From Petrosia ficiformis (lineage: Eukaryota > Porifera > Demospongiae > Haplosclerida > Petrosiidae), in the NCBI GenBank assembly GCA_947044365.1, contig OX345642.1, positions 7,518,776-7,582,775 on the forward strand: a DNA stretch of 64,000 bases, read 5' to 3'. Below, piece by piece: positions 1 to 64,000 of this stretch; position 1 is the first letter of the stretch; every line of letters begins with the position of its first letter. The translations under genes and the position numbers were made by a program. The notes beneath the pieces are model-generated. The model was not told where the DNA came from. It did no database searches and worked only from the letters and a program-made list of their open reading frames with translations.

Positions 1-738
1 AGGTCAAACACAACCATCAACTGATCGTGAAATTAAAGCAGTGAGTATTCCTTAATTAGATTCGTGATTCCATTTTGAATTCGACAGGAAGATATACAGC
101 AACAGATACTGAGTTGTTCTATTCCTGAAGATAGTTGTGAACTATTAACTGAAGACATTATTGTAAAAGTATGTTGTAGTACATTGTATAGTATATGTGT
201 ATGTCTGTATGTACTGTTATAGGTGGTGACTTTTGACTATGGAATGAAAGATAAGAATCCTATTGATGAGATGAGATTTTACACAAAAGATAGACCTAAT
301 AGTGCTGTTAGAGTACGCAAAGATCAGGTTTCACAGATGTTACCTAATACATTCATTGAAAAGAGTATTCGTGTTTACTGTAAGAAACTGAATCCAGAAG
401 CAATATCTACTGCTTTAAAGTGAGCTATTTATTATTAATTAAACTTCCACATATTTTTATTTATTTATTGTAGTTTATTTTTGCGTTGGTGTAATAAACA
501 AGATAACATGATAACTCCCCAGGTATTATTATTATTATTACTTTTATTAATTCTATTAAATTTAATAATATAGTGTCATTCTTCTGTAAATATGGAAGAT
601 GATGATATTCAATTTACACCATATGGAACTCCATTTGGTACACCATTAAAAGAAGAAAATACAATGAAGACATTTCGTAACGAAGAGTTACTTGAACAAG
701 CCAAGAAACGTTTGAGTTTCTCTAAACAAGATAATTAA
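1..738 (+). CDS. SAMHD1: SAMHD1-type dNTP triphosphohydrolase, C-terminal exons (5' part outside window)
   Basis: Five exons join in frame: 1-40, 88-168, 223-419, 474-522 and 574-738 (stop TAA 736-738). All introns are GT-AG and only 47-54 bp long. The joined peptide matches the C-terminal part of animal SAMHD1 in order: a GQTQP segment, a DYGMKDKNPID segment, an S-x-x-VRVRKDQVSQMLP segment, an IRVYCKK segment and an FLRWCNKQ segment. SAMHD1 hydrolyses dNTPs to deoxynucleoside and triphosphate as a nucleotide-regulated tetramer; the HD catalytic core must lie upstream of position 1, so only the C-terminal lobe and tail are seen. The last exon is a poorly conserved acidic and Thr/Pro-containing tail of about 54 residues. 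The exon joins are read from sequence, the orthology comes from recalled family motifs, and activity is inferred. Confidence 0.93.
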
Positions 739-797
739 GTAACTAACAGTACAATTCTTATATTTTGGAGTTAACATTGTAATTATTACTTGTGTAT

Positions 798-1005
798 TGC
801 ATCACTACCAGGGTATTTAGACAATGATTAGCTGTTAACTGCATCACTACCAGGGTATTCAGACAATGACTAGCTATTAACTGCATCACTACCAGGGTAT
901 TCAGACAATGACTAGCTATTAACTGCATCACTACCAGGGTAGGGTATTCAGACAATGACTAGCTATTAACTGACCAGGGTATTCAGACAATGACTAGCTA
1001 TTAAC
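798..1005. repeat. 42-bp minisatellite, about 5 copies
   Basis: A unit of about 42 bp beginning CTGCATCACTACCAGGGTAT recurs about five times just after the SAMHD1 stop codon. One unit carries a small AGGGT duplication and the last lacks its first bases. Open frames across it are repeat artefacts. Confidence 0.9.
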
Positions 1006-1074
1006 TGCTATATAACCAAAATAACAAAGAAACGTTTTAGACACAAATGAATTTGTGGATTTAGTGCGGTATTT

Positions 1075-1455
1075 CTTATCACTTAATTCTCCATTTTGTA
1101 CCCCCAACTATAGCCTTATTAGCACTCATTTTTTTCATTTCAAAAATTGTTCCAATGCGTTTTCTAGAGTTAGATAATCATGTCCTCACTATCTTTGCAA
1201 AATTGTTTTGATCAATAATATTATCTGTTACAGCCATGAGTATTTTAGTTCTCTCAAAATTTGAATTTTTACCCTGAACTATATACTAATGTTTTGACTG
1301 GAAAAACATTTTTCTGAAATTGTTCCTAGAGTTACATAATGATGTCCTTGTTATGAATCTACAGTATTTTTGATCAAAAATGTTGTTTGTAGGAACTGCG
1401 AGCATTTTAGTATTCTTTTGAAATTCAATTTGAACCATGAACTATAACCTTGGTA
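1075..1455. repeat. Two strongly diverged units of the ~180-bp satellite
   Basis: Landmarks of the satellite seen later at 4-9.5 kb (CTAGAGTTAGATAAT, TTTTGATCAATAATATTATC, TTTTTACCCTGAACTATA) occur here twice, with many substitutions. These look like older edge units of the main array. Confidence 0.75.
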
Positions 1456-1490
1456 CATATTTATTGACTGCTTGTTTCTTAATAATTGTG

Positions 1491-1500
1491 TGCGCATGCG
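1491..1500. promoter_or_regulatory. NRF-1-like palindrome TGCGCATGCG
   Basis: TGCGCATGCG is the core of the GCGCATGCGC palindrome bound by NRF-1-type factors, which in animals often drives nuclear genes for mitochondrial proteins. It sits 20-60 bp upstream of exon-like sequence and about 2 kb upstream of a mitochondrial-type thioredoxin relic. Function here is inference. Confidence 0.35.
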
Positions 1501-1520
1501 TATAATTTAAATTTCTGAAG

Positions 1521-1767
1521 CACAGAAGCAGCATGAAGACAAGATGGAGATGAGGTAAGTGTGAATTGAAGAACTATTTGTGAGCAATCCTATAGCTTTT
1601 AAATATTAAATACCAGGTCTACAGATAGCTGGGACTGATGATTGCTTCTTATTGTCGTGGAATATATCCGATTATTTATGATATTTATTTTCATGTATTT
1701 CTTTAGAGTAACAAAACATGGAGAAGAGGAATAAGATTACTGGAACCTGAAAAGACATTGTTTTAGG
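1521..1767 (+). other. Exon-like pieces with good splice donors (possible decayed 5' exons)
   Basis: A short ATG-containing segment ends in GATGAG|GTAAGT near 1555. A second segment, after the acceptor TTTCTTTAG near 1706, ends in TTTTAG|GTGAGT near 1767. No protein family is recognised. They could be 5' untranslated exons of the former thioredoxin gene at 3526. Confidence 0.3.
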
Positions 1768-1889
1768 TGAGTTTTATGTTATCATTGTTCATTCATACAG
1801 CGTGGCAAAGAAATGTTGAATTGCTGTACTAATCTAGTATTGCTAGACCTTGTTATAGTTACTAGTACTGTTATTGTGTATAGTATGTA

Positions 1890-3420
1890 TTAATTTATAT
1901 TTCTGTATTTTTTTGTATTGAGTTTCAGTATATATTAGCTGTTGGATGTCAGATTATAGGACAGTAATTTAGTGATATATGATTAATTACTAATATTTTT
2001 TTATATTTCTTAGAAGTTAACAACAAATACTCAACAGGTGAGTAAATTTCCAATCTACGATTTATAATAATGTATTACTATACAGTTAAATCTCTTGGAA
2101 TATATATTACTAAATACTATCTTATCTTTTGTATTGAATTTCAGACACCATGAGCTGTTAACAGCAGATTATAGGACAGTAATTTAGGAATGTATTTTCA
2201 GAGTAGATTTAACCCAATATACCTGTAATTTAATCTACAGTAAATACCAATATTGAATAATTATTGTATTATATAATATCTTTTTTCATATGCTGAGCTA
2301 CTGAAAGCGAAATGTACAAAAAGATAACTACTTTCAAGAGGTGAGTAAATTCCTAATCTACAATGTATAATAATGTATTACTGTACAGTTAAATCTCTTT
2401 GGAATGTATATTTCTAAATACTATCTTATTCTTTGTATTGAATTTCAGACACCATGAGCTGTTAACGGCAGATTATAGGACAGTAGTTTAGGAATGTATT
2501 TTCAGAGTAGATTTAACCCAATATACCTGTAATTTAATCTACAGTAAATACCAATATTGAATAATTATTATAATATATATTATCTTTTTATATGCTGAGC
2601 TACTTAAAGCGAAAAGTACAAAAAGATAACTACTTTCAACAGGTGAGTAAATTCCTAATCTACAATGTATAATAATGTATTACTGTACAGTTAAATCTCT
2701 TTGGAATGTATATTTCTAAATACTATCTTATTTTTTGTATTGAATTTCAGACACCATGAGCTGTTAACGGCAGATTATAGGACAGTAATTTAGGAATGTA
2801 TTTTCAGAGTAGATTTAACCCAATATACCTGTAATTTAATCTACAGTAAATACCAATATTGAATAATTATATTATCTTTTTTCATATGCTGAGCTACCAA
2901 AAGAGAAGACTACAAATGGTTACTACTTTCAAGAGGTGAGTAAATTCTTAATCTACAATGTATAATAATGTATTACTGTAGAGTTAAATCTCTTTGGAAT
3001 ATATATTACTAAATACTATCTTATTCTTTGTATTGAATTTCAGACACCATGAGCTGTTAACGGCAGATTATAGGACAGTAATTTAGGAATGTATTTTCAG
3101 AGTAGATTTAACCCAATATACCTGTAATTTAATCTACAGTAAATACCAATATTAAATAATTATTATAATATATATTATCTTTTTTTTTATATATGCTGAG
3201 CTACCAAAAGAGAAGACTACAAATGGTTACTATTTTCAACAGGTGAGTAAATTCTTAATCTACAATGTATAATAATGTATTACTGTACAGTTAAATCTCT
3301 TTGAAATACATATATATTTCTAAATATTTATCTTATATTCTTGTATTGAATTTCAGACACCATGAGCTGTTGATGGACAGTAATTTAGAAATGTATTTTC
3401 TTAATACAACTGTACTGTAG
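1890..3420 (+). repeat. Tandem ~300-bp repeat, five units, each with donor and acceptor consensus
   Basis: The donor-like string AGGTGAGTAAATT recurs near 2037, 2339, 2641, 2935 and 3241. Each is followed about 110-120 bp later by TTGTATTGAATTTCAG|ACACCATGAG, an acceptor-like sequence. Between acceptor and next donor lies a ~185-bp block ending in CTACTTTCAAGAG or CAACAG. The array is therefore a repeated exon-plus-intron cassette. A partial unit lies at 1890-2035, and a further acceptor copy lies near 3795, after the thioredoxin relic. None of the blocks has a convincing long reading frame. Confidence 0.85.
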
Positions 3421-3525
3421 TTTAATTCATTTTTATACTTTGTGTTTGGAAATTCTTATAACAATAATTTTTAGGACAATGTAACAGATTTTTGAATTGA
3501 GATTAATAATTTTTAAGCAGCAAAT

Positions 3526-3800
3526 ATGGCACTGACTTGGAGAGTTTGTAGGAAAATGCTAAACAGAAACTTGTTCAATGGAGATCCATTTCAATTTCTC
3601 AGTATTTCAATGAAGTATTTAATATCAACAATGAAGAAGATTTTCAAACTAAAGTGCTAGAGTCCAAGAAACCTGTGATTATTGACTTCCATGATCTGAT
3701 GCGGCCATGTTTAGCCCAATTTTAACTGATATAGTGGATGGGAGATATGGAAATATGGATTTAACTAAAGTGAATATTAATAATAATCAAGAATTTGAAT
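3526..3800 (+). pseudogene. Mitochondrial-type thioredoxin (TXN2-like) pseudogene
   Basis: A start at 3526 opens a basic, presequence-like N-terminus, then the frame shifts. The next frame holds FNINNEEDFQ, then SKKPVIIDFH, which is the thioredoxin strand leading to the active site. The WCGPC redox motif is replaced by a broken LMRPC stretch. After another shift the frame continues ILTDIVDGRYGNMDLTKVNI, typical of the helix and strand that follow the active site. At least two frameshifts and loss of the first active-site cysteine mean no working enzyme. The C-terminal half (cis-Pro region) is absent. The family is recognised from motifs; the mitochondrial subtype is less certain. Confidence 0.75.
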
Positions 3801-3989
3801 TTCAGACACAATGAGCTGTTGTGATGGCAGATTGCAGGACACTAATTTAATGATATAAATTATTTTCGTGCAACTGTATTTTATGTTATTCTTCATTGAT
3901 ACATCGTGGCATAGAAATGCTGAATTGGTGTACTAATCTAGACCTTACAGTTACTAGTACTTGTTATGATTCTAAAGTATTTTGGATTA

Positions 3990-6900
3990 AAAATGTTGTT
4001 TGTAGGGACCATCAGCATTTTACTACTCTCTTGAAATTCACTTTGAACCATGAGCATTTTAATATTCTATCAAAATTTGAATTTTTACCCTAAACTATAG
4101 CCTTTGTATTGAAAATCACTCGTTTCAGATTTGTCCGAAACTGTTCCTAGAGTTAGATAATGATGTCCTTAATATGTTCCCAAAATGGTTTTGATCAATA
4201 ATATTATCTGTTAGAACCCTGAGATTTTAATATTCTATCAAAATTTGAATTTTTACCCTGAACTATAGTCTTTGTATTGAAACTCACTTGTTTCAGATTT
4301 GTCCGAAACTGTTCCTAGAGTTAGATAATGATGTCCTTAATATGTTTCCAAAGTGGTTTTGATCAATAACATTATCTGTTAGAACCGTGAGCATTTTAAT
4401 ATTCTATCAAAATTTGAATTTTTACCCTGAACTATAGCCTTTGTACTGATTTTTCATTGCAAAATCGATGCTTTCAGATTGACCCGAAACTGTTCCTAGA
4501 GTTAGATAATGATGTCCTTAATATGTTTCCAAAGTGGTTTTGATCAATAACATTATCTGTTAGAACCGTGAGCATTTTAATATTCTATCAAAATTTGAAT
4601 TTTTACCCTGAACTATATATAGCCTTTGTACTGATTTTTCATTGCAAAATCGATGCTTTCAGATTGACCCGAAACTGTTCCTAGAGTTAGATAATGATGT
4701 CCTTAATATGTTTCCAAAGTGGTTTTGATGAATAATGTTATCTGTTAGAACCATGAGCATTTTAATATTCTATCAAAATTTGAATTTTTACCCTGAACTA
4801 TAGCCTTTGTACTCATTTTTCATTGCAAAATCGATCCTTTCAGATTGAGCCGAAACTGTTCCTAGAGTTAGATAATGATGTCCTTAATATGTTTCCAAAG
4901 TGGTTTTGATGAATAATGTTATCTGTTAGAACCATGAGCATTTTAATATTCTATCAAAATTTGAATTTTTACCCTGAACTATAGCCTTTGTATTGATTTT
5001 TTCATCAAAAATCACTCGTTTCAGATTTGTGTGAAACTGATCCTAGAGTTAGATAATGATGTCCTTAATATGTTTCCAAAGTAGTTTTGATCAATAATAT
5101 TGTGGGTGAGAACCGTGAACGCTGTAATATTCTATCAAAATTTGAATTTTTACCCTGAACTATAGCCTTTGTACTGATTTTTCATTGCAAAATCGATGCT
5201 TTCAGATTGACCCGAAACTGTTCCTAGAGTTAGATAATGATGTCCTTAATATGTTTCCAAAGTGGTTTTGATCAATAACATTATCTGTTAGAACCGTGAG
5301 CATTTTAATATTCTATCAAAATTTGAATTTTTACCCTGAACTATAGCCTTTGTACTGATTTTTCATTGCAAAATCGATGCTTTCAGATTGACCCGAAACT
5401 GTTCCTAGAGTTAGATAATGATGTCCTTAATATGTTTCCAAAGTGGTTTCGATGAATAATGTTATCTGTTAGAACCATGAGCATTTTAATATTCTATCAA
5501 AATTTGAATTTTTACCCTGAACTATAGCCTTTGTACTGATTTTTTATTGCAAAATCAATCATTTGAAATTAGGCCGAAACTGTTCCTAGAGTTAGATAAT
5601 GATGTCCTTAATATGTTCCCAAAGTGGTTTTGATCAATAATATTATCTGTTAGAATTGTGAGCATTTTAATATTCTATCAAAATTTCAATTTTTACCCCC
5701 TTTGTACTGATTTTTCATTACAAAATCGATCCTTTCAGATTGAGCCGAAACTGTTCCTAGAGTTAGATAATGATGTCCTTAATATGTTTCCAAAGTAGTT
5801 TTGATCAATAATATTGTGGGTGAGAACCGTGAGCATTTTAATATTCTATCAAAATTTGAATTTTTACCCTGAACTATATATAGCCTTTGTACTGATTTTT
5901 CATTGCAAAATCGATCCTTTCAGATTGAGCTGAAACTGTTCCTAGAGTTAGATAATGATGTCCTTAATATGTTTCCAAAGTGGTTTTGACGAATAACGTT
6001 ATCTGTTAGAACCATGAGCATTTTAATATTCTATCAAAATTTGAATTTTTACCCTGAACTATAGCCTTTGTATTGATTTTTTCATCAAAAATCACTCGTT
6101 TCAGATTTGTGTGAAACTGATGCTAGAGTTAGATAATGATGTCCTTAATATGTTTCCAAAGTAGTTTTGATCAATAATATTGTGGGTGAGAACCGTGAGC
6201 GTTGTAATATTCTATCAAAATTTGAATTTTTACCCTGAACTATAGCCTTTGTACTGATTTTTCATTGCAAAATCGATCCTTTCAGATAGAGCCGAAACTG
6301 TTCCTAGAGTTAGATAATGATGTCCTTAATATGTTCCCAAAGTGGTTTTGATCAATAATATTATCTGTTAGAACCGTGAGCATTTTAATATTCTATCAAA
6401 ATTTGAATTTTTACCCTGAACTATATAGCCTTTGTACTGATTTTTCATTGCAAAATCGATCCTTTCAGATTGCGCCGAAACTGTTCCTAGAGTTAGATAA
6501 TGGTGTCCTTAATATGTTCCCAAAGTGGTTTTGATCGATAATATTATCTGTTAGAACCATGAGCATTTTAATATTCTATCAAAATTTGAATTTTTACCCT
6601 GAACTATAGCCTTTGTACTGATTTTTTATTGCAAAATCAATCATTTGAAATTAGGCCGAAACTGTTCCTAGAGTTAGATAATGATGTCCTTAATATGTTC
6701 CCAAAGTGGTTTTGATCAATAATATTATCTGTTAGAATTGTGAGCATTTTAATATTCTATCAAAATTTCAATTTTTACCCCCTTTGTACTGATTTTTCAT
6801 TACAAAATCGATCCTTTCAGATTGAGCCGAAACTGTTCCTAGAGTTAGATAATGATGTCCTTAATATGTTTCCAAAGTAGTTTTGATCAATAATATTGTG

Positions 6901-9560
6901 GGTGAGAACCGTGAACATTTTAATATTCTATCAAAATTTGAATTTTTACCCTGAACTATATATAGCCTTTGTACTGATTTTTCATTGCAAAATCGATCCT
7001 TTCAGATTGAGCCGAAACTGTACCTAGAGTTAGATAATGATGTCCTTAATATGTTTCCAAAGTGGTTTTGACGAATAACGTTATCTGTTAGAACCATGAG
7101 CATTTTAATATTCTATCAAAATTTGAATTTTTACCCTGAACTATAGCCTTTGTATTGATTTTTTCATCAAAAATCACTCGTTTCAGATTTGTGTGAAACT
7201 GATGCTAGAGTTAGATAATGATGTCCTTAATATGTTTCCAAAGTAGTTTTGATCAATAATATTGTGGGTGAGAACCGTGAGCGTTGTAATATTCTATCAA
7301 AATTTGAATTTTTACCCTGAACTATAGCCTTTGTACTGATTTTTCATTGCAAAATCGATCCTTTCAGATAGAGCCGAAACTGTTCCTAGAGTTAGATAAT
7401 GATGTCCTTAATATGTTCCCAAAGTGGTTTTGATCAATAATATTATCTGTTAGAACCGTGAGCATTTTAATATTCTATCAAAATTTGAATTTTTACCCTG
7501 AACTATAGTCTTTGTATTGAAACTCACTTGTTTCAGATTTGTCCGAAACTGTTCCTAGAGTTAGATAATGGTGTCCTTAATATGTTCCCAAAGTGGTTTT
7601 GATCAATAATATTATCTGTTAGAACGGTGAAGATTTTAATATTCTATCAAAATTTGAATTTTTACCCTGAACTATAGCCTTTGTACTGATTTTTCATTGC
7701 AAAATCGATCCTTTCAGATAGAGCCGAAACTGTTCCTAGAGTTAGATAATGATGTCCTTAATATGTTCCCAAAGTGGTTTTGATCAATAATATTATCTGT
7801 TAGAACCGTGAGCATTTTAATATTCTATCAAAATTTGAATTTTTACCCTGAACTATAGTCTTTGTATTGAAACTCACTTGTTTCAGATTTGTCCGAAACT
7901 GTTCCTAGAGTTAGATAATGGTGTCCTTAATATGTTCCCAAAGTGGTTTTGATCAATAATATTATCTGTTAGAACGGTGAAGATTTTAATATTCTATCAA
8001 AATTTGAATTTTTACCCTGAACTATAGCCTTTGTACTGATTTTTCATTGCAAAATCGATCCTTTCAGATTGAGCCGAAACTGTTCCTAGAGTTAGATAAC
8101 GGTGTCCTTAATATGTTCCCAAAGTGGTTTTGATCGATAATATTATCTGTTAGAACCGTGAGCATTTTAATATTCTATCAAAATTTGAATTTTTACCCTG
8201 AACTATAGCCTTTGTATTGATTTTTTCATCAAAAATCACTCGTTTCAGATTTGTGTGAAACTGATCCTAGAGTTAGATAATGATGTCCTTAATATGTTTC
8301 CAAAGTAGTTTTGATCAATAATATTGTGGGTGAGAACCGTGAACGCTGTAATATTCTATCAAAATTTGAATTTTTACCCTGAACTATAGCCTTTGTACTC
8401 ATTTTTCATTGCAAAATCGATCCTTTCAGATTGAGCCGAAACTGTTCCTAGAGTTAGATAATGATGTCCTTAATATGTTTCCAAAGTGGTTTTGATGAAT
8501 AATGTTATCTGTTAGAACCATGAGCATTTTAATATTCTATCAAAATTTGAATTTTTACCCTGAACTATAGCCTTTGTATTGATTTTTTCATCAAAAATCA
8601 CTCGTTTCAGATTTGTGTGAAACTGATCCTAGAGTTAGATAATGATGTCCTTAATATGTTTCCAAAGTAGTTTTGATCAATAATATTGTGGGTGAGAACC
8701 GTGAGCGTTGTAATATTCTATCAAAATTTGAATTTTTACCCTGAACTATATATAGCCTTTGTACTGATTTTTCATTGCAAAATCGATCCTTTCAGATAGA
8801 GCCGAAACTGTTCCTAGAGTTAGATAATGATGTCCTTAATATGTTCCCAAAGTGGTTTTGATCAATAATATTATCTGTTAGAACTGTGAGCATTTTAATA
8901 TTCTATCAAAATTTGAATTTTTACCCTGAACTATAGCCTTTGTATTGATTTTTTCATCAAAAATCACTCGTTTCAGATTTGTGTGAAACTGATCCTAGAG
9001 TTAGATAATGATGTCCTTAATATGTTCCCAAAGTGGTTTTGATCAATAATATTATCTGTTAGAACCGTGAGCATTTTAATATTCTATCAAAATTTGAATT
9101 TTTACCCTGAACTATAGCCTTTGTACTGATTTTTCATTGCAAAATCGATCCTTTCAGATTGAGCCGAAACTGTTCCTAGAGTCAGATAATGATGTCCTTA
9201 ATATGTTTCCAAAGTGGTTTTGATGAATAACGTTATCTGTTAGAACCATGAGCATTTTAATATTCTATCAAAATTTGAATTTTTACCCTGAACTATAGCC
9301 TTTGTATTGATTTTTTCATCAAAAATCACTCGTTTCAGATTTGTGTGAAACTGATGCTAGAGTTAGATAATGATGTCCTTAATATGTTTCCAAAGTAGTT
9401 TTGATCAATAATATTGTGGGTGAGAACCGTGAGCGTTGTAATATTCTATCAAAATTTGAATTTTTACCCTGAACTATAGCCTTTGTACTGATTTTTCATT
9501 GCAAAATCGATCCTTTCAGATTGAGCCGAAACTGTTCCTAGAGTTAGATAATGATGTCCT
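3990..9560. repeat. Main ~180-bp satellite array (about 31 monomers)
   Basis: Monomers of about 175-182 bp share CCTAGAGTTAGATAATGATG, TTTTGATCAATAATATTATC, ATATTCTATCAAAATTTGAA and ACCCTGAACTATAGCCTTTG. Sub-types differ in blocks, for example TTGTGGGTGAGAACC versus TTATCTGTTAGAACC. Larger periods are visible: distinctive variants near 5521-5820 recur 1,082 bp later (six monomers), and a two-monomer block at 7501 recurs at 7851. No genes are seen. It is interrupted at 9561 by a retrotransposon. Confidence 0.95.
9556..9560. repeat. Target-site duplication, left copy (GTCCT)
   Basis: GTCCT directly precedes the TG of the left LTR and reappears directly after the CA of the right LTR. Joining the flanks restores the satellite string ATGATGTCCTTAATATG. 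Confidence 0.9.
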
Positions 9561-9732
9561 TGTAACGTTGTGATAACTTTCTTATTTGATTCAACCAGAT
9601 TTTCACTATCTCTGAGTATCTCACTAAAAACTAATAAAATCAGCGCTTAAATAACATTACAACCATACAAATACAAATACCATAAATACAGAAAATACCT
9701 AATAATTCAGAGATATGTATCAGGTTATCACA
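9561..9732 (-). repeat. 3' LTR of the gypsy element
   Basis: A 172-bp repeat, TGTAACGTTG to GGTTATCACA on the plus strand, shares most of its length with 11375-11529. It is slightly longer than its partner because of small indels near both ends, so the two LTRs have diverged since insertion or were exchanged. Confidence 0.9.
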
Positions 9733-9748
9733 GTTCTCTCCTCTCTTA
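9733..9748 (-). other. Polypurine tract
   Basis: On the minus strand TAAGAGAGGAGAGAAC abuts the 3' LTR, the expected place and composition for the plus-strand primer of LTR retrotransposons. Confidence 0.75.
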
Positions 9749-10317
9749 ATGCCAGGCTTCTTCATCGAAACGTTGTGGAGGTCGTCTATTCCTAGTAGGG
9801 TACCTATGATTATGAGGTTGTTCCATTGGAGTAGGTGTCTGTTCCAGTGAAACTTCAATTTCTGGAATATAATCACACATACGATGACGCATTTGATTCT
9901 TGTGTCTTTTCACATTGTTATTTGAATCTTGAAGATGCACTACGAAAGTTACATTTCCTTTACGTTCTACGACAGTACCAGGTATCCATTTTCTTGGACT
10001 TTCCTTAGAAAAATTACGTACATAGACAAGATCACCGACAACAAAATCTCTATCCTTAGTGTGGCTATCAAATAACTGCTTTTGCTTCTGTTGTTTTTCG
10101 ACAACTTTCGATTTCAACTGGGGTTGTAACAAATCAAAACGAGTACGTAATTGTCTGCTGAACATTAACTCTGAGGGAGACATGTCTGTGGTACTATGAG
10201 GTGTTATTCGATAATTGAATAAAAACCTCGCTAGTTTCAATTCTATTGTACCTTCGGATAATCTCTTCATCCCCCCCTTTGAAAGCTTGAACCATTCTTT
10301 CTGCTAGACGTTTATTC
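9746..10317 (-). pseudogene. Gypsy integrase C-terminal fragment
   Basis: Minus-strand frame with NKRLAERMVQAFK, then a frameshift near a C-run at about 10271, then ARFLFNYRITPHSTTDMSPS and LMFSRQLRTRFDLLQP, typical of the end of the gypsy integrase core. A C-terminal module follows with VGDLVYVRNF and W-x-PGTVVERKGNVTFVVHL. The HHCC zinc region and the catalytic D,D-35-E residues are missing. The joint with RNase H sequence lies near 10310. Confidence 0.9.
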
Positions 10318-10776
10318 CAAAAATACAGGCTAATCCTTCTTTTTTTTTGAGTTGAGAATATCGTTTTTCGGTCTCTGTGAGAGTACGAGATGCGAAGCCT
10401 ATGGGCTTCTCTGCCCCATTGGGTAAACGGTGAGCTAGAACTGCTCCAATTCCATAATTTGAAGCATCACACGCTAGGATTAATTCGAGAGAGGGATCGA
10501 AATGGAGCAATAAATTTGATGACATCAATAATTTTTTTGAATTTTGGAACATTTCCTCTTCTATTATTGACCACTTCCATGGTGTCTGCTTCCTGAGCAA
10601 CCTATATAAAGGAAAAAGAACATTTGACAAATTAGGTAAAAATCTGCCATAGTATGACAGCATTCCAAATAGGATTTTAACTGAGTCACATTTTTGGGGC
10701 TAGGCACATCTCGAATAGCTTGTAGCTTCTCCTCAGTGGGATGTAGCCTATCTTCATCTATAGTGTATCCCAAATA
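10304..10776 (-). pseudogene. Gypsy RT thumb/connection and RNase H fragment
   Basis: Reads YLGYTIDEDRLHPTEEKLQA and VPSPKNVTQLKSYLECC, then after a frameshift MLSYYGRFLPNLS, WKWSIIEEEMFQNSKKLL, LILACDASNYGIGAVL and PIGFASRTLTETEKRYSQ. These are the RT tail and the start of RNase H (first catalytic Asp in ACDAS). The YxDD polymerase core is deleted. The frame ends at the fusion with the integrase fragment. Confidence 0.9.
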
Positions 10777-10920
10777 TGAGACTGCTGCTCCTGTATCTAA
10801 CTCCATTAGTACAGGTTTCCCTTCAATGTAAATAGTCATTTGTATTGGATTATTTCCCTCTCCTATGTGGTTTATTAGAAGTTCAACTGGATCCTCCTCT
10901 TTCTCAGTAATTTGCTTTAT
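10777..10920 (-). pseudogene. Gypsy aspartic protease fragment
   Basis: The minus frame holds VLMELDTGAAVS, the retroviral-type aspartic protease active-site loop (D-T-G), preceded by an acidic linker from about 10920. Directly after AAVS the frame becomes the RT thumb, so the rest of protease and most of RT were removed by one deletion. Confidence 0.85.
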
Positions 10921-10929
10921 GGATTGAGG

Positions 10930-11325
10930 CTTGTGGTTTGGGGGATGGACCTGTCTGGCTTTTGGGAGGTTCTACAAACTCTTTGAATGTGACCTACTTT
11001 GCCACAACTCAGACACTTGGCTTGCTTGAATTGATTCCTCTGGTTTACGTATGCGAGTATGGAATTTGTATCTCTGAACGATTTCCGACGGAGTGGGATT
11101 ATGATGTTCTTTCAACACTTTTACTAAATCCTCGTATGATTTTTCTCCAGGCTTGTCTGGTGCGATCAGACTAGAGAGGAGTTTGTAGGTGGTCGGTCCT
11201 ATGATTGATAGAAACATGCACTGACCGTTTCTTCGCAGCATCTTATATGCCGTTTGCCTCGAGAAAGTGTTGAAATCTCTCCGAATATTGCTCCCAACTT
11301 TCAAGCTTGGGGTCGAATTCACCAA
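10930..11325 (-). pseudogene. Gypsy gag fragment with CCHC zinc knuckle
   Basis: The frame from 11325 reads a capsid-like stretch (FNTFSRQTAYKMLRRNGQC, LLSSLIAPDKPGEKSYEDLV). In another frame at about 11014-10973 lies CLSCGKVGHIQRVC, a perfect C-x2-C-x4-H-x4-C knuckle. The two parts are out of frame and closer than normal, so sequence between them has been lost. Confidence 0.85.
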
Positions 11326-11355
11326 CTCGTCCTATCACTCCTGCCATGTCAGTAT

Positions 11356-11374
11356 CCAGTATCCTCGTCGCCAA
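11356..11374 (-). other. Primer-binding site of the gypsy element
   Basis: On the minus strand TTGGCGACGAGGATACTGG follows the 5' LTR directly. The TGGCGACGAGG core is a common start of gypsy internal sequence. The matching tRNA was not identified. Confidence 0.6.
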
Positions 11375-11529
11375 TGTAACGTTATAATATTTGATTCAAC
11401 TAGATTTTCACTATCTCTGAGTATCTCACTAAAAACTAATAAAATCAGCAACATTACAACCATACAAATACAAATACCATAAATACAGAAAATACCTAAT
11501 AATTCATACACATGTATCAGGTTATCACA
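11375..11529 (-). repeat. 5' LTR of the gypsy element
   Basis: The 155-bp partner of 9561-9732. Its CA end is followed by GTCCT at 11530-11534, the second target-site duplication copy. Confidence 0.9.
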
Positions 11530-12295
11530 GTCCTTAATATGTTTCCAAAGTGGTTTTGATCAACTGTTAAAACCGTGAGCATTTTAATATTCTATCAAAA
11601 TTTGATTTTTTACCCTGAACTATAGACTTTGTACTGATTTTTTATTGCCAAATCAATCATTTGAAATTTGGTCGAAACTGTTCCTAGAGTTAGATAATGA
11701 TGTCCTCAATAGGTTTCCAAAGAAGTTTTGATCAATAATATTGTGGGTGAGAACTGTGAGCATTTTAATATTCTATCAAAATTTGAATTTTTACCCTGAA
11801 CTATAGCCTTTGTACTGATTTTTCATTGCAAAATCAATCATTTCAGATTGACCCGAAACTGTTCCTAGAGTTAGATAATGATGTCCTTAATATGTTTCCA
11901 AAGTGGTTTTGATCAATAATATTATCTGTTAGTACCGTGAGCATTTTAGTGTTCTCTTGTAATTTGAATTTTGCCCTGAACTATAGCCTAGGTATTGATT
12001 TTTTCATCAAAAATCACTCGTTTTAGATTTGTCCGAAACTGTTCCTTGAGTTAGATAATGATGTCCTTAATAGGTTTCCAAAGAGGTTTTGATCAATAAT
12101 ATTGTGGGTGAGAACCGTGAGCATTGTAATATTCTATCAAAATTTGAATTTTTACCCTGAGCCTTTGTACTGATTTTTCATTGCAAAATCAATTCTGTCA
12201 GATTGAGCCGAAACTGTTCCTAGAGTTAGATAATGATGTTCTTAATAGGTTTGCAAAGTGGTTTTGATCAATAATATTGGGGGTGAGAAACGTGA
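11530..12295. repeat. ~180-bp satellite resumes after the retrotransposon
   Basis: About four monomers continue with the same landmarks as 3990-9560, somewhat more diverged. The last monomer stops at about 12295 inside GTGAGAAACGTGAG, where a different array begins. Confidence 0.92.
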
Positions 12296-15200
12296 GAAGA
12301 ACTTCCAGCACTTCAACTGGTTGATAGGCAGGCACAGAAGTACATGGACAGCCAACTTGTCTGAAGGGAAGATGGCACACAAGGAAGCAAACATCTCTGG
12401 ATGGATGATAGTACCTACACCCCAATGGTCTAAACAACACTCTCCCAGCAGAACTTCCAACACTTCAACCCAACTGATTGGCACACTAGTACCTGTGCAG
12501 CCAACATCCGCAGAACTTCCAACACTTGAACCCAACTGATAGGTACACAAGTACCTGTGTATTAACATCTGCAGAACTTCCTACACTTGACCCAACCGAT
12601 AGGCACACAAGTACCTGTGCATCCAACATCTCTGAAGGGAAGATGGCACTAACACAAAGTGTGTCAGCACAACTGTCCCAGCAGAACTTCCTACACTTCA
12701 ACCCAACCGATAGGTACACAAGTACCTGTGCATGCAACATCCGCAGAACTTCCAACAATTCAACCCAACCGATAGGCAGGCACACAAGTACCTGTGCATC
12801 CAACATCCACAGAACTTCCAACACTTCAACCCAACCGATAGGTACACAAGTACCTGTGCATCCAACATCCGCAGAACTTCCAACACTTCAACACAACCAA
12901 TAGGCAGGCACACAAGTACCTGGGTGGCTAACTTGTCTGAAAGATGGTATAGCATACTGTGTGTAGCACAGCACTTCCAGCAGCAGAACTTCCAACACAT
13001 CAACCCAACTGATAGGCAGGCACACAAGTACCTGTGTGGCCAACATGCGCAGAACTTCCAACACTTCAACCCAACCGATAGGTACACAAGTACCTGTGCA
13101 TCCAACATCCGCAGAACTTCCAACACTTCAACCCAACCGATAGGTACAATAGTACCTATGCATTCAACATCCACAGAACTTCCAACACTTCAACCCAACC
13201 GATAGGCAGGCACACAAGTACCTGTGTGGCCAACATGCGCAGAACTTCCAACACTTCAACCCAATCGATAGGTACACAAGTACTTGTGCAGCCAACATCC
13301 GCAGAACTTCCAACACTTCAACCCAACCGATAGGTACAATAGTACCTATGCATCCAACATCCACAGAACTTCCAACACTTCAACCCAACCGATAGGCAGG
13401 CACACAACTACCTGTGTGGCCAACATGCGCAGAACTTCCAACACTGCAACCCAATCGATAGGTACACAAGTACCTGTGCATCCTGTGCATCCAACATCCG
13501 CAGAACTTCCAACACTTCAACCCAATCGATAGGTACACAAGTACCTGTGCATCCAACATCCGCAGAACTTCCAACACTTCAACCCAACCGATAGGTACAA
13601 TAGTACCTATGCATTCAACATCCACAGAACTTCCAACACTTCAACCCAACCGATAGGCAGGTACACAAGTACCTGTGTGGCCAACATGCGCAGAACTTCC
13701 AACACTTCAACCCAATCGATAGGTACACAAGTACCTGTGCAGCCAACATCCGCAGAACTTCCAACACTTCAACCCAACCGATAGGTACAATAGTACCTAT
13801 GCATCCAACATCCACAGAACTTCCAACACTTCAACCCAACCGATAGGCAGGCACACAACTACCTGTGTGGCCAACATGCGCAGAACTTCCAACACTTCAA
13901 CCCAATCGATAGGTACACAAGTACCTGTGCATCCTGTGCATCCAACATCCGCAGAACTTCCAACACTTCAACCCAATCGATAGGTACACAAGTACCTGTG
14001 CATCCAACATCCGCAGAACTTCCAACACTTCAACCCAACCGATAGGTACAATAGTACCTATGCATTCAACATCCACAGAACTTCCAACACTTCAACCCAA
14101 CCGATAGGCAGGTACACAAGTACCTGTGTGGCCAACATGCGCAGAACTTCCAACACTTCAACCCAATCGATAGGTACACAAGTACCTGTGCAGCCAACAT
14201 CCGCAGAACTTCCAACACTTCAACCCAACCGATAGGTACAATAGTACCTATGCATCCAACATCCACAGAACTTCCAACACTTCAACCCAACCGATAGGCA
14301 GGCACACAACTACCTGTGTGGCCAACATGCGCTGAACTTCCAACACTGCAACCCAATCGATAGGTACACAAGTACCTGTGCATCCTGTGCATCCAACATC
14401 TGCAGAACTTCCAACACTTCAACCCAATCGATAGGTACACAAGTACCTGTGCATCCAACATCCGCAGAACTTCCAACACTTCAACCCAACCGATAGGCAG
14501 GCACACAAGTACCTGTGTGGCCAACTTCTCCGAAGGGAAGAGAATACTTACACACAAGTGTAAACACAACTTGCCCAATACAACTCCCAACATACTCTGA
14601 CAGACTATATGAACAACAATTTAGTCTGAACCTACACCTCTATAATATAGCACTGCCTCCACTTGTGACAACTGTGGTTACAACAAAACCAACCGGTAGG
14701 CACACAAGGAAGCCAACATCTCTGGATGGATGATAGTCCGACACACAATGGTCTAAACAATGCTCTCCCTCCAGAACTTCCAACACTTCAAACCAACCGA
14801 TATGCAGGCACACAAGTAGTACCTGTGCAGCCAACTTGTCTGAAGGGAAGATGGCACAAACATACAGTGTGTTAGCAAAACTCTCCCAACACATCAAACC
14901 AACCGATAGACACTGGAGTACCTGTGCAGCCAACATTTCTGAAGGGAAGATGGTACTAACATTCAGTGTGTTAGCAGCAAATCTCTCCCAACACATCAAA
15001 CCAACCGATAGATACTGGAGTACCTGTGTATCCAACATCTTCAGAAGTTCTAACCCTTCAACCCAACTGATAGGCACACAAGTACCTGTGCATCCAACAT
15101 CCACAGGACTTCCAAAACTTCAACCCAACTGATAGGCACACACGTACCTGTACATGCAACATCCACAGAACTTCCAACACTTCAACCCAACCGATAGGCA

Positions 15201-18200
15201 GGCACACAAGTATATCAGTGGCCAACATGCGCAGAACTTCCAACACTTCAACCCAATCGATAGGTACACAAGTACCTGTGCATCTAACATCCGCAGAACT
15301 TCCAACACTTCAACCCAACCGATAGGCAGGCACACAAGTACCTGTGTGGCCAACATGCACAGAACTTCCAACACTTCAACCCAACCGATAGGTACACAAG
15401 TACCTGTGCATCCAACATCCGCAGAACTTCCAACACTTCAACCCAACCGATAGGCAGGCACACAAGTAACTGTGTGGCCAACATGCGCAGAACTTCCAAC
15501 ACTTCAACCCAATCGATCGGTACACTATGCGCAGAACTTCCAACACTTCAACCCAATTGATAGGTACACAAGTACCTGTTCATCCAACATCCGCAGAACT
15601 TCCAACACTTCAGCCCAACCGATAGGCAGGCACACAAGTACCTGTGTGGCCAACTTCTCCGAAGGGAAGAGAATACTTACACACAAGTGTAAACACAACT
15701 TGCCCAATACAACTCCCAACATACTCTGACAGACTATATGAACAACAATTTAGTCTGAACATACACCTCTACAATATAGCACTACCTCCACTTGTGACAA
15801 CTGTGTTTACAACAAAACCAACCGGTAGGCACACAAGGAAGCCAACATCTCTGGATGGATGATAGTCCGACACACAACGGTCTAAACAACGCTCTCCCTC
15901 CAGAACTTCCAACACTTCAAAACCAACCGATATGCAGGCACACAAGTACCCTTGTGGCCAACATGCGCAGAACTTCCAACACTTCAACCCAATCGATAGG
16001 TACACAAGTACCTGTGCATCCAACATCCGCAGAACTTCCAACACTTCAATCGAACCGATAGGAACACAAGTACCTGTGCATCGAACATCGACAAAACTTC
16101 CAACACTTCAACCCAACCGATAGGTACACAAGTACCTGTGCATCCAACATCCCCAGAACTTCCAACACTTCAACCCAACCGATAGGCAGGCACACAAGTA
16201 CCCATGTGGCCAACATGCGCAGAACTTCCAACACTTCAACCCAATCGATAGGTACACAAGTACCTATGCATCCAACATCCGCAGAACTTCCAACACTTCA
16301 ATCGAACCGATAGGAACACAAGTACCTGTGCATCGAACATCGACAGAACTTCCAACACTTCAACCCAATCGATAGGTACACAAGTACCTGTGCATCCAAC
16401 ATCCGCAGAACTTCCAACACTTCAACCCAATCGATAGGTACACAAGTACCTATGCAGCCAACATCCGCAGAACTTTCAACACTTCAACCCAACCGATAGG
16501 CAGGCACACAAGTACCCAAGTCGGTACACTATGCGCAGAACTTCCAACACTTCAACCCAATCGATCGGTACACTATGCGCAGAACTTCCAACACTTCAAC
16601 CCAATCGATAGGTACAAAAGTACCTGTGCATCCAACATCCGCAGAACTTCCAATACTTCGACCCAACCGATAGGCAGGCACACAAGTACCCATGGGGCCA
16701 ACATGCGCAGAACTTCCAACACTTCAAACCAATCGATCGGTACACTATGCGCAAAACTTCCAACACTTCAACCCAACCGATAGGTACAATAGTACCTATG
16801 CATCCAACATCCACAGAACTTCCAACACTTCAACCCAACCGATAGGCAGGCACACAAGTACCTGTGTGGCCAACATCCGCAGAACTTCCAACACTTCAAC
16901 CCAACCGATAGGCAGGCACACAAGTACCTGTGTGGCCAACATGCGCAGAACTTCCAACACTTCAATCCAACCGATAGGTACACAAGTACCTGTGCATCCA
17001 ACATCCGCAGAACTTCCAACACTTCAACCCAACTGATAGGCAGGCACACAAGTACCTGTGTGGCCAACATCCGCAGAACTTCCAACACTTCAACCCAACC
17101 GATAGGCAGGCACACAAGTACCTGTGTGGCCAACATGCGCAGAACTTCCAACACTTCAACCCAACCGATAGGTACACAAGTACCTGTGCATCCAACATCC
17201 GCAGAACTTCCAACACTTCAACCCAACCGATAGGCAGGCACACAAGTACCCATGTGGCCAACATGCGCAGAACTTCCAATACTTCAACCCAATCGATAGG
17301 TACACAAGTACCTGTGCATCCAACATCCGCAGAACTTCCAACACTTCAACCCAGTCGATAGGTACACAAGTACCTATGCAGCCAACATCCGCAGAACTTT
17401 CAACACTTCAACCCAACCGATAGGCAGGCACACAAGTACCCAAGTCGGTACACTATGCGCAGAACTTCCAACACTTCAACCCAATCGATCGGTACACTAT
17501 GCGCAGAACTTCCAACACTTCAACCCAATCGATAGGTACAAAAGTACCTGTGCATCCAACATCCGCAGAACTTCCAATACTTCGACCCAACCGATAGGCA
17601 GGCACACAAGTACCCATGGGGCCAACATGCGCAGAACTTCCAACACTTCAAACCAATCGATCGAAACACTATGCGCAGAACTTCCAACACTTCAGCCCAA
17701 TTGATAGGCACACAAGTACCTGTTCATCCAACATCCGCAGAACTTCCAACACTTCAGCCCAACCGATAGGCAGGCACACAAGTACCTGTGTGGCCAACTT
17801 CTCCGAACGGAAGAGAATACTTACACACAAGTGTAAACACAACTTGCCCAATACAACTCCCAACATACTCTGACAGACTATATGAACAATTTAGTCTGAA
17901 CATACACCTCTATAATATAGCACTACCTCCACTTGTGACAACTGTGTTTACAACAAAACCAACCGGTAGGCACACAAGGAAGCCAACATCTCTGGATGGA
18001 TGATAGTCCGACACACAATGGTCTAAACAACGCTCTCCCTCCAGAACTTCCAACACTTCAAAACCAACCGATATGCAGGCACACAAGTACCTGTGTGGCC
18101 AACATGCGCAGAACTTCCAACACTGCAACCCAATCGATAAGTACACAAGTACCTGTGCAGCCAACATCCGCAGAACTTCCAACACTTCAACCCAACCGAT

Positions 18201-21200
18201 AGGCAGGCACACAAGTACCTGTGTGGCCAACATGCGCAGAACTTCCAACACTGCAACCCAATCGATAAGTACACAAGTACCTGTGCAGCCAACATCCGCA
18301 GAACTTGCAACACTTCAACCCAACCGATAGGCAGGCACACAAGTACCTGTGTGGCCAACATGCGCAGAACTTCCAACACTTCAACCCAACCGATAGGTAC
18401 ACAAGTACCTGTGCATCCTGTGCATCCAACATCCGCAGAACTTCCAACACTTCAACCCAACCGATAGGCAGGCACACAAGTACCCAAGTCGGTACACAAT
18501 GTGCAGAACTTCCAACACTTCAACCCAATCGATAGGTAAAAAAGTACCTGTGCATCCAACATCCGCAGAACTTCCAATACTTCGACCCAACCGATAGGCA
18601 GGCACACAAGTACCCATGGGGCCAACATGCGCAGAACTTCCAACACTTCAAACCAATCGATCGGTACACTATGCGCAGAACTTCCAACACTTCAACCCAA
18701 TCGATAGGTACACAAGTACCTGTGCATCCAACATCCGCAGAACTTCCAACACTTCAACCCAGTCGATAGGTACACAAGTACCTATGCAGCCAACATCCGC
18801 AGAACTTTCAACACTTCAACCCAACCGATAGGCAGGCACACAAGTACCCAAGTCGGTACACTATGCGCAGAACTTCCAACACTTCAACCCAATCGATCGG
18901 TACACTATGCGCAGAACTTCCAACACTTCAACCCAATCGATAGGTACAAAAGTACCTGTGCATCCAACATCCGCAGAACTTCCAATACTTCGACCCAACC
19001 GATAGGCAGGCACACAAGTACCCATGGGGCCAACATGCGCAGAACTTCCAACACTTCAAACCAATCGATCGAAACACTATGCGCAGAACTTCCAACACTT
19101 CAGTCCAATTGATAGGTACACAAGTACCTGTTCATCCAACATCCGCAGAACTTCCAACACTTCAGCCCAACCGATAGGCAGGCACACAAGTACCTGTGTG
19201 GCCAACTTCTCCGAACGGAAGAGAATACTTACACACAAGTGTAAACACAACTTGCCCAATACAACTCCCAACATACTCTGACAGACTATATGAACAATTT
19301 AGTCTGAACATACACCTCTATAATATAGCACTACCTCCACTTGTGACAACTGTGTTTACAACAAAACCAACCGGTAGGCACACAAGGAAGCCAACATCTC
19401 TGGATGGATGATAGTCCGACACACAACGGTCTAAACAACGCTCTCCCTCCAGAACTTCCAACACCTCAAAACCAACCGATATGCAGGCACACAAGTACCT
19501 GTGTGGCCAACATGCGCAGAACTTCCAACACTGCAACCCAATCGATAAGTACACAAGTACCTGTGCAGCCAACATCCGCAGAACTTCCAACACTTCAACC
19601 CAACCGATAGGCAGGCACACAAGTACCTGTGTGGCCAACATGCGCAGAACTTCCAACACTGCAACCCAATCGATAAGTACACAAGTACCTGTGCAGCCAA
19701 CATCCGCAGAACTTGCAACACTTCAACCCAACCGATAGGCAGGCACACAAGTACCTGTGTGGCCAACATGCGCAGAACTTCCAACACTTCAACCCAACCG
19801 ATAGGTACACAAGTACCTGTGCATCCTGTGCATCCAACATCCGCAGAACTTCCAACACTTCAACCCAACCGATAGGCAGGCACACAAGTACCCAAGTCGG
19901 TACACAATGCGCAGAACTTCCAACACTTCAACCCAATCGATAGGTAAAAAAGTACCTGTGCATCCAACATCCGCAGAACTTCCAATACTTCGACCCAACA
20001 GATAGGCAGGCACACAAGTACCCATGGGGCCAACATGCGCAGAACTTCCAACACTTCAACCCAATCGATCGGTACACTATGCGCAGAACTTCCAACACTT
20101 CAACCCAATTGATAGGTACACAAGTACCTGTTCATCCAACATCCGCAGAACTTCCAACACTTCAGCCCAACCGATAGGCAGGCAAACAAGTACCTGTGTG
20201 GCCAACTTCTCCGAAGGGAAGAGAATACTTACACACAAGTGTAAACACAACTTGCCCAATATAACTCCCAACATACTCTGACAGACTGTATGAACAACAA
20301 TTTAGTCTGAACATACACCTCTATAATATAGCACTACCTCCACTTGTGACAACAGGGTTTACAACAAAACCAACCGGTAGGCACACAAGGAAGCCAACAT
20401 CTCTGGATGGATGATAGTCCGACACACAACGGTCTAAACAACGCTCTCCCTCCAGAACTTCCAACACTTCAAAACCAACCGATATGCAGGCACACAAGTA
20501 GTACCTGTGCAGCCAACTTGTCTGAAGGGAAGATGGCACTAACATACAGTGTGTTAGCAAAACTCTCCCAACACATCAAACCAACCGATAGACACTGGAG
20601 TACCTGTGCAGCCAACATTTCTGAAGAGAAGATGGTACTAACATTCAGTGTGTTAGCAGCAAATCACTCCCAACACATCAAACCAACTGATAGACACAGG
20701 AGTACCTGTGCATCCAACATCTTCAGAAGTTCCAACCCTTCAACCCAACTGATAGGCACACAAGTACCTGTGCATCCAACAGCCACAGGACTTCCAACAC
20801 TTCAACCCAACCGATAGGTACACAAGTACCTGTACATCCAACATCAGCAGAACTTCCAACACTTCAACCCAACCGATAGGCAGGCACACAAGTACCCATG
20901 TGGCCAACATGCGCAGAACTTCCAACACTTCAACCCAATCGATAGGTACACAAGTACCTGTGCATCCAACATCCGCAGAACTTCCAACACTTCAATCGAA
21001 CCGATAGGAACACAAGTACCTGTGCATCGAACATCGACAGAACTTCCAACACTTCAACCCAACCGATAGGTACACAAGTACCTGTGCATCCAACATCCGC
21101 AGAACTTCCAACACTTCAACCCAACTGATAGGTACAATAGTACCTGTGCATCCAACATCCGTAGAACTTCCAACACTTCAATCGAACCAATAGGAACACA

Positions 21201-24200
21201 AGTACCTGTGCATCGAACATCGACAGAACTTCCAACACTTCAACCCAACCAATAGGCAGGCACACAAGTAACTGTGTGGCCAACATGCGCAGAACTTCCA
21301 ACACTTCAACCCAATCGATCGGTACACTATGCTCAGAACTTCCAACACTTCAACCCAATCGATAGGTACACAAGTACCTATGCAGCCAACATCCGCAGAA
21401 CTTCCAACACTTCAACCCAACCGATAGGCAGGCACACAAGTACCCATGTGGCCGACATGCGCAGAACTTCCAACACTTCAACCCAATCGATAGGTACACA
21501 AGTACCTGTGCATCCAACATCCGCAGAACTTCCAACACTTCAATCGAACCGATAGGAACACAAGTACCTGTGCATCGAACATCGACAGAACTTCCAACAC
21601 TTCAACCCAACCGATAGGTACACAAGTACCTGTGCATCCAACATCCGCAGAACTTCCAACACTTCAACCCAACCGATAGTACAATAGTACCTGTGCATCC
21701 AACATCCGCAGTACTTCCAACACTTCAATCGAACCGATAGGAACACAAGTACCTGTGCATCGAGCATCGACAGAACTTCCAACACTTCAACCCAATCGAT
21801 AGGTACGCAAGTACCTATGCAGCCGACATCCGCAGAACTTCCAACACTTCAACCCAACCGATAGGCAGGCACACAAGTACCCATGTGGCCAACATGCGCA
21901 GAACTTCCAACACTTCAACCCAATCGATCGGTACACTATGCTCAGAACTTCCAATACTTCAACCCAATCGATAGGTACACAAGTACCTATGCAGCCAACA
22001 TCCGCAGAACTTCCAACACTTCAACCCAACCGATAGGCAGGCACACAAGTACCCATGTGGCCAACATGCGCAGAACTTCCAACACTTCAACCCAATCGAT
22101 AGGTACACAAGTACCTGTGCATCCAACATCCGCAGAACTTCCAACACTTCAATCGAACCGATAGGAACACAAGTACCTGTGCATCGAACATCGACAGAAC
22201 TTCCAACACTTCAACCCAACCGATAGGTACACAAGTACCTGTGCATCCAACATCCGCAGAACTTCCAACACTTCAACCCAACCGATAGTACAATAGTACC
22301 TGTGCATCCAACATCCGCAGTACTTCCAACACTTCAATCGAACCAATAGGAACACAAGTACCTGTGCATCGAGCATCGACAGAACTTCCAACACTTCAAC
22401 CCAATCGATAGGTACACAAGTACCTATGCAGCCGACATCCGCAAAACTTCCAACACTTCAACCCAACCGATAGGCAGGCACACAAGTACCCATGTGGCCA
22501 ACATGCGCAGAACTTCCAACACTTCAACCCAATCGATAGGTACACTAGTACCTGTGCATCCAACATCCGCAGAACTTCCAACACTTCAATCGAACCGATA
22601 GGAACACAAGTACCTGTGCATCGAACATCGACAGAACTTCCAACACTTCAACCCAATCGATAGGTACACAAGTACCTATGCAGCCGACATCCGCAGAACT
22701 TCCAACACTTCAACCCAACCGATAGTACACAAGTAACTGCGTGGCCAACATGCGCAGAACTTCCAACACTTCAACCCAATCGATAGGTACACAAGTACCT
22801 ATGCAGCATACATCCGCAGAACTTCCAACACTTCAACCTAACCGATAGGCAGGCACACAAGTACCCATGTGGCCAACATGCGCAGAACTTCCAACACTTC
22901 AACCCAATCGATAGGTACACTAGTACCTGTGCATCCAACATCCGCAGAACTTCCAACACTTCAATCGAACGATAGGAACACAAGTACCTGTGCATCGAAC
23001 ATCGACAGAACTTCCAACACTTCAACCCAACCGATAGGTACACAAGTACCTGTGCATCCAACATCCGCAGAACTTCCAACACTTCAACCCAACCGATAGT
23101 ACACAAGTACCTGTGCATCCAACATCCACAGAACTTCCAACACTTCAATCGAACCGATAGGAACACAAAAACCTGTGCATCGAGCATCGACAGAACTTCC
23201 AACACTTCAACCCAATCGATAGGTACACAAGTACCTATGCAGCCGACATCCGCAGAACTTCCAACACTTCAACCCAACCGATAGGCAGGCACACAAGTAA
23301 CTGTGTGGCCAACATGCGCAGAACTTCCAACACTTCAACCCAATCGATCGGTACACTATGCGCAGAACTTCCAACACTTCAACCCAATCGATAGGTACAC
23401 AAGTACCTGTTCCTCCAACATCCGCAGAACTTCCAACACTTCAGCCCAACCGATAGGCAGGCACACAAGTACCTGTGTGGCCAACTTCTCCGAAGGGAAG
23501 AGAATACTTACACACAAGTGTAAACACAACTTGCCCAATACAACTCCCAACACACTCTGACAGACTATATGAACAACAATTTAGTCTGAACATACACCTC
23601 TATAATATAGCACTACCTCCACTTGTGACAACTGTGTTTACAACAAAACTAACCGGTAGGCACACAAGGAAGCCAACATCTCTGGATGGATGATAGTCCG
23701 ACACACAACGGTCTAAACAACGCTCTCCCTCCAGAACTTCCAACACTTCAAACCAACCGATATGCAGGCACACAAGTAGTACCTGTGCAGCCAACTTGTC
23801 TGAAGGGAAGATGGCACTAACATACAGTGTGTTAGCAAAACTCTCCCAACACATCAAACCAACCGATAGACACTGGAGTACCTGTGCATCCAACATCTTC
23901 AGAAGTTCCAACCCTTCAACCCAACTGATAGGCACACAAGTACCTGTGCAACCAACATCCACAGGACTTCCAACACCTCAACCCAATCGATCGGTACACT
24001 ATGCGCAGAACTTCCAACACTTCAACCCAATCGATAGGTACACAAGTACCTGTTCATCCAACATCCGCAGAACTTCCAACACTTCAACCCAACCGATAGG
24101 CAGGCACACAAGTACCTGTGTGGCCAACTTCTCCGAAGGGAAGAGAATACTTACACACAAGTGTAAACACAACTTGCCCAAGACAACTCCCAACATACTC

Positions 24201-27150
24201 TGACAGACTATATGAACAACAATTTACTCTGAACCTACACCTCTATAATATAGCACTACCTCCACTTGTGACAACTGTGTTTACAACAAAACTAACCGGT
24301 AGGCACAGAAGGAAGCCAACATCTCTGGATGGATGATAGTCCGACACACAACGGTCTAAACAACGCTCTCCCTCCAGAACTTCCAACACTTCAAACCAAC
24401 CGATATGCAGGCACACAAGTAGTACCTGTGCATCCAACTTGTCTGAAGGGAAGATGGCACTAACATACAGTGTGTTAGTAAAACTCTCCCAACACATCAA
24501 ACCAACCGATAGACACTGGAGTACCTGTGCATCCAACATCTTCAGAAGTTCCAACCCTTCAACCCAACTGATAGGCACACAAGTACCTGTGCATCCAACT
24601 TCCACAGGACTTCCAACACTTCAACCCAACTGATAGGCCCACACGTACCTGTACATCCAACATCCGCAGAACTTCCAACACTTCAACCCAACCGATAGGC
24701 AGGCACACAAGTACATCTGTGGCCAACATGTGCAGAACTTCCAACACTTCAACCCAACCGATAGGCAGGCACACACAACTTCTCCGAAGGGAAGAGAATA
24801 CTTACACAGAAGTATAAACACAACTTGCCCAATACAACTCCCAACATACTCTGACAGACAGTATGAACAACAATTTAGTCTGAACCTACACCTCTATAAT
24901 ATAGCACTACCTCCACTTGTGACAACTGTGTTTACAACAAAACCAACCGGTAGGCACACAAGGAAGCCAACATCTCTGGATGGATGATAGTCCGACACAC
25001 AACGGTCTAACAACGCTCTCCCTCCAGAACTTCCAACACTTGAAACCAACCGATATGCAGGCACACAAGTAGTACCTGTGCAGCTAACTTGTCTGAAGGG
25101 AAGATGGCACTAATATACAGTGTGTTAGCAAAACTCTCCCAACACATTAAACCAACCGATAGACACTGGAGTACCTGTGCAGCTGAAGGGAAGATGGTAC
25201 TAACATACAGTGTGTTAGCAGCAAATCTCTCCCAACACATCAAACCGACCGATAGACACTGAGTGCATCCAACATCCACAGGACTTCCAACACTTCAACC
25301 CAACTGATAGGCACACTAGTATCTGTGCATCCAACATGCGTAGAACTTCCAACACTTCAACCCAACCGATAGGCACACAAGCACCTGTGCAGCCAACATC
25401 TCCAAATTGAAGATAATACTCACACACAAGTGTAAACACAACTTGCCCAACACAACTCCCAACATACTCAGACAGACTATATGAACAACAATTTAGTCTG
25501 AACCTACACCTCTATAATATAGTACTACCTCCACTTGTGACAACTGTGTTTACAACAAAACCATCCAGCACACAATGAATCCAACATCTCTGGATGGATG
25601 ATAGTTCGACACACAATTGGTCTAAACAACGCTCTCCCTCCAGAACTTCCAACACTTCAAACCAACCGATATGCAGGCACACAAGTAGTACCTGTACAGC
25701 CAACTTGTCTGAAGGGAAGATGGTACTAACATACAGTGTGTTAGCACAACACTCCCAGCAGAACTTCCTACACTTCAACCCAACCGATGGGCACACAAGT
25801 ACCTGTGCATCCAACATTTCTGAAGGGAAGATGGTACTAACATACAGTGAGTTAGCAGCAAATCTTTCCCAACACTTCAACCCAACTGATAGGCACACAA
25901 GTACCTGTGCATCCAACATCCGTAGAACTTCCAACACTTCAACCCAACCGATTGGCACACTAGTACCTGTGCATCCAACATCCGTAGAACTTCCAACACT
26001 TCAACCCAACCGATTGGCACACTAGTACCTGTGCATCCAACATCCGTAGAACTTCCAACACTTCAACCCAACCGATTGGCACACTAGTACCTGTGCATCC
26101 AACATCCGTTGAACTTGCAACACTTCAACCCAACCGATTGGCACACTAGTACCTGTGCATCCAACATCCGTAGAACTTCCAACACTTCAACCCAACCGAT
26201 TGGCACACTAGTACCTGTGCATCCAACATCCGTTGAACTTGCAACACTTCAACCCAACCGATTGGCACACTAGTACCTGTGCATCCAACATCCGTAGAAC
26301 TTCCAACACTTCAACCCAACCGATTGGCACACAAGAACCTGTGCAGCCAACATCTCCGAAGGGAAGATAATACTTACACACAAGTGTAAACAAAACTTGC
26401 CCAACACATCTCCCAACATACTCTGACAGACTATATGAACAACAATTTAGTCTGAACCTACACCTTTATAATATAGTACTACCTCCACTTGTGACAACTG
26501 TGTTTACAACAAACCAACCGGTAGGCACGCAAGGAACCCAGCATCTCTGGATGGATGATAGTCCGACACACAACGGTCTAAACAACGCTCTCCCTCCAGA
26601 ACTTCCAACACTTCAAACCAACCGATATGCAGGCACACAAGTAGTACCTGTGCAGCCAACTTATCTGAAGTACTAACATACAGTGTGTTAGCACAACTCT
26701 CCCAGCAGAACTTCCTACACTTCAACCCAACCGATAGGTACACTGCATCCAACATCTCTGAAGGGAAGATGGCACTAACATACAGTGTGTTAGGAAAACT
26801 CTCCCAACACACAAACCAACCGATAGACACTGGAGTACCTGTGAAGCCAACATTTCTGAAGGGAAGATCGTACTCACACACAGTGTGCGAGACCACTCAT
26901 AGCAGAACTTCCAACCCTTCAACCCAACTGATTGCCAGTCACACAAGTACCTGGGTGGCCAACTTGTCTGAAAGATGGTATAGCATACTGTGTGTTAGCA
27001 CAACTCTTCCAGCAGCAGAATTTCCAACACTTCAACCTAACTCATAGGCAGGCACACAAGTACCTGTGCATCCAACATCCGTAGAACTTCCAACACTTCA
27101 ACCCAACCGATTGTCACACAAGCACCTGTGCAGCCAACATCTCCGAAGGG
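12296..27150. repeat. 62/66-bp minisatellite array, about 15 kb
   Basis: The basic unit is CAGAACTTCCAACACTTCAA, then CCCAACCGATAGG, then either TACACAAGTACCTGTGCATC (62-bp type) or CAGGCACACAAGTACCTGTG (66-bp type), then CCAACATCCG or CCAACATGCG. Over 150 units are present. Because unit lengths are 2 or 0 mod 3, long apparent reading frames arise on both strands (TSNTSTQPIG, WVEVLEVLRML); these are not genes. Longer modules and block duplications are described separately. Confidence 0.95.
14519..26640. repeat. ~300-bp module repeated about ten times inside the 62-bp array
   Basis: A non-62-bp module starts CTTCTCCGAAGGGAAGAGAA, passes through CAACATACTCTGACAGACTA and CCTCTATAATATAGCACTAC and ends at TCTGGATGGATGATAGTCCG plus CAACGCTCTCCCTCCAGAAC. 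Copies start near 14525, 15655, 17798, 19207, 20212, 23487, 24130, 24780, 25400 and 26352. Some are followed by a second module (CTTGTCTGAAGGGAAGATGG, AACATACAGTGTGTTAGCA). The array is therefore composed of higher-order blocks, not simple units. Confidence 0.85.
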
Positions 27151-27460
27151 AAGAAAATTCTATCATAATTTGACTTTTTACCCTGAACTATAGCCTTTGT
27201 ACTGATTTTTCATTGCAAAATGAATTATTTGAGATTGAGCCGAAACTGTTCCTAGAGTTAGATAATGATGTCCTTAATATTATGTTTCCAAAGTTGTTTT
27301 GTTCAATTATATTATGTGTTAGAACCGTGAGCGTTTTAATATTCTATCAAAATTTCAATTTTTACCTTGAACTATAGCCTTTGTACTGATTTTTCATTGC
27401 AAAATGTATGATTTCAGATTGAGCAGTAACTGTTCCTAGAGTTAGATAATAATGTCCTTT
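27151..27460. repeat. ~180-bp satellite, right-hand remnant
   Basis: After the 62-bp array the satellite resumes at AAAATTCTATCATAATTTGA and runs for almost two diverged monomers. The 62-bp array thus lies within, or replaced part of, the older satellite. Confidence 0.85.
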
Positions 27461-27879
27461 GGCTTGTAAAATTATGTGGTTATTTTTGAAGATGAGATTG
27501 TTATAATTAAAAATTGGTAAGGAAATGCTGATTAGGCTTCTTGTCTCAGAAATATCGATTGAACCCATATTACTGCACTTGTAATTCAAACTATGATAGT
27601 AACTTTAACACTTTCGTAACGCACTCTTAACACTATTATAATACAGTTTTTGCACATCTTTAACACATTTTTAACTCAATTTTAACTCATTGTGAATTCA
27701 ATTACAACACACTTTTAAACATAATTATTCTTAATGCATTGTTAAACCTTTCCTAACTCATTCCTAACAATTATATCGCAATTTCATTGTGATTATATTG
27801 TGTTTATGATGCGATTAAAATGCAAATTATAATGCTATTTAAAGCAATGTTAATGGCAGGGTAGTAAAACATCAAGTAT
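27461..27879. other. AT-rich non-genic spacer
   Basis: No gene is seen. From about 27600 irregular TTAACAC / TTTTAACTCA words recur at 10-20-bp spacing, possibly a decayed short repeat. Confidence 0.6.
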
Positions 27880-28659
27880 GGTGTTAGGGGGTGTGGCTTG
27901 GGGTCTAGGGTCAAGGGTGGTGTTAGGGGGTGTGGCTTGGGGTCTAGGGTCAAGGGTGGTGTTAGGGGGTGTGGCTTGGGGTCTAGGGTCAAGGGTGGTG
28001 TTAGGGGGTGTGGCTTGGGGTCTAGGGTCAAGGGTGGTGTTAGGGGGTGTGGCTTGGGGTCTAGGGTCAAGGGTGGTGTTAGGGGGTGTGGCTTGGGGTC
28101 TAGGGTCAAGGGTGGTGTTAGGGGGTGTGGCTTGGGGTCTAGGGTCAAGGGTGGTGTTAGGGGGTGTGGCTTGGGGTCTAGGGTCAAGGGTGGTGTTAGG
28201 GGGTGTGGCTTGGGGTCTAGGGTCAAGGGTGGTGTTAGGGGGTGTGGCTTGGGGTCTAGGGTCAAGGGTGGTGTTAGGGGGTGTGGCTTGGGGTCTAGGT
28301 CAAGGGTGGTGTTAGGGGGTGTGGCTTGGGGTCTAGGGTCAAGGGTGGTGTTAGGGGGTGTGGCTTGGGGTCTAGGGTCAAGGGTGGTGTTAGGGGGTGT
28401 GGCTTGGGGTCTAGGGTCAAGGGTGGTGTTAGGGGGTGTGGCTTGGGGTCTAGGGTCAAGGGTGGTGTTAGGGGGTGTGGCTTGGGGTCTAGGGTCAAGG
28501 GTGGTGTTAGGGGGTGTGGCTTGGGGTCTAGGGTCAAGGGTGGTGTTAGGGGGTGTGGCTTGGGGTCTAGGGTCAAGGGTGGTGTTAGGGGGTGTGGCTT
28601 GGGGTCTAGGGTCAAGGGTGGTGTTAGGGGGTGTGGCTTGGGGTCTAGGGTCAAGGGTG
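27880..28659. repeat. G-rich 39-bp minisatellite, about 20 copies
   Basis: The unit is GGTGTTAGGGGGTGTGGCTT followed by GGGGTCTAGGGTCAAGGGT, exactly 39 bp, nearly perfect through the array. One G is deleted near 28297, which shifts the frame. Each unit holds five or more G-runs of 3-5 plus TTAGGG and CTAGGG words. The 39-bp period is divisible by 3, so frames stay open on both strands (TLDPRPQATPPNT on minus, GLGSRVVLGGVAW on plus); no promoter or other coding sign supports translation. Confidence 0.95.
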
Positions 28660-28807
28660 GGGTTTAGGGACATAACATCTTCACGCAAAAAAATGGTCTT
28701 CACACACACAAAAACATTCTGTGACAGTGACAGTTAACTGAATGGAAAAGCTCACCCAAAACTAATAGGTGCATTCCTGGCTGAAAACTTGAGAAAATAA
28801 AAATTTG

Positions 28808-28940
28808 AATGACATCGCATCCTTCTTGACAACATCAAAAAGTGCATGATATGACTGGTGGGTTCTAAAGTGCAATGACATCGCATCCATCTTGTCAACA
28901 TCAAAAAGTGCAGGTACATGACTCATGGGTTCTAAGAAAG
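28808..28940 (+). repeat. 66-bp direct duplication in the leader of copy A
   Basis: AATGACATCGCATCCTTCTT at 28808 is repeated with few changes at 28874 (AATGACATCGCATCCATCTT); both halves end in GGGTTCTAA. The same pair is in copy B at 58700. It could be a paired recombinase-binding or promoter element. Confidence 0.85.
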
Positions 28941-29030
28941 CATGAGGTCAGAACAGTTCAACATAAATACAGGGGAAGGACAGAGCAGAGTGAGAGAGAA
29001 AAAAATGTGAAGAATACTGTGTGTGTGATA

Positions 29031-31507
29031 ATGTCTGACTTACCAGATGAACCCGTCGATGTTGTAGTCCACAAACAGATTTTCCAAGGCATAAGGAGAG
29101 ACGACATACACCTCATACCTTGTGGAGAGCTGATCAAAAGGTTCAAGTTGCTGGAACTATATGACAACAGTACCTTGAGTCGCAGGAGAATGAAGATGGG
29201 CATTGTCACATGCCTAGCACTGCCAGCAGAAATTTCAATTCTGAGAAAAGAAAAGATCATATCGTCAAGCACTAACAGGTGCGTACTGATGGACAAAAAC
29301 AGTGCAGAAAGATACATTGAAGCCATTCTCAAAAGCAGAGGGGTATCTGTTGACAGCTTGCAACAAAATGTAACGAAAGAACCCCTCCACACTGCTCCTG
29401 ATCACACAACAGAAAACATGGACACAACTGGTACTGATATTGAGCAGGCAGACATCGTATCCGAGGGCAATTCACTCCGGGAAGACCAAAGCCTTGCAGT
29501 TGAAGTCATTTCGGACTCAGAGACCGTCACACATTCGTCTCCCATCCAAAAACATCCACCAGGACCACACAGTGTGATCAGCGAAGACGACGGAAGTCAC
29601 ACTGCAATTAATGATATGGAAGTAGTGCCTTGGATTTCTGATGTAGAAACTTCAATTAAACAAGCATCTACAAAAGGCAGCACGAGAGGCCGCAAGGGTA
29701 CTCCTCCATTGCCCGAGGACCTCATGAAAGAGATCGAAGGACTGGACACTTTCTATGCAGCTCCTTTCAATCACGAGAGGAAAGGAAAGCCTCTGAGTAG
29801 TATAACGTTAAACAAAACCAAAGAACAGATACTCTGTGAGCTTTGAATTTTTTAAAGCATTTTTTAGAATTTTAGAAGCCTGTTGTATAACCCCCACATT
29901 AATATCCTTCTTTCTCTATTCCTTTCCAAAGATTTTTTTGAGTACTGCAAAAGAACGGAGGAAACTTTACAATTTGGCCTCGTTCTGGACAAAGCCTTGC
30001 TAGACAAATTCCTGCTATTCATGAGAGAGGAAAAAAACTCCACTCCGGGAACACTGTGTTGTTACTGTCAGGCACTCGTACGGGCAGTAAAATATGCCGA
30101 CAAAGGAGAGAAAACAACACAGTTACAAAATCTCCACAGGTACATCAGTGTATTCCAAAAGGAGGCAGAGCTCAACAGAGATAAGTCCTGGGAGGAACTA
30201 AAAGCCAAAGGACGTTGGCTATCGTGGTAAGTATTTGTTTGTTGTTTTTTTTTTTAGTCTGACAATCAGACTTCTGATGGGGCAATTCAGATACATGTGT
30301 TGTTATACAGCCATTCTGTTTTCGTGTAGGAAGGAAGTCTTGGAGGTCCTCGCACAGTTGAACGATGACTACAACTCGTCCACTGATTTGGAGAGGATCA
30401 AACTTTCCCGATCACTTCTTGTTGTGTTAGTGTACACGGCCATTCCTCCGGGACGTGGAAGGGAATACAGAGAATTGCACTTCAAGATTCACGAGAGTGA
30501 AATAACGGGACCTTACGAAAGCAGATTGCACAAAAACATTTTGCACTTTTCACCTTACGAGGGGAAGGCCATAATGTACATTACCGATCACAAGACAGGA
30601 CATTCAACTGGACCACAAATGATCTCTTGTCCTGATGACAGCTGCTTCATGAACGTCCTGTCAGACTACCTCTTACGCTATCGCAACAAGATACCAAACA
30701 GTTCGAAATCAACCCTTCTCTTTCTGGTGAGTTCCACGCACGTACATGTACATGTGTGACTGTCAACTATTTGTCTGATTTGTCGTGAATGACACTCGCC
30801 TTGTTTCTCTCTCTCTCTCTCTTTCTCTCTAGGATGATAACGGTGGATGCTATGATTCCAAGAATTGGACTAAATACATTCAATCAATATTCTACAAGTA
30901 CACGGGAGTTGGTGGAGTATCAATACATGCATTGCGATCGTCGTTTGTCACATTTGCCGGCAACGAATCGACGGAAGCAGTGATGGAAAGTATTGCCGTG
31001 GCAATGCGACACTCTAGAAGATATCAGCAGGACATCTACGACAAGAGGACCATCAACGAAAGAGTGAAACCAGGTGTCCACTTTGCTTCAAAACAAGTCC
31101 TGCAAGCACTACGTCGTCCACCGCCAGCCATAGATGTAACATCACCAAAGAAAATGTGCAAAAGCTTAGAGGATATCAGTGACGAGGACTCAGATGATCC
31201 AACAAGCTCAAATGTCGTCGTTCCCGGAGAAAGTGTTGCCATGATTGCCAACGATTCAACTGAGAGATGTCCAAAGTTAATTTTTGCAAAAGTCCTTGAG
31301 ATAAATGCCACAACAAAAACGGCACTATTAAACGAATTAGTGGAGACATTTCCCGGATACTATCGTCTCAAGATCGCTTCAAACAGGTGGGAAGAAAAAC
31401 TCTCTTGTTTGATTACAGGTATTGACTTGGTGTACTCACGTGAGCACAGGGCATATGAACTCAGGACTCCTCTTGACGATATCACCCAAATACAAACACT
31501 CCAGTGA
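29031..31507 (+). CDS. Tyrosine recombinase (Crypton-like), four exons, copy A
   Basis: Exons 29031-29835, 29932-30226, 30330-30726 and 30833-31507 join in frame across GT-AG introns to give 723 residues. A CT-rich tract precedes the last acceptor. Residues 1-268 are of unknown fold, acidic and Ser/Thr-rich late, with a basic KGSTRGRKG stretch. Residues 269-366 look like a SAM-like core-binding domain (FFEYCKRTEE, LLDKFLLFM, TLCCYCQALVRAVKYA). The catalytic domain has the box I arginine in PPGRGREYREL (409-414), Lys455 in DHKTG, H-x-x-R at 531-534 (HALR), His559 and Tyr568, exactly nine residues after His559 as in IYTH-type recombinases. This set cuts and rejoins DNA through a 3'-phosphotyrosine. 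The upstream ATG at 28875 is in frame but non-conserved in style; 29031 is preferred. Confidence 0.88.
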
Positions 31508-31526
31508 ACCTGCATTAAATGTAACA

Positions 31527-31664
31527 TATATATATATATATATATATATTAATGCTAAATAATTATTTTAATCTTGGTTTTCATATCATTATTATAACTA
31601 TGATCATAATAATTATTGACAATTAATTAATTATAATAAATATATATATTTAATAATTATATAT

Positions 31665-31700
<36 letters not shown>

Positions 31701-31733
31701 TATATGTATATAATATATATATATATATATATA

Positions 31734-31781
<48 letters not shown>

Positions 31782-31900
31782 TGTCATCACTATAACGATT
31801 ATTTTATTATCGTAATTATTGTATATATATATTATATATAATTATATTATATATAATTATATATATATATATATATAATTATTATAATTATCACATACCT
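31527..31900. repeat. AT dinucleotide tracts between the two element genes (copy A)
   Basis: Long TATATA runs interspersed with AATTATTATAATTA. They lie 3' of the recombinase stop. Lengths differ slightly between copies A and B, as expected of microsatellites. Similar runs fill the intron at 32157-32664. Confidence 0.95.
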
Positions 31901-32116
31901 CATTATTACTTACAACGATTCAGACAACCCGCGACGCTGGTTCTCTCCATTTACACTGGGTCTAAATTTCACTGAAGCTAGTGCTATTGTAGGGTTTCCC
32001 CTACAGACTACTCAGATTCAACTTCTGGATGAAGCAACTTTTAGCATAGAGCTCACGTGATGTGTTAAATCTAGGCCCAGCATTTCAATTAAACGTGGTG
32101 TAAATTTTTCTATGAC

Positions 32117-35100
32117 ATGGATACGAGCATGGAGAGCTTCAAGCGTGTCATTGAAGGTACATGTAAATGTGTATGATAAATGCTTCAATAGTTACTAGTT
32201 CATATGTGTATATATATATATATATATAATGTAATTGCATATAAAAAGTATATACATATATATATATATAATTATGGAGTACTCTATTTGTGTAGTACCA
32301 ACAGTGATGCATTTCTGTAGTATATATATATATTATATTATATATAATTATATATATATATATATATATAATTATAATTATATATATATATATAATTATA
32401 TATATTATGGAATACCTTTTCTAGCTACTAATTATATACATACATGTATACTATAATATAGAGTTTTGTATAAGATGCATTAATTACTATTTTAGCACCT
32501 GACAATCATTACCACTGCAACATGTATAATTATATATATATATATAACAGTTTCTCATAATACAGAGTGAAAATTATAGATAATTATTGTAGCTAAGTAA
32601 AATTGTATATCTCATGTCACAATTCATCATTCAGTTTTCATTTGTTATTCATTCTTTACCCCAGAATATCCACAACGAAATGCTTCTCAAATATTTCCAT
32701 TATTAATAAAGATTCTGGAATTATCGAGTACTCTACCGGTTGACCATGAATTCATGTGTCATCTTGTAGAAAATTTGTCTGCTAGTGTACAAGTATTAAG
32801 AGGTGAGCCTAACACTAGCAATGGAAGTAGAACTGGTACAAGTAGCTCCACCAGCATCATACCCTCTTCCGTGAGAAAGTCAATGCCTAGCTCTGTGCCT
32901 GTACCATCAAATTCTAGGTCTGCATTGTCTAACTCAGCATTACCTACGACTAGTCGTAGGAGAGCATGTGATGATGGGGAAGAGGGTTCTAGTGGGCATT
33001 CTAATCGGCCAAAGCGTCGTAGAATGAGAAGTGATGCCATTTCAAATGCTGGTGGACAGTCTACACGTACCACTAGGTCTGTTGACAGTGACATTTGTGC
33101 AATTAAGAATGTCACCATTCCATCTACATGGAAACCCGAATGTCCAGAAAAAAAGGGACATCTTTTGATAAGGGTGACAGAATGTGCTTCTGAAAACTCT
33201 GATATTCCAGGAGCTGTTGGAATTAAACACGACCTTCCAGCTGTGACTAACCCGACAAACGTCACTGCTGTTAGGGAAGAATTGGATAAGCTATACAATG
33301 CTGCTTCATCCAAAGTGGTTCGGTATTCTATGCTAAAAAATCAGTGTGACGTACAATGTTACTATGGCATAGGTAGAGTCATGAATGAGTTGATAAACAA
33401 GTCTGCACATCTACACAGTTTTATCAACAGGGCTAAATACGGAGAATCATATCAACCACACCCTACAGACCCCAATTTATTACAGTTGTGCAGTAAGCCA
33501 ACAACTGTAGTAAGTATTGCAGAGGGTGACGTTAGCATTCTCGATAAGCTGGCAGGACACTGCATGAAACGCAGGAAAACAGATGTACTGAGTTCACTGG
33601 GCGGGTGTGTAACACCTGACTGTCAACTCTGTCCCACGCTGAAGCGTAGATGGGAACAAACTGGTGTACTTCGGTACCACACCGAAGAGACATGCCAGTC
33701 TGGTAATGTAGCCATGTGTGCGGCATCAATGAAGTACAAGAACACTAGCAAGTCTTCGCTTCATGAATGTCTATTATTTGCTCGATTGTGTCCTCCCAAC
33801 ACCAAGCTTGCCAAAGGTGTTTGTGGTATTCCAGCTAGTGTCGTTGTAAAAGATCTGGTAGATCTGTGCAGGCTTGGGACACAGAGTGACCGAATGTACC
33901 TGTGTCGTGATATGGACTTTGTAATAAACGGTGGAAATGATGCTCTCAGTGCCATCCATTTTGTGGATGGGGACTCAGGGTTTATTGTGACAGACAAATT
34001 TGCAGATCTGCAAAAGTATAGCCAATATGGCAGTGCAGTGCATTTCACAAATGGTGTTTCTGAAACATGGATTCCATTTCGTGAAGCATTTCACGATGCT
34101 GTTGAAATATCCCATAAATTTGTGGTGTCAGAGCATCCTTCATGTAGGCACCCAATTAGTCATGACCTCGGCAGCGTAGGACACTGGAGTGCAATGGCTA
34201 CACTCCACTCAGCTAAAAAGGTGTACGTACATGTAGTGGACGACAAAAGCATTCATCTACCTGACGGTCGTCTCATTGTTACAATCATTGTCCAAAGAGA
34301 GAATGATCTGTGGGAGCCTTTAGCCTTGCAGGTTATCAGAAATGGTGTGTCCTTCTTGACAGAAGAAGGACGCAAGGAAGCACCAAGTGAGTACAAAGTT
34401 GCTGAGGTGTTTGCAGAAAAAAATGGGAAAGGCTTGTATGCCATTCCAAAACACCTCCTCGAGTTTACTGATGAGCCTTTAAATGACAAGAAACAAATAG
34501 AAATGTGTAAGTTTACCCAATGCCTAAAAGCAAATCATGCTACAAAATGTAGATTTGCTGACTGTATGCCATGGAAACTTCGTAGTTTACATTTGGATTT
34601 TAATCAGAAACAACTGATTGTCTGTCATAATAGCCAGCAGTTGCATGTGACTAGATCTAAAGCCAACATTCACCAGTCCATGGTGTTTGTGGCTGAAAGT
34701 ACCATTCCTAATGCAGGATGTGGTCTTTTCTTAAGACCACATAGTACTGAAATGTACTTCAGAGCTAGGGATACTCTCTGCTTGTACAGCAGAGAGACCC
34801 TGACAGAAGAGCAGATTCAAAATATTTCCAATCCAGATTACATACTAGAAGTACGTGACTCAATGTTTGTAGATGCAAGTGTGTTTCATGGGTGGAATTT
34901 GGGTCGGTTTGTTAATCAAGGTGGTTTACTTGAAGGGCTTAAACAGTTAGCAACTGACTTTGCCCTGGGACATTTTCACCTTGATTCTGCTGAGAAAGTT
35001 GCTGAAAGTTTTTGCAATGTTATTTATTCACAGAAGGGAAACACAGTTGTGATAAATGTGAAGGACAAAGTCCTCCATTGTAACACTAACAACACTGCAA

Positions 35101-35333
35101 AAGAGCTTTTTGTTAACTATGGTCTGGATAATTACTGGGTGAAATGTATATCAGAGAGAGACAGTGCTTCAATGGATCCGGAGAGTAGAGACGAATTGTC
35201 TCAGCTTGTGAGATTCATTGTTGCCACTAATAAACGTAGTGGTCATTTGCAGCTTAACCACACTTATAGTGATGCTCAGGTAGAACAACTTGTTGATATA
35301 TGTCCAAGTGTCTGCCCTGTGCAATGTACATGA
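32117..35333 (+). CDS. SET-like domain protein of the element, two exons, copy A
   Basis: A short exon 32117-32156 joins 32665-35333 in frame over a 508-bp AT-rich GT-AG intron, giving 902 residues. Features: Ser/Thr-rich region about 60-120, a nuclear-localisation-like RPKRRRMR at 128-135, a Cys cluster near 327-336, then a C-terminal SET-like fold. SET landmarks are NAGCGLF (698-702), a Y-S-R-E turn near 722, NLGRFVNQ (about 758-764) in place of the usual RFINHS, and ELFVNYG plus YW (827-838). SET enzymes methylate lysines using S-adenosylmethionine. The usual N-H-S triplet is altered, so activity is uncertain. A stretch around 475-495 (HWSAMATLHSAKKVYVHVV) faintly recalls an OTU domain, without a clear catalytic Cys. 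It is intact in both copies as far as visible. Confidence 0.8.
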
Positions 35334-35338
35334 ATTCA

Positions 35339-35592
35339 CTCCCAGACCAATTCATACTGGTCATATGCTTATAGAAGCACGGTATTGTGCATACCTGTTT
35401 CACGCTTTCAATTTGTTTCCAAACAGGAAACATGATCCCTGTCCCATCTGGTGACAGTGGATTATCTCCCAGACCAATTCATACTGGTCATATGCTTATA
35501 GAAGCACGGTATTGTGCATACCTGTTTCACGCTTTCAATTTGTTTCCAAACAGGAAACATGATCCCTGTCCCATCTGGTGACAGTGGATTAT
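35339..35592 (+). repeat. Two exact 127-bp direct repeats after the SET-like gene
   Basis: CTCCCAGACCAATTCATACT begins at 35339 and again at 35466; the units are essentially identical. Each contains small inverted repeats: GTTTCC/GGAAAC, GGTAT/ATACC and CTGTC/GACAG. The second unit ends 9 bp before the ribozyme-like sequence. This could be an element terminus or a recombinase site pair. Confidence 0.9.
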
Positions 35593-35601
35593 CGCTTTTT
35601 T

Positions 35602-35678
35602 GGCCTAGCGTAAGGGACGCCTCCTCGTGGTCTAGGCTGGTAACTTCTACTTGTAATGTAGAAGGCTAAAGGTCCCTT
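35602..35678 (+). ncRNA. HDV-like self-cleaving ribozyme
   Basis: The sequence folds as the nested double pseudoknot of the HDV family. P1 is 35602-35608 with 35632-35638 (7 bp, starting with a G.U wobble at the scissile end as in HDV). P2 is AAGGGAC 35612-35618 with GTCCCTT 35672-35678. P3 is GCC 35619-35621 with GGT 35629-35631, closing a 7-base loop TCCTCGT, nearly the HDV loop. P1.1 can form between C23-C24 and G39-G40 of this block. P4 is TTCTAC/GTAGAA at 35645-35663. J4/2 is GGCTAAA with the expected catalytic cytosine at 35666. Predicted cleavage is between 35601 and 35602. The family is known at the 5' ends of several retrotransposons; here no reverse transcriptase follows within the window. 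Confidence 0.85.
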
Positions 35679-36863
35679 GAAGATTTCTAAAAGAAATATA
35701 GTCAAAAACAGTTAGTTAATCTACATGTAGACTTGAAAATTATGTTCACTCTACTTACATACAATTGTAGACACACAGATGTCACAGCAAGGTTGTACGT
35801 CAGAGCTGAAGGACTGTGTGGAGCTCAGATGAAGAAAGAGTTTATCAAGTGTCATATGATCCAGGCTGTTAACAATTATTATAACTTTATTTTTTGTTCT
35901 ACACAAAACAACAATTGTACTTACATATCGATAAGGTATGCATCATAATTAATGGAGTAATGTAATTAAGAAATGTTATTTTAATTTTGTACTTCATTTA
36001 GTCATTTAAATGTTTGTAAGCTAATCATAATTATGGATTGTATCTTGTTTGTAAAGACACTATTTTTGAGTGATAAACATCTAGTATAGTGACATATCCA
36101 ATAAATGTTTTAACCAATTCTACATTTAAGTGGGAATTATGAGATGATAACATATCAAATAATCAATCAAGCTACATAGGCATGTTTAATGGGTTGAGAT
36201 GTGAATGTCTGAACACACTCTGAGTGAGCAAATGCTATTAACAACATTTTACATATGTTGAATGTAATATTACATTAAAACAGGAAGAAATGGGTGTAAC
36301 TAAAAATCCATCCGCTGTAGCTAAAACGAATCTGAACACAACAACTCAATTAACAATACTGAAAGTTGTGTCGGCTCTGTAGTTTTCTATCTGTTGCAAT
36401 GTTAATCAGTCTGTTGTACAAAACTGTAGGCGTTCACATGAGCTCCACCCTAACTTGCAACACATACATGTAAATACATACTTTCCATCAATGCCATACT
36501 AATCACAATACAAAACTATTACCCACAGAATTAGATAGAAAAAAATAGCTAGAATGGTTAGTAGAGCTATTTGGAGGTGGCTTCCTGTATCAAAACCCCA
36601 ATGATTGCAGCAAAAACCCATAAGGACATATGTCCCTTGATTTTTCCATGTTTACATTGCCATTTTTGATCACTGGGGTGCCAGGTTGATGTTTGTGGAA
36701 TACATATATGCAATGCATTCTACCATTTATCTATTTTTGAAATTAAAGAAAGAGACATATTTCAGGGACATAGATTCTATATAGATGTTACAATACACAT
36801 ATAGGGCAAGGGCAGCCACTCCCCTCTTTCAGACAGTTTTGGCGGGCTGATGGATATTGAAAT
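35679..36863. other. Non-coding AT-rich stretch after the ribozyme
   Basis: A possible exon lies at about 35770-35850 after the acceptor-like ACAATTGTAG (peptide TDVTARLYVRAEGLCGAQMK), with no recognised family and no matching donor. Otherwise nothing is seen: no RT, no repeat of note. If the ribozyme marks the 5' end of a retroelement, this is its body and it is non-autonomous. Confidence 0.5.
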
Positions 36864-36864
36864 T

Positions 36865-37965
36865 GCCTTGTTTAAACCCTCTGATCTCCTATCTGGAAGA
36901 TCTTTCAGGGTTAATGTAACCAGTTTAACTGGTTGTAACCAACCTCACCTGAGGTTGTAAAGGCAATACAGACAACGGCAGGTCTCTTACACTCACTGGT
37001 CTTGACTGACCTTACAGAGTGAAAGCAATCTCTTGATGAGATTGTAGAGACAATTGTGGTAGATCTATTGTCCCTTTATGCTCTTTGATATTTGTCATTC
37101 AGAGCAACAGCAACCATTTTAGGTTGTAAGGGACATTGTTATGGTGGTGCAGGTCAGCCATTTTGAAGTTCTTGGTATTTACAACCACCAGTGTAATAGT
37201 AGATATGTCAAGGATTGGAGTTCATCTTGGTAAGTTTTGAATAAAGTGAGGGGGATGTACTGTATGTTGTGAGAACATTTGATTGTAATCTACGTAATTG
37301 CCTTGTTTAAACCCTCTGATCTCAAGATCTTTCAGGGTTAATGTAACCAGTTTAACTGGTTGTAACATACCTCATCTGAGGTTGTAAAGGCAATACAGAG
37401 CACAGCAGGTCTCTTACACTCACTGGTCTTGATTGACCTTACAGAGTGAAAGCAATCTCTTGATGAGAATTGTAGAGGCATTGTTCCTTTATGCTCTTTG
37501 ATATTTGTCATTCAGAGCAACAGCAACCATTTTAGATTGTAAGGGACATTGTTTTGGTGGTGCATGTCAGCCATTTTAAAGTTCTTGTTTCAGTAAGTCA
37601 CATGTTTACCCACTGTAATAGGAGCTGTAATAGATATGTCAAAGAATGAAGTTCATTTTGGATAATTCTACTTAAAGTGAGGGTGATGTACTGTATGTTG
37701 TGAGAACATTTGATTATAAGCCACGTAATTGCCTTGTTTAAACCCTCTGATCTCAAGATCTTTCAGGGTTAATGTAACCAGTTTAACTGGTTGTAACATA
37801 CCTCATCTGAGGTTGTAAAGGCAATACAGAGCACAGCAGGTCTCTTACACTCACTGGTCTTGATTGACCTTACAGAGTGAAAACAATCTCTCGATGGGGA
37901 TTGTAGAGACAATTGTGGTATTGTCCCTTTAATATCTGTCATTTAGAGCGACAGTATGTTTTTTA
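36865..37965. repeat. Three tandem ~430-bp repeats with conserved hairpins
   Basis: GCCTTGTTTAAACCCTCTGA begins units at 36865, 37300 and 37731. Each has the perfect inverted repeat AACCAGTT-T-AACTGGTT (first at 36918-36934), then CCTCA..TGAGG, and later CATTCAGAGCAACAG and AGCCATTTT. The third unit is shorter. No reading frame is conserved. Confidence 0.9.
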
Positions 37966-38039
37966 GGTTTTAACCATATTTATAGATATTTTCACTGAGA
38001 TATACATGTATGCTGTGTTGTACAATATTCATAGCCAAG

Positions 38040-38132
38040 ATGCCACCAAATTATGTCTCTAGAGAAGTGAATCAACAGATGACTCACCAATATGAATATC
38101 ATTTAGAAGAAACCAGAGAAATTTTTCAACAG
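38040..38132 (+). CDS. Possible first coding exon (31 codons), gene unknown
   Basis: ATG at 38040 opens 31 codons (MPPNYVSREVNQQMTHQYEY and onward) ending in TTTCAACAG|GTGAGT, a strong donor. A CT-rich tract and TTGTAAACAG at 38387 could be the acceptor, but the continuation stops after four codons. No family is recognised, so it may be a real small gene or chance. Confidence 0.3.
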
Positions 38133-38657
38133 GTGAGTCAGCATTATTTAACCACAATTTTTTTAAACCAGTATCATAGCAATTATAGCACTTATGTTTG
38201 ACAACCACATATTATTGTTGTGAAGTATAATATTTAAATTTGAACAAACCTTTAATATACAATACACAAGTATGAATATATAATACGTATTATACTTTTT
38301 AGTGTGTGACTCCATTAGAAATAATTGTAGGGAAACATGATGTATTCATGAATGAAATGTTAACTCTCTCTCTCTTTTTGTAAACAGAAGCTGTGTTATT
38401 AGTTAGCAATACAAACAAAAGAACTAACTTACTATTATATATAATATTTGCATATTTATACCTATTTTTTTAATTCTTGTACTTTCTCACAAAGATACTC
38501 TTTTTGTTTCTAAATCTTCAATGAAACACAAAGTATAAACATGCTCGCTACATTTTCTATTGTACATGATCTAGCAATAGTGACTGGATAATAATGAAAA
38601 TTTTAAATGTCCCTGTGAAACTAAACACCCGAGTAATTAGTGACAATTGAACTCCAG
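38133..38657. other. Non-coding spacer
   Basis: AT-rich sequence between the possible exon and the left inverted arm. It holds CTCTCTCTCTTTTTGTAAACAG near 38366-38387, an acceptor-like tract, and nothing else supportable. Confidence 0.5.
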
Positions 38658-38985
38658 GTTATGGAATGTAATGTGTCAATTGATGGCAGACAACACTTGA
38701 TTCATATATTACGTGAAAATCTATGTGTTAATGTCCCCTGAGGAAACTTCACTTAACACATTATCATGTACAGAAATGGGATAGCAAAATCAATAATCCA
38801 CAAACTAGACCGGGAGGGTATCAGAAACCAATAATCAATTTTATATACATACTGTGTGTATGTTGGGTAATGGTATAATTTGAGCATTAACATGATAATT
38901 TTTATAAGTATTAATTATATTATAATATTATGTAATCATTACTATTCTATACTTGTCTTCTTTTTTTTGACCATTTACGGGGTCT
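38658..38985 (+). repeat. Left inverted arm
   Basis: Starts GTTATGGAATGTAATGTGTC and ends GACCATTTACGG. It matches the reverse complement of 41945-42265 in order, including AACACATTATCATGTACAGA, GGAGGGTATCAGAAACCAAT and ATGTTGGGTAATGGTAT, with small indels. Confidence 0.85.
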
Positions 38986-39366
38986 CTTCCTTCCTTCGCC
39001 ACCTTCTCCTTTGTCATATGTTCCTTCCTGCTTCTTCCTTTTTTTTCTTTCTCTGTACTTTTTATTGATGTTTTTCTGTGATCAAAGCAAGTGCTTAGTA
39101 ATTACTTTCCTTCCATAATGCTAATACTCATTGTTGACACTTACTCTAAAAAATACACTGTAATGATGAGAACAAAGTGTTCTTCTTGTTTTTTTATTGC
39201 AGTATTCTACGATGCATTTTTTCTTTTGTGTGTGTGATAGGTAAAATTTAAGTACAAACAGTATCATTACTTACCCAGCTGTGGTACATGTTTTTTTTAA
39301 TATTTTCCTGCATATGCACATGTTAAAATTATATGACATAACTAAAAGTAAATTTACTCTTTACCT

Positions 39367-39839
39367 CTACTTTCTCCCAACATGGTTTACAAAACTACAT
39401 GAGTAAGACAAAATGCATGAGTAAGACAAAATTACAACATAAATTAGGTTTTCATACACTGTTGTCTGTTGCCCTCTCACTACACTCCCTTCCAATGCAG
39501 AAAGGTTGGGCACATGTAAAGTGCTGCAAATAGAAATTAAACAGTTACTTGTGCAGTGAAAAATTGATTTATTGCATACATCGGAAGATCCAGATGAGAG
39601 TTCTTCCTGTGAAATTTAATGCATAATAATACTATAGCAATTGCTACTTGCGATACATTGATCTTATTTCCATTGCAGTGAAATGACAATAATATTACTT
39701 GAAATGAAAATATCTTACCTTCTCAATTTCTGTATCTGATTCAGTCTAATAATACAGAAGTAATTATGTATATAAAAGCACAATCTTCACTCTTTATTCA
39801 TGATGGAATGAAACTAACCTTCACTTCTTTCTCTGCCAT
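39367..39839 (-). CDS. Possible small three-exon gene (95 residues), left gene of the inverted unit
   Basis: On the minus strand ATG at 39839 opens exon 39839-39819 (MAEKEVK) with donor GTTAGT. Microexon 39745-39719 (TESDTEIEK) is flanked by TTATTAG and GTAAGA. Exon 39606-39367 follows TTTCACAG and is open for 79 codons to TAG. Phases agree at both joins. The product has an acidic start, then SSGSSDVCNKS and several cysteines. A TATA-like TATATATAAATG lies about 45 bp upstream of the ATG. No family is recognised. The right-hand gene at 41088 begins with the same five residues and has similar length. Exons of 21 and 27 bp make the model tentative. Confidence 0.4.
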
Positions 39840-40418
39840 TCTTTGTTACAACACTAAATTTTGCAGGAAGTGCTAGTGCATTTATATATAGATAATTAAT
39901 TATTGTTATTAAATAGTTGAAATATTTCCATGGAATTTTCAGTTAGATAGTCTTTATAGGTAATTAATCATTCTATGGTTTCAGCATGTCATGATAAATC
40001 ATTTTGCATCACATGTGCAGAACGTGTTTGAGCGTTATAGTTAGCAATTTTAAATCATTATTAATAACAATGGAAAGGACAATGTGTACATTAAAAAAAA
40101 TGACAAATAACGTATCAATAACAGTACATAGTATAGTCATTATTTTCTCATTAATTCTTGCCCACCATACATCGTATATACCACTTTGGAGAAAAGTACG
40201 TAGTACTCTCTTCCTACTCTTCCTTCTGTTTCTTTGATCATCAACTAAACAGTGAGAGAGGATGTCATATTATTAGTTGTGCATTAATCATAACTTCATT
40301 ATTATATATTGCACAGTAGGAAGATATTAGGCTAGACCATTCCTCCTACAAAATTTTGTGTAAGTGGAGTTATATATGTACACGTACTTTGTATTCATTA
40401 TTAGAAACTTCGGGTTCT
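39840..40418. other. Spacer between the divergent genes, left part
   Basis: AT-rich, with TATATATAAATG on the minus strand near 39893-39882. An open stretch at 40004-40237 lacks coding signs. Nothing else is supportable. Confidence 0.5.
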
Positions 40419-40557
40419 AAGCCCCTCCCTCCTATGCCCAAGGTGCTTAGCAGGCATGCCTGCATAGGCACCTCAGCCACAAGAGGGAGGGAACCCTCCA
40501 AAAATTTGCACCCCATTTACTCCACTGACATAAATAAAAACCTAAGGTTGGGGGCTT
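40419..40557. other. Nested inverted repeats, GC-rich structured block
   Basis: The outer pair is AAGCCCC (about 40419) with GGGGCTT (about 40551). Next is CCCTCCCTC (40423-40431) with GAGGGAGGG (about 40483-40491). Inside are AGGTGC (40441) with GCACCT (about 40468) and CAGGC-AT-GCCTG (40451-40462). This GC-rich hairpin stands out in AT-rich DNA. It could be a small foldback element or a structured RNA; no known family is recognised. Confidence 0.55.
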
Positions 40558-40852
40558 GTGAATTTGTAGCACAAAGTTCTGGCTTATAAACAACTACACT
40601 CTCATCATTGTTGTGGGTTTCTAAAATATAGCCTCCTGTAGGGTGTTGTGGTTCAGATAACTATATTCATTTTAGACTTATTACACCTCCAAAATTCTAG
40701 CACACAGTTAAGCAGCATATTATACATGTAAATTATTACAAACAGGTAAGTACATATGTGTATATGTCACGTGGCTGGGCATGTAAGTAAGTACAAGCGT
40801 ACATAATATAAAATACTTCTTTAATTAATTGCTTGTTACTAATAATTATTAT

Positions 40853-40931
40853 GAAGTTGAATTTCTTTGATATTGCATGTACACCTTTATGATGAAGTTG
40901 AATTTCTTTGATATTGCATGTACACCTTTAT
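40853..40931. repeat. 39-bp direct duplication
   Basis: GAAGTTGAATTTCTTTGATA to TGTACACCTTTATG occurs twice in a row. Just downstream TAAACACCT (about 40957) can pair with AGGTGTTTA (about 40990). Confidence 0.85.
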
Positions 40932-41046
40932 GGTACAGTGGTAAAGCTTCATGATTAAACACCTATAAATTCAATTTCTCTGATCATGAAGGTGTTTACT
41001 TACAGCTAAAGGATGAAAGGAAATGGAATGCAATATTTAGACAGGG

Positions 41047-41053
41047 TATAAAA
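41047..41053 (+). promoter_or_regulatory. TATA box of the 98-residue gene
   Basis: GGGTATAAAAG lies 41 bp upstream of the ATG at 41088, which leaves room for a transcription start about 10 bp before the ATG. The match to the TATA consensus is good. Confidence 0.6.
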
Positions 41054-41087
41054 GACAAGCACAGTTTGAAAGTGTTCATTTATAGTC

Positions 41088-41384
41088 ATGGCAGAAAAAG
41101 AATTACCTCAAGAAATCATAGAATTAATGAAGGAGAAGTGGAAGGAAATGAGTGATAAAGATATTAAAGAACCAGAAGCAAAAAAGCAGAGAACTGAAAC
41201 AAAGCACAGAGAAGGTACCTGTAAGAACTGCAGTTGCTATAGATGTTGCCACCACGTATGGATCTGTGGGAAATGTAAATTAGAAAAAGAAAGATTTCAT
41301 GTATGGCTAAACCAAGACAGACAAGAGAGAGAGAGGAGAGAGAGAGCAAGAGGTGGAGGTAGGAAAGGAGAGAAAAAAGACTAA
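41088..41384 (+). CDS. Small Cys/His-rich basic protein (98 residues), right gene of the inverted unit
   Basis: A single open frame from ATG 41088 to TAA 41382-41384. The N-terminal third is charged and helical (LPQEIIELMKEKWKEMSDKD). Residues about 45-65 hold CKNCSCYRCCHHVWICGKC, a dense Cys/His cluster able to bind zinc. The tail is very basic (RQERERRERARGGGRKGEKK). This is compatible with a small nucleic-acid-binding protein, but the family is not recognised. TATA box and short leader support transcription. It faces the right inverted arm, opposite to the related-looking gene at 39839. Confidence 0.6.
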   Translation: MAEKELPQEIIELMKEKWKEMSDKDIKEPEAKKQRTETKHREGTCKNCSCYRCCHHVWICGKCKLEKERFHVWLNQDRQERERRERARGGGRKGEKKD

Positions 41385-41395
41385 ATTTAAGTATT

Positions 41396-41712
41396 TTTTT
41401 ACTATACATAAACAAATATTTTACTATACATATTTTACTATACATATTTTACTATACATATTTTACTATACATATTTTACTATACATATTTTACTATACA
41501 TATTTTACTATACATATTTTACTATACATATTTTACTATACATATTTTACTATACATATTTTACTATACATATTTTACTATACATATTTTACTATACATA
41601 CTTTACTATACATATTTTACTATACATATTTTACTATACATATTTTACTATACATATTTTACTATACATATTTTACTATACATAAACAAATATTTTATTA
41701 TACATAAACAAA
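41396..41712. repeat. 14-bp minisatellite (TTTTACTATACATA)n
   Basis: About 20 copies of a 14-bp unit follow 11 bp after the stop of the 98-residue gene. A few edge units are extended by AACAAATA. Open frames through it (YFTIHILLYI) are artefacts. Confidence 0.95.
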
Positions 41713-41944
41713 TATTTTAGAATTAGTGTACTATAATTATAAAGTTAAATAATTATATTAGCTAAATAAGTTTTTAAAATAGGTTTTAACTTTTTCCTTT
41801 TTCTCTGCTTTTGTCAGTAAAATATTTTAATCTTAACATTAGTAAATTAATATGAAGCTGTTAAGCGGGAATGGGTGCATCCATTTAATAACAGGAGTAA
41901 GTGTGCATATATCACATGGCTGGGCTTTAATAGGACCTATATGC

Positions 41945-42265
41945 CCGTAAATGGTCGAAGAAGAGAAAACAACTTAGAATAATAATGTTTACATATAATA
42001 TAATTAATATTTTTCTAACTTAGTAATAAAAATTATCATGTTAATGATACCATTACCCAACATACATACAGTATGTATGTAAAACTGATTATTGGTTTCT
42101 GATACCCTCCCAATCTGGTTTGTGGATTTTTGACTTTGCTATCCCATTTCTGTACATGATAATGTGTTAACTGAAGTTTCCTGAGGTGAGATTAACACAT
42201 AGATTATCACATATTGTATGAATCAAGTGTTGTTCTCCTTCAATTAACACATTAAATTCCATAAC
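41945..42265 (-). repeat. Right inverted arm
   Basis: The reverse complement partner of 38658-38985. It ends CCATAAC at 42265, directly joined to ACAGGACACAAGG, the phase at which the 438-bp satellite begins. Confidence 0.85.
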
Positions 42266-43020
42266 AGGACACAAGGTTACGTGGCAATGGCTGGGCTTCA
42301 ATAGGAACTATATGCAAACACAACGGGAATGCACACAGTTCACACATTTATGTATATATGAATACCAAGTTGTCCGTCCATGGTTAAGTGGGGATGGCTG
42401 GGCTTTAATAGGAACTATATGCACACAGTTAAGCAGTATAATAATACATGTAAATTATAACAAAGTACACATGTAAACAGCTGATCCTTACCCTTGTTCC
42501 CTTGTTCTTGGCAATAAGAAAGAATGAAGGCTCTATAAACCTTCCATTATCCTTAAGCAAGACTGATAGATAGACAGCTAGATAGAGAGATAGATAGATA
42601 GATAGATAGAGGAACGTCAAATAAATGAATGAATAAGAATTATTATTGCATGTGACATCAATCACATCCAGATGATTATTACAAACTACACATATAACAG
42701 GACACAAGGTTACGTGGCAATGGCTGGGCTTCAATAGGAACTATATGCAAACACAACGGGAATGCACACAGTTCACACATTTATGTATATATGAATACCA
42801 AGTTGTCCGTCCATGGTTAAGTGGGGATGGCTGGGCTTTAATAGGAACTATATGCACACAGTTAAGCAGTATAATAATACATGTAAATTATAAGAAAGTA
42901 CACATGCAAACAGCTGATCCTTACCCTTGTTCCCTTGTTCTTGGCAATAAGAAAGAATGAAGGCTCTAGAAACCTTCCATTATCCTTAAGCAAGACTGAT
43001 AGATAGACAGCTAGATAGAG

Positions 43021-43059
<39 letters not shown>

Positions 43060-43469
43060 GGAACGTCAAATAAATGAATGAATAAGAATTATTATTGCAT
43101 GTGACATCAATCACATCCAGATGATTATTACAAACTACACATATAACAGGACACAAGGTTACGTGGCAATGGCTGGGCTTCAATAGGAACTATATGCAAA
43201 CACAACGGGAATGCACACAGTTCACACATTTATGTATATATGAATACCAAGTTGTCCGTCCATGGTTAAGTGGGGATGGCTGGGCTTTAATAGGAACTAT
43301 ATGCACACAGTTAAGCAGTATAATAATACATGTAAATTATAACAAAGTACACATGCAAACAGCTGATCCTTACCCTTGTTCCCTTGTTCTTGGCAATAAG
43401 AAAGAATGAAGGCTCTATAAACCTTCCATTATCCTTAAGCAAGACTGATAGATAGACAGCTAGATAGAG

Positions 43470-43508
<39 letters not shown>

Positions 43509-43911
43509 GGAACGTCAAATAAATGAATGAATAAGAATTATTATTGCATGTGACATCAATCACATCCAGATGATTATTACAAACTACACATATAACAGGA
43601 CACAAGGTTACGTGGCAATGGCTGGGCTTCAATAGGAACTATATGCAAACACAACGGGAATGCACACAGTTCACACATTTATGTATATATGAATACCAAG
43701 TTGTCCGTCCATGGTTAAGTGGGGATGGCTGGGCTTTAATAGGAACTATATGCACACAGTTAAGCAGTATAATAATACATGTAAATTATAACAAAGTACA
43801 CATGCAAACAGCTGATCCTTACCCTTGTTCCCTTGTTCTTGGCAATAAGAAAGAATGAAGGCTCTATAAATTATCCTTAAGCAAGACTGATAGATAGACA
43901 GCTAGATAGAG

Positions 43912-43946
<35 letters not shown>

Positions 43947-44356
43947 GGAACGTCAAATAAATGAATGAATAAGAATTATTATTGCATGTGACATCAATCA
44001 CATCCAGATGATTATTACAAACTACACATATAACAGGACACAAGGTTACGTGGCAATGGCTGGGCTTCAATAGGAACTATATGCAAACACAACGGGAATG
44101 CACACAGTTCACACATTTATGTATATATGAATACCAAGTTGTCCGTCCATGGTTAAGTGGGGATGGCTGGGCTTTAATAGGAACTATATGCACACAGTTA
44201 AGCAGTATAATAATACATGTAAATTATAACAAAGTACACATGCAAACAGCTGATCCTTACCCTTGTTCCCTTGTTCTTGGCAATAAGAAAGAATGAAGGC
44301 TCTATAAACCTTCCATTATCCTTAAGCAAGACTGATAGATAGACAGCTAGATAGAG

Positions 44357-44395
<39 letters not shown>

Positions 44396-44798
44396 GGAAC
44401 GTCAAATAAATGAATGAATAAGAATTATTATTGCATGTGACATCAATCACATCCAGATGATTATTACAAACTACACATATAACAGGACACAAGGTTACGT
44501 GGCAATGGCTGGGCTTCAATAGGAACTATATGCAAACACAACGGGAATGCACACAGTTCACACATTTATGTATATATGAATACCAAGTTGTCCGTCCATG
44601 GTTAAGTGGGGATGGCTGGGCTTTAATAGGAACTATATGCACACAGTTAAGCAGTATAATAATACATGTAAATTATAACAAAGTACACATGCAAACAGCT
44701 GATCCTTACCCTTGTTCCCTTGTTCTTGGCAATAAGAAAGAATGAAGGCTCTATAAATTATCCTTAAGCAAGACTGATAGATAGACAGCTAGATAGAG

Positions 44799-44833
<35 letters not shown>

Positions 44834-45236
44834 GGAACGTCAAATAAATGAATGAATAAGAATTATTATTGCATGTGACATCAATCACATCCAGATGATT
44901 ATTACAAACTACACATATAACAGGACACAAGGTTACGTGGCAATGGCTGGGCTTCAATAGGAACTATATGCAAACACAACGGGAATGCACACAGTTCACA
45001 CATTTATGTATATATGAATACCAAGTTGTCCGTCCATGGTTAAGTGGGGATGGCTGGGCTTTAATAGGAACTATATGCACACAGTTAAGCAGTATAATAA
45101 TACATGTAAATTATAACAAAGTACACATGCAAACAGCTGATCCTTACCCTTGTTCCCTTGTTCTTGGCAATAAGAAAGAATGAAGGCTCTATAAATTATC
45201 CTTAAGCAAGACTGATAGATAGACAGCTAGATAGAG

Positions 45237-45271
<35 letters not shown>

Positions 45272-45681
45272 GGAACGTCAAATAAATGAATGAATAAGAA
45301 TTATTATTGCATGTGACATCAATCACATCCAGATGATTATTACAAACTACACATATAACAGGACACAAGGTTACGTGGCAATGGCTGGGCTTCAATAGGA
45401 ACTATATGCAAACACAACGGGAATGCACACAGTTCACACATTTATGTATATATGAATACCAAGTTGTCCGTCCATGGTTAAGTGGGGATGGCTGGGCTTT
45501 AATAGGAACTATATGCACACAGTTAAGCAGTATAATAATACATGTAAATTATAACAAAGTACACATGCAAACAGCTGATCCTTACCCTTGTTCCCTTGTT
45601 CTTGGCAATAAGAAAGAATGAAGGCTCTATAAACCTTCCATTATCCTTAAGCAAGACTGATAGATAGACAGCTAGATAGAG

Positions 45682-45720
<39 letters not shown>

Positions 45721-46123
45721 GGAACGTCAAATAAATGAATGAATAAGAATTATTATTGCATGTGACATCAATCACATCCAGATGATTATTACAAACTACA
45801 CATATAACAGGACACAAGGTTACGTGGCAATGGCTGGGCTTCAATAGGAACTATATGCAAACACAACGGGAATGCACACAGTTCACACATTTATGTATAT
45901 ATGAATACCAAGTTGTCCGTCCATGGTTAAGTGGGGATGGCTGGGCTTTAATAGGAACTATATGCACACAGTTAAGCAGTATAATAATACATGTAAATTA
46001 TAACAAAGTACACATGCAAACAGCTGATCCTTACCCTTGTTCCCTTGTTCTTGGCAATAAGAAAGAATGAAGGCTCTATAAATTATCCTTAAGCAAGACT
46101 GATAGATAGACAGCTAGATAGAG

Positions 46124-46158
<35 letters not shown>

Positions 46159-46561
46159 GGAACGTCAAATAAATGAATGAATAAGAATTATTATTGCATG
46201 TGACATCAATCACATCCAGATGATTATTACAAACTACACATATAACAGGACACAAGGTTACGTGGCAATGGCTGGGCTTCAATAGGAACTATATGCAAAC
46301 ACAACGGGAATGCACACAGTTCACACATTTATGTATATATGAATACCAAGTTGTCCGTCCATGGTTAAGTGGGGATGGCTGGGCTTTAATAGGAACTATA
46401 TGCACACAGTTAAGCAGTATAATAATACATGTAAATTATAACAAAGTACACATGCAAACAGCTGATCCTTACCCTTGTTCCCTTGTTCTTGGCAATAAGA
46501 AAGAATGAAGGCTCTATAAATTATCCTTAAGCAAGACTGATAGATAGACAGCTAGATAGAG

Positions 46562-46596
<35 letters not shown>

Positions 46597-46999
46597 GGAA
46601 CGTCAAATAAATGAATGAATAAGAATTATTATTGCATGTGACATCAATCACATCCAGATGATTATTACAAACTACACATATAACAGGACACAAGGTTACG
46701 TGGCAATGGCTGGGCTTCAATAGGAACTATATGCAAACACAACGGGAATGCACACAGTTCACACATTTATGTATATATGAATACCAAGTTGTCCGTCCAT
46801 GGTTAAGTGGGGATGGCTGGGCTTTAATAGGAACTATATGCACACAGTTAAGCAGTATAATAATACATGTAAATTATAACAAAGTACACATGCAAACAGC
46901 TGATCCTTACCCTTGTTCCCTTGTTCTTGGCAATAAGAAAGAATGAAGGCTCTATAAATTATCCTTAAGCAAGACTGATAGATAGACAGCTAGATAGAG

Positions 47000-47034
<35 letters not shown>

Positions 47035-47437
47035 GGAACGTCAAATAAATGAATGAATAAGAATTATTATTGCATGTGACATCAATCACATCCAGATGAT
47101 TATTACAAACTACACATATAACAGGACACAAGGTTACGTGGCAATGGCTGGGCTTCAATAGGAACTATATGCAAACACAACGGGAATGCACACAGTTCAC
47201 ACATTTATGTATATATGAATACCAAGTTGTCCGTCCATGGTTAAGTGGGGATGGCTGGGCTTTAATAGGAACTATATGCACACAGTTAAGCAGTATAATA
47301 ATACATGTAAATTATAACAAAGTACACATGCAAACAGCTGATCCTTACCCTTGTTCCCTTGTTCTTGGCAATAAGAAAGAATGAAGGCTCTATAAATTAT
47401 CCTTAAGCAAGACTGATAGATAGACAGCTAGATAGAG

Positions 47438-47476
<39 letters not shown>

Positions 47477-47879
47477 GGAACGTCAAATAAATGAATGAAT
47501 AAGAATTATTATTGCATGTGACATCAATCACATCCAGATGATTATTACAAACTACACATATAACAGGACACAAGGTTACGTGGCAATGGCTGGGCTTCAA
47601 TAGGAACTATATGCAAACACAACGGGAATGCACACAGTTCACACATTTATGTATATATGAATACCAAGTTGTCCGTCCATGGTTAAGTGGGGATGGCTGG
47701 GCTTTAATAGGAACTATATGCACACAGTTAAGCAGTATAATAATACATGTAAATTATAACAAAGTACACATGCAAACAGCTGATCCTTACCCTTGTTCCC
47801 TTGTTCTTGGCAATAAGAAAGAATGAAGGCTCTATAAATTATCCTTAAGCAAGACTGATAGATAGACAGCTAGATAGAG

Positions 47880-47914
<35 letters not shown>

Positions 47915-48306
47915 GGAACGTCAAATAAATGAATGAATAAGAATTATTATTGCATGTGACATCAATCACATCCAGATGATTATTACAAACTACACATATA
48001 ACAGGACACAAGGTTACGTGGCAATGGCTGGGCTTCAATAGGAACTATATGCAAACACAACGGGAATGCACACAGTTCACACATTTATGTACAAGTTGTC
48101 CGTCCATGGTTAAGTGGGGATGGCTGGGCTTTAATAGGAACTATATGCACACAGTTAAGCAGTATAATAATACATGTAAATTATAACAAAGTACACATGC
48201 AAACAGCTGATCCTTACCCTTGTTCCCTTGTTCTTGGCAATAAGAAAGAATGAAGGCTCTATAAATTATCCTTAAGCAAGACTGATAGATAGACAGCTAG
48301 ATAGAG

Positions 48307-48341
<35 letters not shown>

Positions 48342-48750
48342 GGAACGTCAAATAAATGAATGAATAAGAATTATTATTGCATGTGACATCAATCACATCC
48401 AGATGATTATTACAAACTACACATATAACAGGACACAAGGTTACGTGGCAATGGCTGGGCTTCAATAGGAACTATATGCAAACACAACGGGAATGCACAC
48501 AGTTCACACATTTATGTATATATGAATACCAAGTTGTCCGTCCATGGTTAAGTGGGGATGGCTGGGCTTTAATAGGAACTATATGCACACAGTTAAGCAG
48601 TATAATAATACATGTAAATTATAACAAAGTACACATGCAAACAGCTGATCCTTACCCTTGTTCCCTTGTTCTTGGCAATAAGAAAGAATGAAGGCTCTAT
48701 AACCTTCCATTATCCTTAAGCAAGACTGATAGATAGACAGCTAGATAGAG

Positions 48751-48789
<39 letters not shown>

Positions 48790-49192
48790 GGAACGTCAAA
48801 TAAATGAATGAATAAGAATTATTATTGCATGTGACATCAATCACATCCAGATGATTATTACAAACTACACATATAACAGGACACAAGGTTACGTGGCAAT
48901 GGCTGGGCTTCAATAGGAACTATATGCAAACACAACGGGAATGCACACAGTTCACACATTTATGTATATATGAATACCAAGTTGTCCGTCCATGGTTAAG
49001 TGGGGATGGCTGGGCTTTAATAGGAACTATATGCACACAGTTAAGCAGTATAATAATACATGTAAATTATAACAAAGTACACATGCAAACAGCTGATCCT
49101 TACCCTTGTTCCCTTGTTCTTGGCAATAAGAAAGAATGAAGGCTCTATAAATTATCCTTAAGCAAGACTGATAGATAGACAGCTAGATAGAG

Positions 49193-49227
<35 letters not shown>

Positions 49228-49631
49228 GGAACGTCAAATAAATGAATGAATAAGAATTATTATTGCATGTGACATCAATCACATCCAGATGATTATTACA
49301 AACTACACATATAACAGGACACAAGGTTACGTGGCAATGGCTGGGCTTCAATAGGAACTATATGCAAACACAACGGGAATGCACACAGTTCACACATTTA
49401 TGTATATATGAATACCAAGTTGTCCCGTCCATGGTTAAGTGGGGATGGCTGGGCTTTAATAGGAACTATATGCACACAGTTAAGCAGTATAATAATACAT
49501 GTAAATTATAACAAAGTACACATGCAAACAGCTGATCCTTACCCTTGTTCCCTTGTTCTTGGCAATAAGAAAGAATGAAGGCTCTATAAATTATCCTTAA
49601 GCAAGACTGATAGATAGACAGCTAGATAGAG

Positions 49632-49662
<31 letters not shown>

Positions 49663-50505
49663 GGAACGTCAAATAAATGAATGAATAAGAATTATTATTG
49701 CATGTGACATCAATCACATCCAGATGATTATTACAAACTACACATATAACAGGACACAAGGTTACGTGGCAATGGCTGGGCTTCAATAGGAACTATATGC
49801 AAACACAACGGGAATGCACACAGTTCACACATTTATGTATATATGAATACCAAGTTGTCCGTCCATGGTTAAGTGGGGATGGCTGGGCTTTAATAGGAAC
49901 TATATGCACACAGTTAAGCAGTATAATAATACATGTAAATTATAACAAAGTACACATGTAAACAGCTGATCCTTACCCTTGTTCCCTTGTTCTTGGCAAT
50001 AAGAAAGAATGAAGGCTCTATAAACCTTCCATTATCCTTAAGCAAGACTGATAGATAGACAGCTAGATAGAGAGATAGATAGATAGATAGATAGAGGAAC
50101 GTCAAATAAATGAATGAATAAGAATTATTATTGCATGTGACATCAATCACATCCAGATGATTATTACAAACTACACATATAACAGGACACAAGGTTACGT
50201 GGCAATGGCTGGGCTTCAATAGGAACTATATGCAAACACAACGGGAATGCACACAGTTCACACATTTATGTATATATGAATACCAAGTTGTCCGTCCATG
50301 GTTAAGTGGGGATGGCTGGGCTTTAATAGGAACTATATGCACACAGTTAAGCAGTATAATAATACATGTAAATTATAAGAAAGTACACATGCAAACAGCT
50401 GATCCTTACCCTTGTTCCCTTGTTCTTGGCAATAAGAAAGAATGAAGGCTCTAGAAACCTTCCATTATCCTTAAGCAAGACTGATAGATAGACAGCTAGA
50501 TAGAG

Positions 50506-50544
<39 letters not shown>

Positions 50545-50954
50545 GGAACGTCAAATAAATGAATGAATAAGAATTATTATTGCATGTGACATCAATCACA
50601 TCCAGATGATTATTACAAACTACACATATAACAGGACACAAGGTTACGTGGCAATGGCTGGGCTTCAATAGGAACTATATGCAAACACAACGGGAATGCA
50701 CACAGTTCACACATTTATGTATATATGAATACCAAGTTGTCCGTCCATGGTTAAGTGGGGATGGCTGGGCTTTAATAGGAACTATATGCACACAGTTAAG
50801 CAGTATAATAATACATGTAAATTATAACAAAGTACACATGCAAACAGCTGATCCTTACCCTTGTTCCCTTGTTCTTGGCAATAAGAAAGAATGAAGGCTC
50901 TATAAACCTTCCATTATCCTTAAGCAAGACTGATAGATAGACAGCTAGATAGAG

Positions 50955-50993
<39 letters not shown>

Positions 50994-51396
50994 GGAACGT
51001 CAAATAAATGAATGAATAAGAATTATTATTGCATGTGACATCAATCACATCCAGATGATTATTACAAACTACACATATAACAGGACACAAGGTTACGTGG
51101 CAATGGCTGGGCTTCAATAGGAACTATATGCAAACACAACGGGAATGCACACAGTTCACACATTTATGTATATATGAATACCAAGTTGTCCGTCCATGGT
51201 TAAGTGGGGATGGCTGGGCTTTAATAGGAACTATATGCACACAGTTAAGCAGTATAATAATACATGTAAATTATAACAAAGTACACATGCAAACAGCTGA
51301 TCCTTACCCTTGTTCCCTTGTTCTTGGCAATAAGAAAGAATGAAGGCTCTATAAATTATCCTTAAGCAAGACTGATAGATAGACAGCTAGATAGAG

Positions 51397-51431
<35 letters not shown>

Positions 51432-51841
51432 GGAACGTCAAATAAATGAATGAATAAGAATTATTATTGCATGTGACATCAATCACATCCAGATGATTAT
51501 TACAAACTACACATATAACAGGACACAAGGTTACGTGGCAATGGCTGGGCTTCAATAGGAACTATATGCAAACACAACGGGAATGCACACAGTTCACACA
51601 TTTATGTATATATGAATACCAAGTTGTCCGTCCATGGTTAAGTGGGGATGGCTGGGCTTTAATAGGAACTATATGCACACAGTTAAGCAGTATAATAATA
51701 CATGTAAATTATAACAAAGTACACATGCAAACAGCTGATCCTTACCCTTGTTCCCTTGTTCTTGGCAATAAGAAAGAATGAAGGCTCTATAAACCTTCCA
51801 TTATCCTTAAGCAAGACTGATAGATAGACAGCTAGATAGAG

Positions 51842-51880
<39 letters not shown>

Positions 51881-52283
51881 GGAACGTCAAATAAATGAAT
51901 GAATAAGAATTATTATTGCATGTGACATCAATCACATCCAGATGATTATTACAAACTACACATATAACAGGACACAAGGTTACGTGGCAATGGCTGGGCT
52001 TCAATAGGAACTATATGCAAACACAACGGGAATGCACACAGTTCACACATTTATGTATATATGAATACCAAGTTGTCCGTCCATGGTTAAGTGGGGATGG
52101 CTGGGCTTTAATAGGAACTATATGCACACAGTTAAGCAGTATAATAATACATGTAAATTATAACAAAGTACACATGCAAACAGCTGATCCTTACCCTTGT
52201 TCCCTTGTTCTTGGCAATAAGAAAGAATGAAGGCTCTATAAATTATCCTTAAGCAAGACTGATAGATAGACAGCTAGATAGAG

Positions 52284-52318
<35 letters not shown>

Positions 52319-52728
52319 GGAACGTCAAATAAATGAATGAATAAGAATTATTATTGCATGTGACATCAATCACATCCAGATGATTATTACAAACTACACA
52401 TATAACAGGACACAAGGTTACGTGGCAATGGCTGGGCTTCAATAGGAACTATATGCAAACACAACGGGAATGCACACAGTTCACACATTTATGTATATAT
52501 GAATACCAAGTTGTCCGTCCATGGTTAAGTGGGGATGGCTGGGCTTTAATAGGAACTATATGCACACAGTTAAGCAGTATAATAATACATGTAAATTATA
52601 AGAAAGTACACATGCAAACAGCTGATCCTTACCCTTGTTCCCTTGTTCTTGGCAATAAGAAAGAATGAAGGCTCTAGAAACCTTCCATTATCCTTAAGCA
52701 AGACTGATAGATAGACAGCTAGATAGAG

Positions 52729-52767
<39 letters not shown>

Positions 52768-53177
52768 GGAACGTCAAATAAATGAATGAATAAGAATTAT
52801 TATTGCATGTGACATCAATCACATCCAGATGATTATTACAAACTACACATATAACAGGACACAAGGTTACGTGGCAATGGCTGGGCTTCAATAGGAACTA
52901 TATGCAAACACAACGGGAATGCACACAGTTCACACATTTATGTATATATGAATACCAAGTTGTCCGTCCATGGTTAAGTGGGGATGGCTGGGCTTTAATA
53001 GGAACTATATGCACACAGTTAAGCAGTATAATAATACATGTAAATTATAACAAAGTACACATGCAAACAGCTGATCCTTACCCTTGTTCCCTTGTTCTTG
53101 GCAATAAGAAAGAATGAAGGCTCTATAAACCTTCCATTATCCTTAAGCAAGACTGATAGATAGACAGCTAGATAGAG

Positions 53178-53216
<39 letters not shown>

Positions 53217-53619
53217 GGAACGTCAAATAAATGAATGAATAAGAATTATTATTGCATGTGACATCAATCACATCCAGATGATTATTACAAACTACACATA
53301 TAACAGGACACAAGGTTACGTGGCAATGGCTGGGCTTCAATAGGAACTATATGCAAACACAACGGGAATGCACACAGTTCACACATTTATGTATATATGA
53401 ATACCAAGTTGTCCGTCCATGGTTAAGTGGGGATGGCTGGGCTTTAATAGGAACTATATGCACACAGTTAAGCAGTATAATAATACATGTAAATTATAAC
53501 AAAGTACACATGCAAACAGCTGATCCTTACCCTTGTTCCCTTGTTCTTGGCAATAAGAAAGAATGAAGGCTCTATAAATTATCCTTAAGCAAGACTGATA
53601 GATAGACAGCTAGATAGAG

Positions 53620-53654
<35 letters not shown>

Positions 53655-54064
53655 GGAACGTCAAATAAATGAATGAATAAGAATTATTATTGCATGTGAC
53701 ATCAATCACATCCAGATGATTATTACAAACTACACATATAACAGGACACAAGGTTACGTGGCAATGGCTGGGCTTCAATAGGAACTATATGCAAACACAA
53801 CGGGAATGCACACAGTTCACACATTTATGTATATATGAATACCAAGTTGTCCGTCCATGGTTAAGTGGGGATGGCTGGGCTTTAATAGGAACTATATGCA
53901 CACAGTTAAGCAGTATAATAATACATGTAAATTATAACAAAGTACACATGCAAACAGCTGATCCTTACCCTTGTTCCCTTGTTCTTGGCAATAAGAAAGA
54001 ATGAAGGCTCTATAAACCTTCCATTATCCTTAAGCAAGACTGATAGATAGACAGCTAGATAGAG

Positions 54065-54103
<39 letters not shown>

Positions 54104-54506
54104 GGAACGTCAAATAAATGAATGAATAAGAATTATTATTGCATGTGACATCAATCACATCCAGATGATTATTACAAACTACACATATAACAGGACACAA
54201 GGTTACGTGGCAATGGCTGGGCTTCAATAGGAACTATATGCAAACACAACGGGAATGCACACAGTTCACACATTTATGTATATATGAATACCAAGTTGTC
54301 CGTCCATGGTTAAGTGGGGATGGCTGGGCTTTAATAGGAACTATATGCACACAGTTAAGCAGTATAATAATACATGTAAATTATAACAAAGTACACATGC
54401 AAACAGCTGATCCTTACCCTTGTTCCCTTGTTCTTGGCAATAAGAAAGAATGAAGGCTCTATAAATTATCCTTAAGCAAGACTGATAGATAGACAGCTAG
54501 ATAGAG

Positions 54507-54541
<35 letters not shown>

Positions 54542-54944
54542 GGAACGTCAAATAAATGAATGAATAAGAATTATTATTGCATGTGACATCAATCACATCC
54601 AGATGATTATTACAAACTACACATATAACAGGACACAAGGTTACGTGGCAATGGCTGGGCTTCAATAGGAACTATATGCAAACACAACGGGAATGCACAC
54701 AGTTCACACATTTATGTATATATGAATACCAAGTTGTCCGTCCATGGTTAAGTGGGGATGGCTGGGCTTTAATAGGAACTATATGCACACAGTTAAGCAG
54801 TATAATAATACATGTAAATTATAACAAAGTACACATGCAAACAGCTGATCCTTACCCTTGTTCCCTTGTTCTTGGCAATAAGAAAGAATGAAGGCTCTAT
54901 AAATTATCCTTAAGCAAGACTGATAGATAGACAGCTAGATAGAG

Positions 54945-54979
<35 letters not shown>

Positions 54980-55382
54980 GGAACGTCAAATAAATGAATG
55001 AATAAGAATTATTATTGCATGTGACATCAATCACATCCAGATGATTATTACAAACTACACATATAACAGGACACAAGGTTACGTGGCAATGGCTGGGCTT
55101 CAATAGGAACTATATGCAAACACAACGGGAATGCACACAGTTCACACATTTATGTATATATGAATACCAAGTTGTCCGTCCATGGTTAAGTGGGGATGGC
55201 TGGGCTTTAATAGGAACTATATGCACACAGTTAAGCAGTATAATAATACATGTAAATTATAACAAAGTACACATGCAAACAGCTGATCCTTACCCTTGTT
55301 CCCTTGTTCTTGGCAATAAGAAAGAATGAAGGCTCTATAAATTATCCTTAAGCAAGACTGATAGATAGACAGCTAGATAGAG

Positions 55383-55417
<35 letters not shown>

Positions 55418-55820
55418 GGAACGTCAAATAAATGAATGAATAAGAATTATTATTGCATGTGACATCAATCACATCCAGATGATTATTACAAACTACACAT
55501 ATAACAGGACACAAGGTTACGTGGCAATGGCTGGGCTTCAATAGGAACTATATGCAAACACAACGGGAATGCACACAGTTCACACATTTATGTATATATG
55601 AATACCAAGTTGTCCGTCCATGGTTAAGTGGGGATGGCTGGGCTTTAATAGGAACTATATGCACACAGTTAAGCAGTATAATAATACATGTAAATTATAA
55701 CAAAGTACACATGCAAACAGCTGATCCTTACCCTTGTTCCCTTGTTCTTGGCAATAAGAAAGAATGAAGGCTCTATAAATTATCCTTAAGCAAGACTGAT
55801 AGATAGACAGCTAGATAGAG

Positions 55821-55855
<35 letters not shown>

Positions 55856-56258
55856 GGAACGTCAAATAAATGAATGAATAAGAATTATTATTGCATGTGA
55901 CATCAATCACATCCAGATGATTATTACAAACTACACATATAACAGGACACAAGGTTACGTGGCAATGGCTGGGCTTCAATAGGAACTATATGCAAACACA
56001 ACGGGAATGCACACAGTTCACACATTTATGTATATATGAATACCAAGTTGTCCGTCCATGGTTAAGTGGGGATGGCTGGGCTTTAATAGGAACTATATGC
56101 ACACAGTTAAGCAGTATAATAATACATGTAAATTATAACAAAGTACACATGCAAACAGCTGATCCTTACCCTTGTTCCCTTGTTCTTGGCAATAAGAAAG
56201 AATGAAGGCTCTATAAATTATCCTTAAGCAAGACTGATAGATAGACAGCTAGATAGAG

Positions 56259-56293
<35 letters not shown>

Positions 56294-56696
56294 GGAACGT
56301 CAAATAAATGAATGAATAAGAATTATTATTGCATGTGACATCAATCACATCCAGATGATTATTACAAACTACACATATAACAGGACACAAGGTTACGTGG
56401 CAATGGCTGGGCTTCAATAGGAACTATATGCAAACACAACGGGAATGCACACAGTTCACACATTTATGTATATATGAATACCAAGTTGTCCGTCCATGGT
56501 TAAGTGGGGATGGCTGGGCTTTAATAGGAACTATATGCACACAGTTAAGCAGTATAATAATACATGTAAATTATAACAAAGTACACATGCAAACAGCTGA
56601 TCCTTACCCTTGTTCCCTTGTTCTTGGCAATAAGAAAGAATGAAGGCTCTATAAATTATCCTTAAGCAAGACTGATAGATAGACAGCTAGATAGAG

Positions 56697-56731
<35 letters not shown>

Positions 56732-57138
56732 GGAACGTCAAATAAATGAATGAATAAGAATTATTATTGCATGTGACATCAATCACATCCAGATGATTAT
56801 TACAAACTACACATATAACAGGACACAAGGTTACGTGGCAATGGCTGGGCTTCAATAGGAACTATATGCAAACACAACGGGAATGCACACAGTTCACACA
56901 TTTATGTATATATGAATACCAAGTTGTCCGTCCATGGTTAAGTGGGGATGGCTGGGCTTTAATAGGAACTATATGCACACAGTTAAGCAGTATAATAATA
57001 CATGTAAATTATAACAAAGTACACATGCAAACAGCTGATCCTTACCCTTGTTCCCTTGTTCTTGGCAATAAGAAAGAATGAAGGCTCTATAATTCCATTA
57101 TCCTTAAGCAAGACTGATAGATAGACAGCTAGATAGAG

Positions 57139-57177
<39 letters not shown>

Positions 57178-57375
57178 GGAACGTCAAATAAATGAATGAA
57201 TAAGAATTATTATTGCATGTGACATCAATCACATCCAGATGATTATTACAAACTACACATATAACAGGACACAAGGTTACGTGGCAATGGCTGGGCTTCA
57301 ATAGGAACTATATGCAAACACAACGGGAATGCACACAGTTCACACATTTATGTATATATGAATACCAAGTTGTCC
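42266..57375. repeat. 438/449-bp satellite array, about 35 units
   Basis: Near-identical units; the marker ATGCAAACACAACGGGAATG recurs near 42310, 42745, 43194, 43643, 44081 and so on to 57315. The 449-bp type has CCTTCCA before TTATCC plus one extra GATA; the 438-bp type lacks both. Rarer lengths are 427, 433-435 and 442. Each unit has a (GATA)n tract and two half-unit echoes of TGGCTGGGCTTYAATAGGAA. Frames on both strands (MQTQRECTQF, MKPSHCHVTL) are repeated only because the DNA is; no gene is annotated. The last unit breaks off in CAAGTTGTCC. Confidence 0.97.
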
Positions 57376-58434
57376 TGTTATTGTGAGTCGACCGGTAGGA
57401 CTTCCGGATGTTGTTAATAGCATGGTGATTTTATAAATGATGTCAACTTTTTTTTATGGTACTTTCTGTACATATATATATATATACTTAGGTACTGGAT
57501 AGAATGAAGGCCATAGCAGTGCCACGTGTGTAAACAAACCACATGTTTGTATATGATTAATTAACCTACGTAAACTAAAGTGTATAATACATTATGACAT
57601 ATATATATATAATTGACGATCACAATTTTGTGATTAGAATATCAGTAACAGTACACATAAACACTGACCTTAAATTCATCCTCCTTATTAAAGTTAGGGT
57701 GCGGTTAGTATCTGCTGCAACAAACTGCAATTAAAATTTTAATCAAAAAAATTCCAAAAATTTTGTTTTGTGTGTGTGATGCAGATAAAGCAAAAATAAG
57801 AAAAAAAGTATATAGTAACAGTACACAAGTTCTTTATGCTTTATGTACACATCATTCGATGAGTTGAATATAATTCAGAAAGGTCCCCTTAGACTGGTTT
57901 CTACACAAAGAAAGAGAAATGTGTGTCAGAACAAACAAAAAAAAAACTATATGTACACTGATTAAACAAACTAAATGCACATATATTATAATGCAATTTA
58001 TGAGCTACGAACATTTATCTGCTTTGAGCACACAATCATGAAAGACTATATACTGGTGAGATTTTTGGAGAATGAAATGTATGGAAAGCATTAACAATCT
58101 GCCCAAATTACAAATATAATTATACATGCTCTTATGAAAAGCTGATTCTACTCTGATATAAAAAATTCACTTTCTTAAAATTAATGACAAATGAACTGTT
58201 TGTTATTAGTTGCCAAGCAACATACTAATGGACACAAAGAATTTCCAATTAGACTCTAGGGCTCAACCACAGCATGTAAACTGATTACATCATAGATATC
58301 ATTATTACCACAACACAATATAGGCAATCTTGTAAGCTTGCTCTACTTGGTCTTGCAATTTCTTAGCCCTGCTCTTGCAGGTATTGCAGTTTTGCAGCCC
58401 CACTCTTGCACGCAAGAATGCAACAAAGGTTTAT
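57376..58434. other. AT-rich non-coding spacer
   Basis: No gene or known element is seen. It contains short TATATA runs and, near 58350-58430, several TCTTGCA / TTGCAG words that look like a small decayed repeat. Confidence 0.6.
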
Positions 58435-58561
58435 TTTGGTTAATTTGGGTTTATTTGGGTTTATTTCGGATTTTGGGTTTAGTGAGTCGGTTGCATGTTT
58501 AGGGTTTAGGGTTTAGGGTTTAGGGTTTAGGGTTTAGGGTTTTAGGGTTTAGGGTTTAGGG
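58435..58561. repeat. Telomere-like TTTAGGG tract, degenerate then perfect
   Basis: From about 58435 the words GGTTTATTTTGG, GGGTTTATTTGGG and GGGTTTAGTGAG grade into nine TTTAGGG units at 58498-58561 (one has an extra T). It ends exactly where copy B of the two-gene element begins. Confidence 0.92.
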
Positions 58562-58699
58562 ACATAACATCTTCACGCAAAAAAATGGTCTTCACACACA
58601 CAAAAACATTCTGTGACAGTGACAGTTAACTGAATGGAAAAGCTCACCCAAAACTAATAGTTGTATTCCTGCCTGAAAACTTGAGAAAATAAAAATTTG

Positions 58700-58832
58700 A
58701 ATGACATCGCATCCTTCTTGACAACATCAAAAAGTGCATGATATGACTGGTGGGTTCTAAAGTGCAATGACATCGCATCCATCTTGTCAACATCAAAAAG
58801 TGCAGGTACATGACTCATGGGTTCTAAGAAAG
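58700..58832 (+). repeat. 66-bp direct duplication in the leader of copy B
   Basis: The same pair as at 28808-28940, at 58700 and 58766, unchanged between the two element copies. Confidence 0.85.
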
Positions 58833-58922
58833 CATGAGGTCAGAACAGTTCAACATAAATACAGGGGAAGGACAGAGCAGAGTGAGAGAGAAAAAAATGT
58901 GAAGAATACTGTGTGTGTGATA

Positions 58923-61403
58923 ATGTCTGACTTACCAGATGAACCCGTCGATGTTGTAGTCCACAAACAGATTTTCCAAGGCATAAGGAGAGACGACATA
59001 CACCTCATACCTTGTGGAGAGCTGATCAAAAGGTTCAAGTTGCTGGAACTATATGACAACAGTACCTTGAGTCGCAGGAGAATGAAGATGGGCATTGTCA
59101 CATGCCTAGCACTGCCAGCAGAAATTTCAATTCTGAGAAAAGAAAAGATCATATCGTCAAGCACTAACAGGTGCATACTGATGGACAAAAACAGTGCAGA
59201 AAGATACATTGAAGCCATTCTCAAAAGCAGAGGGGTATCTGTTGACAGCTTGCAACAAAATGTAACGAAAGAACCCCTCCACACTGCTCCTGATCACACA
59301 ACAGAAAACATGGACACAACTGGTACTGATATTGAGCAGGCAGACATCGTATCCGAGGGCAATTCACTCCGGGAAGACCAAAGCCTTGCAGTTGAAGTCA
59401 TTTCGGACTCAGAGACCGTCACACATTCGTCTCCCATTCAAAAACATCCACCAGGACCACACATTGTGATCAGCGAAGACGACGGAAGTCACACTGCAAT
59501 TAATGATATGGAAGTAGTGCCTTGGATTTCTGATGTAGAAACTTCAACTAAACAAGCATCTACAAAAGGCAGCACGAGAGGCCGCAAGGGTACTCCTCCA
59601 TTGCCCGAGGACCTCATGAAAAAGATCGAAGGACTGGACACTTTCTATGCAGCTCCTTTCAATCACGAGAGGAAAGGAAAGCCTCTGAGTAGTATAACGT
59701 TAAACAAAACCAAAGAACAGATACTCTGTGAGCTTTGAATTTTTTTTAGCATTTTTTTTAGAATTTTAGAAGCCTGTTGTATAACCCCCACATTAATATC
59801 CTTCTTTCTCTATTCCTTTCCAAAGATTTTTTTGAGTACTGCAAAAGAACGGAGGAAACGTTACAATTTGGCCTCGTTCTGGACAAAGCCTTGCTAGACA
59901 AATTCCTGCTATTCATGAGAGAGGAAAAAAACTCCACTCCGGGAACACTGTGTTGTTACTGTCAGGCACTCGTACGTGCAGTAAAATATGCCGACAAAGA
60001 AGAGAAAACAACACAGTTACAAAATCTCCACAGGTACATCAGTGTCTTCCAAAAGGAGGCAGAGCTCAACAGAGATAAGTCCTGGGAGGAACTAAAAGCC
60101 AAAGGACGTTGGCTATCGTGGTAAGTATTTGTTTGTTGTTTTTTTTTTTAGTCTGACAATCAGACTTCTGATGGGGCAATTCAGATACATGTGTTGTTAT
60201 ACAGCCATTCTGTTTTCGTGTAGGAAGGAAGTCTTGGAGGTCCTCGCACAGTTGAACGATGACTACAACTCGTCCACTGATTGGGAGAGGATCAAACTTT
60301 CCCGATCACTTCTTGTTGTGTTAGTGTACACGGCCATTCCTCCGGGACGTGGAAGGGAATACAGAGAATTGCACTTCAAGATTCACGAGAGTGAAATAAC
60401 GGGACCTTACGAAAGCAGATTGCACAAAAACATTTTGCACTTTTCACCTTACGAGGGGAAGGCCATAATGTACATTACCGATCACAAGACAGGACATTCA
60501 ACTGGACCACAAATGATCTCTTGTCCTGATGACAGCTACTTCATGAACGTCCTGTCAGACTACCTCTTACGCTATCGCAACAAGATACCAAACAGTTCGA
60601 AATCAACCATTCTCTTTCTGGTGAGTTCCACGCACGTACATGTACATGTGTGACTGTCAACTATTTGTCTGATTTGTCGTGAGTGACACTCGCCTTGTTT
60701 CTCTCTCTCTCTCTCTTTCTCTCTCTAGGATGATGACGGTGGATGCTATAATTCCAAGAATTGGACTAAATACATTCAATCAATATTCTACAAGTACACG
60801 GGAGTTGGTGGAGTATCAATACATGCATTGCGGTCGTCGTTTGTCACATTTGCCGGCAACGAATCGACGGAAGCAGTGATGGAAAGTATTGCCGTGGCAA
60901 TGCGACACTCTAGAAGATATCAGCAGGACATCTACGACAAGAGGACCATCAACGAAAGAGTGAAACCAGGTGTCCACTTTGCTTCAAAACAAGTCCTGCA
61001 AGCACTACGTCGTCCACCGCCAGCCATAGATGTAACATCACCAAAGAAAATGTGCAAAAGCTTAGAGGATATCAGTGACGAGGACTCAGATGATCCAACA
61101 AGCTCAAATGTCGTCGTTCCCGGAGAAAGTGTTGCCATGATTGCCAACGATTCAACTGAGAGATGTCCAAAGTTAATTTTTGCAAAAGTCCTTGAGATAA
61201 ATGCCACAACAAAAACGGCACTATTAAACGAATTAGTGGAGACATTTCCCGGATACTATCGTCTCAAGATCGCTTCAAACAGGTGGGAAGAAAAACTCTC
61301 TTGTTTGATTACAGGTATTGACTTGGTGTACTCACGTGAGCACAGGGCATATGAACTCAGGACTCCTCTTGACGATATCACCCAAATACAAACACTCCAG
61401 TGA
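58923..61403 (+). CDS. Tyrosine recombinase (Crypton-like), four exons, copy B
   Basis: Exons 58923-59727, 59826-60120, 60224-60620 and 60729-61403 have the same lengths (805, 295, 397, 675) and splice phases as copy A, again giving 723 residues. All catalytic positions (box I Arg, Lys455, His531, Arg534, His559, Tyr568) are kept. Scattered amino-acid changes include Cys to Tyr near residue 472 and Asn to Asp and Asp to Asn at the start of exon 4. No stop or frameshift appears, so either the copy is recent or function is maintained. Confidence 0.88.
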
Positions 61404-61423
61404 ACCTGCATTAAATGTAACAT

Positions 61424-61560
61424 ATATATATATATATATATATATTAATGCTAAATAATTATTTTAATCTTGGTTTTCATATCATTATTATAACTATGAT
61501 CATAATAATTATTGACAATTAATTAATTATAATAAATATATATATTTAATAATTATATAT

Positions 61561-61610
<50 letters not shown>

Positions 61611-61621
61611 ATATATATATA

Positions 61622-61665
<44 letters not shown>

Positions 61666-61780
61666 TGTCATCACTATAACGATTATTTTATTATCGTAAT
61701 TATTGTATATATATATTATATATAATTATATAATTATATTATATATATATATATATATATAATTATTATAATTATCACAT
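61424..61780. repeat. AT dinucleotide tracts between the element genes (copy B)
   Basis: Same position as in copy A but with different run lengths, for example a shorter TATATA block near 61580-61620. Confidence 0.95.
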
Positions 61781-62000
61781 ACCTCATTATTACTTACAAC
61801 GATTCAGACAACCCGCGACGCTGGTTCTCTCCATTTACACTGGGTCTAAATTTCACTGAAGCTAGTGCTATTGTAGGGTTTCCCCTACAGACTACTCAGA
61901 TTCAACTTCTGGATGAAGCAACTTTTAGCATAGAGCTCACGTGATGTGTTAAATCTAGGCCCAGCATTTCAATTAAACGTGGTGTAAATTTTTCTATGAC

Positions 62001-62212
62001 ATGGATACGAGCATGGAGAGCTTCAAGCGTGTCATTGAAGGTACATGTAAATGTGTATGATAAATGCTTCAATAGTTACTAGTTCATATGTGTATATATA
62101 TATATATATATAATGTAATTGCATATAAAAAGTATATACATATATATATATATATAATTATGGAGTACTCTATTTGTGTAGTACCAACAGTGATGCATTT
62201 CTGTAGTATATA

Positions 62213-62251
<39 letters not shown>

Positions 62252-64000
62252 TAATTATATATATATATAATTATATATATTATGGAATACCTTTTCTAGC
62301 TACTAATTATATACATACATGTATACTATAATATAGAGTTTTGTATAAGATGCATTAATTACTATTTTAGCACCTGACAATCATTACCACTGCAACATGT
62401 ATAATTATATATATATATATAACAGTTTCTCATAATACAGAGTGAAAATTATAGATAATTATTGTAGCTAAGTAAAATTGTATATCTCATGTCACAATTC
62501 ATCATTCAGTTTTCATTTGTTATTCATTCTTTACCCCAGAATATCCACAACGAAATGCTTCTCAAATATTTCCATTATTAATAAAGATTCTGGAATTATC
62601 GAGTACTCTACCGGTTGACCATGAATTCATGTGTCATCTTGTAGAAAATTTGTCTGCTAGTGTACAAGTATTAAGAGGTGAGCCTAACACTAGCAATGGA
62701 AGTAGAACTGGTACAAGTAGCTCCACCAGCATCATACCCTCTTCCGTGAGAAAGTCAATGCCTAGCTCTGTGCCTGTACCATCAAATTCTAGGTCTGCAT
62801 TGTCTAACTCAGCATTACCTACGACTAGTCGTAGGAGAGCACGTGATGATGGGGAAGAGGGTTCTAGTGGGCATTCTAATCGGCCAAAGCGTCGTAGAAT
62901 GAGAAGTGATGCCATTTCAAATGCTGGTGGACAGTCTACACGTACCACTAGGTCTGTTGACAGTGACATTTGTGCAATTAAGAATGTCACCATTCCATCT
63001 ACATGGAAACCCGAATGTCCAGAAAAAAAGGGACATCTTTTGATAAGGGTGACAGAATGTGCTTCTGAAAACTCTGATATTCCAGGAGCTGTTGGAATTA
63101 AACACGACCTTCCAGCTGTGACTAACCCGACAAACGTCACTGCTGTTAGGGAAGAATTGGATAAGCTATACAATGCTGCTTCATCCAAAGTGGTTCGGTA
63201 TTCTATGCTAAAAAATCAGTGTGACGTACAATGTTACTATGGCATAGGTAGAGTCATGAATGAGTTGATAAACAAGTCTGCACATCTACACAGTTTTATC
63301 AACAGGGCTAAATACGGAGAATCATATCAACCACACCCTACAGACCCCAATTTATTACAGTTGTGCAGTAAGCCAACAACTGTAGTAAGTATTGCAGAGG
63401 GTGACGTTAGCATTCTCGATAAGCTGGCAGGACACTGCATGAAACGCAGGAAAACAGATGTACTGAGTTCACTGGGCGGGTGTATAACACCTGACTGTCA
63501 ACTCTGTCCCACGCTGAAGCGTAGATGGGAACAAACTGGTGTACTTCGGTACCACACCGAAGAGACATGCCAGTCTGGTAATGTAGCCATGTGTGCGGCA
63601 TCAATGAAGTACAAGAACACTAGCAAGTCTTCGCTTCATGAATGTCTATTATTTGCTCGATTGTGTCCTCCCACCACCAAGCTTGCCAAAGGTGTTTGTG
63701 GTATTCCAGCTAGTGTCATTGTAAAAGATCTGGTAGATCTGTGCAGGCTTGGGACACAGAGTGACCGAATGTACCTGTGTCGTGATATGGACTTTGTAAT
63801 AAACGGTGGAAATGATGCTCTCAGTGCCATCCATTTTGTGGACGGGGACTCAGGGTTTATTGTGACAGACAAATTTGCAGATCTGCAAAAGTATAGCCAA
63901 TATGGCAGTGCAGTGCATTTCACAAATGGTGTTTCTGAAACATGGATTCCATTTCGTGAAGCATTTCACGATGCTGTTGAAATATCCCATAAATTTGTGG
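62001..64000 (+). CDS. SET-like domain protein of the element, copy B, 3' part outside window
   Basis: Exon 62001-62040 joins 62540 onward with the same phase as copy A and stays open to the window end, covering about the first 500 residues. Few substitutions are present (Cys to Arg in RRRARDDG, Val to Ile in GGCITPDC, Asn to Thr in CPPTTKLA, Val to Ile in ASVIVKD). The SET-like part lies beyond the window. Confidence 0.8.

What the first reader, a model, noticed from the sequence alone, without database searches (positions are those of the whole stretch)
28670..35592. Composite mobile element pairing a tyrosine recombinase with a SET-like protein
Two collinear copies with different upstream flanks each carry a spliced four-exon tyrosine recombinase with all six catalytic residues and a spliced two-exon 902-residue protein with SET landmarks. 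No RT, DDE transposase or terminal inverted repeat is visible. Cryptons are the closest known class, but I know of no Crypton family that encodes a SET methyltransferase partner. A chromatin-modifying cargo could protect, silence or direct the element.
Basis: partly seen in the sequence, partly recalled or inferred. Interest (0 to 1): 0.88.

Follow-up and report, generated by a model that had tools for sequence, protein, structure and literature searches.

The report
Jumping elements at sponge chromosome ends
The ends of a sponge's chromosomes carry stacked, mobile-looking DNA elements that sit exactly inside the telomere repeats and encode a recombinase, which in one family appears joined to a SET domain of the kind found in histone methyltransferases.

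Summary
All 32 left ends found genome-wide directly follow a TTTAGGG telomere repeat, lie within 71 kb of a contig end and point outwards. Right ends also meet TTTAGGG; one contig ends element, then 1.86 kb of TTTAGGG. All 28 copies whose contig reaches the partner gene carry it beside the tyrosine recombinase (YR). The SET reading of that 902-aa partner is NOT confirmed: no profile match, and shuffles score as well. But neighbouring telomeric elements ("family B", 26 near-identical copies, ~8.2 kb spacing) hold a canonical SET domain (62.7 bits) in line with a zinc-finger YR homologous to family A's; an eight-exon model joins them in one frame, and both parts are under purifying selection. 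Two predicted B-type joints show inverted arms around a telomeric 7-bp core. Best reading: Crypton-like YR transposons that integrate into telomere repeats, one family with a SET-YR fusion. My searches listed no precedent for that fusion. Mobility, splicing and methyltransferase activity are inferred.

The parts
27872..28662 (+). upstream flank of copy 1: telomere-like 39-bp minisatellite (about 20.5 units)
28663..28669 (+). single TTTAGGG unit directly before the left end
28670..28695 (+). left end of family A element 1 (ACATAACATCTTCACGC...)
   Evidence: 32 of 32 left ends found genome-wide follow TTTAGGG
29031..31507 (+). YR gene, exons 29031-29835, 29932-30226, 30330-30726, 30833-31507, 723 aa
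   Evidence: XerC/XerD models E 0.0028 and 0.0064, below curated cut-offs; landmarks
32117..35333 (+). partner gene ('SET-like', not confirmed), exons 32117-32156 and 32665-35333, 902 aa
35339..35593 (+). 127-bp unit twice in tandem (three units in L004 and L005, by eye)
36861..37954 (+). stretch with ~430-bp repeats; contig-end copies carry more units
38658..38880 (+). left arm of a 223-nt, 90% inverted repeat (other arm 42043-42265)
42043..42265 (-). right arm of that inverted repeat
41088..41384 (+). small Cys-rich ORF (98 aa), function unknown, no family match above cut-off
42261..57375 (+). 438/449-bp satellite array inside the element, about 34 units
58420..58497 (+). right end of element 1, with degenerate telomere-like GGTTTATTTGGGTTTATTT, ending GTCGGTTGCATG
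   Evidence: 8 exact right ends genome-wide
58498..58561 (+). TTTAGGG array between element 1 and element 2
58562..64000 (+). family A element 2 (runs on past the window; YR from 58923)

Best explanation
Family A and the neighbouring family B are DNA transposons mobilised by a tyrosine recombinase whose target is the host telomere repeat. Proposed cycle: (1) the element is excised or copied as a circle whose joint is right end + one telomere repeat + left end; (2) the recombinase exchanges strands within that repeat and the same bases in a telomere array; (3) the element ends up between two blocks of TTTAGGG, its orientation fixed because the core is asymmetric; (4) telomerase extends the distal array and later insertions stack outwards, building the subtelomere, while exchange between chromosome ends keeps copies alike. 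In family B the recombinase is joined to a SET domain, which most likely marks or binds chromatin so that the recombinase is brought to, or the new copy kept quiet in, telomeric heterochromatin. In family A a separate 902-aa protein travels with the recombinase and may do an analogous job. Shown here: exact ends, telomeric position, orientation, stacking, intact frames, a SET-YR gene model (splice signals chosen by eye, one open frame), purifying selection in B. Inferred: circles, catalysis, splicing in vivo, methylation, the role of SET.
For: Left ends: the 32 found with no TTTAGGG in the query are the same 32 found with TTTAGGG + end. They lie at most 70,966 bp from the contig end (median 12 kb), on 26 chromosome ends, all outward. 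Right ends: 8 exact and 3 with 1-2 mismatches before TTTAGGG (TTTAGGG was part of that query). C8 reads right end - 1,859 bp of TTTAGGG (99.8%) - contig end; a C16 tandem pair shares exactly one TTTAGGG (L029); a diverged interior joint at C1:59.82 Mb reads GTTGCATG-TTTAGGG-ACATAACA (L026). The 21 fetched copies have at least three kinds of neighbour before the repeat tract. YR: sub-threshold XerC/XerD and core-binding matches; YR-A against YR-B2 28% over 159 aa, 45.1 bits, best of 2,000 shuffles of B2 30.4 (388 shuffles gave any match). Family B: SET 62.7 bits, cut-off 22.4; eight-exon open gene model; SET followed by YR on the same strand in B1, B2, B3 and C1 relics; pS 0.79-0.92 against pN 0.24-0.32. 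Joints of B1 and subfamily C: 10/12 and 9/12 inverted arms around TAGGGTT, reached by 6 and 44 of 5,000 shuffles.
Against: No movement was observed and no read data were available. Recombinase models match only below their curated cut-offs, no PDB sequence matched, and YR-A scores against B1 (30.8 bits) and B3 (31.6) hardly exceed the best B2 shuffle (30.4). Joints of A, A' and D show no significant inverted arms (3,873, 3,425 and 4,237 of 5,000 shuffles as good). Copies L002-L021 differ by only 0-11 mismatches, and 12 of 21 have nearly the same B1 right end before them, so part of the spread may be exchange between ends. The proximal TTTAGGG tract is 7-77 bp against 1,859 bp distal on C8, not what a random insertion point predicts. 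TTTAGGG arrays also exist in chromosome interiors (C1:40.4 Mb, C7:2.27 Mb, list cut short), and none of the 32 left ends is there. Two of 24 matches to the B right end (C14:2.59 Mb, C18:4.54 Mb, 2 mismatches each) are away from contig ends. Family B1 and B2 YRs have T where the H of H-x-x-R is expected.
Confidence: 0.72

Rival explanations
1. Y'-like subtelomeric repeats: the blocks are passive and spread between chromosome ends by homologous recombination or break-induced copying in the TTTAGGG tracts; the YR is a passenger.
For: All 32 left ends are terminal and co-oriented; L002-L021 differ by 0-11 mismatches over ~7 kb; 12 of 21 have nearly the same B1 right end before them, with variable TTTAGGG numbers; element length varies 13-54 kb.
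Against: Recombination alone does not readily explain two recombinase families with exact, phase-fixed ends in the same repeat, purifying selection on SET and YR exons of B, different neighbours at one identical end, or the single-repeat joints at C16 and in the C1 interior.
Confidence: 0.17
2. Remnants of an endogenous large DNA virus that uses a telomere-specific YR, like the crustacean majaniviruses and pemoniviruses.
For: Those viruses insert in (TAACC/GGTTA)n and majanivirus YRs typically have a C2H2 zinc-binding domain (PMC10871703, passages); family B has a C2H2-like finger before the YR (by eye; zf-C2H2 match only E 0.55).
Against: The family A copy in the window is half satellite with two long genes and no further ORF over 124 aa; no relative of YR-B in viral contigs or phage records. 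Nimavirus YR sequences themselves were not compared.
Confidence: 0.06
3. Elements tamed by the host to maintain or protect chromosome ends (as HeT-A/TART do in Drosophila; recalled).
For: 26 chromosome ends carry family A; the 21 copies aligned are intact and alike.
Against: A telomerase-domain exon is present (26.8 bits, cut-off 25), a long TTTAGGG cap follows the element on C8, family A was not found at every chromosome end, and degenerate relics exist in the interior.
Confidence: 0.05

Closest known systems
Cryptons (CryptonA of animals, PMC3212892; CryptonV with microsatellite targets, per PMC8869645; passages read)
   Same: YR DNA transposons without RT; animal Cryptons without terminal repeats; some CryptonV families are target-specific
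   Different: No DUF3504 or Phage_integrase match above cut-off here; telomere target; 8-54 kb; introns; a partner gene, or a SET domain in line with the YR. 'SET domain' has 0 hits in PMC3212892
Telomere-inserting endogenous nimaviruses (majanivirus, pemonivirus; PMC10871703, passages read)
   Same: YR plus insertion into the host telomere repeat; zinc-binding domain on the YR
   Different: Whole virus genomes (300-360 kb in pemoniviruses); no SET fusion in the passages read
Telomere-targeted retroelements (TRAS1 and Magnaporthe elements in titles cited by PMC8869645; rotifer Terminons in PMC6431247, passages read)
   Same: Occupy telomere repeats; Terminons form tandem arrays
   Different: They use reverse transcriptase; none was found here
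Y' elements of yeast (recalled)
   Same: Subtelomeric, co-oriented, between telomere tracts, near-identical
   Different: Y' encodes a helicase and no recombinase (recalled)

Membership tests
Crypton | encodes a YR with R-H-R-Y catalytic residues | tested here: met
   Family A: R, K, H-x-x-R, H, Y with H to Y spacing of 9. Family B1 and B2 have T in place of the first H
Crypton | no reverse transcriptase or DDE transposase | tested here: met
   window copy only: besides the two genes no ORF over 124 aa in 35400-58500; 11 of the 14 ORFs of 70 aa or more listed in 35254-42740 scanned with Pfam, no RT or transposase match. An intron-broken gene could be missed
Crypton | animal Crypton YR related to DUF3504 | tested here: not met
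   no DUF3504 match listed at E up to 10 for YR-A and YR-B1
Crypton | YR groups with Cryptons in a tree | not testable with these tools
   no Crypton sequences at hand
SET domain protein (family A, 902 aa) | profile match to SET | tested here: not met
   no PF00856 match listed at E up to 10; hhalign E 0.19; 255 of 2,000 shuffles score as high
SET domain protein (family A, 902 aa) | SET fold | tested here: inconclusive
   models at pLDDT 35 and 46; Foldseek 0 matches at E 0.001 or better
SET domain protein (family B) | profile match over Pfam cut-off, N-H-S and Y motifs | tested here: met
   B1 62.7, B2 63.8, B3 55.2 bits, cut-off 22.4; NHS reads NHG in B3
Telomere-specific element | both ends at host telomere repeats | tested here: met
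Endogenous nimavirus | viral core genes | tested here: inconclusive
   no long ORF beyond the two genes in the window copy; no search with nimavirus core-gene models was made
YR site-specific element | inverted arms around a 6-8 bp core shared with target | tested here: inconclusive
   B1 and subfamily C yes; A, A' and D no

The most novel reading that the evidence does not exclude
A class of telomere-colonising transposons whose recombinase carries its own histone methyltransferase: the SET domain writes or reads a telomeric chromatin mark, so the element both finds chromosome ends and silences itself there, and successive insertions have come to build the subtelomeres of this sponge. If YR insertion can also lengthen or re-cap short ends, it would be a recombinase-based back-up to telomerase.
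Probability: 0.3. Interest if true: 0.94.

Novelty: new variant of a known kind. Interest (0 to 1): 0.86.

Why it matters
In what I read, YR insertion into telomere repeats is described only for crustacean viruses (PMC10871703). Two compact, related YR families in a sponge that share this target, one with SET and recombinase in line in one gene model, would link target choice and chromatin marking in a single testable protein. They also show what at least 26 of this animal's 36 chromosome ends are made of, and offer a natural recombinase for a telomere-type site.

Tried and rejected
Rejected: 35592 as the right end. Rejected as proof of SET in family A: eye-read motifs. AF2 alone and with five sequences gave poor models, and the Foldseek list is noise. 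YR-A found no homolog at E 0.001 (the 7,997 best candidates were scored). The 902-aa protein has few relatives: 6 and 9, both counting the window's own; sources are given only as ena, except one eukprot entry, Em1207g2a, which I recall as Ephydatia muelleri style. YR-B has no relative in viral contigs or phages. The SET gene at C7:2.27 Mb beside interstitial TTTAGGG looks like an ordinary host SET gene (by eye; 98 bits). Inverted arms for family A: not significant. Weak Ski_Sno_DHD and similar matches on YR-A are below cut-off. Excess amino-acid change in the 902-aa protein (19 non-synonymous, 1 synonymous, window copy against L002, p 0.048, picked after seeing it; 54.5 against 10.5 for C1:35.73 Mb, p 0.21) is only a hint.

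Searches for prior print: (one search was to name the host). No SET-YR fusion or sponge telomere YR element showed in the listed titles and abstract starts; listings were cut in some (15 of 1,331 papers; 12 of 27). Papers: passages found by word of PMC3212892, PMC10871703, PMC13236599, PMC10680173, PMC12648040, PMC8869645, PMC6431247; all others as listings only.
Full report
WHERE. The window is G000:C7:7518776-7582775, 4.4 kb short of the contig end at 7587133. Contig lengths C1 63.28, C2 16.0, C3 11.43, C4 9.94, C5 8.53, C6 8.19, C7 7.59, C8 7.09 Mb equal Table 3 of the Petrosia ficiformis genome note (odPetFici3.1, 18 chromosomes; PMC12648040, passages). The host is therefore almost certainly that sponge; no record named it. 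Its telomere unit appears to be TTTAGGG: contig C8 ends in 1,859 bp of it.

THE BLOCK. A DNA search returned 21 scored copies, 98-100% identical (21 of 748 first-look candidates were scored). A search with 27 bases of the left end, allowing 3 mismatches, found 32, and one with TTTAGGG plus left end found the same 32: every left end found follows a TTTAGGG. They lie on 26 chromosome ends, at most 70,966 bp from the contig end, and all 32 point outwards. In the 21 fetched copies the perfect TTTAGGG units before the end number 1-7 (tract 7-77 bp). What lies before the tract differs: a family-B type right end in 13 (12 of them nearly the same B1 end, and the variant L017), a further B-type variant by eye in L015, the 39-bp minisatellite in 5 (L001, L004, L006, L016, L021), and the right end of another family-A element in 2 (L007, L019).

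THE OTHER END. GTGAGTCGGTTGCATG before TTTAGGG is found 8 times exactly and 3 times with 1-2 mismatches (the query held TTTAGGG, so its presence there is not an independent test). Pairing left with right ends gives eight complete elements. Seven were computed at 13.3, 22.1, 22.6, 25.6, 29.8, 37.1 and 54.5 kb; the eighth, C16:5364280 to about 5386420, is about 22 kb. Only the window's element (28670-58497) was read through; the others could hold nested insertions. Half of the window's element is a 438/449-bp satellite. C16 has a tandem pair sharing exactly one TTTAGGG, and the C1 interior (59.82 Mb) has a diverged right end, one TTTAGGG and a diverged left end ACATAACAG: what a circle or a head-to-tail insertion would leave.

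GENES OF FAMILY A. The YR gene has four exons and the partner two; both are open in all 21 copies aligned. By protein search the YR first exon is at all 32 places. The partner is at 28: 26 full length, 2 cut by the contig end, one of these with a frame break. The other four copies (C2 right, C5 right, second C11 right, third C16 right) run off the contig before the gene's main exon would begin (left ends, contig lengths). Interior pieces of both genes lie together on C1 near 24.85, 25.69 and 26.22 Mb; an intact partner gene (94% identical) at C1:35.73 Mb and pieces near 28.4, 29.7 and 30.97 Mb have no YR match (62 of 105 YR candidates were scored). So the two genes nearly always, not always, go together.

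IS IT A YR? The evidence converges but is not strong: XerC 0.0028 and XerD 0.0064 over the catalytic domain, XerA 0.046 and MrpR_N_CB 0.0013 over the core-binding part, all below curated cut-offs; R, K, R, H and Y conserved in A, B1 and B2; Phage_integrase 0.018 for B3, below cut-off; no PDB sequence match; no homolog of YR-A in the protein collection.

IS IT SET? For family A this is not shown. The landmarks are in SET order, but Pfam gives nothing, a profile of six SET stretches gives -0.1 bits with 255 of 2,000 shuffles at least as high, and hhalign aligns the same landmarks at E 0.19. A very diverged SET domain remains possible.

FAMILY B. A PF00856 search led to the flanking telomeric elements. 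26 SET exons at 63.3-63.7 bits sit near contig ends, about 8.2 kb apart where tandem (7.7-8.4 kb); 7 of them compared base by base with B1 differ by 0-1. The same 26 places carry the YR ORF (25 full length, 99-100% identical, no stops; one partial at C3), all pointing inwards. In L043 I chose seven GT-AG introns by eye; they join small exons, the SET exon, a short exon and the zinc-finger-YR exon into one open frame from an ATG. No transcript was seen. SET 62.7 bits. Diverged relatives keep SET before YR on one strand: B2 on C16 (53% YR identity), B3 on C4, and C1 sites at 0.67, 1.20, 1.44, 29.25, 29.46 and 62.98 Mb, the C1 ones broken. Other SET matches on C1, such as 62.85 Mb, have no YR match listed. 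Synonymous sites are near saturation (pS 0.79-0.92) while pN is 0.24-0.32 (six SET pairs, one of the four sequences a relic, and one YR pair), so the protein has been kept by selection. YR-A and YR-B2 are homologous by 45.1 bits against at most 30.4 in shuffles; B1 and B3 give 30.8 and 31.6. B1 length is inferred from spacing: one unit's right end and the next unit's left end were read.

JOINTS. Right end of B1 plus the left end of the next B1 gives TTCTCAGGTATA-TAGGGTT-TAGCCCTGAGAA; subfamily C (L044, both ends of one element) gives TGGTCAGGTCTC-TAGGGTT-TAGGCCTGACTA. Both centre on the same 7-bp telomere permutation (6 and 44 of 5,000 shuffles as good), and CTCAGG/CCTGAG against GTCAGG/CCTGAC is a matched change (by eye). 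A, A' and D show no significant arms.

MECHANISM AND VERDICT. Site-specific integration of a circular form into telomere repeats explains the exact ends, fixed phase, fixed orientation and mixed neighbours; exchange between chromosome ends probably adds copies and keeps them alike. The short proximal tracts suggest insertion near the base of telomeres, insertion when telomeres are short, or later trimming; I cannot decide. A telomerase-domain exon is present (E 6.5e-4, 26.8 bits), so the elements are probably not the only end maintenance. The SET domain's role is inference: tethering or self-silencing in telomeric chromatin is likeliest.

NOVELTY. Target-specific YR transposons (CryptonV, PMC8869645) and telomere-specific YR viruses (PMC10871703) exist. 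A compact telomere-specific YR transposon family in a sponge, and a SET-YR fusion, did not show in the listings of nine searches of the held library. Repbase and most subscription papers were not searchable.

Noticed in passing
C1:35734118-35736781 (L052): Intact solo copy of the 902-aa partner gene's main exon in the chromosome interior, 94% identical, no YR match listed nearby; possibly host-retained.
   Followed up: partly
window 32665-35330 against L002: The partner protein changes fast: 19 non-synonymous and 1 synonymous difference between two recent copies; a hint of positive selection or conflict.
   Followed up: partly
L044, L045, L047, L048, L049: Further telomeric element types with left ends TTTAGG|CCTGAC and TTTAGG|CCTTCAT or CCTTCTA, with many GGGACATATGTCCC palindromes; the one in L044 is about 3.7 kb, perhaps non-autonomous.
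   Followed up: no
C1 first and last ~2 Mb, and 24-31 Mb: Many family-A and family-B relics lie inside the 63 Mb chromosome 1, hinting that it holds old chromosome ends, for example after fusions.
   Followed up: no
window 12448-26354 and 27872-28669: Long C-rich array of 62-bp and related tandem repeats, then a G-rich 39-bp telomere-like minisatellite just before the element.
   Followed up: no
L051:3082-4068 (-): A 329-aa ORF opposite the SET-YR exons in the third B subfamily; no family match above cut-off.
   Followed up: partly
window 41088-41384: Small Cys-rich ORF inside family A, between the partner gene and the satellite.
   Followed up: partly
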